This document shows positions 1-64,000 of a stretch of DNA of 64,000 bases, in pieces. Both the position numbers and the translations under genes were made by a program. Below the pieces are notes generated by a model that was not told where the DNA came from, ran no database searches, and was given only the letters and a program-made list of their open reading frames with translations. This DNA comes from Branchiostoma floridae (taxonomy: Eukaryota; Chordata; Leptocardii; Amphioxiformes; Branchiostomatidae). The stretch is from the NCBI RefSeq assembly GCF_000003815.2, contig NC_049987.1:7448114-7512113 (forward strand). The letters run 5' to 3'. Position 1 is the first letter of the stretch. Every line of letters begins with the position of its first letter.

Positions 1-224
1 CGTTTACACATTGTACTGTGTCTTACATTTGTATGCTTACACATGCTTTCTCTTCTTCATTTTGAGTTGCCCAGAATGTCTGTACTACCTGTACAATATA
101 TTTAAATCTAGTGAAACATAAACACTTGACAGTGCTCTGTATAATTTGATAAGGAACCCCATCAAATTCCTAACGTACTGGAGAGATAGTAGCCCTTGTT
201 GACATACCAGTTTTGTACTGACAG

Positions 225-397
225 GTAACCGGCTGGGACAGCCTATTGAGTGGATGGACTCCCAGGGTGAGGAGATCACAGCGTGGCGCACCATGCTGAA
301 CAAACCCAACGTCTGGGTGGACAGTTGTCTCCTCTTACGTCCCAGCATGGACTACAGGGTCCGACCATCCACCCCGGCACCTTCAACAACCAGCTAA
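225..397 (+). CDS. Terminal exon of a C2-domain protein, possibly synaptotagmin-like (partial gene)
   Basis: An AG acceptor ends at 224. With one base carried from an upstream exon outside the window, the frame stays open for 57 residues to TAA at 395-397. The peptide contains IEWMDSQGEE, then W-x2-ML-x2-P-x2-WV and LLLR. An acidic turn followed by an amphipathic W/ML/P/W helix and a final LLLR-type strand is how the second C2 domain of synaptotagmin-like (SYTL/granuphilin) and related tandem-C2 proteins usually ends. Those proteins tether secretory vesicles through Rab27 and phospholipids. The last codons (PSTPAPSTTS) are already written by the first unit of an 80-bp tandem repeat, so the C-terminus has been remodelled by that repeat. 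The upstream exons are off the window, so the family call rests on about 45 residues; another C2-protein family is possible. Confidence 0.45.
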
Positions 398-700
398 CCA
401 ACCTCAGTAATCGGATAGACAACCTCCACAGCCGGGTAGCCAACCTACACAGCTACACACCATCAACAACCAGCTAACCAACCTCAGCAACGGATAGACA
501 TCCTCAACAGCCGGGTAGCCAGCATCCATAGCTACACACCATCAACAACCAGCTAGACAACCTCAGTAACTGGATAGACATCCTCAACAGCCGGGTAGCC
601 AGCATCCATAGCTACACACCATCAACAACCAGCTAGACAACCTCAGTAACTGGATAGACATCCTCAACAGCCGGGTAGCCGAGTAGCCAACATCCACCTT
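381..700. repeat. 80-bp tandem repeat, four copies
   Basis: Copies start at 381, 461, 540 and 620, each with CATCAACAACCAGCT or a close variant, giving spacings of 80, 79 and 80 bp. Copies 2-4 are more alike than copy 1. A degenerate relative occurs at about 740-825 (CTCAACAACCAGATAG and CTCAACAGCCAG). The first copy supplies the stop codon and last residues of the upstream exon; the rest lies in its 3' UTR. Confidence 0.9.
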
Positions 701-3700
701 CTAGGACCTGTTACATACATGTACCTTTAAGAGCCAGTGAAACACCTCAATGACCAGCTGTCCAACCTCAACAACCAGATAGTTTCCCTTCAGAATTATC
801 TAGACAACCTCAACAGCCAGATATAGCTAGATACGCATGCTAGCTATAGGACAAAAAAGGTTTTGATATGAAAGGCGCCAAACATATCACAGAGCAATCT
901 CATGAGTCCATCTCTTGCCCCTTTTCAGATTTGATGCTACAAAACAACTTCTCAACAACTTATTGATGAGTAATTACCAAATTTATTCTAGTGAATACAT
1001 TTTATCTTTCTTCAACACAGATCTTCTCTTTGTTGGAGGGCAATGGTCTATAGGAGACCTGGTTAGGCAGTAGCAGGCTGGACTTATACTGTGATATCAT
1101 CATCTTGTAGTTTGGAAACATATTAGGCCCTTTATAATTTCTTGAACCACATAAGGGTCCTAACTGGTCAATTGGCTGGAAAGCTGCACTGAGGTATGCA
1201 AAACATTTTTCACAGTTTGTAAGAAGTAGTTGAGGTTTGGTAAAAGAGATAACAAGTATTAATCTGTAGTGGTAAAGCCTTGTACATTTATATCCTGTTA
1301 CTATAGCAATGAGTCAATCTTACGACAGTGATTATGCAGTTCACGATTCTGAAATTTCTACCAAATTTGCCAAATAAGCTGCCAAATATCCACTTCTTCC
1401 AGCTGAAGATATCTGCTTATTGTTGTGATTGGTGTTGTTTCAACTAAGACTTGAAAAATATGTTATTGTTGTTGTTGTTTTTTGTATAAAGTTGTCTGAT
1501 TGAATGTTCAAATCATTGGCATGATCACCTTTGTCCAGTAGGACTATCAATTAATCAATGGTTGAAATAGCAAGGAGGAATACTAGAGCCCCCTAACTGC
1601 AGTTACAAGCACTGCAGTCAAAAGGCCTGCTTGTCTTGCCTGCATCCTAAATGAATGTATTTTGCTTCAGAGTTTATTTCCAAATCTACTAATCTGTACT
1701 GACATGCTTGATTCTGAAAGCTTGCCTTTACTTTTCGTCTTCCCAATGCTGCTGTACAGATATTTAACTGGTAATATAGTTGTGTTGATAAATTGTGGAG
1801 ATAGGTCTGTGACTTTCTGTTATGCTAAAATAGATTATGTTTATATCATTTGGACAGTGCAGTAGAAAATATTGTAAGGTTTTGCCGCATGCTTTTCTTA
1901 TAAACCAGCCTCATACAATTCACACCATCGTCTTACTAAAGCATACAAATGTATGTACCCTAGGAAACATTGGTTTACATGATGTACATTTGTCACAGGC
2001 CAATCATGGACCAGTTTTTCTATGAAACCTGAGTGTCAGACCATTTTACTGTTGAAGCCTCCTTCAGTGTAAAACACTGTAAGTGCAAGCAATAACAATG
2101 ACAAAAGACTGAAATGTTTGCTAAGGTCTATCTTTGTTGTGGTTAGATGTTTTACACGTTTCCAGAGCTTCTTGCCAGATAACAACTGTTAGCAGAGTAG
2201 TCACAAAGGGAACTGCATGGCAGAGAATGATCTGCTTCTTTGAAGTGGAAAAAACAATCTACTGAAAAACAACAGACATGTACAGGCATAAGATTGGGTT
2301 CAACAGTTCTGTCCCAACAAATCCTTTTGGACATTGTGTAAAGAGCCAGTGAGAAGGTGGCCATGCAGACCATTTTGTACATTTTGTAGATATGACAGAC
2401 AGTGTAAAACTCATGGGAAATGTCATTTGGTGCTGTTAAATATCCTGACAACAATGTCAGAAATCTGGATACAGAAAAAAGATATAAAGAAAGCATGACT
2501 GCCTCACAATGTCCAGTTTCATCGAGTACTCTCAGCAGATATACTGTAACATAGCATTCTGTACCATTGTCCAATTAACTTATCTGTTCCACTACTATTA
2601 TACAGAACTGTAAACTGGACTACATGTAAACATAACGATGCCTGTAACATACAGAAGCTCACCAGTTAACTTTGTGTAATAAGTCTTGCCAGCCACGGCC
2701 AAGGGCCATTCCAGAAAAATGAGGTACAAGACAGCGTTAGAAAAGTTGACCATCTGTACATGACACCCAGTCTGTCATGTACAGGCTTTTTCTATCTAGG
2801 AATGGTCCAGCTTAGAGCTGGCAATCAGCTGCAAACACTATTTATTCCAACTTGCCTGTTCAGTATTTATTCCTGCTTGTGAGACATTGTATTAAATGTA
2901 CCCCTATGTTCAGTGCCATAACGTGCCTTCCTTTCTAAGGTCCAAGAGAATGGCAGAGTATTTTTCTAGCAAATAACTGAGAGAAAACAAATGAGGGGAA
3001 ACCTTTTTGAACTATTCTCCCCATTTCAATCAAGAAATTTTGTCGCTGTATAAGTGAATGGCAATGTATATGAAGGCAGAGACATAATTTGCATAGGCTA
3101 AAGTTCCACTATAAGTATATCTGTCAGCGTTGATATGTGTGTATGTGTATATATATGAAATTCAATATACTAACTAGTAATGGGAGATGCTATGCAACAG
3201 AAGTATAGGATATCCTGCAGCAGAGCATAGTTATAGACTTAAGCTGCTTTTCAAATCTCTCAAGGGTAGGGAATTTATCAAGCACCTTGTACCAAGAGTG
3301 TTACAGAAAAGATTATTGAAAATGCAGAGGAAAATACAGTGTCTATTGTATGTCCACAGCACCCACTGAAATTGTAATGCACCACCAGTGTAGCCATAGT
3401 CGGCTGCTAGTATAGGACAACTAGCATCAGTTGGAGTATCGTGCATATGTATGGTAGAGAATATATCAGATATTGTTAAGAACCATGCTGTACCATCATG
3501 CCACTACCATCTATTTTTCTAACATTTTGTAACATCATGTTGCATGGAGGGATAATGTTGTATGACCTGTACAAATTTGTCTGCTTCTGCAAACACTGTG
3601 AGGACAAATTTTACTGTGTTCCTTATGGTGGATTCAAAAGAGCATTCGTTCAACCAGTCACAATATGCCAATGTCAGCCTTGCCTGGCTTGATATCTCCA

Positions 3701-5014
3701 GTGTAACACCTTTCACACTTTGTACAAGGATATTAGAAATGGGGGGAATGGCTGTAGACTTTAAAGCATTGAAAAGATTGTCTGCCAACATCATCAATGT
3801 TATGGTCAGATGGCCATGATCTTTATAACATTATAGAGAGATACGAAGCAATAATGTCAAAGTGAATGTTATGATTCTACAACACTAGAGTACAACCCAT
3901 CCCTGTGTAATGTCATGGCCACTAGCATCTGCTACTACCAAGTCTGTGACCAGTCTGGGACTTGTTGTGTTGATGACTTAACAAGAAACATGTCCCTCCA
4001 TGCCTGCAATGTACAGGTGGCAAATGCTTCAATAAAACCCTTTGACACTGTACAGGATTGTGTGTGTGTGTATGAACTTTTATGTTGTCCTCAGTTTATG
4101 GACACAAGTGAGGTGAGAAGATTATTACAATGATAGCAATTGCAATTAGAGAAAGCATTTTTTATTTAACATTACGTGACAGAATCATTTCAGCATAGTT
4201 GATAGTGCCTTAAGTCTTATAGATTTAATAGTGCATTATTTACTTCCTGACAGAGGAACAAATAAATTAATGGAACTACACATTATGTCCCATGTCACAC
4301 TTTTACCTTACAAGTTTTCATGTCAAGTAATGAGGCCACCTATTAGTTGGGGACAGAACTACAAGAATACATGTAGATGTAGCGTTAATTTCTGATCATC
4401 ACATCATAATTTTACCCTTTTGGTGTCTGGACTACAAGTGAAAGGGGTGGCTTGCAGAAGTAGTGTAAAGACTTGTGGTGGGATGGGGACAGAAATACAT
4501 ACAATTATATTACTTCAACAATGTCAATATGGTTTTCAAGTCGATGTGAAACCTTGCATTAAGGGCAGGGATAACGTATGATGCAGCAAAGCCGGGAGAG
4601 ATGGAATCGTGAAGTATTTAAGGTACATGTTCTACAAGAAGTAAATTATTAACACAGAACCCAGTTGTTACAGACACAGTTCCCAGAAAGAGAAGCTCCA
4701 AGCCACAAGATAGCCTGATTAAATCTTGCTTATAGCAGCCCGATTAACCAGAAGGGGCGGGACCAGTTACAGCCAGCAGAGTTTGTATCACACAGACTAG
4801 CCACAGGACAAATCAGCTACTAAATAATCAGCCAATCCAGGCGTACACTTCACGTGCCAGTCCCAAATGGGTTACGTTGACCAAATATCTGAAAGGAGTT
4901 TGTTGTTACAAGCGACATTGATACAAAGTACTGCACATGTAACTTTCATTTGTGGGTTGAAAGTAACAACATACAAAATAGGCCAGTCTGATAATTGAAC
5001 CAAACCAATACCTG
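701..5014. other. Non-coding stretch downstream of the C2-type gene
   Basis: I see no open frame with coding character or paired splice sites here. The longest open frame (about 2152-2574, minus) is rich in Cys, Tyr and Phe and resembles no family I know. An imperfect foldback lies at about 2688-2826, with arms around TTGCCAGC and GGCCATTCC. The stretch probably starts with the 3' UTR of the left-edge gene. Confidence 0.5.
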
Positions 5015-5023
5015 GTGTGCAAC

Positions 5024-5114
5024 TAGCTGAGGTAACTGGGTTCTGAAAAACGTATTTACTTGTAGTGCTTTCCTACAACTAAATATGTTTTTCAGAGCCA
5101 AGTTGCCTCAGCTA
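5024..5114. mobile_element. 91-bp foldback MITE with 9-bp flanking direct repeat
   Basis: The element begins TAGCTGAGGTAACT and ends AGTTGCCTCAGCTA. The arms continue inward through TCTGAAAAACGTATTTA and its near complement. GTGTGCAAC is present on both sides (5015-5023 and 5115-5123), as expected for a target-site duplication. An 8-9 bp duplication fits hAT or Mutator-like transposition. Confidence 0.8.
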
Positions 5115-5123
5115 GTGTGCAAC

Positions 5124-6954
5124 AAGAGCCTCTGAACTACACTGATAAATCATTCTTATATACCAGCACAGTATAGCACATATTAACAATTTTAAGTTAA
5201 AATCCAATCAAATTTGACAAATTATGCTACCACAGTATTTTCTGTTCATTAAACCCAGGACTCGATTTTTATGACGTCATTGAGAACCCCAAAACAGACG
5301 TAAGCTGCCTAGTCTAAATCCAGGTAATTACAAAGGTTATACAGATAACTGAAAACAAATATGTGATTGACAATAAATCATTGATCTTTCATCAGCAGGT
5401 AGGTTTTCTGTTTCAGGAGACAGCTTATCGACATAATCTTTCAGGCAGATCGTTTTGTTTGAAAAGATTTCTCTTATGGATGACACGCTGTGGTTTAAAT
5501 AAGTACAATGTACTTAAGTATCAGGCGGCTCCCTCTGGCGCCTAAATTCATACTGCACTGATGAATAGTCACAACTTTTAATTGCAACATTTACAAGAAA
5601 GTGGACGATTCCAGGACGAACAAGCAAGCACAGTTACATTGATTAGCTCAATGTCAATTGTTTCACAAATTAGCATTGAAGTTTGGATGCAGTAGCCCTT
5701 CGGGGGAGACAATTTACGTAATTACACTTATACCACTTATACAATGCAAACTTATGACTCAATGTCAAGTTGGTTTGTTTGTGAAATGTCTTAATTATTG
5801 TCAGTTATTACTTCAAATTGTCGAATCTACGGAATCAAGGTCAAATAAGCCTTAAAAATCAATACCCCTTTGCGAGCCTTTCGCCATTTCCCCATTCCCG
5901 AAAAGACCGAAATTTGGCAATTTGACGGTCGTCTTAGTCACTTTCGCGGTCGCGGCCGGGAGCGGTACTGCAGATTAGGCTCTGATGGGGTTTATACTCT
6001 AAACTTATAAAAATGTGAAAATAGACGAGACATTGGGCTTAAAGATAGTAGCTACTTTTCAGGACAGGTCCGGACATCTTCACACATATTTAGAACAACG
6101 TTTAAGGCTTATAGAAACATCGTGTGACATGAAAATGATGGGTTTTTAGATACCGCGCGAGGAGGCCATGCAGCACCGTGGCTTCCCTTGGAAGCGCCAC
6201 CTATATTCTTGTACACATTACTTTTTCTACGTAATGAGTAGGTTAAAAACGTATATGGACACCATCCGACTTCCGAATATTACTTACATATTTTCTTCCA
6301 ATGTTCATCCGGTTATGATAAAAATTTGGACATCAGATCGCAAAATGACACGGAGATACCTGCAGCATATAGACTGGTTGTATAGACTGGTTTGCTACTC
6401 TACTGTATGTCCTCTAACTTATTTCATGTTGACTGGTTGCATCAGAAGAAAATATATCGGACCTTAAACAAACAGCGTCTGTTGATCAAAACAACAATCT
6501 GCCACCAATGCGCTCAAATCAATTTATATATCGTATTTAATGCATTGCCTTCTTTGTTGTACTACAGTTTCTCAAAGAAATGGATATTGTTGTGACAAAT
6601 AGAGCAGCTTTGATTAATGATGTGACCTACCACTTTTTTCCAGGCACAAGGCACAAGACTACGAGAAAAAGACTACGATCTGGGAATGACTGGTGCGAGT
6701 TCGCGCCATTTTTGCGAGTCCCAGGTTTTGTTACGTTTGTGCGCACGTGATCTTTATGGACAGCTCCGTTTGTGCCTCAGAGTTCATGACACCTCAGTGC
6801 CCAGACTCCTCTATATACATTTTAATCAGACATGTCTTCAAAAACTAATTATTCGATAAGGTAAAATTATAAGATATTTATATATGTGATTTAAACGCTC
6901 GAGCACCGGTCTGTACGTCATACTGACTTTAATAACGGTAGTGGATAAACCCGG
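5124..6954. other. Non-coding stretch with CpG-containing patches
   Basis: No supported gene. Two short CpG-richer patches, about 5870-5980 and 6150-6200, stand out from AT-rich surroundings and could be unrecognised first exons or promoters. I see no convincing open frame with splice sites. Confidence 0.4.
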
Positions 6955-7105
6955 TATTCTCCAAGCTGAGGTTGACGGGGAAGGTTTTTTTTTTACCTTT
7001 TTGTCATATGGAACGCTTTCTGTCCCGTTCTGCCGACATAAAACCAAACATAACGTTATGATAAAAGGGTCACAATTTTCCCCACCAACCTCTGCTTGGA
7101 GGGTA
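6955..7105. mobile_element. MITE of the CTCCAAGCAGAGG family
   Basis: The left end TATTCTCCAAGCTGAGG and the right end CCTCTGCTTGGAGGGTA are inverted copies. The direct repeat GATAAACC occurs at 6944-6951 and 7106-7113, offset by three bases on the left. The interior is palindromic and resembles the copy at 39542-39698. Confidence 0.75.
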
Positions 7106-9678
7106 GATAAACCGTAAAATGAGTAAAACTGGTAACGTTCAGCATTCTAAAACAGTCTTTTTTAATCTACAAGACTAGCTACTTTACTCTTCCCGGTCCC
7201 CTTTATTTTCTCGTATCTATAGCCAACATGTGCTGTGTTTTCTCTTTGCCAGCTTTGCGACTGTTACTCTGACTCATAAATAAGAGGACAAGAGGAGACT
7301 TCAAATCCGGTTTAAAGCACACACTATGCTCAACCTTCCTTCTAGCGTTACCTTTAGTTGTACCTACGCTAAGGGAAATGTTTTTGGCGTCTTTAAATTT
7401 GCTCGAGGTTTCTTTCTAAATGGCCTTACATTGTCTGATTCATCTGTAATTTCTAACGGTAAGAAAGTTGGACTTACCGAAAATCTGGACAGCACAACAC
7501 CAGTCTCTGTGAAGGATTGAGACAATGCACCACTCCGCTGGCGGAGAAGATTATAGTGTCCCCAGTCTATATGAAACGATGGCTGCAACTGCTTGCCCCC
7601 TCCAGCCAGCCCCCCCCCCCCCCCAAACAAACATACACTGATTAATTTATAATCCGTTGCAGGTATAATCATTGGGTGTTGGCATGTCCCCTAGTATAGC
7701 CTCTGCCCAACATACAATCCTCCCTTGTATTTATCCAAGTGTAAGTACCAAAAAGCAAATTCTGTCGAACAATGACAACTCAAGGTTGGACAAATGATTA
7801 TAGATTTTTAAACTTTTTTATTATTAATAATGAATATAATTTTCCTGCACATAAATCAAACTGAGATGTTTTCACAACCCTTTTTTCACGGCCACACGAC
7901 TAGGCTAATAGTATATGGCCAGCCTGAAAAATAACTACCAACATTTGTTGTATATATTGCCTCAATATATGTATTCGATTGGCAGGCATTGCAGAGAAGT
8001 ATGATAGTGCTACACTTTACATACAAAATCGCTTGGCTCGACTGACATCTGCTACAAACACTCATCTCTGCTACATGAACTTTTTAACACAGCAACTTTC
8101 TGCACTTCAAACCTCTACATTTTACATAGTTTACAGGGGGACTTCAGTAACAGTATTTTTCATTCCTAAATCTGGTCTGAGTTGGAAAAATCAAAACTAT
8201 TAAGTTTGACAGCCGCAAAACTTTGGTTCTAACTTATTTTCAAGGTTCTTGAAAATTACAAAAGGATACATTTGGCTGGAAATTTCCCTTAAACCATCAC
8301 GTCTATCATTAAAATTAAAAAGGAAGTTTTTACTATACAAACTTTGAGTAATACATCAGGAAATACAAGGATTTGTAAACAGTTCATTTTGCTGCCTACT
8401 CTCTGTATTATAGAACAGACTACTAGCAAAACCTGCTGTGTTGTGCAGGGCTTTGCGAGCACCAATAAATGATTATTATATAATCATGACTGTTGGACCT
8501 TGAGTAACGTACAGCAGAGCATGTATCCATACATGGTGTATACAGCAGTTACATGTATCAGCAAATAGACTACCCAATGAAAAAAGACTGGCGCATTTTC
8601 TAACAGCTTTGTCCTTTTAAGGTCAATTGGCACATACAGTATATAGATTCACAGATTTTTAAAAAAAGCTGCTTACATATCAGTTTCTGTAGGATCATCT
8701 TGTGGGAGAACTTGGTCCGGTGTTATTGCCACTTTTTTATTTATTGTCATGTTGCCCTTTCTAACATTACTCATAGCAAAGGTGTATCCACAGTTCCAGT
8801 GGTCAAACAGAAAGCAATCAAGGAATTGTGACACAAAGATATCTAAAATGACAAATTTAGGAGGTTCACGAAAGAATTCCTGAAACAAAAATCTTTTCTA
8901 TTTGGTGGCTTCATTCCAAGTGTAGCAAGAGGAACAAAGAATGACCTTGACCGCAGTGTTACTTTCACTGAGTAAAAAAATTTCCCAAACCAAATAATTT
9001 CTGTAAAAGTATCTATGGTCTCCTCACTTTTGTTTCCCAATAGATTCTATAAGATGTCATTTGAAGCTGATCATATAACACAGATATAAAATTTCTTCAG
9101 AATTCTCTTCAACGAACGAACAGAGAAACTAAAATAAAACTTGTTGAAGTGCGCATTCAGCAAATTAAAAGTGTACAGACTAGCAACAATCCTAAAGAAG
9201 GCCCCTATATTTACCGCTACTTGACTGCCTTACATGATTATCCAACTTTTGATTAGACAAATAGCCACATCTTGCTGAGATGTGGTACTCCAAGGTGTTT
9301 GGCAAGAAGGCCCCTCTACATCAATCCCTTATCCCAACACGCTGCCATCCTACACAGGTAACACCTTCATCAGGGCAGTACAGTTTCAAACAACATGTGT
9401 TGTTCACAAATTCACATGTGTTGTTTACAACCTTCACACATAGGACTTGTGTAACTGTAAGTTCTATGTGTGAAATTTGTGAACAACACGTATATACTAA
9501 TGCCATTAACAGAATGGGTGCCTCCGTTGCGTTGGCAAGACAAACTATTGCAAACCCCCTTTCCTAGACACTTTGCAATGTGAGTATTGTTACTGCTTTG
9601 TGAGGACAGCTGGGTTGGACCTTATGGGATGGCAGCGTTTGTGTGGACGAGGCCTGAAGTAACGCATAGCTAACAGGT
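7106..9678. other. Non-coding stretch before the SH3BGR-like gene
   Basis: No supported gene. A minus-strand open segment at about 8673-8860 is bounded by a possible AG acceptor and a GTAAGC donor but resembles nothing I know. At 9390-9490 there are short inverted repeats around ACATGTGTTGTTCACAAA and its complement. The part just below 9679 is expected to hold the 3' UTR of the SH3BGR-like gene. Confidence 0.4.
7610..7624. repeat. Poly-C run (15 bases)
   Basis: Homopolymer of C preceded by CCAGCCAG, inside a gene-free stretch. Exact length may be unreliable in assembly. Confidence 0.9.
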
Positions 9679-12600
9679 CTATTCCTCTTCCGTTGGTTCC
9701 TCTTCTGTTGGTTCCTCTTCCTCCTTTGTCTCTTCCTCCTTTGTCTCTTCCTCCTCTGCAGCTGGGGCCTCATTCTCTGGTGCCTTTTCTTCTTCTTCTT
9801 CATCTTTCTTTTCTTCCTCTTCTTCCTCCTCCCCCTCTCCTCTAAACTTGATCTTCTCTCCTGCAGGTTTGTCTAGTTTCAGGAAGTCGTAGACCTGTTC
9901 GTTCTCCTTGGCCACCTCAAACTCTTCCCAACCCTGCAGAAATCAAACAACAGCATTTTGATTACATTCACTTTGTTTTATTTATCATGTATGTGGTTAC
10001 TCATGTGTGCCTTTGTGTTTTTTATTTGTGTGCCATGCATGTGTTTTGTTCCTTTTCTTTGAAAATCGATAAAAATTATCTGAAAAAAAAACAGCATTTC
10101 CTGAGGCTACTACTGTTAAATTGTTCATCACAAATCATTTCAAACAAGCAATTTCACTATCACTTTACAAGTATCTGTTTATCTACGATGTTACAACTCA
10201 GGACATTCCGTTTTTTTACTATATATATATAATTGACATGGAAGTGGACAAGGACTTGTGTGGAAAGGTTGGCAAAATATGTATGACTGTATCAGATTAT
10301 ATCATAATATTGTTTTCTGGGCTATCTTTTCTTCTTTTCTTCAGCATTACCCAATCTTCCATATTAAAATGTTATCACATAGAGAAGAGGTAACAATTCC
10401 AAATGTAGTATTTTACATATCTTCCACTCATGAGTCAGAGCAATGCCACGACCTTTAACCTGTGATGTCATCTTCCTCCTTTATGATTATGACATCATCC
10501 CTCCCTAAGGACAGGTTCCATTGGGCTTAAGCCCTGTTTATCACCATTTAGCCATTCGTAATCCATGCCAATGGAATTACCTGCGTCTGGGAATAACTGA
10601 CTTCAATATTTTAGAATAGTACAAATATAGGCACTACATGACAAATTGATGAAAATCATGCGACTGGAAATCCTGTCCTGTCTAAAATCAAAGAACTCTC
10701 TACCGTTTTGACTGCCTGCTGTGCCTTTTCTCTTTTCACTCATTTTTTTTAAATCCATGGAAAAACTGATAGGGCAGGCAGCCAATATCAGCACCCATCT
10801 GGGACCATTAGCAGACAACTGGGCACCATGGGAGATGACTGGCCTCCTCGGGGACTACAAGCCAAGAAGAAATACACTACCATCTTTGGCAATGTCTCCA
10901 TAATACGCTGCAATGCACCGTATTACTGTAATGCACTGCAACTCATGCACTTGTACTTTGGATCAGAAGTGGCAATGACAACAGAGTACAATACCTTGTA
11001 TCTTGAATATTTAGCAATGCCTTAGAGTCGATTCCATATTACCGAGAGGGTGTTCCTTGCCTTTTGTTCCAACATTTTGGAAATCTTTGTAACAATCTAA
11101 CTGTGATAAGTAACTGTTTAGAACTATTTATAACATCTATGTGACGTTCTAAATATTTCTATAGTATTCAAACATGTTAGAAACATTTCTAACATCAAAT
11201 GCATTATTTCTGTTACTTTCTAAACTGTTCCAACATAGATGCATCATTTGTGATCACAGGTTCGAACATGGAAACAATATGATGAAACTGGGTCAGTGGG
11301 CTGGGAAGAGGGCAATTCACACATCCCTGCCAAGTGCAGGAAATTATGTCTGTCTGCCACCTTCTCACAAAAGACTCACCAGTGTATACTAAAGAAATGG
11401 TCTAAAAATACAAGAGCCAAACAAAGGACCAAGCTTAGCAGCTTTGTTTATGGGGTCAATAAAAGTTTTTATGGAGGGAAAAAAATGACACAAAATGTTG
11501 GAACATGTTGGAACAGTAACAAAAACACATAGATGTTTGAAAATTGTTCTAAATAAAGAGATAATTATATCATTACTTTCCCAAATGTTCCAACAAATAT
11601 AAAAAGGTTTAAACATGTTTAAACTTTCATTTTGAAATGTTTGAACAATTTCAAACTTTAGTGACTGAAATGTTCTTTTACTCAAAATAGTTCAAACTTA
11701 TTACAAATATTATTTCAAAACCATCTCGGTGCCTTGGAATTGACTCTATTAATTTTTACAAAAAAAGTACATTTTATTTTCCCATCAGCATTTCTACTAA
11801 ATATCCCGACATATCATTTTCTTCTTTCAAACATGTACAGCATTTTTTGGTCAATAATTCATAATAGCCTTTCATTACGATTACAAACAAATTCCTCAAG
11901 AAGGTTCCAGGTGCTTGCCGCCTTTTCCCATGTAATTGCCCCACAACACATTATAGATTTCTTATCACAACAACGTGAAGTGGACTGGAGAAAAGACAGC
12001 TGTTTTTGGTCAGGCCACACTGAGTTTGATCTAGATTTGGTTCTAGTGAAGAATTTTGAACGTTGGCTCCATTTCTGTGGTTCTCTGAAGGGTTTGAAGT
12101 TGGACTGACTCCAGAGCCCATCCCTCCATCCCAGGACGGAAGTTGGGACAGGAAAAATTTTTTACCCTGCCTATACAAAAAAAACTTCAATCAACTTCAT
12201 GATAATACAGTGGTCAAAATACATTTTTTCGGCGTTCTGCAATATTGCGGATTGTCAAAATTTTCTTCTGCAATTAGAAAACAGGTTTCATACCCTAACT
12301 ATGAATTGATATGTAAAGGAGGTGAAGACAATTTTTAGATAGACCAATAGAAAACAAAAGCAAGACCAAGTCAAGACAACACACAGGAGCTAATGTTGTC
12401 TTGTAGGGGTGAGAATGCCACTAGTTTGCTAACATATAACAACCATTGAATCCCAATCCTGATTTTTTTTCAATCTGCAAAATTGCAGATTGTTTAATTT
12501 TTCTTCTGCAATCTTGAAAATCCTTCTGCAAATTGCAGATTGCAGATGGGTATTTCGAACACTGCAATACATTGATGAAAATGTACTTCCTTAGCCAAAA

Positions 12601-15600
12601 TGACAGATTTAAAAATGTAAAATAACAAGATGGAATCACAAACAATGAGTGGGACTGAAGCAAATGGAGACAGCACTGGTTTGAAGTGAAAAGTGCAGCC
12701 ATGACCACTTCATCAATGAATCAATCAATCTTTTCGGGTTACATGGCAACTTCAAGAATACTACATGTACAGTGTACCTACCCCACAGTACTCTTCTCCA
12801 TTGAAGATCTGGGGAGGGAGAGGTTTTCCCTTCTCAGGCTGTTTGCTGTTTGTCCACATGAACTGTCTGGCGTCGTCATCGATAGACACGTCGATCATCT
12901 CATGTTCGATTTTCATCCCTCCTATGATGTCGAGCACATCCTGCTGGTGCTTCCTTAACTGTTGAACAAAAACAAACCAGTTAAACAACACGTCAACATC
13001 TCATTAGGCTTAACAATTTTAAAGTTGACAGGAGACGTGAATGTTTCTTCCCAGTCATAATACAAGGGGGTAGGCAGACAGAAAACAGAACAAGTACATG
13101 TATATTTTCACGCTGATGGTAGTTTCAAGTTTTCAGCTTTACAGCAAAAGCCATGAACATTTATATATAGAGAGAGAGAGCCACTGAGAAAATTTCAACA
13201 GTTTCAATATTTTCCATTGCACCTTGAAACACTGGAAACATCCAATTATTTTCCTCTCATTTCCATGGACTTGAACTGAAAGCTCGTCTGAAGCAATTCT
13301 CATGCATTTTACTCAATCACCTCATTAGAGTGTTATGCAATTATACCACATATTGATGCTGGAGCAATACAACAAAGGATGCAAAAGGACATTATCAGTA
13401 AACTGTCAAGCTCAATTACTGCTACAAATTTTGAAATCAGCATTGTCCAAATCCACTGAGTGTACCTCTGTAAACTCAATATGAATCCAAATATATCTGT
13501 AAATAATTATTTAAAGTCACAACACAACATGTTTACTTTCAAACTTCTGGTAATTACACAAGCTAAACGACACCATCTATAGCTACCTCATGATATGGCC
13601 AGAAGTAATCTATTAAATTGATTTTCTTTAATACCAAGCTCAGAGAGAATGTACCACTTTTAGTGGGATTACAACTGTGATGATTTCCATTAACTTTGTA
13701 GGACACGCCTGGGAGGGGATGTAACTTGCAGATAATAAAGGAGCAGCAGTAAGTGACATGCAGACAACAGTGTTTGATGACTTGAGTGGGGATGTGGGGA
13801 CCAATTCATCATGACAGGTGCCTCAGGACAAATCCTCTTACTTAGTTTTACTACTACTATTACACTGCCTGCATTGCAGTTTAGCAGTTAACATGTAGTC
13901 TAACCTTTGACTATCATGTTACTCCAACGTTTAGTTCACTTTCCTGTAGTTGTTCCAATGAACATTGAAATATATGTGGTGGCTTGGGTATAAAAGAATG
14001 CTGAAAATTATGCATGTTTTGCCACATACTTTGTGCTGAATAAACAACTGACAAATTAAGAGGACCTAAAGAAATTCCACACATTTCTCACAGTATTGTC
14101 TTCCTACATGGCTGCCTAACAACTTTTCTTCCTGATTCTAATGTCATTATTACTCTCCAAGCAGAGGTTAGGCTACAGCTTCTTTTGGGGCAATTTTATT
14201 AGGTTTTCTAAATTCTATTTTGTTTGGGCTTGTTTTTGCTTAACCCCAGCCAAACAGTGGATAAAGAGGAAAAACTGATGAGTGATAAACTGGAAAGTGC
14301 AATGAAAAAAAAGAGGCTCTAAACAAGCCAGGCCTTAACGTCTGCTTGGAGAGCATGTTATTACAAGATGGTTGGAAGAACAGGATTTGGTCCACATTCT
14401 CCGCCTACATGTCTAGACAATGAATGACAAAATTGTTTTGCACCCTGCTACATGCCTACAACATACAAAGCAAGTGTACTATCCAGATGGCAGTTTAACA
14501 TTTATACAACAGGTTCAGACCTCTGGAGTCTTTCATTTAGAAAATACACCACAAACAGAGCCAGACAGCCAAGACAGATACCTGAGCAGTGAAAACTGTT
14601 GTTTTTGCATTTGGACAAAAAGGAAGTATGGTCTCTGGACTCTCAATGTTTACACTTGTGATCCCCACATGACTGAGAAGGTTAAGAGGTGACGTCAGCA
14701 ACCAAAACATCTTTTGTTCCAGTAATGGCTGTAATGATGGGGTCTCAGGAAGAACAGACGCTGATTACCTGCAACAATGGGAAACCTAAGGGCAGAGCAT
14801 ACACTGGGAAGTATGTGCGATGGAGTGTATCTATCAACACATGAGCAATGTTTTTGTGATGCCAACACCACAGGAGTACTGCTGTTGGTATCATTCTAAA
14901 TCTGCGAAATATACATTGAAATGTTAACGTCTGCAGAGATTTGATAAGCCAATCTCTAGCACAGAGCATACACTGGGATATGTGCAATGGTGCGTAATTA
15001 TCAACACATGAAGAACTTAATTGAGCGACAATTGTAGCAGGTACACGAACAATGTTTTTGTGATGCCAACACCACAGAAATACTGCTGTTGATAGTATTC
15101 TAAAATTGTGGAAAATACATTGAAATGTTAACATCTGAAGGGATTTTATGACCCAATCTCTAGCGAAATCCTGCCTCACAGCTGACGGAAGTAAGGTTTG
15201 GATCACTTCAGACGTTAGACTTCCTCTGTGGACTAATATGGCCCTGTTCTATTTTTCTGTGCTAGCTTATCGTGCAATCTTCCACTGTTTCTGGTCCCTT
15301 GGGCTTCTGTAAGATGGGTACTTGAGACCATAGGCAACCTGACTAGAGAGGAATACCAGAAAGCTACGTTTTATGGGACAAGATCGGTTTGTTTACAAAA
15401 TATGCGAAGGGTCCATATAACGTCTGACAGATAACGTACAATTTACACGCATCTTGTCCGTGATTATATTTGATCTGGAAAGATAAACGAAGCACGGCTA
15501 CGATCTGTGGTACATGCAAATAATTGCCATTCCGATCCAGTCTCATTGCTCGCAAGGGAGGGGGAGGGGGGCGACAGAAATATCCTGTTCCAAAAACTTG

Positions 15601-15879
15601 ACACAGGTCACTTACTTTCAAATCATGACCTGACGGGTTTGTTTACCAATAAATGCAATCAAATAAAAGCCTAATTAAAACATATAAGCCATATTGCTGT
15701 TGCGAGTATTGCAACTGCATTTCATACGAGCTAATCCAATACAGTCATAGGCTATACCAAATCCTTGTTTAATAGTACATGTATGCGGAAGTTTCTAGCA
15801 GAAGCCCCTCCCAACATCCTACCTGAGTTGAGGCGGAAACGCCAGTTATATAGACCTTGATCACCATCTTCTTCGTCAT
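9679..15879 (-). CDS. SH3BGR: SH3 domain-binding glutamic acid-rich protein (SH3BGR family)
   Basis: Three coding exons: 15823-15879 (ATG at 15879), 12782-12958 and 9679-9933 (TAG at 9679-9681). All junctions are phase 0 with GT-AG sites, giving 162 residues. Exon 1 encodes MTKKMVIKVYITGVSAST, the first strand typical of the family. Exon 2 carries the thioredoxin-like core (KHQQDVLDIIGG, MWTN, KPLPPQIFNGEEYCG). Exon 3 begins GWEEFEVAKENEQVYDFLKL and then becomes a tail of about 50 residues made almost entirely of Glu, Lys and Thr. The family adopts a thioredoxin fold without the CxxC redox pair and has a proline-rich PLPPQIF segment linked to SH3/EVH1 binding. The protein is cytoplasmic and its biochemical role is poorly defined. 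Length is between human SH3BGRL and SH3BGR. The gene is divergent from MTX2 and about 19 kb from an LCA5-like gene. Confidence 0.93.
11025..11746. mobile_element. 722-bp TA-flanked inverted-repeat element
   Basis: The left end GAGTCGATTCCATATTACCG and the right end CGGTGCCTTGGAATTGACTC are imperfect inverted copies. TA flanks both ends. The interior is AT-rich with many short variants of TTCCAACA and TTTGAAC. It lies in intron 2 of the SH3BGR-like gene. A relative of similar length is at 30903-31608. TA flanks suggest a Tc1/mariner-type mobiliser (inference). Confidence 0.7.
14151..14355. mobile_element. MITE of the CTCCAAGCAGAGG family (205 bp)
   Basis: The ends are TACTCTCCAAGCAGAGGTTA and AACGTCTGCTTGGAGAGCA. 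The flanks TGTCATTA and TGTTATTA are near-direct repeats. It lies in intron 1 of the SH3BGR-like gene. Confidence 0.75.
14800..15165. repeat. Diverged tandem duplication of about 190 bp
   Basis: Two copies share CATACACTGGGA, TATCAACACATGA, AATGTTTTTGTGATGCCAAC, CTGCTGTTG, ACATTGAAATGTTAAC and CCAATCTCTAGC in the same order. The minus strand is open for 153 codons across both copies (14745-15206). It lies in intron 1 of the SH3BGR-like gene. Confidence 0.75.
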
Positions 15880-17499
15880 AGATTACGGAGAGAAGCCGCA
15901 GCAAAGCCTGCAGACCGGCACGAGCTGAGAATCGAGCTTGAAGTGTCGCCGATGGCTCCGATGTCTGGCGGATTGTAATCGGCTTGCCCTAACCCCAAAA
16001 TGGACGATCGCGTCTCTCACTTCCTGTATTGGTCAAAGCGAGGCTGGTGCGGTGACGTCACAGGCTTCAAATTTCAGCGCGTTTTCAGACGTCGACAAGA
16101 ACTTTGAGGAAAGAAAGTTTCTAACAAAGAAAAGTGAAAACTGATTAATAAAATGTATGGGGAGCATTTCTCACTGACAATTGCACAATATAACATTAAA
16201 ATGTTCAAACAAACTTAAAAGTTTTGGCGACGTCCCAATATGATCGAACAATGGACGTACGGCGTTCACAAAACCTCTGTGACATCACAATCGCGTTGAC
16301 AGCACTTGTTTGTATTTATCAAAATAGAATATGTCTTAAGAAATATTCTCTGGGTCTTAACAGGTCTAACAAGAAAGTTTTGGTGCAGTTGAATAACGGT
16401 GAAGGTTAGTCATAATTCGCTCTTTTTACCTGATCCATTCCCACTGCTAATACTGGCGTGACGGTATTGTTAGTCTCAGTTTAGCAACATATCAGCTCTG
16501 ACATCTTCAAAGTGAAAATGTGTTTTCTATGGATGAGTTGGTAAAAAGGTTCCTCTTCCTTTTTTTTCTATTAGGGGCTTGCTAGCGCCTTTTGATAAAT
16601 ACAAACTTCGTACGGGCAATTTCACCAAAATGTCCTACAGGTATAACTTATATGTAGATTGATCATTGATTTGTAGTGAATTCTCCATCTCCTTTTTCAG
16701 GTTCCTGGCACCCTTAATGAAATTCAATTTTATTGCTTAAAATCAATCCCATACATTACTTTTTACTATACCATATCTAACCCTAAAGTCCAAGCAGATC
16801 CTAGGGTGTCCAATGAACACCCCTAGGCCTAATATCCAAGCAGATCCTACGGTAGCATAAGACAGTATCAAAAACTGTGCATCAAAGGGTTGTAGCCTGC
16901 CTAGGAGTGTGCATTGGCTACCGAAGGAACTATTTATCATCTTATACTACCGTAGGATCTGCTTGGAGATTGGTCCTTGGTCGGCTACACTTCTTTGCCA
17001 GCTTTTGATACTATCTTATGCTACAATAGGATCTGCTTGGAGATTAATCTAAACTATCATCCCTAAACTACAAGTAACGATCTACCCCTCTGCATAGTCA
17101 CCTTGGGGGGAAGACGGGAAAAGGGCACCGCCGTCTATTTTGATTCACCCCGTTATGGGGTCTACCCCTCTCATGTTGCGACCTTTACCGCCCACATTTG
17201 CCATCTGCCATGCATCTACAGCCTTTCCCTGCCCCGTGTCCTGTGCATAATACCATACATTAGGGTCTACACTGTCGCAAAAGTCTCTCAACAATCTTCA
17301 AAATGTTGAGAAGAAAACTTGCGAACGTGTAGCGAGTAAAAATACCGTCTAGCTTATAACTGAATGTTTTGGTTTCATTGTTGAAGTTGGATGTGTTACT
17401 GTGTAGGTTCACGGCACCCCTACCTGCGTGAGTTGATGGTTCACCCCCCGTGTTAAGGGCACTGTCCTGCGCAGGAGGGCCGAGGAGTCGTCTGCCATC
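15880..17499. promoter_or_regulatory. Divergent intergenic region between SH3BGR-like and MTX2
   Basis: This 1.6-kb interval separates the two start codons, so it must hold both 5' UTRs and promoters unless there are distant non-coding exons. CpG-bearing sequence is concentrated at 15880-16100 and 17400-17499, next to each start. Between them, at about 16790-17050, are inverted copies of CCAAGCAGATCCTA, a MITE-like array. I see no clear TATA box. Confidence 0.5.
16786..17050. mobile_element. Nested MITE-like inverted repeats (CCAAGCAGATCCTA)
   Basis: CCAAGCAGATCCTA occurs twice directly (about 16789 and 16840), and its complement TAGGATCTGCTTGG occurs at about 16952 and 17027. Inner arms CATAAGACAGTATCAAAA and TTTTGATACTATCTTATG are also complementary. 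A short relative lies at 39416-39498. This looks like one element inserted in or fused to another. Confidence 0.7.
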
Positions 17500-19099
17500 A
17501 TGCCTGCCTTCGTGTCCGAAGCGGCGGTGTCACACAACGCACGTAAGTACTAAGTAAACGTTACCAGTCCTGGCTAACGACAAGAACAACATTATCCCAG
17601 GCAGTTAGTGCTGGCAACAGAGCTGTGACTTGTGGATAACCTGGACAGTGGACTGAGTTATAGAACTCATGGATGACGCCATGTCCCCTGTGCTGTCGCA
17701 AGGTCGAATCACAAGACACCACTTAACTTAAGAGCAGTCCCACAATTTCATCCCAAACGTTCAGTTATTAAGTAGCAAACAACCGAGGCATTACACACAT
17801 ATGTGTTCCCTTAAACGACTATAAAAGATATAGATGCATTGTCATAAACAAGATGAAGATGTTGTGAAATACAATATGGACGGCTAGACCGGCCACTAAC
17901 TTTCTATGGAGAACCAAAGAAACATGCCCATTTGCAGTCCATGTACCATCAGTATATGGCGACCCGCTCCCACAGTGCCGAAACGTCAGGACTCGTCATA
18001 CCGACACAACGTGTAGGTGCCACATGAGTATCTGAAAAACACAGACCGGTAGCCAGCCTGCATGAGTGAACCAATGTCTAGATTGAGAGTTTGTTTTGAA
18101 ACTTGACCTTGACTCAGACTATAGCCAACCCCGCCTCCTATTGACATTCCTCAAGCATACAGTCTGGGTACATAGCGGCTCTACCTAATTACCGAATTGG
18201 CATGTACGCCCACAAAGCACACAAAGGAAAACATATGTCTGACATCCTGGCAGGTCTGATCTGTGGCTAGCTCCAGTGCGGACGGTCACGTCTAACAGCA
18301 CAACACCCACGCTGTGTTAGTGATATAGTTTTACTAGAAATGCAATATTTGCAAGCAAATACATAATGTTTACCTTTCCATGGTCTACCCTGACAAATTA
18401 ATGCTCTGTTTAATTTTACTCTAGCATATAAGTTTACCACCCCCCCAAACCTGTCCTGCCACTTGCTACATAATGTTATCGAACATCACAGGGTGTCTGC
18501 TACATCTCCAGGGACTATGTTGACAGTCGTCTGGTCCAGGTCACTGAACTATTTGTTTGGGGAAGACGAAGGATACACAGAGATAAAACAACATGTTCCC
18601 TTTCTATTCCGCGAAGGTGAACCTGGTTAAAAAGAATTCTCTTATATCCTATATTCTACCAACCTGATGAAACTATTTTCGGAAATGATTAAAACCAACG
18701 TTACGGGAATACGTTATGAACGTGATGATCATTCCACTCTTTTTGAAAATATAAGTTTTCCTTTGTTATGTTGGCAGCATATATCGATCCACAATGGCCG
18801 CGCGGTGTGCTGCTCTACCAGCCTCTTCCAGGTAGTGTCCTTTCTCCAATCTGATGACTCTGATCTAGATAAATATCAAATGGAGATAAGTGAATTCTCT
18901 TTTTTATTCCTGCATACTTTCAACTTTGGGACAGGTTGGCTTTGTTTGTTTATACATGTAATTATTATTATTTTCTTTTAATTTTTTTCCTTCCGTAGAT
19001 TCACAGATGACACTTAATGACAACGCCAACTGTCTGGCTGTCAAAGTAAGACGATTATATACTGACGTTAAGTTTACTTTTATGTTGTTAGTACCGATA

Positions 19100-19140
<41 letters not shown>

Positions 19141-22100
19141 AAGTCATACTATACGCATGACCGGAAGAAAGGTGACAGAGGCTCGTGCATAGAATACAGC
19201 AATCGTCAACCATTTATTGAAAAGGAGGTGCTGTCTTGCCCTGCTTGTGTTACACTATAATTTCTGTTGTCAATTAACACGGCCATGCTGTGAAAGCTCA
19301 AAACTAGTAAACCATGATCGACTATAATGTGACTCACAAAGATCTCATCCTTTACGAAATGTTGCTACACGACACCTTTGGGATAGGTTTATCACTTCAG
19401 ATTTGATACTTGAAAATTACAATTGTGTACCTTATGTTATACGTTACTAGACTCTGCTACACATGAACGACCTGGACTTCGAAGTGGCACCGAGGACGAA
19501 TGCCGAGGATATGTCGCCTACAGGTATAGTTCCTATTGACCATAAAGGCATTAACTATCAACTTTGGCTTTGTACTTTATGCTTGTGCCTATACTTTAGT
19601 ACATAACCATACTATACATACATACAAGATTGCGCGAAGTTACACATTTACATACCGTTACAGGGGGCCATTCTTTCTTCACTGGCTTGTCTTTATTACT
19701 TGACTCACAAGGCACTGTCTTGAAAAATTACATAACAGGCAGCATTCGAATATTCTCGAATCATGCCCCAAACTACTAGAATGTCAACAGCAGAAAACCA
19801 ACAATTCAATATGAAAGTAAACTTTTTAGTGCTCTTACTATACACCAGTCTATATAAATAATGAACGCTCCCTCACACCTGCCGTTTTCCCGACAGGTAA
19901 GGTCCCGTTCCTGCGGGCGGAGGAACACCTGGTGGCGGAGTGGGAGCCCATCATGGCGTTTGTCAACGCCAAGGTAAGAACAAGGACAATACTTGACAAG
20001 ACAGTTAAAGGTAGGCGCATAGTGCGTTTACGAAGCCGTAGGTGCAATGGGTAGGTATCCGCTGTCTAGGGAGGGCGGAACGCGTCCCTAACAGATCCTT
20101 CATTGCACCTCCCCAACCTAAGTCAGGTGCCCAGCGGAGTAAGAAAAGCTATGTTAAGTGCCTTTCCCAACGACACACCACCATTTGATCTCTTATCCAT
20201 TGGCATAGCCAAGTACTTGTAGAACATTTGAGATATTGACAAGTTCGACCTAAGTAGTATCACAAGTTTATGTATCAAAGACAGCATCTTCTTTTAGTCA
20301 TATTGACAAATACATACGGCTTGAGAAAAAAAACGAGCAAGAAAGTGATGATTGCTTTTTTAATCGTTCGACAGAAGTACAATCTGGGGAGCCATCTGGA
20401 GTTGTGGCAGAAGGCTGAGATGAAAGCCTACATGTCGATGGTGGAGAATGTTCTCAAACCGGCAGAGGTACGATCTGGGGTACTGAGTGTTTAGTGGGGA
20501 GGTCAACTTGCCGGACTGAACAGTTTTAACTTTAAAAAGCTAAGCCATGATAGCATGAAGGCTGCCATTCGACATAACACGTGACCGTAATACTACTATA
20601 GAAAAACTAAACTTAAGCTGACCAAAACTTCAAGTAAATTGGACTTATCCCACATTTTCGGCCGACACCGTCAACCTTGTTCAAGGAATGGACCCGTCTA
20701 CTGCATCTTCCGGTGTAATAGACGCGTCACTGGGAACTTTCATGCAAGGACCCCTTGAGTAGTTGCTATTTGGCGTTGACCCTAATACTGTATAATTTCC
20801 CCGGCGTAAAAGGTACACATGTGCCGGACGCATGGTTGAGATTGTCATGTTCATGTCAATGCGAGGCAAACGGATTACATACCTTATTGATGATTAACAT
20901 GTTTTCATCCCTCTACAGCTGTGGTCATCATGGTGTGACGAAGAAACGGCATATCAGGTAGGCGCTTAACATATTGGCCATTTGACGCGTGTAATGATAC
21001 TTTAATCGTGTACAACGTATCAAGGGACAATTTTTCATGTAATATGAGTGTCAGTTTCCACTAAAACACAGTTCGCCAGTACATGTATTTCAAAAGCTGG
21101 ATGATTCTCTTTGAACACAGTTCAGCACCAAGGACGGGGCATGTTGCAAAAGTAATTCCTGTACTTTTATGTTCACGGTTTTCACGGTGTAAACCTGACA
21201 CCTGTTAGGTATCATTACGTATAACAATTAATTCGCCGACTTTTTTTACACGCAACTGCTGACACCTTGAACATTTAGTTCCGAGAACAAGTTAAATTTT
21301 CTCAGACAGTGAAAGTTTGGCACGTAGAAGACGTGTATGCGTGCGTGTGTGTATGAGGTAGAGAGAGAGAAAGAGAGGGAGAAGAGCGTTCAAGTCTAGG
21401 TTCAAAATCATGGACATCTGCGACGCCCTATCCGCATTACCTTCGAAAAATCACGGTTTGTCCCCACATGACCAACCCCTCCCACTCCCTCCAGGTGACG
21501 AAGCCCCGTTACGGGTCGCCCTACCCCTGGCCGTTGAACAGTCTGTTGGCACGGAGGAAACAGCGGGCTGTCTGGACCATCATGACGGCGCTGGGCTGGA
21601 GGGACAAGACTGCGCAGCAGGTACGAGTTGAATGTTTCAGGTCGAACGTCTAGCGCCAACCACTTTGCTCACATGACCGCATGCCTAGTTAGCCTTGTTG
21701 TCATTCTGGTTGGCTAGGGATGGTACTCAGCCTGTGATACAGTCCCTCCTAGCATCGGTTCGTTTATTTGGGAATAATTGTTGTTACTAGCCCCAACTAG
21801 GCTCCACATGTCGCTGGAAAATAGTAGAATTTGGTCAAATAGACAGACAGCACTCGCTGTACGTTTGACTGCCTAAACTTCTCTGGCATGTTATCTGTCT
21901 ATTTGGTCATTTTCAACTAGGGGCATGTGGAGCCTGGCAGAGGCTAGTTGTCATCACAATTCCCGACTGTGGCGACACTAACCCACCAGTACTGAAATAA
22001 TTCGGTATCACTATCGTGGAGGACTGCGATTCTATGGTTTTGTAGCATGTTCTCATTAAGTATTTTGTTTCCTGTCAGGTGTATGACGAGGTGAACCGTT

Positions 22101-24449
22101 GTTGCCTGGCCCTGTCCAACAGACTCGGCAGCAGTAACTACTTCTTTGGACACCAGTAAGTGCCCTAAATATTCAAGTTTCCCTCGTTCCTAACTTCGGG
22201 AAGCAGGTTATTCTTTCGGTTGTGTGCGTTTGTGTGTGTTCGTGTGATAGCACGAAAAGGTCTGGATTTATTGTCCGAAGTTGATATTTGGTTTGTGAGT
22301 AGGTGTTGATTACACCTCAGAATTATTAAATTTTGGTGCCCCTAGCCCCTTGTTATGGTACTCCAATGGAATGAACCTGTTTTTGCATGATTTAGTTATA
22401 GAAAATATGGTCACCAAGTTGGAGTGGTTGATAACTCTTGTTTTCCAAGCAGATATTTACTGCTAACATACATGTGTAGTTGTGTACGTATCTTCTGTAT
22501 CAACCGTGCTCCCTGTGTGTTTCAGTCAACCAAACAAAGCCATCAACGGAACAAAGACCCCTCTAAAGAGACAGCAAGCTGAGGACAAGGCACAAGAACC
22601 TGAGTCGGAAAGCCAACAGAAAGCGCCGTCTGATGGAAACAAGATAAAAAGCAAGCTGGGCGGAAGGCGAAGGTATGTCATCCTGTAACACACGTACAGC
22701 CCCCTTTGACATGCCTTTTACCTTCGTGAAACATTGAGGTATTGTTTTAGTTGTGTCTGTCTGTTTCCGCATACTTGTGCTCGGTACCCTCTGGATGGAT
22801 TGTAATACGTGGATAGGCGTGTGGAGGTCAAGGTCGAGTTTAGCTCTTCCACCGGCGACTTTCATTGGCACTGCAGCAAAACTTCCGATTTGTGTTTTTT
22901 TGTACTGGACGTTCTAGGGTTTTGATTTTTCAGTGGCAGATACTAATAGCTTTTGATGTCAGAAAGAAGCGTAGATTTGGGCTCCTACTACAGCAGTTGT
23001 CTACATCTCCATCATGGGTTTCATTACGTATTCTTTTCTTTTTAATGCAGATATAGTAGGTAAAATAAGAACATACACTAACAGGTGTCAAATAAGTCGA
23101 CGTTTTTGCAGTCGTAGTTAAATTTCCATATTTTGATTGTCTCTTAGATGGCCCAAAATATACGTGGACAAGCAGAAGTCTGTCGAGGAGATCGAGTTCG
23201 TTGAGAAGACTTACGAGGAGGACGTGGACGGCATCGTGACGGAGTCTGTCTCCACGTCAATCATCGAGCAGAGGCAGGACAAGAAGGAGACAACAGGAGG
23301 AACCGCCGACTCTCTCCGGGCCGCGCGCAACAGAACGGGATCGTCGGCAGGTGGAATCCAGAGGGAGCTGTGGAGGAAAGGAACAACTCCTCAGAGGAGA
23401 ACGCGTCCCGTGTCGGCCGGGAAAACCAGATCAACTCTGCCGTCAAGGCGGAGAAAGAGTTGAAGGCACAGACGGACCAGAAGTTTGACGGCAACACGCC
23501 ACAGCAGAATGGTTCAGTCATCAATAAAGATGGTAACAAAGATGGTGGCGACGGGAAGGGTTTGGGAGCCCAGAAAACGGCCAACGGCTCTGTGTCGGCT
23601 CGGCAGAACGGCAGATACAGCCCGCAGAGCAGTAGGGACGTGTTCGCTATGGTACATCAGGAGGAGAGGGATGATGGCACCAAGTAAGTTATCTGTGGCT
23701 AGACGTTAAGCTTGTCTCGCCTTAGCATGAAAGTTCATCTAAGTAGGTAGAATTCATTATAAAGAGATAAACTGTTTTCCAACTAAAGAATTGGACTCAC
23801 TCAGTCTTCTTCAGCTGAGTGTGGAGATGGCTGGGTGAGTCAGTAGAACATTTTGATCCAATCGCTTTGGACACGTGACTTTCTGCACACGTGACGTCAG
23901 CAATCGGTCAAATGTCGTCGGAAGTCGAAATCACCACCTTCCCGGTCTTTCCTCGCCAATTCTGGAAGAAGAGATAAACGGATTTATAAATACCGTTTTG
24001 GTCGAAGCATCTTGTCGTTTTGTCACTGAAACTTGTGTTTTATGAAATGAAATGTATTCAATTAACTGTCTGGAAAAAAAAAACTATGCTTCTTGCTGAT
24101 GGCAAAGGAGTATATTTTAATAGACGCTTCTCTTCGTTTTTTAACAATACCCACTTCACACCACTTACATCAACGGGCGTGCTCGTCTTTCTGAAGCACA
24201 AAGCTGTACGCAACTTAGTTATCTTTGTATTCCATACGAAAAGTGATTTTGTTGACGATTTTGATGTATCTTTGCCCCACCAGGCCCACCGAGCTGGACG
24301 CGTTAGTGTTCGGCCACCTCCACTCACTCCTGACGCCTGACCTGAGCCACCCCCGACTGCAGCAAGCCGTCCGGCAGCACGACAACCTCGCCGCATTCTG
24401 TCACAGGGTCGCCACTAAATACTTCAGCCACAAGCGCGACACGCTGTAG
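17500..24449 (+). CDS. MTX2: Metaxin 2, mitochondrial outer-membrane SAM-complex subunit
   Basis: Ten core exons: 17500-17542, 18778-18831, 18999-19045, 19451-19523, 19897-19973, 20375-20467, 20919-20957, 21495-21620, 22079-22155 and 24284-24449 (TAG). They sum to 795 nt, 264 residues, almost the length of human MTX2. All have GT-AG sites and matching phases. Diagnostic segments are NAEDMSPTGKVPFLRAEEHL (thioredoxin-like N-domain), QKAEMKAYMSMVENVL, RYGSPYPWPLNSLLA, YFFGHQ and PTELDALVFGHL (GST-C-like domain). Metaxins work on the cytosolic face of the mitochondrial outer membrane, with SAM50 and MTX1, in beta-barrel insertion. Two more in-phase exons lie between core exons 9 and 12 (see 22526-22672 and 23148-23683); skipping both restores the canonical YFFGHQ-PTELDAL junction. 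A MITE sits 25 bp beyond the stop. Confidence 0.95.
19101..19137. repeat. (TA)n microsatellite
   Basis: Uninterrupted TA dinucleotides just downstream of the MTX2 exon 3 donor (intron 3). Confidence 0.95.
21784..21953. mobile_element. Foldback MITE in MTX2 intron 8
   Basis: The left arm ACTAGCCCCAACTAGGCTCC, followed by ACATG, is complementary to the right arm around CATGTGGAGCCTGGCAGAGG followed by CTAGTTGT. Inner arms GGTCAAATAGACAGA and TCTGTCTATTTGGTC are complementary too. Confidence 0.7.
22526..22672 (+). CDS. MTX2: MTX2 candidate cassette exon 10 (49 codons)
   Basis: A 147-nt exon with acceptor TTTCAG and donor GTATGT, both boundaries phase 2. It can be included or skipped without changing the frame. 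It follows YFFGHQ and encodes a hydrophilic segment (QPNKAINGTKTPLKRQQ, then QEPESESQQK, ending in GGRRR). Vertebrate metaxin 2 has nothing here. I read it as an optional or lineage-specific disordered insert; there is no transcript evidence in the window itself. Confidence 0.65.
23148..23683 (+). CDS. MTX2: MTX2 candidate cassette exon 11, with apparent 1-nt frame break
   Basis: The acceptor CTCTTAG enters in phase 2 and reads WPKIYVDKQKSVEEIEFVEK and onward, an acidic segment. The donor AAGTAAGT leaves in phase 2 only if the frame used at the 3' end (EERNNSSEENASRVGRENQ to QEERDDGTK) is the real one. The two halves are in different frames and the exon is 536 nt, one short of a symmetric 537. 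The simplest reading is one base missing from the assembly, or a real frameshift, somewhere around 23330-23370. A 44-nt GT-AG interval (23351-23394) would also restore the frame but is very short for an intron. The composition (Glu, Lys, Asn, Gly, Ser) suggests a disordered insert of about 179 residues. Confidence 0.6.
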
Positions 24450-24474
24450 CTGGGAACACTTTACGTACCACTGG

Positions 24475-24719
24475 TACTCTCCAAGCAGAAGTTAGGCTCC
24501 GGCTGTTTAATTGACGTTTTTAGGCGTTTTATGGGGCTTTCCATTTTGTACTGAAAAACAGCCGTCTAACAACAACAGAGTCTAACATCTAGTAGACTCC
24601 GGCTGTTTTTTTACGTTAGGCCGCGAGACATAAAGAAAATAGTACAAAATGGAAACCCGATAAAAAAGCCTAAAGAAACGTCAAAAACAGGCGGACTCTA
24701 ACCTCTGCTTGGAGAGTAC
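24475..24719. mobile_element. MITE of the CTCCAAGCAGAGG family just past the MTX2 stop
   Basis: The ends are TACTCTCCAAGCAGAAGTTA and TAACCTCTGCTTGGAGAGTA, with ACCACTGG repeated at 24467-24474 and 24720-24727 (8 bp, as in hAT insertions). Almost the whole 245 bp is self-complementary. The position, 25 bp after the stop, makes it likely to be part of the MTX2 3' UTR. Confidence 0.85.
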
Positions 24720-24727
24720 ACCACTGG

Positions 24728-25478
24728 GGCATCGTGCGATGTTCCTTTATAACACAGATCATGACTGGCTGCACTAAAGTATCGTGCCTAATCTAAACGT
24801 TACGTTCTACATTTGTCATGACGACAAAGACTAATATAAAAGAGTATGCAAACATAGCCTAATAAATAATGCACACACTGATAACGTTGAAATTATCAAT
24901 TAAGTTATCAATGAAGTTTAGAACCAAGTAATGCAAGTGCCAAATACATCTAGTTTTATAACCAATTAGAGTTTACAACACCATACACGTTATACCTCTG
25001 TAATATGGACCTAAAGTCAAGACATGTGAATCACAGACGTATGTATATTTTCGGAGGCTAGATTAATTAGCCAGTGCAAACGTTTCCAAACAAACTTATA
25101 AATATCTGAATCTCAATGCCAAATATCATTTTGAGAAGTTCATAACTTGAATGTACATGTATGTATAGGTTGACATAGTAGTCCAAAAAGTAAATGATAT
25201 TTATCGCTGCTGGTTTGTGCAAGACTAGGGATTTTGGTTGTTACTTTATTGTTGTCTAAATTATACTCGCGGAACTCACGGGCGAGAAATACATTCTATC
25301 ATTGCCATAGGGATGTTTTTTGTTGTTGAATATGTGTTTATTTGGTTGCTACATTGCGTTATTATTGACGACAGCAAAACTTTGTTGAGGTAAGCCTCGT
25401 ATTTGAACATTATTGTTGTTACTATCAATACTGCTTGCGTATCTTTCACCATCAGTTGCCAATAAAAAATGAGAAAGG
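24728..25478. other. AT-rich non-coding stretch
   Basis: I see no gene or clear repeat here. It probably includes the distal 3' UTR of MTX2 and ends at an assembly gap. Confidence 0.5.
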
Positions 25479-25578
25479 NNNNNNNNNNNNNNNNNNNNNN
25501 NNNNNNNNNNNNNNNNNNNNNNNNNNNNNNNNNNNNNNNNNNNNNNNNNNNNNNNNNNNNNNNNNNNNNNNNNNNNNN
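25479..25578. other. Assembly gap (100 N)
   Basis: Exactly 100 Ns, a conventional placeholder for a gap of unknown size. The sequence resumes inside the duplicated TTTC-containing repeat, so the gap probably arose from that repeat. Confidence 0.95.
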
Positions 25579-25588
25579 TACGGTTTCT

Positions 25589-25619
<31 letters not shown>

Positions 25620-26309
25620 CCTGTCGCGACCTTTAAAGTGATTCCTCTCCGTCGGTCCTGGACCAAATGGCCTGAAATTTGGCACAAGGGTACAGTGGGC
25701 CAATACCCAGACCCGTTTTTCTCATTTTTTTGATAGATACCTTTACAATGATTTTAGGGATGTTTTAAGGTCATTTTCTGGCCCGGCTGTATATTCATGT
25801 CTCCCGTGCCCAGGTATTACGCCCAGATGACTTGAAAGTTGGTATGATACTGCGTGAGATACTTATTAAAAGGACCCCGGTATTATTTTTGGCCAAACGT
25901 CACTTCAAAATCATTTAAAAGCCAATTTGGCGGGGTATCTACGCATATTTTCACCGAGCTCGCGTTTCGCGCGTGTAACCATATATGGTCACGTTTGCAC
26001 GTGCGTCCGTTGCACCATATATGGTTATGGACGTTTCCGCGCGTGACGTAAGCTGTTTACCTGCAGCTGTGCATTGTGGCTAATTCAATTAAGAAGGGAA
26101 CTAATATGCGCCCGACACTTAGCGGACGCGATGACCTGATTGGTCAGCTCGGGTACAGCCAATGAGGAAGGGTTTTTCAACTTAGCGGCTGGGAGTACAT
26201 ATATGTCGCCGGGAAGAAGTCCGTTGAAAAGTAAGTGAAAAATTGTACTGTTTATCTTAAAATTGGCAACAATACACAAACGCAGTAACAAATTTGGGTA
26301 ACTTGTCGT
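25579..26309 (+). repeat. Promoter-like repeat A, copy 1
   Basis: Nearly identical to 28159-28901 (a few substitutions and a shorter TTTC tract). It begins at a (TTTC)n tract. It contains two perfect CArG boxes CCATATATGG (25979-25988 and 26015-26024), TGACGTAA, a facing pair ATTGG/CCAAT, then GTACATATATG and, after about 40 bp, AAAAGTAAGTG, which matches a 5' splice site. Together these look like an RNA polymerase II promoter followed by a short first exon. No coding capacity is visible. Confidence 0.8.
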
Positions 26310-26564
26310 CGTTATTGTGTAGTTTTTGTTTGATTTACCCACGTTTAGAGTGTCTGGATAAGCGATACCGTAGCGTCAGAATGCCGCGGTAAGTGGGAGC
26401 GCATGCATGGAATATTGTTGCGCTTTGCAGTGACTGATGAGACAGTACTAGTATTGTATCATCAAGCTTTATTGACACGACAAAAAGTACAGTCAATTTT
26501 GTATGGCCAACTTTAAACTGCAACGAAAAAAGAAAGACTACAGAGTATATCTTACAATTCTACT

Positions 26565-28035
26565 AACTAGAAAGGCCGGTATTTGCTTAGGAGCAAATTC
26601 AGCTATTTTCACTCCGCTCTCCCCTTTATGCATAAATGAACTTTTCCAAAATTGAACTTGAAAAATCCAATGTGAGTACTGTACGGTAATCAAACTTTTA
26701 TTTCTTTATTACAACACGCACACAGCATGCTAATGTTTCACACATTAACAAAGCAAGCACCGTTTTACTTCAAGAAAAAAAAATTATGTCACAAACGGAA
26801 ATTTTCTACAGATGCAACACGTTATGCGACCCTAAACGTTGGTATTACGTACCCACAGCAGACAATAGCGTGGTTATGATTAAAGTTTTCCTGCTTATTT
26901 ACACAAGGCAAGGGCAATTACTGCACTTATTCAAGGTTGTCACAAGCATAACTAATCTTCATACAAGCAGACCTCTCCAAACAAACTGCACTACACTTTT
27001 AACTCTTTACCAAGATATGCTTATTAGCCGTTTTTAGCGAAGTGCAATTTAAAAAAAATCCAATTGGATATCATGGCTGCACTGCAATTACATTATCATT
27101 ACAAATACATATAAATGTATGCACATTGTATTCAGACAAAAAGGATCGCATTCTGTTTTTATACTTAGAGTTAATCAGCTAATACATTATATTGATGAAC
27201 AAAGCTAATTAGCGACTGTATGTTTGCACGGAGTCTGTTTTGCATATCTAAATGTTTTGCATGCTTTTTGTCTGAAAAAAGGATGCAGCAATTGCAGTTA
27301 TCATACGTCTGTTATAAACTTAACGTCCCATTTATTTTCCACATAAACTAATCAGTTTATGATTATCTAATTATTCTGATTAACTGTTTGTAGTACATGT
27401 GCATTACTAAATTACACAGCATATACCATGACGTGGTGTCTGAAAAGTCATAAAAACTTATTCATGTCTGTCATGAAATACAATGTTTGAACTCATGGTT
27501 GGTATAATAATATCTCTAATTGTCACTTAGTTTAATAGTTACAATATTGTCCCAAATAGCCTAATCATACATAAAGCTGGTGTTTCTGTCACAGTAACAC
27601 TTCTTGTACGTGACTTTGCTATCCTCTCCTTGGTGTCTGTTGATGCCACCTTTGTAGCCAGTTGACTATTGTGTTCTCTGACAGGCCAGACTTTGTGGAA
27701 TTAGTTGAGTTCGAGCACCCGACCAATAATGAATTTAGCACTGTCAAATTGACACCCTCTATCAAGGCACAACCCCACCTGTCTGCACAACAGTCCTGGT
27801 GGTGTATCCTCTTCCTCCAGTAGAAAATAGAATAGAATACAATAATTAGTATTTCCTTTGTGTAATTTCATGTACTGCCACCCAGAGTAAAAGGAAGATC
27901 CTTTTTGTTTGTTGATTAGAAAAAAAGCCACACCTGATTACATATTCTTGTACAACCAACCTGAATGGACAATTCACAACATAGTGTAACGTTTGTACTA
28001 GTAGATTTGCCCTTGAAAATCTGTACTATCATATA
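26565..28035 (+). repeat. Inverted repeat B, left arm (about 1.47 kb)
   Basis: The reverse complement of this arm is at 29238-30711. It starts AACTAGAAAGGCCGGTATTT and ends CTGTACTATCATATA. Short open frames inside (26786-27037 plus; 27701-27931 minus) occur unchanged in the other arm but resemble no protein I know. The match is close to perfect with a few small differences, so the duplication is recent or represents an assembly effect. Confidence 0.9.
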
Positions 28036-28158
28036 ACGTTACTATGGAAGAGAACTACTGTACACTTTTCACCGATAATTAGTAGAATCATATCATAATG
28101 TTTAATTATTTTCACTCCGCGTACCGTAGGTACGCTTCGAGTGAAAATATTGTTTTCA

Positions 28159-28168
28159 TACGGTTTCT

Positions 28169-28211
<43 letters not shown>

Positions 28212-28901
28212 CCTGTCGCGACCTTTAAAGTGATTCCTCTCCGTCGTTCCTGGACCAAATGGCCTGAAATTTGGCACAAGGGTACAGTGGGCCAATACCC
28301 AGACCCGTTTTTCTCATTTTTTTGATAGATACCTTTACAATGATTTTAGGGATGTTTTAAGGTCATTTTCTGGCCCGGCTGTATATTCATGTCTCCCGTG
28401 CCCAGGTATTACGCCCAGATGACTTGAAAGTTGGTATGATACTGCGTGAGATACTTATTAAAAGGACCCCGGTATTATTTTTGGCCAAACGTCACTTCAA
28501 AATCATTTAAAAGCCAATTTGGCGGGGTATCTACGCATATTTTCACCGAGCTCGCGTTTCGCGCGTGTAACCATATATGGTCACGTTTGCACGTGCGTCC
28601 GTTGCACCATATATGGTTATGGACGTTTCCGCGCGTGACGTAAGCTGTTTACCTGCAGCTGTGCATTGTGGCTAATTGAATTAAGAAGGGAACTAATATG
28701 CGCCCGACACTTAGCGGACGCGATGACCTGATTGGTCAGCTCGGGTACAGCCAATGAGGAAGGGTTTTTCAACTTAGCGGCTGGGAGTACATATATGTCG
28801 CCGGGAAGAAGTCCGTTGAAAAGTAAGTGAAAAATTGTACTGTTTATCTTAAAATTGGCAACAATACACAAACGCAGTCACAAATTTGGGTAACTTGTCG
28901 T
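28159..28901 (+). repeat. Promoter-like repeat A, copy 2
   Basis: Second direct copy of 25579-26309, with a longer TTTC tract (28165-28211) and CArG boxes at 28571-28580 and 28607-28616. It lies between the two arms of inverted repeat B. Confidence 0.9.
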
Positions 28902-29370
28902 AGTATATGATAGTACAGATTTTCAAGGGCAAATCTACTAGTACAAACGTTACACTATGTTGTGAATTGTCCATTCAGGTTGGTTGTACAAGAATATGTA
29001 ATCAGTGTGGCTTTTTTTCTAATCAACAAACAAAAACGAGACACTTAGCGGACGCGATGACCTGATTGGTCAGCTCGGGTACAGCCAATGAGGAAGGGTT
29101 TTTCAACTTAGCGGCTGGGAGTACATATATGTCGCCGGGAAGAAGTCCGTTGAAAAGTAAGTGAAAAATTGTACTGTTTATCTTAAAATTGGCAACAATA
29201 CACAAACGCAGTAACAAATTTGGGTAACTTGTCGTAGTATATGATAGTACAGATTTTCAAGGGCAAATCTACTAGTACAAACGTTACACTATGTTGTGAA
29301 TTGTCCATTCAGGTTGGTTGTACAAGAATATGTAATCAGGTGTGGCTTTTTTTCTAATCAACAAACAAAA
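28706..29370 (+). repeat. 334-bp tandem duplication at the centre of the inverted repeat
   Basis: The unit 28706-29039 (the 3' third of repeat A plus the first 130 bp of the right B arm) is repeated from 29040 to about 29370. The junction is at CAAAAACGAGACACTTAGCG. Confidence 0.85.
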
Positions 29371-30711
29371 AGGATCTTCCTTTTACTCTGGGTGGCAGTA
29401 CATGAAATTACACAAAGGAAATACTAATTATTGTATTCTATTCTATTTTCTACTGGAGGAAGAGGATACACCACCAGGACTGTTGTGCAGACAGGTGGGG
29501 TTGTGCCTTGATAGAGGGTGTCAATTTGACAGTGCTAAATTCATTATTGGTCGGGTGCTCGAACTCAACTAAATTCCACAAAGTCTGGCCTGTCAGAGAA
29601 CACAATAGTCAACTGGCTACAAAGGTGGCATCAACAGACACCAAGGAGAGGATAGCAAAGTCACGTACAAGAAGTGTTACTGTGACAGAAACACCAGCTT
29701 TATGTATGATTAGGCTATTTGGGACAATATTGTAACTATTAAACTAAGTGACAATTAGAGATATTATTATACCAACCATGAGTTCAAACATTGTATTTCA
29801 TGACAGACATGAATAAGTTTTTATGACTTTTCAGACACCACGTCATGGTATATGCTGTGGAATTTAGTAATGCACATGTACTTCAAACAGTTAATCAGAA
29901 TAATTAGATAATCATAACTCGATTAGTTTATGTGGAAAATAAATGGGACGTTAAGTTTATAACAGACGTATGATAACTGCAATTGCTGCATCCTTTTTTC
30001 AGACAAAAAGCATGCAAAACATTTAGATATGCAAAACAGACTCCGTGCAAACATACAGTCGCTAATTAGCTTTGTTCATCAATATAATGTATTAGCTGAT
30101 TAACTCTAAGTATAAAAACAGAATGCGATCCTTTTTGTCTGAATACAATGTGCATACATTTATATGTATTTGTAATGATAATGTAATTGCAGTGCAGCCA
30201 TGATATCCAATTGGATTTTTTTTTAAATTGCACTTCGCTAAAAACGGCTAATAAGCATATCTTGGTAAAGAGTTAAAAGTGTAGTGCAGTTTGTTTGGAG
30301 AGGTCTGCTTGTATGAAGATTAGTTATGCTTGTGACAACCTTGAATAAGTGCAGTAATTGCCCTTGCCTTGTGTAAATAAGCAGGAAAACTTTAATCATA
30401 ACCACGCTATTGTCTGCTGTGGGTACGTAATACCAACGTTTAGGGTCGCATAACGTGTTGCATCTGTAGAAAATTTCCGTTTGTGACATAATTTTTTTTT
30501 CTTGAAGTAAAACGGTGCTTGCTTTGTTAATGTGTGAAACATTAGCATGCTGTGTGCGTGTTGTAATAAAGAAATAAAAGTTTGATTACCGTACAGTACT
30601 CACATTGGATTTTTCAAGTTCAATTTTGGAAAAGTTCATTTATGCATAAAGGGGAGAGCGGAGTGAAAATAGCTGAATTTGCTCCTAAGCAAATACCGGC
30701 CTTTCTAGTTA
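29238..30711 (-). repeat. Inverted repeat B, right arm
   Basis: Reverse complement of 26565-28035. It starts TATATGATAGTACAG and ends CCGGCCTTTCTAGTTA. With the left arm it makes a palindrome spanning about 4.1 kb with a 1.2-kb centre. I could not read an unambiguous target-site duplication at the outer edges. Confidence 0.9.
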
Positions 30712-30902
30712 CATTGTAATAAGATAGTTGAACTTGTTTCAGACAAGGAGGGTTGGGTCCCTTGTATTCCAATTATTGCATATACCTGAGTCTTGACATA
30801 AGATGTATTTCATTGTATTCACCTGTCCTCAAGCAACCTATATATCTCCAATATGAAGTCTCTACCATGAAGTGACCACAAAATAACTATGTAATGTCTT
30901 TA

Positions 30903-31608
30903 GAGTCCATTCCAAGACACCATGAGGGTTTTTATGCGATATTTATAATTAGTCTGAATTATTTTGAATAAAAGAATATCTGAGCCACAATAATTAAATT
31001 CTTTTCAAAAAATTGACTAAGAAAATACTCATACATTTGAATTCCTTTGAATATTTAAGAAACATTTTGAAAGTAACTGTACAAAAATATCTTTATTTAC
31101 AATAATTGTAAAACCTCTGTGTGATTATTTCATATTTACAAATATTTACAAAAAATGGTAAACCTGGCCAAATGGTTAAATTAGTTTATTGCCCCCATAA
31201 AAGTAAGCCCTATTGTTGTATCTGTATATTTTTAGATTTCACTGCTGGGCAATGGTGGATCCTTTGTGGAGGGCCATTGTTGCATGACACCCAACCATAC
31301 TTTGCATGGATGTGTGAATTGCTATCTTCCCAGCCCACTGAACCATTTACAAAAAATGGTAGAAAATGGTAGAAAATGGTAAATAATGGTAGAATGCTGT
31401 TATCATTATTTAGAAACCATTAGAAGTATCCAATTCAACACGATGAATATTTGCAAAGTTTTACAGGACCAGGGAAATATTTATAAAGTTGAAACAGTGT
31501 TACAAATATTTCTGAAGTATCAAATGTACTAGACATATAATTACAAAACTTTAAAATCACTTCTAAACAATGGCCACAAACATCCGCATGGTGTCTTGGA
31601 ATGGACTC
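30903..31608. mobile_element. 706-bp TA-flanked inverted-repeat element
   Basis: The ends GAGTCCATTCCAAGACACCA and TGGTGTCTTGGAATGGACTC are perfect 20-bp inverted copies flanked by TA. Same family as 11025-11746, and less diverged at the ends. Confidence 0.85.
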
Positions 31609-32182
31609 TATGGAGTCTATTGATTATGCAAATATTAGGTATTAATTAGAATAACGCACATTTTGGTATATGCACCTGGCCAAGGGATATCTTCACCTCC
31701 AACATGACTGTTTTTTCTAGTATTTAGGAATTGATGCATTTACCCGTGTTTCTTAAGACTGGTACTGAGTGTTTGTGTAGCATTTAGCAACAGCTATATC
31801 AACTTGCGCGTAGATAGTGTTTATAATGAGAAACTATTATTCACGTGTGTTTTTGTTAGTGCTTTGGAAATGTTTCCAGCACAAGAAAGAAAACACTGTG
31901 ACAAATTGAAAACATATAGCTGACGTATTCCGTACCATAGACGGTGTTGATTTATACGTTCGCAGTAGCACTGTTTTTATGCCACCTCAGCTGCAAAAAT
32001 TGTCTTCTTCATTTCAATGTTATGTTTGCACCGAACAATATAGTATCGACTTTCGAGGTATGACATCTTACGGTACGGTAATAAGGTGCCATATAGGTAC
32101 CAGGTAACACACCATATACATTACTCCCCAGGTGCAGTATAGTGCCAGGTAGCGCACCTGTAATATGTAGTAACCAGCTGCT

Positions 32183-32275
32183 GGGGGGGGGGGGGCGAAA
32201 ACGCTAAAGGGGGGCGAAAACGCTAGTGATCTCGCCCCCCGGGGGGGGCGAAATCACAGGGGGGGCGAAATCGCT
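32183..32275 (+). repeat. G-rich imperfect tandem array (G-run + CGAAAnCGCT)
   Basis: Four units, each a run of 6-13 G followed by CGAAAACGCT or CGAAATCnC, with one CCCCCC run directly before an 8-G run. Four separate G-runs on one strand could fold into a G-quadruplex, and the C6/G8 pair could form a hairpin. Confidence 0.8.
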
Positions 32276-35072
32276 GTCACACCGGCACAGAGTTATTCTT
32301 GTATAATGATAAATACGTTAGTCTGCGCTTTCAAAATAGGTATCTTAAGACGGGTCACAATGGATCACTGAACAGCGCTAGCAAACTTGAGCTTGTTTAT
32401 CATCCTTCACCGAGCCATGCAAATTTTCTTGCTGGTTCAAGTCTGTCGTTTGCAAAGCTAAGCGCGCTAGAATGTCAGTCTACAAAAATAAAAGAAAAAG
32501 AGACAGCGGCCCATGGCGACTTGTGTGTTAGGGACCGCTCTGATCAATGGGGAGTATTTTAGTACATTGAACAACTCAACTGAAGAATGGTAATTCATTG
32601 GATATGGCACTTAACGATGACTTACAATAATACACGTACTTCAAAACTGTAAAGCCATACAATGCAAACTTCCGTCAAGTCCCAGTCTCCCTTCCAAAAT
32701 GCCATTAGCAATGACAACGGCGGGTAACGTTGACAAGCTGTCCGAACTGTACACGTGTACGTAGTAAGAACATTATCGGCTGTTTTCAGCCTCACTGCCA
32801 ATTGCAAAGTCAGGCATACCTTTGAAGGTAAGCACATCTACCATGATTGTGGCATTAGGCGTCTTTATTGGTCCACAGGAATCGCTCAATCATCGATTTG
32901 GTGACGTTGTTCTCTGTTACTGGGTAGTGTTGGGGAAACGTCACGAAATCAAACAACGGGCCGTCAGCTCGAAACAAAGGTTGTGTTTGGATAGGGACAC
33001 GTCATGGCCCTCTACACACGGGTCAGCAGGTAGAGAGCTTTTTACTCATGCACAGAGGACCAGGCATGAACCGGAAACTACGGGCTCTTAAGGGGGTTCG
33101 TAATACCCAGGGTGAGAGGTGGAGTTCTCGTAGCCTAGCCATTAGGGTGGCGGCTCGATAATTTGAAGTATTTTCTTGGGCAGAATATGATAATCATAAG
33201 TTAACGCGTAGATAACCTGCAATGTCACAGTGTGCAATGTCATTTCGTGTCCCTCAAACTGGTCATGCGTAAGTCAATGATTGGATAAATTTTGGAAACA
33301 GTCATCGACGAAAGTTTTTAAGGTGGTGGATGTTACCTGAAACGTCTGACCGTTTCCAAAATCTATCACATTTCTTGAGTAAATGCTACCTTGCGTGCTA
33401 GTATCTTATTACCTGGATGTCTAACTTTCATCGACGTAGAACAAGGCATGTTGTGTTAATGACGACAATCCAGATACATCCAGACCCCTCTCACAACCTC
33501 CGCACTTGAAGAGTCAAAATGGTGGCTTGTTGATAGCGACGCTGGTGGTCGCCGTGCACAGATCTCCAACATAACTATTAGTATTACATAAGCATATCAG
33601 GAGACCATGGTAATACTAAAAGTACCTTCGCTATGGGGCTGGCACTGATGGCCAACAAGGATGTAGCTTCGCGATTCGATGTTCTCATCGGATTACATGG
33701 TACAAGGTACGTCCATTCATAGCCTTAACAACACAAAAGGCCGATTTGTGGGTCATTATTACCCATTAAATACATGCCAGTTGTCGATACGTTTAGAATG
33801 GTATAATTGTAGCATTGTGTGAAATAGCGGGCTGTGGTTGAAGCTTGTGTGTCGGATTTTTTGGTAGTTTAGGGGCACGTTCTAAGTACGCCTGGCTGAG
33901 CTGGAAAAATGCTAGCCTGTTGAAGACAGGTGTGTAAACGTTCTACAGTGACGTTTGAATGGAGTAAGTACGCAGGGCAGGCAAACACAAGATGTTAGAT
34001 TCCACTAATGTTATTCAAGTGTGAATACGGGAGTATCATAGCAACATAATCTGCCAAGAGAAAGCGAATTTAAGCTTTTCGATTCGACAATGCTTACTTA
34101 CAAATCAACAAGAAGATGGTAGTATGATCCGTGAATGTGTCGTCATTTAGATGGTTAGCTTTCACTGCATGGTAAGAACAGCTAATCAAACGTACCAAAA
34201 AAGATGGAGGACAAATCCAGACGCACACATTCGCTTTGAAATACCTAAAATATGCAAAATTTTCGCAATTTCTATAAGAGGGCTCTTGACTCGAGCTGGT
34301 AACGGTAATGTTTATGAGCCAGTGCTTTTAGGCACAATAGAAGAGAGGCTCTTAGTCGTTCCACTTTAGGGCATTAGCAACACAACTTCAGTTCCGTTTG
34401 TTTCCTTTTCGCTGTTACCGACCGGAAAATGGAGGGCAGTTCATTCAAGTTTTCAACTAAGTTATGTTTGCTTTGGCTTCATGGTTATATGCGACTGAAA
34501 CTATGTGTAGTTTTTATAGAGTGGACTTACACTAGAAAACAAATAGTGTTTCAGCCAAATATGAAGCGTAATCCTGTTGTATTCGGTGATAGCTGGAACG
34601 TGTGTTTGCAAAAACCTTCTTTGCGTCACCCGAAGTAAAACAGCTTGCCGAAACCGTGGCAAACATTTCAATAAAAGAATACTAAGTTATAAGAAACAAA
34701 TCTAGTACTCCCAATCTTCCTGTAACCACTGAATAAATTGACACCTTGCTTCGCCAAATAGCAATTACTCAAGAAACTAAATTATGCTTTTCCAAAATCA
34801 TATCCAGTTGAGTAATTGCTATTTGACGTATCTGATAAAGTGGATATCTGACCTTCATTGACTGCTTGCTTGTCTTATTTCAGCGAGGGCTATGCGTGGA
34901 GACATCGGGTTTCCAATGGCAACTTCAGATAAAATGTGGAAAGCAATTCTGGATCTGGGATATTGACAGACAGTAGGCCTGCAAACCCAAAGGATACCAA
35001 GTGGCCAAAAGGTGGAAGTAGAAAGTTAGCACTTTGTTCACGTCGACATAACATCTTGTGGGCACTCGAACA

Positions 35073-36869
35073 ATGACGTCACATCAGAAGCCGAGGGTGG
35101 TTCGATACCTGGGAACCCGTCCGACCGGAACGCAGCCGAACCCGCCGAGGAAACCCGAGTCCCTCCGACTGCAGAAGCTGAAGTCGGGCAGCCAGTCAGA
35201 CTACATCGAGACTGTCACCGAGGAGAGTTCCAGCATGTCGTCCGCGTCACGTAACCAGTCGGAGGACGAAGCCACGGCCGACGGCGGGAACGCAGGAACC
35301 ACTGGCGATGGTACGAAATCCTTCAAGGTGCTGAGTGCTAAGGGACAACCTCGCCAGCCGTATGCGCTGCCGAAAACTAGGAAAAAGGAGGGACGAACCG
35401 ACAAGCCGAGGCCCCAAACCCACCCACCTGAGGTCGTCCAACGCCTTCTACAGGAGAGGGCTGTGAAAATAACGGACTTGAAGAGCCAGGTGAAGTACTT
35501 GAGGGGGAAAATAATCGACGTAGACCACGAGAACGAGCTCTTGAGAGGAGTATTAAAGAAACAAAAGGCAGCTCTGACAAATTTTGAGTCGCCCGACAAA
35601 TACTTCGCCAGGATGATGCAGCAACACAAAGACGATGTCAGAGACTTGAAGGGAGAGATCAGGGAGGAGAACAAGGGACGTGACTTGGAGAAGGAGATCA
35701 ACGAGAAGAGCCAGCAACTGTGGGAGACAAACACCGAGCTCGGCCGCTTGGAACAGCTCATCGAGAAACAACTGCCGGAGACGGAGGAAGGGCAGAGGAA
35801 GCTAGCCAGTGCTGAAGACAAGTTACTCAGGACAACTCAGAAACTATCCACCCTGGAGAATGAAATAGAGGCGGCTACCAACTTTGGCAGGAAGAGGTAT
35901 GTAGCTGAGGTGATAAAACACAGGGAAACTAGAGAATCTGTGACGATAATGGAGGAGGAATGCGAGAAGATTAGGCTGAGAATACGTGAGCGCGAAAAGG
36001 AGCTGGAAATTAGGAACATCTATCATCAAAGGATACAACAGGCGCGGAACGGCGTTACCAAGGCGACCACCACAGACGACCTGAGGGAACACGCCAGAAT
36101 ATGGCGGGAAGCCGAGGAAAAGGAACGCAGAGAAGCAGAGGAAAGGAAGAGAAGGGAAGAAAAGAAACGGAAAGAGCTAGAAGAAATTAAACGTTTGGAA
36201 GAAGTCAAAAGACAAGCTGAGATCGAAAAGAAGAGACAGGCACAAGAGCTAGAGAGGAAGCGAGAAGAGGAAAGACTGAAACATGAACAGGAAGAGAAGG
36301 AAAGAATGGAAAGAGAACTCAGGGAACTGGAAGAGAGAGAGCGAAAGGAAAGAGAGAAGAAAACAAGAGAGGAGCGAAGAAGGAGGGAGAGAGCGGAGAG
36401 AGACGCGCGGGAACGGAAACGACGAGAAGATGAAAGAATGAAGAAACTAAAAGCCAAACAACGAGCCGAAGAACAGGCAAGGCTGGCGCGGGAGGAGGCC
36501 GAGAGGAAAGCTAAGGAAGAAGCTGAAAGGAAGGCTCAGGCAGAGGCTGAGAGAAAGGCAAGGGAGGAGGCCGAGAGACGTGCCCGAGAGGAAGCTGAGA
36601 GGCAAGCCCAAGAGGAGGCTGAGAGGAAGGCCCGCGAAGAAGCAGAGCGACAGGCCCGAGAGGAGGCCGAGGAAAAGGTTAGGTATCTCCAAGCGCAGCT
36701 GAGAAGGGTCGAGACTTTGATAAAGGAAAAGACAGAAGAGTCGCTGAAGAAGAAAAAACAACACAAAACCAAACGCACGTTCCAAAACTTGCACCACGGA
36801 ATGTCCTCACAAGGACCCCTCTCAACAAGTAGCGGGACCTCGAACATTGTTCGGAACAAGACAAAGTAA
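35073..36869 (+). CDS. LCA5-like: Lebercilin-like coiled-coil protein (LCA5/LCA5L family), intronless
   Basis: One uninterrupted frame of 598 codons. The ATG at 35073 is the first after an in-frame TAA at 35049. Residues 1-115 are basic and serine-rich. Residues about 118-322 form a coiled coil with features of the lebercilin domain: KITDLKSQVKYLRGKI, NELLRGVLKKQKAAL, HKDDVRDLK, KLASAEDKL and the closing REREKELEIRNIYHQRI, which matches the family's K/R-E-K-E-L-E-I/D-NIY block. Residues about 345-560 are almost pure Glu, Arg, Lys and Ala, a likely single alpha-helix, including eight copies of an AREEAERK-type octad (472-535). Lebercilin localises to cilia and centrosomes and interacts with intraflagellar transport proteins. 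Vertebrate LCA5 genes have several coding exons, so the lack of introns is unusual. The highly charged tail could also suggest a different coiled-coil protein, but the NIY block argues for lebercilin. Confidence 0.83.
   Translation: MTSHQKPRVVRYLGTRPTGTQPNPPRKPESLRLQKLKSGSQSDYIETVTEESSSMSSASRNQSEDEATADGGNAGTTGDGTKSFKVLSAKGQPRQPYALPKTRKKEGRTDKPRPQTHPPEVVQRLLQERAVKITDLKSQVKYLRGKIIDVDHENELLRGVLKKQKAALTNFESPDKYFARMMQQHKDDVRDLKGEIREENKGRDLEKEINEKSQQLWETNTELGRLEQLIEKQLPETEEGQRKLASAEDKLLRTTQKLSTLENEIEAATNFGRKRYVAEVIKHRETRESVTIMEEECEKIRLRIREREKELEIRNIYHQRIQQARNGVTKATTTDDLREHARIWREAEEKERREAEERKRREEKKRKELEEIKRLEEVKRQAEIEKKRQAQELERKREEERLKHEQEEKERMERELRELEERERKEREKKTREERRRRERAERDARERKRREDERMKKLKAKQRAEEQARLAREEAERKAKEEAERKAQAEAERKAREEAERRAREEAERQAQEEAERKAREEAERQAREEAEEKVRYLQAQLRRVETLIKEKTEESLKKKKQHKTKRTFQNLHHGMSSQGPLSTSSGTSNIVRNKTK
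36486..36677 (+). repeat. 24-bp coding minisatellite, eight units, in the LCA5-like gene
   Basis: Eight consecutive 24-bp units encode variants of AREEAERK (AKEEAERK, AQAEAERK, AREEAERR, AREEAERQ and others). Third positions vary (GAGGCC, GAAGCT, GAGGCT), so the array is old enough to have collected silent changes or is under selection for protein sequence. Confidence 0.9.
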
Positions 36870-38974
36870 ATTATTTCATAGGTAGGATACCTTGTGGAAA
36901 CTAAGAACGTTGTTTGCCAATACCAAGAATTCAAATGAAGAGGAGAAAACACGAGGATTGCCTTCATGACTTAAACATCCAGTGGAAAATCCTTCACAAT
37001 GTGTGGATATCTGGACAGATAGCTGCAGCGGTCTCACGCGTTTCCACCTACTACACATTACCTTCCAGAATGGTTTGTAATATTTGTGTTAGATACATAG
37101 CATACATATATATTGCAGACATGACACATACAGTTAGGAATGATATGACCCTGTGAATACAGTAGGTACATGTACTTGTATCTGCTATAGCGTGCCAACA
37201 TAGCATCCAGAATAGCGTCAAGTCGCTTTTGTGAGGTCAGTAATGGTGTAACCAGGCAACACGAAAGTAAAAGTAGCTGCTTGAGTGAAGTGAAGATATG
37301 TATTGAATTGCAATAACGTCAAGCATGTCAAAAGCAGCTTTTCAAATCTCTAGAAATACAATAGGTGGCACAAGGGCCATGTGTAAGAGTCCATGTACGT
37401 TAAGTTACCATGACGTTTACTTTGACATGAAAGAATGTCACCGACATTTGTATTCCTGTATCATTTGTGTGTATGTTTACTCCATCGTTGAGGTGACCAG
37501 GAACAGAGGTATGTAGTTAAGATTTAATGAGGTTCTGGGTAGCCTTGCTTCATTCTCCAGTGATATGTAGGTCTACTACTTGTACGAGTCAATAGACAAC
37601 AGACCTGGCTGTCATTGGTATTTGTTCCCAAGTCAGATTGGAAATCATTAATTTTTCTGCTGAAGGAACACGAAACTTTGTGTCTCAAAACATTTTGTTA
37701 GCATTTAAAACGGGTGAAATTTTTTTGGTCTCCTCTTTTAGCTCCGTTGTCCACCTCCTGAGCATCTACATTGTAAACATCTGTCTGCTTCTCTTATATG
37801 AAGCCTAGGTTGGTGCAAATGTAACATTAAAGCTGTTTCTTCCAAAATCCATCCACAAAAAGTGCCAAACAGAATATGCTTGTCATCATAGTTTAATTGT
37901 GCTTGGGCCACAATGAATAAGGATACAAAAAAAAGTCATGTCTTTTTTTACTTTATCAATGTACTATAGATTGCATTGTTTGCAATCTCAATACATAAAA
38001 TTAAACTAATTAAATCAAATTATAGATTAAAAAAAGTAACAACTAATGTATACTACAAAGGTGTTCCTAAATGTGTACATGTACCTTATACTACAAAGGT
38101 GTTCCTAAATGTGTACCTGTACAAATGTACCTTGATTATATTTGTTATCTTCCTTTTTTCCAGTAAGTCTTATGCAAAAAAACAAAACAAATAAGAGAAT
38201 ATATGTAAATGAATAAATAAGTCTTAACTTTTAGACTTCCATAACATCTGTATCAAAAATACTTTGCATGATAAATACTTTGCATCTCTGGGCAGGATTT
38301 CTCCGAGGAATCAGCCTACAAACTTCTCATATCAAAACTAACAAAATCTTCTCTTTGTCACTCCTTTTTGTAACTTACTGCCGGTATTTATCTAACGCTA
38401 CTTAACCTTCATCCGCAGGGTAACCTATATCTGTTGTTTATAAAAGCAGGGTAATTTGGGATATGAAGTAGGCGGACCATGTTTTTAAACTGCTGTATTT
38501 TGAAAATATTGCAACTTGAAACCATCGTCCGTCGACTTGATATCCATACGCAACCTGCTTCAAAACAACGGAGATAGGTTACTCCACGGATATAGGTGAA
38601 CTAGCGTTATATTGTAAGACAAAGCAAAAAAAATTCTTAATCTTTGGCCATGACTGGAACTACCAGTATTCTCACATATACTGTGGTTAATAATTTTGGT
38701 TGCTACTTGACATAGTCTTGCATCTTTTACCATAATATGCAACTCATACATACATGTAGTAGCTCCTTAGTCAAACATAACTCAAGTTGAAACAAAATTA
38801 ATGATGCAACAAAAGGTTGAAGCCTACAGTATTGCCAAGTCAAAACAGGTGAGGAAACAGTCATATGTTACTTTGGAATGCTGATTCATATCAAAAAGTT
38901 GCTTCCATTGAAGATAAATCTTTCCTCATCATCAAAAAGGAGACTGGAACAGAAGACTCATGTATCTGCAGTTC
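36870..38974. other. Non-coding stretch between converging genes
   Basis: It holds the presumed 3' UTRs of the LCA5-like gene (plus) and the ankyrin-MYND gene (minus). A 42-bp direct duplication around ATACTACAAAGGTGTTCC lies at about 38050-38125. No other feature is supported. Confidence 0.5.
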
Positions 38975-41900
38975 TCACCACTGCTGCCAGGGGGCACACT
39001 TGCCATGGAAGACATTGACTCCTCCCTCCACTTTGTCAGACAGTTCTGCCCAGAAGAAGGCTTTACAGCCCCACCATCCTTCACTTGCCACCTTCCTCCT
39101 GATGTCTGAATAGCCTACAAAATGAAAAAAAAACAATACAGCACAATCAAAACATATCTACATATCTTACATATACAGCAGTACTGTGGGCCGAAAAAAA
39201 AATTCAGCTGGAGACAGCCCTGCTTTGGTTGCTACAGCTAAAGTGCTGCTAAACATATACATGTAGTTCCAAAATCTCATAGTATACAGCTGAACACTTA
39301 GTTCTAAAGATGTAGCAACCAGAGAATCAACACTTGTAATGATTCAATCTGTGGAGGCATTTCCCATATCTAATCAACTTAACAAGTCATATGACCAGGC
39401 AGCTAGAATTTAATCTCCAAGCAGATCTGTGGTGGCAGAACACTATCTTTGGGCATCAGCAAGTGGATACTGCCCTGCCACTTTGGATCTGCTTGGAGAC
39501 TAACTGTGACTGTCTATCCTTGGGGTACATGTACATGTAGCTACTCTCCAAGCAGAGGTTGATGGGGAAAATCATGACCCTTTTCTTATAATACATCATA
39601 TACAAGCTGTCTTTTTCTGTCAGGTGGGGTTAGACAGAAAAAGATGGCATATAAGAAAAAGGTCACGATTTGCCCTATCAACCTCTGCTTGGAGAGTACA
39701 TGTAGCAAGACACAGGCAACAATTAGTGAACATTTTCATTGACACTGAAAAGTAACACACTATAGAATATATTCTTAGCCTTTAGGTCACTAGCATTTAG
39801 GATACACCCCACATTCTTCTAGTCTTCTGTTGATGCTAAAATTCTAATTGTTTCCATCACTATCACTGGCTGAATGAATAGATCATATAACCAGGGCTCT
39901 AGCCAGCGTCCGTTTTCCCGTCAATTGACGGAAATTTGCTGCGTCTGACGGAAAAATTTTAAAGCCAATCCGTCAACCTTGATGGACAAAAATCCTTGGT
40001 GGAAGCTACAGGCGGCTTGGGGACGCCATCCACGGCCGTAAAAGACACACACTGTTTGTTTTGCTATTGTTATGATTGTTGACAATGTGTGTCGGTGCCC
40101 TTTCGCATACGATAATCTCATTAAAACCCGTTTTTCAAGGTCTCAGTTCAGTCCTTCTAATTAATTTTCGCGGTTTTCACGACGATTGTAATTGGCTGAC
40201 GGAAAAAAATTTCGAGCTGGCTAAAGCCCTGCATATAACCCATCTGTTTGCCAGGGGTGTGGGTAGTAAAGTTTAGATTTAGATCAGACATGCTGCAGCA
40301 ATGATAACACTAACTCACCACCACCGCTTCTGTTCATGCACCAGTCAACACTTTTTAACAAGCACACATGTTTCCACACCAAGCTTATCTAAAATCTGTG
40401 CCAGTAAAGTCAGGTATGCATGAAATTGGATGTGTCTGGGCATATTCATAACACCAGGAACCTCTGCTTGCCCAGGGAAGACACATGAATAAGATTCTGT
40501 GTGCATAATCCAGTATATGGGTCAAGGATCCTGCTATAAGTCTTGTGGTTAGGTCAGACAGGGTTATGGGTCTTGGGGAAGGCTGGTCTCCAGGGAGGGC
40601 TGGGCAATTGGGTTATCTCACCTTTAGCAGCTGCTTGTCATGCTTGTTAGGTCTACTCTTTCATAACTGATTCCTCCAAGGACTTGCCCGTGCAAGGAAC
40701 AGGTCTGTAGGTATTTTTTAACACAAGGCCAGGGGAAAATTTATTTCCTAACTGGAAGGCCTTTGGCCCAATCAAAACCTCACCCTTTGACACTGCAGAG
40801 GTTGGATGTGGTATACATCATTATAGTGCGTCTGCTTTGGAAATATAGCACCACTCTGCCACACAAAGCAGGGCTGTCATCATATTGTCCACCTGCCAAA
40901 GCTCGGCACCCAATGTGTATGTACAATGCCTCAAGTATGACACTACAAATGTGCAAAGTAGTCATGCCTAAATATTGCTTAACTGTTAACACACTGTACA
41001 AAAAAAAACAAAGACTGCACACTACCAAATGTTTAACACCATTTTGGGAGTGCACGAGGAAAACAGAATGGGTTTTGAAAATCACACCTGAGACATTTGC
41101 AGCATTGAATGTGAAGCATGGCGCTTTTTCAAATAGCCAGTAGTAGTGTAATCAGGGTTGTAGCCAGCCTGAAATCATTTTCAGCCCCCTTGATTTTGAA
41201 TGGGAACCCTATCGAGCACGGAAGGCATGGCGTGACATTGCGCGTCATTTCTGGGGGGTCTGGGTCCCAGAAAATTTTTAAATCAAGACCCTCTGAAACA
41301 CTATATCCTGCATTTTGAGGTGCAAATTTTGCTTGTAGACTAAGCCGTTCAATGGCATCTGTTTTGGTAGATGAACACATGGGTTTTAGTTTTTTTTATA
41401 TCTTTACATACCAATTTTTGTCTGTCCCTGGGGACGGAATGGGGAAAACTTTTTTTCAGTCCCCAGCTGCAAAATTCCTTCAAAGGACTGAAGGATAGGT
41501 GCTGGCTACAACCCTGCGTGTAATACAGCACTGTAACAGCCCACATTTTTAGCCAAGTCACTCCTAACCTACTCTTCTCAATAAAGGTGTTGGATTCTTT
41601 TGTGAGAAGAGGTGAGGCACCATTAGCTCCCTTTGCAAATGCTTTTTTTGCTTTAATAGAATGCTCAGTTAGTCACCCTAATAGCCTACTCTTCTCAATA
41701 AGTGTATTGGGTTTTTTATGTGAAGAGGTTTGACACAGTCACTATTACCTCCCTCAAATGTTAGGATGCCAGCTTTGCATCCCTATCTGATAGGATAATA
41801 CAACTCTTTTCTAGTTCTGCTCAGATCTAAGAACAACTACTTATTTTTGAAGCAATTTATGGCCACCTGTATACGCCACCTCAGTCCTCGCAATACTTTT

Positions 41901-44900
41901 TTCCAGCCAGGTTGCAGAGGTAGCAACTTAAGTCAAAAACCAGGTTGCACCATCAACATTTCAGGGTGCCCCACTTCCAAGTTACTACTTTCTTCAAATC
42001 AGCTACTCATCCATTATCTTTTCTTCCACAGTTCCAGTTACATATGTTTTATCTTATCAAGAAATAAGTACAAAAGCTTATGCACGTTCCAACTGCAAAA
42101 TTTTCAGATTGCACACTGTACTACCTGGGTATAAGATTAAGTTGCGCCAACATTTTGCATTTGCAAGTGTGCAAGTGGGTATTACGAGCATCAACACAAC
42201 TCGCCTGTCTGTGATGACAGGATCATGCCATGGGTGGTCTTGTCCTCATTGTAGACCATGATAGGCTCCCCCGGAGCATCGCCTCCTGGAAAATAACAAG
42301 GACAACAAAGTCAGAAGTGGGGTTAGGGCGATAGACTCAATTATATGTATGCACATCAATTTTCTTACATTTCCAAAAAAAGTTTATGACCAAACTATAA
42401 ATCATACAAAGAAGCTGTAAAATGAGCAAATATATGCAGTAGATTGACATTCTAAGTCAACGATGAAGAGGTCAGAGAACAAAAACAAAGAATTTANNNN
42501 NNNNNNNNNNNNNNNNNNNNNNNNNNNNNNNNNNNNNNNNNNNNNNNNNNNNNNNNNNNNNNNNNNNNNNNNNNNNNNNNNNNNNNNNNNNNNNNNNNNN
42601 NNNNNNNNNNNNNNNNNNNNNNNNNNNNNNNNNNNNNNNNNNNNNNNNNNNNNNNNNNNNNNNNNNNNNNNNNNNNNNNNNNNNNNNNNNNNNNNNNNNN
42701 NNNNNNNNNNNNNNNNNNNNNNNNNNNNNNNNNNNNNNNNNNNNNNNNNNNNNNNNNNNNNNNNNNNNNNNNNNNNNNNNNNNNNNNNNNNNNNNNNNNN
42801 NNNNNNNNNNNNNNNNNNNNNNNNNNNNNNNNNNNNNNNNNNNNNNNNNNNNNNNNNNNNNNNNNNNNNNNNNNNNNNNNNNNNNNNNNNNNNNNNNNNN
42901 NNNNNNNNNNNNNNNNNNNNNNNNNNNNNNNNNNNNNNNNNNNNNNNNNNNNNNNNNNNNNNNNNNNNNNNNNNNNNNNNNTGGGTCTGAATGGCGACAG
43001 GAGTCTGTTTTCTGGATATGGAACAACTGGACTGCAGGAGCTGCCTTTGTGTTTTAAACCTTGTCTTTGCCCAAATTCATATCGTAACTATGGCCGAGTG
43101 GGTAGAGTGCTCGGCTTGAAATCTGTAGGTTGTGAGTTCGATCCCCAGCCGAGTAATACCAAACACTTTAAAAATGGCGCAAGCTGCTTTCTCTGCTTAG
43201 ATCAGAACTCAGCATTCGGGAAAGAGTATGGAAGTTGAACACACACCACTACCAGTGGACTAGCCCGCTGCTGTAGTGATTGTACAAAGCTGTGTGGCCC
43301 TGGACTACTGAAACGGAGATGGGTGTTGCCCTATGCGCCATCAGGAGCGGGAAGGACTTTGACTTGCCCAAATGTATTATGGAATAACATTTATTAAGGA
43401 ATAACAATACATACCAATGGGCACCTGCACCTTGACAATGAACTGCTTGTTCTGCAGATGTTTCAGGTTCCATTTTTCTCCTATCTCACTGCTGTATTGG
43501 TGGATGGAGAAGGTTGGACGTTGGGCTGTCCTGACAATACTAGCAGTAGTACTAATGCCCTGCACTGCCTGCTCCATTGGTACAGCTACAACATACCCTG
43601 TAGGGGGATGTTCATCTCATGAGTTGTGTGCACAAAAAGTTATGAAATTGAGAACATTCAAAGAATAATTTACAATCAATGAAAGAACTGACACAAGACT
43701 TGTGTAGCATGTACTGATGTGGTGTTGAGACCAAACAACCACACACACACACACATGAAAACACGAATGCAGACACACACACACACACAAGAATACACAC
43801 AAACACACACACACACACACACACACAAAGAATGCACTCACACACACAAACAAACACGCACACACACAAGAATACACAGACACACACACTCGAATGAACA
43901 GACAACAACAATCAAATGCACAGACACACACACACAAACACAGTCATTCCATACATCAGAATTGGACACCATGACTCACCTTTACACTCGTGTTTGTGGC
44001 CACCTTCCTTCCAGTCTTTAGCCTGACACTCCTTACTACAGTAGAACTTGACGTGGCAGCGAGCACATCTCTTCAGGCTGGAACCAGGGATGTGGCACCA
44101 GGAGCAACAGGCACCTGCAAACACAGGATACACTTGGTGAAGGATTTCATCAGGTTGGAAAATTACTGGATATCAAGGTTCTTTACTTAAAACAGGGCTC
44201 GAAATACCCACTTGCCCACTTGAAAATGCAATCTCATTTTGCTTGGCGCAACTTAATTTCAAACCCAGGTTGCACACTGCGCAACCTAAAATTTTGCAGT
44301 TGGAACACTGCTTTTCCTCCACCTACGTGCAAAAGCTTTTGTATTTATTTTTTGATAACATAAAACATATTACATAGTTACATATAACTGGAAGAAAGGA
44401 TAAGGAATAAGTAGCTGATTTGAAGAAAGTAACAACTTGAAAGTAGGGCAACCTGAAATGTTGATGGCGCAACCTGGCTTTTAACTCAGGTTGCCACTTG
44501 GACAACCTGGCTGAAAAAAGTATTTCGGGCCCTGTTAAAACCAAGATATATACAAAATCACTCGAGCGTCAACCCTATTCTTAGCTGAAAATTTGCTCAA
44601 ATTTGACAGCGCTCAATGTTTCATTTCGGAAAGTTTCAATTATTGCCTTTTCTATCTATTGGTGCACAACTGACACAAAATCCCAACGGACGAGCTGTTA
44701 AAAAAATCGGCTGAAAACGTTGGCCATCCTTTGGCTGAAAATGCCAATTTGGAGCTTGCGGACAAGTTAACCAAGCCCAGTTCTTGATTAGTGTCGGGGC
44801 TTTAGGACAGTACTTCTTGTTTGGAACCACATTGTTAGCAGCAGTGCAAAATAGGACCAGTCAGTATTACCCCAACTTCCCCAAGGAAGGTGACAGATGG

Positions 44901-47900
44901 TCAGCAAAAGTCAGCTGTGACTGCAAAGATCTTGGTTGTAAGTAAAGACATAAATACTGTCAGTCTTCAACAAGTAGACAATCTATGTAACTGCTGGCTC
45001 AAAACCTAGGCTGCAATCTTCTACTGAACACCTGCATTGAAACAAGCCATTGTGTTGGGCACTGGGCCAAGTTCAACCAATTCAAATTTGCAAAAGGTAT
45101 ATGAACAGCATCAATCACTCTTTTATTGAACCTGGAAAGGGGACTGAGTCAGAAGTCAACAAGTCTGAGGCATTATGAAATGTAAGGATACTGTCACACA
45201 AGTCTTATCACCATTGGTTGCTTGATAAATGGTAACTCATCCCTGAAAAGATATAATTGAAGGATTCCAAGCATATGTTCTTTCAGCTTGAATGACTTCA
45301 ATAAATCAAATTACAGGGATACACATGACAACAGTTACTTGAGCAACTGGATGGATTTCATAAATGGTCCGATCAAGACATTTCTTTATTCAGTGACTGA
45401 GGGCAGAAGCCCTTTGTGTTCAGGGATTACAGGGATAGGAAGACTTCATCAATTCTTAAAGAATTTAAAGTGCACTGTATCTAAGATTCAGCCAATGTCA
45501 GACAGAGGAATGATACACAACTTATAATAATTATCACTATCTGATCAGGACCTGAAAGACCTTTATATGAACCTCAACACATGGGAGTCACTTGCAGTTG
45601 CAGCAAACAGAACTCTGTCAATGCAGGAAGTTAAGGAGGGTTTGAAATGGGGGAGAAAAGCAGAAACTTGCCTCAGAACTCAGAGGTACAAAGCGTAAAA
45701 ACAAACAATAAGTACATTGTGTAGAAAATGTACTATTTATAGTCTTACGAAAGTAACGAAACGGACTAATGCCTACTTCTACTATCTAATCACTGACCAG
45801 CCTTTTCCTTGGCTGACTCCTTGTGGGTGCTGTGCTTGTAGAGCAGAGCCTTGGTGGTGGGGTCGTTCCTACACAGGTCCAGCGAACTGGTGCCCTCCTC
45901 ATCATGGATGTTTGGGTCGGCACCGTGCTTCAGTAGCAGCTTCAGGCAGTCTGAAAATGTTGTCAAATTCTCATCCACTCCATGACAACTTGGAAGTTTA
46001 TAAATTTTTTCAATGAAATAACAGCAGCACTTAACCGAGACTGCAAGAATTATATTGGAACACATTGACAGAGCAGGTAAACTGATGTGGAACACCAAAT
46101 CAGTCATATCGGTAGTACTAGTAGTACTAGTAGTAGTAGCAGCAGTAATGGCCATGCGAGGATTGGCCAACAAAGCCACAGAAGACGCTGTAAACTGCCT
46201 TAATCCAGAGTACTGCCACCATAATCTTTCAAGATAGACTGATGCCTACACTACAGATTAAGATACAGAAGTGTAAGAATAGTGGAGGAAGATTTCACCA
46301 TGATTCCCTTGTAGAGCAGCTCCATGCAGTGGTGTGGAAAGAGTGTTTGTCCTGGCGTTGACATCAGCATGGCCTTCCTCTATAAGCACCCTGGCAACCT
46401 CCACATTGGGCTTCCTCCCTGGGCACAATCACACAACAGTTAGGAAGGTGAATCAGTACAAATAGTCTGCATTTATCCTAACAATCAGCCTATATGAGTA
46501 TATGCCAAAAAACTGTTACTTAAGTAACTGGATATGACTTAGAAACAGTCAGACATTTCAGAAAGCATCCACTTCCACTATCTTTCGTCAGTATTACAGA
46601 CGAAGGATAGTGGATGCTATCTAAAACGTCTGATCGTTTCCAAAATCATATCCAGTTGCTTGAGCAACTGCTTTTTGGCATATCTTACTACCTGGATGTC
46701 TAACCTTTATCAATGTTTTCATCCTATATCTTACATACTGTCCTTGAATTAGGAAATAAAGATTCCCATTGATCAAACATGTACAAATGCATGTATCTCT
46801 TAGATCTTTTCTATGTCTTGGAAGTGAAATTATCAACACTGATTTAATTTAATGCTTGGTGAATCACATATGGCTAACTCAAAAACAATAGCTCTACAAG
46901 CCAACAAGAAATGTGAACATTTAGCGCAGAGGAATTAAAAGATGGGTCATTTGCGGACCAACAGGTATAACAACTGGGGAGGCAGAAGATACCTGTGCAG
47001 TAGAAAAGAGGAGTGAAGCCGAGCATGTCTTTTTGGTCAACAACAGCTCCTTTCTGTATCAGCAACCTGACAGAGTCCAACTACATATAAGAAGGCACAG
47101 AACAGATCAGACATAATTGACAAAAACATTCACTACAGGGAAGACATTAAAAAAAAAGATTCATGGCCGGCAATGGTAAGAAGAGTATAGGCATGTGTGA
47201 AAGTCATAGCTGAGTTTTCATGAGGTAGTAACATCCATTGGCATAATACCGGTCGGTTTACTGCAATTTCTCAAGCAATGCTAATTTGGCAAATGATCAA
47301 CGCATCATTTTCTCCAGTTACATGTTGCTGTTACAGCTTACCTTTGCCACTTCTTCTGTGTATATTATTTTGTCTCTCTTGTCCTGCTAAAAACATAATA
47401 TCGTAATTGGAACACACCGCGGAATTGCACGGCGAACGGGCGCGTGGTTGGGAGGGGGTACAAAATACCGGCCGAACGAAACACGGCACAATTAACTGCC
47501 GCTATGTACCTTTATACATCCTCTGTTGTTCCTTCCTTTCCTGTTAGTAGTTGCACAAAACAAAAACCTGCATGAGCATACAAAAAGTCATGAGAAAATG
47601 GGCGCATACTGACAAGAATTTTCATTTAATTTTGGTCCGTCACAACGGCTATGATGCAGATGTAAAACTTTACTGCTGGCGTAGCATTAAAAATGGCGGG
47701 AAAATGGCGGCGTACATTCAATTTGACCCATTCAGCCGTAGATCCGGGCGATAATGCAACGGTTCCTCACACTTTTACACGAGTTGTAGGTCACCAAAAG
47801 AAATTCAAGATTGCTGTTGAATCATGCTCGTCTTGTGCCGTGAGCACATGTGATTATTATCTACAAATCTGGCGATGAACGTGACAGTGTGTTTGTCCCA

Positions 47901-48760
47901 TGACGAGCTCGCCTGCCCCGAAAATGAACTGAAAACTTTTGGCCTTGTTGTCTTCGAATGCATTGTTATCCATGCTTTGTAAATGATGTATTGGACACCT
48001 AGATGTCTGAAGTGTGCATACCTCAGAAATAACTATTGTTGCATGTGTAGATCTCTTTAAATTCCATTATTTTTTATCGGCCGGTATAAGTCTTACGGCC
48101 GGTATTATGCCAATGCATGTTACTATCAGGAGATACAATGTTGGCACAACTCACTAAAGAGTAAGGCAAATCTGAAATACACTTCTAGCTACAAGACAAA
48201 CATTTGGTTAAATGCCTCAGCCTGAAATGGAGGACACTTGCCTTTGCTACTACCAAAAGAGTGAACTGTTTCAAGTAATAATTGGTGCATGCAGACATTG
48301 TTAAGTCATTGTTTCAACTGCAAGTACTATAGTATAAATGTTGAAACTCTTGGTTTGATGGTCAGAGTTTTTGCCATAACCTATTCACTTGGAACATGGA
48401 ATTGACTTAAAACTGCAGCAAAAAGTCTTAAGTCTTCTCCCTTGTTTTAACAATGAAAGAAAAACACTGCATACACTGTATTTCCGTTCTATATCTGAAT
48501 AAAATCCCTGTGAAGTTGAATTCATCTACCCGTACCCGTTCAAAAATGACAGCCCAGTGCAGAGCTGTCATCCCGACTGCATCCTTCTCCTCCAGGTCGA
48601 CCATCCCAGCCTCCACCCCCAAGGTCACATACTCCTTGAAGAGGTCGGCAGTGTCGGGACAGGCCGCCATCACGGCCAGGTCCGTGGTGGGTTTGGCCGG
48701 GGTGGTCAGGCTCGGGTCCCCAGACTCGTACCGTTCCTTCAACTTCTGCTTTTCCGCCAT
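38975..48760 (-). CDS. Ankyrin-repeat and MYND zinc-finger protein
   Basis: Eight exons in order: 48536-48760, 46993-47080, 46299-46418, 45798-45950, 43980-44114, 43415-43597, 42205-42285 and 38975-39105 (TGA). The product is 371 residues. Ankyrin repeats cover about residues 60-190 (GMTALHWAV; SVRLLIQKGAVVDQKDMLGF-TPLFYC; TPLHGAALQGN; CLKLLLKHGADPNIHDEEGT). The MYND finger is at about 196-240 (CCSWC, RCARC, FYCSKECQAKDW, H-x3-C), with all seven Cys and the His expected. A C-terminal region of about 130 residues follows (FIVKVQVPI, GEPIMVYNEDK, GCKAFFWAEL, ending APWQQW) that I cannot place in a named domain. The first intron is phase 0 and all later ones phase 1. MYND fingers bind proline-rich partner peptides and ankyrin repeats are protein-binding too, so an adaptor role is the reasonable inference. 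It resembles the ANKMY group, but ANKMY2 ends at its MYND domain. Confidence 0.9.
39416..39498. mobile_element. 83-bp foldback related to the CCAAGCAGATC repeats
   Basis: The ends CTCCAAGCAGATC and GATCTGCTTGGAG are perfect inverted copies; inner arms GTGGCAG and CTGCCAC also pair. It lies in intron 7 of the ankyrin-MYND gene, just upstream (on the plus strand) of the MITE at 39542. Confidence 0.75.
39542..39698. mobile_element. MITE of the CTCCAAGCAGAGG family with perfect 8-bp duplication
   Basis: The ends are TACTCTCCAAGCAGAGGTTG and CAACCTCTGCTTGGAGAGTA. CATGTAGC is at both 39534-39541 and 39699-39706. The whole 157 bp is nearly palindromic. The 8-bp duplication points to hAT-type mobilisation. 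It lies in intron 7 of the ankyrin-MYND gene. Confidence 0.9.
39892..40231. mobile_element. hAT-like MITE, 340 bp
   Basis: It begins CAGGGCTCTAGCCAGC and ends GAGCTGGCTAAAGCCCTG. A perfect 8-bp duplication CATATAAC is at 39884-39891 and 40232-40239. CAGGG termini plus an 8-bp duplication are characteristic of hAT elements. It lies in intron 7 of the ankyrin-MYND gene. Confidence 0.92.
41153..41516. mobile_element. hAT-like MITE, 364 bp
   Basis: The termini CAGGGTTGTAGCCAGC and GCTGGCTACAACCCTG are perfect inverted copies. The flanks AGTGTAAT and CGTGTAAT match at seven of eight bases. It lies in intron 7 of the ankyrin-MYND gene. Confidence 0.88.
41560..41760. repeat. Diverged direct duplication of about 115 bp
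   Basis: CCTACTCTTCTCAATAA, GTGAGAAGAGGT/GTGAAGAGGTTTG and a CTCCCT motif recur in order. Confidence 0.6.
41860..42190. mobile_element. Degenerate inverted copy of the 44193-44534 element
   Basis: It shares GCAATACTTTTTTCCAGCC, CCAGGTTGCA, AACATTTCAG, TACTTTCTTCAAATCAGCTA and the TTCCAACTGCAAAATTTT block with the reverse complement of 44193-44534, but its termini are eroded. It ends immediately downstream of exon 7 of the ankyrin-MYND gene. Confidence 0.75.
42204..42205 (-). other. Non-canonical GC donor (GC-AG intron 7 of the ankyrin-MYND gene)
   Basis: The end of exon 7 reads ACAG followed by GCGAGT, an otherwise perfect donor with GC in place of GT. The last intron runs from here to the AG at 39107-39106. 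Phase 1 on both sides keeps the frame open and joins SSQT to DIRRKVASEG. Read-through without splicing would stop after GELC. Confidence 0.8.
42497..42981. other. Assembly gap (485 N)
   Basis: Run of Ns within intron 6 of the ankyrin-MYND gene. Phase 1 on both flanking exons means the reading frame does not require a missing exon, but a 1-1 exon hidden here cannot be excluded. Confidence 0.95.
43083..43375 (+). mobile_element. tRNA-derived SINE
   Basis: The head carries an A box TGGCCGAGTGG (43091-43101) and a B box around GAGTTCGATCC (43134-43144), spaced as in a tRNA internal promoter. The body extends about 230 bp to GCGCCATCAGGAGCGGGAAG followed by GACTTTGACTTG. It lies in intron 6 of the ankyrin-MYND gene. 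It is not a functional tRNA: the 3' acceptor arm is absent and the body is unrelated. Confidence 0.75.
43738..43942. repeat. (CA)n-rich microsatellite, compound
   Basis: CA dinucleotides broken by AGA, AATG and CAAAC interruptions, next to exon 5 of the ankyrin-MYND gene (about 40 bp beyond its donor). The open frames on both strands here are artefacts of the repeat. Confidence 0.95.
44193..44534. mobile_element. hAT-like MITE, 342 bp, with internal GCAACCTGG repeats
   Basis: The termini CAGGGCTCGAAATAC and GTATTTCGGGCCCTG are inverted copies. Flanks share TTAAAA but no clean 8-bp duplication. Inside, GCAACCT or CAGGTTGC motifs recur. It is in intron 4 of the ankyrin-MYND gene, about 80 bp upstream of exon 5. 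Confidence 0.8.
46500..46684. mobile_element. 185-bp near-perfect foldback (GTTTCCAAAATC family)
   Basis: The left arm TATGCCAAAAAACTGTTACT through GCATCCACTTCCACTATC is complementary to the right arm GATAGTGGATGC through CAGTTGCTTGAGCAACTG and CTTTTTGGCATA, with a loop around CAGTATTACAGAC. It lies in intron 2 of the ankyrin-MYND gene. Related sequences are at about 33290-33440 and 34755-34835. Confidence 0.85.
47228..48123. mobile_element. 896-bp TA-flanked terminal-inverted-repeat element
   Basis: The left end GTAACATCCATTGGCATAAT (then ACCGGTCGG) and the right end ATTATGCCAATGCATGTTAC are inverted copies; TA flanks both ends. An inner inverted copy of GGCCGGTAT is near the right end. No transposase frame is visible. 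It lies in intron 1 of the ankyrin-MYND gene. Confidence 0.85.
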
Positions 48761-50138
48761 CTTGGAACTGTTGAAACAGCAAAGACCATGACGTGATTTA
48801 ATTTGAATCCAATATATGTGTACACATTAACTACTAATCACACAATTTAGAAGTTGGATTGTAAATCATTAAACATTGTGTGAGAAGCACAGCACAGATG
48901 CAAAACACAACAAGATAAAAGATAGCTTTATTGGATGTCACAGTGTTGGCCACTGAATTAAAAACCAATTTACAATGTTTAAAACCTCTATAACAGGTGT
49001 GCATCAAATATAGGAACACAACCTTATGCCATGAAATCCAGAACACAACTGAGAGAACTGAATGGTCAGTCCTGTTCAATATATTAATATCTACAAAGTT
49101 ACAACATGTATGTTCTACCGTTCTATCCACTCTGTCCATTATAATTGTAATACTCTATTTCTAACAAAAATGCTTAGGGTTACAGTGATTTAGGGTTTCA
49201 CCATGGTCAATATTGACTGACAGTGGCCATATATAAAAGCACTGTCCCAAAAATGATGTTAATTCAATAATTGCATCCTCCGTGTAGTAATGAATAATGG
49301 GGCTCACTATATCACATATTTCATATTACTTCTTACGGGTCTAACATAACTTTTGAACTACACAATCTTTCCATGACGTGCATAAACCTGCCAAAGTCAT
49401 CAGTCATTGTTCACCTGTGACCACAGGGAGCCTGTGGTAATTATGAAATGAAGTTCAAAATTGAGTAATCAAATTTGCTCATAATAAAAACTAGACACCA
49501 CCTAACATTCAGATGGTGAACTGCAGTTGGTTAGAAAATCTAAATTCTAACATCTATTAATGCAAATCTCTTGCTATTGAGGCGATATATGACAGTTCTG
49601 CGATATTGTAGATGGTGAACCACCAAACACAACAGCCCGGTATTACAGGTGGTAGAGCTGGGCAATTAGAAATGTGTCCTTGTACATGAATCTAGGCCGA
49701 CTTTCCCCAAGCTAGATGTTTGCTGTTGCCACCCAATGTCATTAATTTTGTTGCACACAGGCCTTGAAGTTTTCATTTGTCTGGTGAGATTGAATGTGTC
49801 CTCAACATTATATTTATGACTGTGTCTTCAACATTTAGCAGTTACGTTATTGCAGAAAAGCAGGATGAACGTTAGTATGGCAATGATAATGACAATGGGT
49901 GGAGTGTAGAAGATGCGTGTTAAGAATTTTTAAGGTCACCAGTTGAGGTTCAATCTTTAACTCTATCAGGTACAACTATCATGTTGGTTACATCATTACA
50001 GTCTAACCAAAGAGGTTAAATTAATCTCCTTAGTATAACTGAAGACCTACATGTACACTGTATATGAGGATCATTGTATATTGTTCAAACACTTAACTGA
50101 TGATCATACATCTTTTTGTATCAACAAGCAAGCACTGC
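48761..50138. other. Upstream flank of the ankyrin-MYND gene, otherwise non-coding
   Basis: It holds the 5' UTR and presumably the promoter of the minus-strand ankyrin-MYND gene. An AG acceptor-like site TTTCAACAG just upstream of the ATG suggests a separate 5' non-coding exon. I see no other feature. Confidence 0.4.
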
Positions 50139-50289
50139 NNNNNNNNNNNNNNNNNNNNNNNNNNNNNNNNNNNNNNNNNNNNNNNNNNNNNNNNNNNNNN
50201 NNNNNNNNNNNNNNNNNNNNNNNNNNNNNNNNNNNNNNNNNNNNNNNNNNNNNNNNNNNNNNNNNNNNNNNNNNNNNNNNNNNNNNNNN
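50139..50289. other. Assembly gap (151 N)
   Basis: Run of Ns in a gene-free stretch. Confidence 0.95.
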
Positions 50290-50381
50290 CGGGGATGTCC
50301 CCTGCAGTAACTAGGTCAAAGGTAGCAAATGAGGAAGGTTTGCATCTATGCTTCCTTTCATCCATCTTTGTACAAGAGGTA

Positions 50382-50577
50382 CTGTAAATGCAGAAACTTT
50401 CGCGGTGTTTTAATGTTCGCGGGTTTTCGCAGTGGCCGTTTCAGTGCAAACTTAAAACCACCTAGAACATTTTCCAATGGCAGTGCATGGCGCTGCCGGG
50501 AACTTAAATCCACCGCAAACAGTCATTTTTCCCGCTACCGCGAAATTAAAGCACCGCAAACTTCAATGCATTTACAG
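50382..50577. mobile_element. 196-bp TA-flanked MITE (CTGTAAATGCA termini)
   Basis: The ends CTGTAAATGCAGAAACTTTC and GCAAACTTCAATGCATTTAC followed by AG are imperfect inverted copies flanked by TA. The subterminal TTTCGCGGTG and CACCGCAAAC also pair, and the interior is CpG-containing. Confidence 0.8.
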
Positions 50578-51005
50578 TACTAAACACCCATATAACATAG
50601 CAAATCCCACAGCTGGCCTACAGGAAGTTTAATTCATCAAAACTGAAACTTCCCCTACAATCCTATAAAAAGCAGATAGGGGGCCAAAATCTAATCGATT
50701 CAAGTCTCATTAAGACCTACCATGAGACCAAGTACCAGTATCAAGACAATCCACACAGGCATTCTTACGACAGTTACGTTATCATGGTCACACAAACACA
50801 CACACAAAGCTGACATACATTGTCTTGACGACAGCGGTAAATAGACATCCTACAGTATTTGGAAAATGTAAGATCATCTTTTAGCTTTATGAAAATTAGA
50901 GTTACTGAGTTCACTCTTGGTTCCGTGTCTAACCAGATACCAGATTACCAGATTATAGGCATTGTTAAAACTAAGTAGCATAGGTATCCAGACATGCATG
51001 TATTA

Positions 51006-51574
51006 GGCCCCGTTCATGATGCAAAAATTAATGCGGATGCATCCGCATTTTTGGCCGATGCGGATAAATTTCTCATCATGAATGCTCCGAAACGGATTTG
51101 ATGCGGATTTTTCGGGACCACCTCGGGAGGTGGATTTGAAACGGATTTTTTAAATCCGCATTTGTGAACTGTCATCATGAACGCAAATGCGGCGTGAATC
51201 CGCATTACATCCGGGTAACGTGGGGTCAAAGTTTGCGCCGTGACGCGGGAAACTGAAATTTTAGCGGTCACCATGGCCGCATCTCACTGCAGTCAGGCCA
51301 AGGCACAAAACCTTTCGTCGCTGCCGCCTCGTACGTTCCCTTCCGCGGGCACACAGCATTTTCAGGAAAAACACTAACAACAACAGCTGGGGATCCGCCA
51401 TCTTTTTCGCAATGTTCTGTTGTTGCGTAATGTTCTAATTCCCTGACGCGGATCTGAAACGGATTGCCCGTTGGCATCGTGGACACAAAATGTAAACCGT
51501 TTGCATGCGGATCATGATCGGATGGACGCACATGCGGATGCATCCGCATTAATTTTTGCATCATGAACGGGGCC
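51006..51574. mobile_element. PIF/Harbinger-like MITE, 569 bp
   Basis: The ends GGCCCCGTTCATGATGCAAA and its exact complement continue for about 45 bp through GCGGATGCATCCGCATT. TTA is duplicated at 51003-51005 and 51575-51577. A GGCC terminus with a TWA target duplication is typical of PIF/Harbinger elements. The interior repeats ATCCGCAT and GCGGAT many times. Confidence 0.92.
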
Positions 51575-52841
51575 TTATTGTCCAGATGGGACCACTCACG
51601 TCATTAGCATATCAAAATAAGGTCTTGCCTGTTGTTGGAGATAAGTATGATGTTGGCACATTTCATTGTTCATGGGCTACATTTTTTTGTGGACATTGAA
51701 TAATAAGACAGTGACAAAAGTCCCCTTAAGCTTGATACTTTGTGTAACGTTTATTATCACCATTTAGTCTAATTTTACTTCAACCAAGGACTTCATGATT
51801 AAATCTAAAATAACTGGTTTTGTGTAAGTGTTGTTTCTGCAACTTCAGTATGTCATAAGCTTTTTTTTCATCTTTGCAATTTCATAAATATATTCAATAC
51901 AACATGTCAAAGATATGACAGATAGCAATATCGATGTTCTTGGGTCAAGGTTAGGGCAGGCGTAAAGGTCGTGTTATCTCTGGGTTCATCTGACCTTTCT
52001 TTAGCATGAAAGGGAAAATTAGATCAAGACACAGCTGTTGGGGAAATGATACTGCATACAGGCTAGCTGTACACATTGGCTGCTTTGTTTTTCATGGGAG
52101 GCTAAACTGTGGGATACAACAGTAAGTCTCCATACAGGGGGTATGACTCATTGATGGTAAAAGCAGCTTCCCTTGAAACTCATATATTTTTCCCACCAAC
52201 TATACTCAGCAATAGATCTAAACAGCTGGTCTCAAACCCAGTAGCTGTAAGAAAACTGCTTAGTTTTTGGAAAATAATAACTACAGAGACCACATTTTGG
52301 TGAATCACAAAAACAAAGCAGAAAATGAAAAGGTCTGTATGAAACTGAAATGTTTTCGAATAGTGAGAAAGTAGCCTGTTTTCAACGCATACATTCTATG
52401 ATGTATGAAGAAGTCCTATAAATGCATGCAGAACCTTTTCTGCAAATTTTCGAATACGTGGAAGAAAAAAGGATTTTGTGTCATAGGTAGAAAGTTGACA
52501 GGTGTAACATACTTACCAGTAAAGAGTTCGACAACAGTTCAAGGTTGCTTTCTAGGAAGGTTACACAGGAAGGTTTCTAGGAAGGTTATACATCCCATTT
52601 GTCTCAAGTTTCACTTTCAAGTCTCATTTCTCTTTGTCACCAATAGAACAGCACTGTACACACTGTGATTTAGATTTTGTCAGATAATTGATGTTTTTGT
52701 GCAATGGTTTAGGGCTAACCACTTCTGGTTCTGTATGATGGATGAGACCTAGTCTGTTTAATCAGGCTAAGTTAGAGTAGACCATTTCTTAATGGACAAA
52801 GCCAGACTCTTATTGACCCATGGGTTTGCTTTCATATGACA

Positions 52842-52912
52842 ACTTGTACATAATATTTGGCAAGGTTGTGAAAATTTGTACATAATATTTGGCAAGGTTG
52901 TGAAAATTTGCT
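52842..52912. repeat. 35-bp direct duplication
   Basis: TGTACATAATATTTGGCAAG followed by GTTGTGAAAATT occurs twice without spacer. Confidence 0.9.
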
Positions 52913-53502
52913 ATGGATGGAAACCCAGCGCTACCTAAAAGATGGAATTCTGATCTGGTATGGTCAAAGTGTGTACATGCTGGTTGGAAAGTCAAGGTCA
53001 TTTGAGCTGAGGTTGGGTTTACCATGGAGAGTAATCCAGCAGCATACTTCAGGTTTTTACTTCAGGACGGGGCAGGTATTCAGGTGAAGCTGGGATAGCC
53101 TCGGGCTGAATGTTTCACTAAACCAACATGAATAGTTTCATCTGTTCAGGTACATTCCACCTAGTTGTCAACAAAGAAATTGCTATACTCACTCAACTAA
53201 ATCTGTTCTTAACAGCCCCTATCTACTAGAGGATGTGACCACTAACCACGCAACAAATTTCTATGATAAAGAATAATTCCTTTCTTCCCTTTTCTTTGTT
53301 TCTTGTCTTTGAAGTATATGTTTACACTGTGCATATGATTCCAATCATACACCTGTAAAAAAATCCAATTTTGGTCCCTTATCGATGACTTCTTGTGGAA
53401 AAAGGGCCTAAGGCATGTAATGTGCACCAGGAACCATATTCTCTACCTTTGGTTAGCTGGTAGAGAATGAGAAAACTGTCACTCGGTCTGGATATCCTTA
53501 CT

Positions 53503-53570
53503 TAGCCTGGACACTAGACCCCAGCCCGATCTCAAAAATATCTATCGTCTAGGGTCTGGTATCCAGGCTA
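53503..53570. mobile_element. 68-bp foldback (TAGCCTGGA...CCAGGCTA)
   Basis: The arms TAGCCTGGACACTAGACCC and GGGTCTGGTATCCAGGCTA are complementary apart from small mismatches. A half-copy TAGCCTGGTATCCAGCC lies at about 53716. Confidence 0.75.
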
Positions 53571-56430
53571 GAATATCCTTTACTACAAATCTCTGAAGCT
53601 AGCTTTTGTATAGCTTGCATAGCAAGCTTTCTCACAGTCTCCGGGGCTTTTTTCGTCTTTTTGGCTCATAATACACTTAAGCTGGCCCTTTCTTTTTTGG
53701 ACCAGGTAGCTTGTAGCCTGGTATCCAGCCATAATATAGCTCCAAAGTCTCTTCTCTCCTCTCTTCGCAATTACAATTGCTTTGAAGGCTCTTGTAGTTG
53801 TGATACAGGAAGTTCAGACCCGTTGAGTCATTTCCTCTGCCTGGGGATATTCTGCATACCCCACCTCTGCCTAACCCAACATACCACAGTAATTTGGTGC
53901 TGTTGGTATTGCATAAGGAGTCCTAGCCCTGCTGACCCGTTTCAGGGTCAAGGGCACAGGGGATTTACCAGCACTAGGGAGCCCTTTCACTGCACCAAAC
54001 CTTTCAGAAACAGCATGCTGACTTCAAGCTGCATGAAATAAAATCTGCCCTTCTTACAAGGAAGTCTTTCTTTCTAATGGACAGACCATGCTAATGAGAA
54101 CCAGGCTTGGTGAGAGCATGACAGAGAAACCAAGACAAGTTTTCGAGAAGGGGTTTCAGACCCCTTCTTTTCAAATCAATGGTACATTTCTACTTTTGTC
54201 ATTGTACTTTTCCTGACTAATCTTCTAATTTGGGACACTGACAGCATAATTTTCCTTTTTTTCTTGGACAACTAAAGGAGCGTATATGCGCTCATGTAAC
54301 TACTTGGGACAAAAGCATGTCATCAACCTTATGCAAATACCTTTGGTGTGTTGTTTAGTCTATTACCATCCCAGGTCTGTCCCTAGAAACAGTATAACTT
54401 CTAGAGATTTCTAAATGTAGTGCTAGGTTGTTTGGTGCTAACATGGTTTGACCTACATTGTACCTGCATTGCTACCAGATGTAGTTTGCTAGGTTTTCTC
54501 CATAATATTGGTGGGGTGGTAAAACCGTGGTATCAACCATCAATTCACACTATCATCAGTTCTTTGAACAAAGCAAGAGTTGCCAATGTGTAATATCAAT
54601 TCATGGTTTTAGTTCTCAAACATCATATGTGAAAATATTGATGTCAGTTGCACCTCCTAATGCAGAAGTTAAAAGGGGCCGGATAAAAGATTATAAGGCA
54701 GTTCTTTCAACCCAATCTTAGAGCAAAGGGAAGTGGACATGCTTGCCAATGAGATTGTTTCCCTTATCATAGCTTGCCACCTTAGTTAGCAAACATGAAG
54801 AATGAATCCTCTCTAGCCCAAGGAGCAGCAACTAATGCTATACAAAATGTCTTCATGCATGACTATGAAACTGTAAGGGTGGTGAGCTACTTTCATTGAT
54901 AGCATAAATATTCAACAATCTTCAAGAATCAAAAGTGGTATGACCGTATGTTTACCTGTGCCCGTGTTTCTCAAGGCCAGCATACAAATATCAAACAAAG
55001 ACCAAAGGCAATGGACACAAACAGTTGTATTGATGTAATCTTTTAATTCAAGACAAAACAAGTACAGCTATGAAACCACAACCTATTCTCATCCCTTATA
55101 TCCACATATAAGTCTAACCTATTATTAAAACTGAGGAATCAAAATACAGTACCATGACATAAAATACATGTGTGTTCTATGTATCTACTGATATTGAAAC
55201 AGACTGGCATAGATTAATGTGTATCAACAAAGGCTGTAACATTTCTTCAAATAGAAATTTTATATTTTCAACCTTTATCCTTATCATTCTTATTACCATC
55301 GAAAGGCAACCTACTAATTCTGACAACTATTACAAATGGCAAATTCTATATTACTTATAAGATAGCTGGAAACATTTAGGTATCAGAATCCGTTACTGTG
55401 TACAGAGTAATGCAAATCCTTCTGTCCCAGTCTTGGGGATCATCAGATTTTCAGTGTGCAGAACCAATCCCCTGGGACCATCAGAGCTGGTGGGGGTAGG
55501 CCACTATCTGGGACAGATGCAAATGAACTTTTTACCTTGCCTGAAGACAGGTGTGATTTGGGAATAGATGAAAAGAACACCAAATTAAATATCATGCAGA
55601 AAAATGATTTATATTTTATGGGGGGTGGGACAACTTGTATCACAACATTTGGTTGTAAAACGTTGCCTGCCATGATTGTACTTTTAAAGTCCAAGCAGAC
55701 ATTTAGGGTTTGGAATTGTGCACCTACTATTTTGGCACTGATATTCCTATCAGGTTACATAATTGGTCAGCCAGCTTTGTGTAAATGTTGTAATCTTGAT
55801 TTCTATTATTGTTGTTAATGAGACTAATATGTAACTTATAACCTCCGTTGTTCTTACTGTCACTTTTTTGTAATACTTTGATGTATTTTAATGTCAACCT
55901 GAGTGATATGTTACTGTTGTAATCTTTAGTCCCGTTATTTCTGTCATGTTATTTTGTTCATAAGCAAGTGCTTCTTGTCTAATAAATGAATGTGAATAAA
56001 ACAAAATCTATACTTCTTTTACGTAGATAAGATTTATCTAGATATACAACATAATAACACTATAGTTTATCAAATCTGCTTTGAAATCATTGTTCAAGGA
56101 TCTGACTTTCTGAACTGTAATGCTAATGCCGATTGCTCTCCTTATTTGCATAGCACTAAGAACATTTGCATATTTCAGGGCAAGAACCCATCCATCACAT
56201 TTTCATGTTCCATTTCCTGATACAAAATACAGGCATCTTTTAAGCTATGACGTAAACGGACGGATACCAGTTCGGCTTCTGGTCCAAGTCTAGGTTAATG
56301 TCCAAAGGTTCAGGTTTAGTTTCTGAACCTGATCCTGTCTTGTTGAAATGTTAAGTGTTATATTCAAAACTATTATGATGATTTGCTTTTTATTGACTCC
56401 AACATACAAAATGACAGTCATGCAGTGGGT

Positions 56431-57025
56431 TGGGGTTTTGTGCGCGTTAAAATTTGCGCATTAAAACTTGCGCGTTAAAAACTTGCGCGTTAAAATATGC
56501 AAATTAGCTGATTCCCTGGGGATTTGAAAACTTTTTTGCAGTTTTAAACTTAAAAGCTTCAAGAAGATAACACAAAATGAAATTAAGTATCATATTGTTG
56601 CATTCTAGAGTACAAATATCCCTTTCCAGGAGTTTTAAAGTGATTTTTAAACATTAAGTTTTAACGCGCAACAAAGGTTGATATTTGCATGTGAAACAAT
56701 CTGCTTGAGAAAAGATGAAATGAAGCTTGTAGAATGGAAAAAAGCCTCAAGCAGTTATATCTTATGATATAAAGCCTCACGCTAGTAATTTTTCCATGTA
56801 TTTGTGTCTAATTCAAGTGATTTTGAAATCTTTTGGATATGCAAATTAGCCTATTCCCAAGGGACCTAAAAATTAGGAGCTTTTCAAACCAAAAATTCAG
56901 GTAACAGATGTAAAATCATATAATGGGGTCACAATTTTCAGCCTAAGAATTTCTCAATGCACAACTTAATTTTTTAACGCGCAGATTTTTAACGCGCGCG
57001 CAGATTTTTAACGCGCAGAAAACCC
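56431..57025. mobile_element. Terminal-inverted element with iterated GCGCGTTAAAA motifs
   Basis: The left end GGGGTTTTGTGCGCGTTAAA is followed by three further TTGCGCGTTAAAA-type units. The right end carries TTTTTAACGCGCAGA units three times and closes AGAAAACCC. Two internal direct repeats begin ATGCAAATTAGC (about 56497 and 56837). No protein frame is visible. Confidence 0.8.
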
Positions 57026-60000
57026 GTTCCCCATGCAGTCAACTAGAATGTAGTTAACTGAATTGCACTATTCGACAAATTGATTAATATAACTCGGACT
57101 GAACTAACAGACAACTAAGACAAATTTACGGCTCTAAAATATAACATTTACAATTCGTTAAAATCTACTATTATAATAATACTTATTTAAAATTGGTGCT
57201 TAACTGCTACATTACAATAAGAATATCAAGTTTCCATTTGTTTTCAAAAAATCAGTTTACTCATTATACATGTACATCAATCTTTCATTACAATTAGAAT
57301 GTGAGTGTCCAGCGATGGAATAGAAAATTATTTTAGGCTAAGTTTCGTACCTATTTATATCAAGTTCAGACCAGGTCCAGCAAATCTGTATCCACCCTTA
57401 CATTGTTTGCAGTAGTGTAGTAGTCTATAAAATACAGGCAGCTTCTTGAGCCATTTGGCCAAATTCCTTTGGTTTACTGATCTGTGTAAAAGATTTAGTG
57501 CAAAATGGGAAATGTTCCGGTTGTTTGTGTTGGCATTTTTCAGGAATCACGCCTTGACCTCTTCAACACAAACGTAAAACCACCACAAACATGTCCTCTT
57601 TTACAGTAAAACTTGCATCGCAGTTTCAAAGTCACTGCGGAAATGTGTGATATTATATCACCTCGAACATTTCCTCTTTTACGGTACCTCCATGTTTTGT
57701 CTTCGTACCATCTTTTAACTGGTCTGTTTGCGTTTTACTGGTCACCTCACTGGCATCAAATATTATACAACTTACACCTACAATACGCACAAAGAAGCCA
57801 AAACAATACATCAGCTTAATGACTAGAAAATACCTCCCTAACACAGATGCAATAAAGACACAAAGCAAATGCGAAGTGTTCCAGTGTTTGTTAACGGCAG
57901 GGCCAAATGTGTTTACATGTGTTTGTACACATCCCTATGGTAACCCTTTTAAATCATTAGCAGATGGTACAATTAACAAGCAAACAGCTCTTTTGGCAGC
58001 ACACAGATAAAAACATGCACATACAACCGTTCACAAACATTTTACACTCTAACTACAAAACCTTTCCACAGAAACAATCTCATACAAATGCAATCAGGAG
58101 TTGTAACATTGCCATAGTTCAGATACAGTGGGTAGAAATGGTCAGAGGTCACTATAATATGACACAATATAGAGAACTCTACAATAAGAACAAACACTTT
58201 CATGAGGCATTTGGCTATTATTAACTGTTGAGTGTTTCACTGGCAGATCTACGAAGAGCTGAACTCTCTCGTTTTACCGCCCAATATCTTTTTTCTAGAT
58301 AGTGATTCTGGCCTTGTGGGGAGATGATGACAAATATAATTCTTTGAAAGACATCCCCATAGCTATATGCAGGTAAACTCTATGGTGTTGTGCAATGATA
58401 TGGTGACTGTTGAGGTAGGTGGTTAAACTAAAACTTAATTTATCAACCTCAATTGCTTCAAGTTCCACGATACACTATTGAAGTATAGCTCAAACAAAAT
58501 GGCAGGTATGGCAATGTGTCAATGTACTAATAGAGTAAGGGGTTCAACTGCTATCCTTATCTGTTAATGTTTATGGAATCATTTCTATTACCAACTTGTT
58601 GTTTGATGGTTAAATGTCAGGACTCAACAACTGACGTACGGCTGTTCTCATGAAAGTTAATCTAATCTGGAGAAAACATTGTACAGAATCTGGAGATATT
58701 GGCTCTACTACGTTCTATTACTAATGTACCATGTACCTGAGCTGTGTAATCAATGTGACAAGTGTGCAGAGATAAAACTGGGTGTAAACCGTCCCTGATC
58801 ACATCCCTTTGTAGCTGCCACGCAAAGTACTGAGAAATTCGAGGATCAGAAGTAAATATAGGGGGCTTAACTTTGCGGCGAGGGGGAAAGGAGGTGTATG
58901 TATTGTTTTGTGTTTGATTTGTATTTGCGGTCAGTTGATTTGCATTTGCGGTCGGTTGAGAGCATTACTGACAGAAAATCTGTACTATTCACAAGTGTTC
59001 TCCTGGCTATCAATGTGTAACAAAACATTTTCTTAAAATTTGGAAGTTGGGAAGAACAATGTAACGGTAACATTCTATTTTTTTCTTCCTTACAGCAAAT
59101 TTAGCGTCATACAGATTTGTTATACAGTATTTGACAGCACTGATTTCCTAACAAAACATTCATCACTGGGGCAGTTTATTTTTCTTGTTATTGAAATAAA
59201 ATGTCTCGTTCATGTTTACGTCTGACTTCCATTTTTAAACTATAACCTCAGTAAGGGGAGCACTGCTGCCCACATCTGTGGGCACCTGGTAACTGCAGCA
59301 TGGGCCATCCATCTACACAGTTGCACAGTGCTGCTTTGTTCACACGCTACAAAGACCAACACAATGCAACCGTGGACAAGGTGGCTGAATGGGCAGTGCT
59401 CTCTGCCTTCAATAACCTATCCTCTCTTTTTGGGTCTACGCCATCTATTGTTCTCCTTATGGCCATGGCTCGGGCTATGACACTACCTTCTGCTGGGCAT
59501 GTTTCAGGTGGTATTGTTTGACAGGGCAAGCGTATCTAACGGGATTATATGACCGTTGCATAACAAGCTGTATGACAAGGGTACTGTGCAGTACATTAGA
59601 TCTCATCTTGCGGCCTTGCGACGTTATGACCCGGCAATTATCAAATCACATACTCCACTCAAAATTGGAGTAGGTAATGCAGTTCGAGAAGCAATACAGA
59701 TTTTAAAGTGCGTGATGGGTACTTAGCCTGGATCCACAATTGAATGGCTGGTGGCAAGTTCTTTGTGGTGCAGTAAGTAAGAATAGTGCAGGCAGTTCAC
59801 ATTTAGGTTCCCTGACTAAAACATAGAGATAGCCTATTAAATTAAACTGTGGCATTTCTCTTCATTGGCTGAATTGCTAAAAAAAAAATCTCTTTTCAAA
59901 AAATTTTAACAAGATGTCTTTTCTCCACATAATTTTTACACCATAATCTGTCTTGTACCCTGTGATACCATTGTACATTTTCTAATTCAGAAGCATTCAT

Positions 60001-60147
60001 AATATTTAACAAAAACCTTCCATATCCTAGCACTTCACACACCAATTGACCATTATGATTAGGCACAGTGTGTTTACAGACACAGTTCTACACACAGCAT
60101 ACTTGATGCATATCTTGTTTCTACAGATGTTAGGTATTTATTCATAA
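57026..60147. other. Gene-free stretch
   Basis: I see no supported gene. Overlapping open frames at 59300-59529 on both strands have no recognisable motif. A short duplication of TTGCGGTCaGTTGA is at 58924-58960. Confidence 0.4.
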
Positions 60148-60514
60148 GGCCACACCAATTTAATTTCTTGGTTCACGGATTCGCTCGCTCCTATTTTTTG
60201 GAAAAAAAATAAAAAATAAAAATTACCACTCAGCAAATTTTCACCATTAATGAAGCCATTCACCAACTTTCTGGTGTAGCAAATTGGCCTTTATATTATA
60301 AGCTCCTTAAAGTGTGGGTGCAGGTGCTGTTACTGTACAATAATAGTGTTTTTGTACTTTTTTCAAGCTGAAAACTTTTTATCTTTATGTTTTGGATTAG
60401 TCGTTACCTTTACCCCAACCATTTTACAATTTTTATTTTTATTTTTATTTCGCCCTCTCGCTCCATATTTTTTATGAAAAAATCCGTGAACCAAGAAATT
60501 AAATTGGTGTGGCC
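60148..60514. mobile_element. PIF/Harbinger-like MITE, 367 bp
   Basis: The termini GGCCACACCAATTTAATTTC (then TTGGTTCACGGATT) and the exact complement at the other end, with TAA on both sides (60145-60147 and 60515-60517). The arms also share GCTCGCTCC versus CTCGCTCCATATTTTTT in direct rather than inverted order. Confidence 0.9.
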
Positions 60515-60517
60515 TAA

Positions 60518-63500
60518 CAAAGGGAAAGCTAATCGCATATAGTACAATGTTTTTGAACTTAACAAGATGATGCCAACCATGATCGAAACCCATTGTCTCT
60601 TCTCAGTCAGACTTCTGGATCTAGAGAAATACTGAGCAACAGCCAACACTCTTGTTGGGATAAAATACCCTAGTGCTGTACAATTATTGCTGACTCCTCA
60701 GGTGTTCAGTGACCTTCTGCCTGACATTGGCAGGTTCTGATATTGTGGTCACAGTGTATGGTAGTAGATTCCAATCTTGAGCTGTTCAGAGAGTATACGA
60801 GTGTCTGAGCAATCCTTGTTAAGTGATGGGTTTGTACGAGTTCAGGTGATTGTCAGACGGACCAAGGCCAATGATGATGATGGCCTTTACAAATAAAGTT
60901 GCGACTCATTCCCACAACAATTTAGCAACCCCTGTACAACTAATCGAATCAGTGTGGCCAAACAAATCTAAATAAAGGAAGCGAGCAATCCAAAAAAGGA
61001 AGCAGTCATGACGCATCTTTCTAATAATAGAAGACACCTCAACATCAATGTATACAAAGTCTTAGTACTCTTAGTCATCACATCTTAATTGATGATATTC
61101 TCATGTCTTTTCACTATTCAACTGATGGGTGAATCATGCAAAATCACTCAAGGTAATAGAGTTGTTAGCATACCTTGTATTTTACAAGTTTGCTATGATG
61201 AAAAACATATTATAAAAATGCCAGCTTACTGGAACACCCCTAATGATATTGCAATAGACCAATCCATCAAAAATTGGCAGGTCCACTATAAATTTTTGCA
61301 TGTCAACATTTGCATTCAGCTTTCCATGGGTGACGTTTTGAGGGAGGGAGGTGGGCCTATGGGATCAGTATATTGGCACAACATGGCACAGTGTGTTGTT
61401 TGACAAATAGTCACAAAAAGAATACAACATATCACATTCTTTTTTTCTTCTTGATGATGAACAATGGTGAACATGGGTCAGGCCCCATGCAATATGGTCA
61501 AGAGCTCGACATGTTGCACAACAAAATGGTCAACCTCTGGGGTACAAATATATGCATCTCAGCATGTCCAATGATTGTCCATCGCTAATACTTCTTACCC
61601 AGCAATTCTGTCAGCATCTTCTTCAAGCACACAAGAAATCAATAGGAACAAATGCTTCAGGGATTGTCAATATAGGTGATGTGGCAATTAAGTTGAGGAG
61701 AATGAAGGCTCAATGGGTTAGCATGCTGTAATTAACTGTTGACAGCTATCACTAGTAATAGTAATATCAGCTGTCTTGCATTGTTTTCAAAAAAGTAAAC
61801 TGAAGTCCCGGCCAAATTTTGTTGGTTTTAGTTTGCTTTTTTCCTTTTCAACACAAAAACATGGCATGTAGCACCTTCACTCTAACACTTGCCCACGGCT
61901 AAATATATACAAACATGTATGTATATATAGCAAGCTTAGCAAAAAGGTAAGTAGTTTTCCAGTCCGTCCATACGCTGGCTTTTATTTAGCTTGCAGCTAT
62001 TTTTAAAACAACTGGAACAGACTTTTGTAACACAAGAAAGGAGCCAAATGTCGTTAAATGTCTCCCTTTCCTGGTCAAGGTAATCCAGCCTTAGCCCTAG
62101 CAGGTTACTGTATAACCTGATTTACTTTTCAGGAAGGCAAGGCAATGTGGTCAACCGTTATCTTAAAACCTCCCTGTTTATTTCCTGTTACTTAAATCTG
62201 ATAGATGAGGGGTTTTCTTTCTAGCTCAGCACAAACCTGACCTTGTAAGAACCGCATTTCCAACTTAGCCTTGGGCTTTCTGTAATAATTGACAGCGTGC
62301 ACAAGTCTTTTCATATCATGCCTTTGACACAGAGCAAGAGAGAACAAAGGATGCCTTTTGCTGGCTGCTAAAACAAGTGGCACGTGTAAACATGGCAAAT
62401 TGGAAAAAAGTGACTCCAGTTGTCAAATAAATCCATGATTGGAAAGACGCCAAGATTTTATCAGGTATAACTGGGAAAGCCCTTTTAAGGATACAAAGTA
62501 CTTTCTGTTGAATACTAATGAACCTCCCATAAACCCTGGTGTTATTCAGGGAACATATATATACTGGCACACAGCAGCTAAAATCATTTGAAAGAGAAAG
62601 TAAAAATAAGGCCTGGTTTAAAACTAAATTTCTTGCACTTTTCCATGAATTTTGAAAATACTTTAGGCAACAAAGTAGCTTCCTGCAACGTTGCACAATG
62701 TAGCAAGTCCTGCTTCAACTGACCTGTTCCCAAAACAAGAATGGTTTGACTTGTATCCAAAATGGCAACTTGAACTAAGTTGAAGGGTGCAAACCCTGGA
62801 AAAGACTTGCGTCAACATGGTGGTACTGTGGCCAAATTTGGGGCCTAGAACTGTTACACAATGAACATCGGTAATTATAAACCAACTGGCGGATACAGAA
62901 GTATAACATTTTTACGTTTCCCTGTTGCAACAGATGCGAGACAAAGTATAGAGTAATGCTTTGAGAGTTGTTGGGATATGGCGGGTCACCTGTTTTGCAG
63001 GGTACCCAGGCTTCACCCTGTTTGCCCAAGCGACACACTACCTGCTGCACACACATCTGTGGGTAAGCCCTCAGTCAATACAGTTGGACAGAAAGGTAGA
63101 TGACCCTGACAGGGGATTTGTACATGGGGTGTTCCTTCTAAGAGAAGCTTCATGTCACCGTCAGTTTATCAAAATTGTTTGATCAACATGTTGCAATTGG
63201 GAACTGTCAATGTTTGGGCACTCGGTCAACTGACATTCAAAGGAAATTACGACACACAACTGAGTATGCAAAGGCTGCATGTTTTCAAGTTACATTGCAG
63301 ACTACACTATGAGCACCATTCCTGATCTTAATTAACAGCACTCTCACTCACAAATTAACAGAACTAAATCACATGTTTGTAAATCGAAATGTATAATATG
63401 TAAATTTACTGCTGAACGTCACATCTAATATCACAAGTCTTACTTCAAGTGTTTGCCATTTCATTCTTTGAAATTTCAATAAAAATTCCTCTGCAGTATG

Positions 63501-63784
63501 TTTTATCTTTTACTCTCAAAGCATTTCAAACAACAAAATTGGTTATCACACACTTACATAATAAGTCACTACATAAGCCATTTAGTGCATAGTCACAAGA
63601 AATGACAAAATCGGTCATTTCTTTTCCACGTATAATTATGACTTCTAGCGATTGAGCAGTCAACTACATAGCCTAGTTACCTGGCTTGGAAAGGTCTCCA
63701 AGTAACAACGATTGAGTCAACACTTAGTACTACTGGCACGTCATAAATATTTTTAACATAACAACCATCCTCATACTCATATAG
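60518..63784. other. Gene-free stretch
   Basis: No supported gene or well-defined repeat. Small open frames in this part have compositions expected by chance in AT-rich DNA. Confidence 0.4.
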
Positions 63785-64000
63785 ACTGGTAAAACTATCC
63801 TGCGTATAACTAAAAGCAAACTTGTGTATAAAAGGCAAGCTTTCTTCCTCGGATCTGCAAATGTCTTCAGAAACGTCTTGGTTGGTGATGAGCCGTTTGA
63901 ACTCGCAGACTTCAGTCCTGACCCTGACACCATTGCACTATGCTGCTTTGGACATCTCAATGCACAGACAAGGCAGACAAATGCAATGGCTCAGGGGCAA
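63785..64000 (+). CDS. Possible partial coding exon at the right edge, unknown product
   Basis: After a TAG at 63782-63784 the frame is open for 72 codons to the window edge. The downstream half reads like protein (AFFLGSANVFRNVLVGDEPF, then ELADFSPDPDTIALCCFGHL). Composition shifts from AT-rich to balanced at about 63835. A minus-strand frame is also open across 63675-63930, so strand is uncertain. I recognise no family; the real exon start is probably at an internal acceptor I cannot fix. Confidence 0.35.

Follow-up and report, generated by a model that had tools for sequence, protein, structure and literature searches.

Metaxin 2 (MTX2)/Sam35 is a subunit of the SAM complex with a GST-like fold, and its Tom37, GST_N_4 and GST_C_6 domains are common to other metaxins. 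Two further kinds of described system are relevant to the gene treated here: lineage-specific cassette exons that encode a disordered segment, and poison exons, whose inclusion leads through a premature stop to decay of the mRNA. The usual limit for nonsense-mediated decay is a distance of 50-55 nt from the stop to the last exon junction. A fourth comparison is with the ankyrin of the lancelet Branchiostoma floridae, for which two long homologous exons have been described (PMC5135030).

In this study, we analyse an MTX2-like gene of B. floridae that lies in a stretch of 64,000 nt (C9:7448114-7512113, C numbers denoting contigs), which is called the window throughout. The genome searched for relatives amounts to 513 Mb in 431 contigs. 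The original prediction was that the last intron of this gene holds two cassette exons which, when included, insert a large loop into an otherwise normal and very conserved protein. We find two exon-like segments in the predicted places, the second of which is coding-like in two reading frames in turn, and a second MTX2 gene elsewhere in the genome.

Results

The MTX2-like gene and its last intron

With exons 10 and 11 both left out, the window gene has an intact 264-residue frame of 795 nt in 10 exons, as predicted (Table 1). The spliced protein passes the Pfam cut-offs of Tom37, GST_N_4 and GST_C_6 (E 5.9e-28, 1.1e-26 and 1.2e-23), and the solved fungal Sam35 chains 6wuh, 9nk6 and 6wuj align to its residues 39-80 (E 5.5e-5 to 1.6e-4). 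The junction of exons 9 and 12 falls inside the GST_C_6 match (residues 190-252), directly upstream of PTELDA. The extra segments do interrupt the GST-C region (PF17171), as had been claimed. From the general GST fold, the junction site is presumably a loop that precedes a helix; the Sam35 alignment near the junction (FFG-t-ERPGSFDA) agrees with this, though by itself it is not significant.

Table 1. Window coordinates of the MTX2-like gene and of the features in its last intron
Feature	Position	Strand	Description
MTX2-like gene, core coding exons	17500-24449	+	10 exons, 795 nt
Coding exons 1-9	17500-17542, 18778-18831, 18999-19045, 19451-19523, 19897-19973, 20375-20467, 20919-20957, 21495-21620, 22079-22155	+	from exon table, translation and Pfam matches
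End of exon 9	22155	+	exit phase 2, after YFFGH
Intron between exons 9 and 10	22156-22525	+	dispersed repeat at about 22221-22440
Exon 10	22526-22672	+	147 nt, phase 2-2, symmetric, open
Intron between exons 10 and 11	22673-23147	+	dispersed repeat at about 22716-22987
Exon 11	23148-23683	+	536 nt; phase-2 entry in frame A, correct exit phase in frame B
Frame A part of exon 11	about 23149-23333	+	WPKIYVD...VEEIEFVEKTYEED...; resembles a stretch of a giant ankyrin exon
Frame B part of exon 11	about 23334-23683	+	open up to the donor, in phase with exon 12
Likely frame-switch interval	23287-23379	+	from base composition and codon choice
Possible shorter exon 11	23351-23683	+	333 nt, open, symmetric, in phase; weak alternative acceptor (-1.6)
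TGA ending the MTX2 frame on inclusion of exon 11	23461-23463	+	220 nt upstream of the exon 11/12 junction
Intron between exons 11 and 12	23684-24283	+	dispersed repeat at about 23722-23947
Exon 12, last coding exon	24284-24449	+	begins PTELDALVFGHL..., ends at the stop

The interval 22156-24283, to which the extra exons had been assigned, is exactly the last intron of the gene and is in phase 2, exon 9 ending at 22155 and exon 12 starting at 24284. It contains two exon-like segments bounded by GT-AG sites, and the exon table confirms that both are entered in phase 2, as was proposed. A transposon-derived exon would be expected to recur in the genome; among the 40 of 574 candidates scored, none of the 41 non-self repeat matches overlaps exon 10 or 11, all being in the three introns.

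The predicted phase-2 exit holds for exon 10, which if included alone adds 49 residues and keeps the MTX2 frame; it fails for exon 11. Because the 536 nt of exon 11 are not divisible by 3, the MTX2 frame is not preserved, and inclusion of both exons would shorten the protein rather than lengthen it. Read from the MTX2 frame, exon 11 meets a TGA, and exon 12 would be misread; the addition of one base to exon 11, or the loss of two, would bring both of its ends into MTX2 phase. Exons 10 and 11 together measure 683 nt, or 227.67 codons, and the predicted insert of about 228 residues would therefore require a frame change within exon 11. An in-frame isoform of 228 residues is thus not supported by the present sequence. 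The predicted character of the insert does stand: in a reading that joins frames A and B the insert comes out as hydrophilic (mean -1.38), and its Uversky H of 0.347, below the boundary of 0.415, places it on the side of disorder. Pieces of the insert searched separately against Pfam gave no domain above cut-off (OSR1_C, E 0.11, is below it), and a 54-residue stretch gave no match among PDB sequences.

Directly 3' of the end of MTX2 is a run of N at about 25479-25578, which is probably an assembly gap. The window also holds, at 35052-36869, an open frame of 605 codons that contains a lebercilin domain (PF15619, E 5.6e-24), and an inverted duplication in which an identical 115-codon open frame occurs at 26690-27037 (+) and 30238-30585 (-).

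Splice signals

Splice sites were scored with a model trained on 16 donors and 16 acceptors from both MTX2 genes of the genome (the second is described below); these sites are also the ones that it scores, and their values are favoured accordingly. The sites of exons 10 and 11 had been called good. All are indeed GT-AG, and the donors are ordinary (7.8 for exon 10 and 9.5 for exon 11, against 6.5-11.4 for the MTX2 donors), but the acceptors are weak, with scores of 1.5 and 1.8 in a range of 1.3-12.6; only 2 of the 16 MTX2 acceptors are weaker. Such acceptors suit optional use and prove nothing. On the + strand of the 64 kb there are two open phase-2 exons of 120-700 nt whose sites are no worse than those of exon 10, which is itself one of the two; the - strand has five. 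Exon 10 taken alone could therefore be due to chance.

Coding signal and frame switch in exon 11

The coding signal of exon 11 was measured with a base-composition model trained on a small set, the MTX2 exons and the lebercilin open frame of the window. A model with one switch of frame (composition by codon position) scores 27.6 bits, against -9.3 for frame A alone and -5.5 for frame B alone, and the best reverse-strand frame reaches 8.1. This score is unmatched in 1000 shuffles (maximum 13.0) and in 698 non-coding windows of 536 nt (best 20.6). The latter, 351 on the + and 347 on the - strand, overlap, being taken at a step of 134, and were drawn from the sequence outside 17400-24500, 34900-37100, 45700-49300 and pieces that hold N. 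GC content by codon position is 0.52/0.31/0.80 in frame A (23148-23310) and 0.59/0.45/0.70 in frame B (23311-23683), compared with 0.59/0.41/0.74 in the MTX2 exons. The coding-like character of exon 11, with one frame switch, is thus well beyond chance. Reading frame A and then frame B leaves no stop in the exon; exons 9 and 10 are in phase with frame A, exon 12 with frame B.

The switch within exon 11 is well supported, its exact place less so. By composition the optimum is at 23290, with 23287-23333 lying within 2 bits. Synonymous codon choice favours frame A at the start of the exon in all three trainings used, which differ further downstream (23311-23683). With training on MTX2 only, frame B scores 24.5 vs 8.2 for frame A and the best switch is at 23287-23289; with lebercilin added, the two are level (15.8 for B vs 15.0 for A) and the best switch is at 23377-23379; with ankyrin added, A leads by 15.5 vs 6.9 despite one stop, and the best switch is at about 23460. 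The codon endings of ankyrin differ from those of MTX2, third-position GC being 0.31 vs 0.74. A short TC repeat (ctctctcc) occurs near 23310-23317, and short TC repeats are frequent sites of small insertions and deletions. Ribosomal -1 frameshifting was considered and is unsupported, as no XXXYYYZ heptamer is in frame between 23148 and 23462 of exon 11 (two occur in other frames).

The coding signal of exon 10 is poor. Its open frame scores -1.5 bits in base composition, the other two frames being lower, and in codon choice a frame with two stops beats the open one in the ankyrin-added training (9.3 vs 4.9) as well as in the two others (5.7 vs -6.0 and 9.9 vs 4.4).

A short similarity to a giant ankyrin exon

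When the first 105 residues of the insert (exon 10 and frame A) were compared with the genome, the best match beyond self was on C3 (E 0.0068), followed by one on C17 (E 0.2). A 46-residue query, cut after the C3 match was known, gave E 0.0017 on C3 and 2.7 on C9. The C3 match (RRRWPK-YVD...EE..EF..K.YEED) is 60% identical over 30 aligned columns, and its score of 38.5 bits exceeds the maximum of 26.9 obtained from 200 shuffles over the same 60 kb. It sits in a 4732-codon open frame that belongs to an ankyrin gene, with ankyrin-repeat and ZU5-like exons recognized by eye upstream. Two arginines of exon 10 and the split codon open the match, which therefore just spans the exon 10/11 junction and lends mild support to that splice.

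The relationship does not extend further. A pattern built from the ankyrin-like sequences occurs four times in two giant exons. A three-copy repeat stretch of the second of these was compared with the genome; its matches were itself, giant exon 1 (E 4.7) and a stretch of C4 (E 6.5), with exon 11 not among them. The frame B part of exon 11 has no relative in the genome at E <=10. The match is too short for the insert to be called a piece of ankyrin. A resemblance of the end of exon 11 (QSSKEIF) to the ankyrin locus lies between stops and outside the long open frames and was dropped as chance. A genome search with a short DNA pattern, which gave 186 matches vs 103 for the reversed pattern and hits in eight unrelated loci, was not used. 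The giant ankyrin open frames themselves, of 4732, 1134 and 2685 codons at C3:18952217-18982119, appear by eye to consist largely of short LTPEETAAILEAAKAAGRP-like repeats.

A second MTX2 gene

A genome search with the 264-residue window protein found a second MTX2 gene, on C16. It was compared from exon 3 to the last exon; exons 1 and 2 were looked for at the locus and not found. With a provisional human MTX2 sequence as reference, the C16 copy is identical at 139 of 233 positions (60%) and the window gene at 118 of 230 (51%), while window and C16 proteins share 116 of 230. All three sequences agree at 100 of the 230 sites. Where just two of them agree, the pair is C16 and human in 38 cases, window and human in 18, and window and C16 in 16. 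On the sequences so compared, the window gene is the more divergent copy; the site counts give no date for the duplication.

At the corresponding junction the C16 gene, as judged by eye, also has an intron in phase 2. The 40 kb around it contain no significant match to the insert, the best (E 1.4) having a stop inside and being distant from the junction. The original prediction had leaned on the window gene being a normal MTX2, a very conserved protein. With a second copy that lies nearer to the provisional human MTX2 sequence and shows nothing significantly similar to the insert, this argument becomes weaker for the window gene, and the description of that gene as the normal, very conserved MTX2 is not supported. 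In the titles and abstracts of open-licence literature, no lancelet MTX2 duplicate or isoform was found among the matches listed.

Two peculiarities of the C16 gene may be recorded here. It has two candidate last coding exons (C16:10743265-10743420 and 10744733-10744888, about 272-430 and 1734-1900 of locus L033) with the sequences PTELDAVMFGHL... and PTELDALVFGHL... and with acceptors that both fit the phase-2 junction; dN is 0.22 and dS 1.20 over 52 codons, which suggests constraint on both. In addition, the end of its exon 4 (RTNAEHMSPSG) is followed by three further copies, spaced by roughly 160, 80 and 80 bases (about 2681-3037 of locus L034).

Discussion

There are multiple possible scenarios for the extra exons of the window gene. 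We judge it somewhat better than an even chance that the gene is a divergent MTX2 copy whose last intron gained two coding exons, of which one has recently suffered a frame break. What the sequence shows is the layout and lengths of the exons, the stop, the coding signal in two frames and the second MTX2 copy; a gain of exons 10 and 11 as coding exons in a diverged paralog is plausible. The phase-2 intron that would have received them is common to the C16 copy, and we take the direction of change to be gain in the window gene rather than loss from the C16 gene. The two exons would encode a hydrophilic, disorder-prone insert, and an mRNA that skips both would give an ordinary 264-residue metaxin-2-like protein. 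Exon 11 would once have measured 534 or 537 nt, the inclusion mRNA then being in frame throughout, and in this form the insert would make a long loop before PTELDA in the GST-C domain.

The break itself would be a change of 1 or 2 nt, probably recent and probably within 23287-23379. Because coding-like composition continues past it in the frame of exon 12, it is most likely a recent allele of a highly polymorphic genome, or else a sequence error. Heterozygosity in B. floridae is about 3% (PMC12862219), which makes a frame-breaking allele plausible. With exon 11 as sequenced, inclusion would give a truncated reading and probably removal by nonsense-mediated decay; the productive mRNAs would be the skip form and, if used, the form with exon 10 alone. 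The inclusion isoform is putative. Points against our preferred explanation are the poor coding signal of exon 10, the weakness of both acceptors and, for the later part of exon 11, the dependence of the codon-choice result on the training set.

Alternatively, the sequence may be correct and the break fixed, exon 11 acting as a poison exon whose inclusion causes a premature stop and mRNA decay and leaves less of this MTX2 copy. The TGA lies beyond the 50-55 nt limit and the weak acceptors suit optional use; however, exon 11 stays coding-like after the stop, in the very frame that fits exon 12, for which a poison exon has no need, and we regard this scenario as unlikely. A fixed break could also mean that the exons are dead. 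In that scenario the insert was formerly translated and is now decaying in the window copy, with skipping as the sole productive path, as would be consistent with the break, the weak acceptors and the position of the gene as the more divergent of two copies. A long-dead exon, however, should carry more disabling changes, whereas a single one explains all 683 nt here and opens a new frame without a later stop. This possibility, too, we think an unlikely one.

It is quite improbable that exons 10 and 11 belong to a separate transcript nested in the intron, or that exon 10 is a chance occurrence and exon 11 alone is real. Exon 10 by itself is near chance, and one AATAAA is present in exon 11, at 23523. 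Against this, both the entry and the exit frames fit MTX2, the ankyrin-like match just spans the exon 10/11 junction, and the sequence between exons 11 and 12 has no AATAAA or ATTAAA. Very improbable is a different splicing inside exon 11, which would preserve the frame through the 333-nt form or through a small internal intron, would make the 536-nt form the unproductive one and would need no mutation. In its favour, the 333-nt form is symmetric and open and fits the MTX2 phase, and 230 of the 265 internal GT-AG pairs at least 40 nt apart give back an open frame. However, acceptor 23351 scores lower than all 16 MTX2 acceptors, and the 333-nt form accounts for neither the frame A signal nor the ankyrin-like stretch. 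A small internal intron was set aside since the sole internal donor with a score above 4 is 23350 (7.2), the acceptors after it, listed to 23500, being at or below -7.2 apart from 23351.

The explanation that we prefer, exon gain followed by a recent break, has different implications depending on whether an in-frame form exists. If it does, a SAM-type subunit would tolerate a disordered arm of 228 residues in its GST-C fold after duplication, and the arm would directly probe which part of the metaxin 2 surface is free. A more elaborate version, to which we attach the slimmest of probabilities, is that the duplicated gene gained a disordered arm sharing a motif with giant ankyrin, that the isoform with the arm could connect the mitochondrial SAM/metaxin complex with a partner in the cytoskeleton, and that intact and broken alleles are segregating. 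If there is no in-frame form, the exons would have been gained in a diverged paralog and later broken, and the locus would be a caution against calling exon pairs in-frame without counting bases. The presence of two MTX2 genes in the genome affects any comparative use of lancelet MTX2.

Finally, the locus can be compared with the systems described at the outset. With the giant exon of lancelet ankyrin (C3, 4732-residue open frame), the insert shares a motif of about 30 residues; it differs in lacking any extended match, the frame B part being unmatched. As in poison exon systems, exon 11 has an early stop whose distance from the last junction (220 nt) exceeds 55 nt, whereas its downstream coding frame, which fits exon 12, sets it apart from them. 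The pair of exons resembles a lineage-specific cassette for a disordered segment in its GT-AG sites, outer phase 2 and hydrophilic content, with the difference that exon 11 is asymmetric here and inclusion is putative. With metaxin 2/Sam35, the window gene shares the domains and, with the C16 copy, the phase-2 last intron; it is distinguished by its lower identity to human MTX2 and by the two extra exon-like segments.
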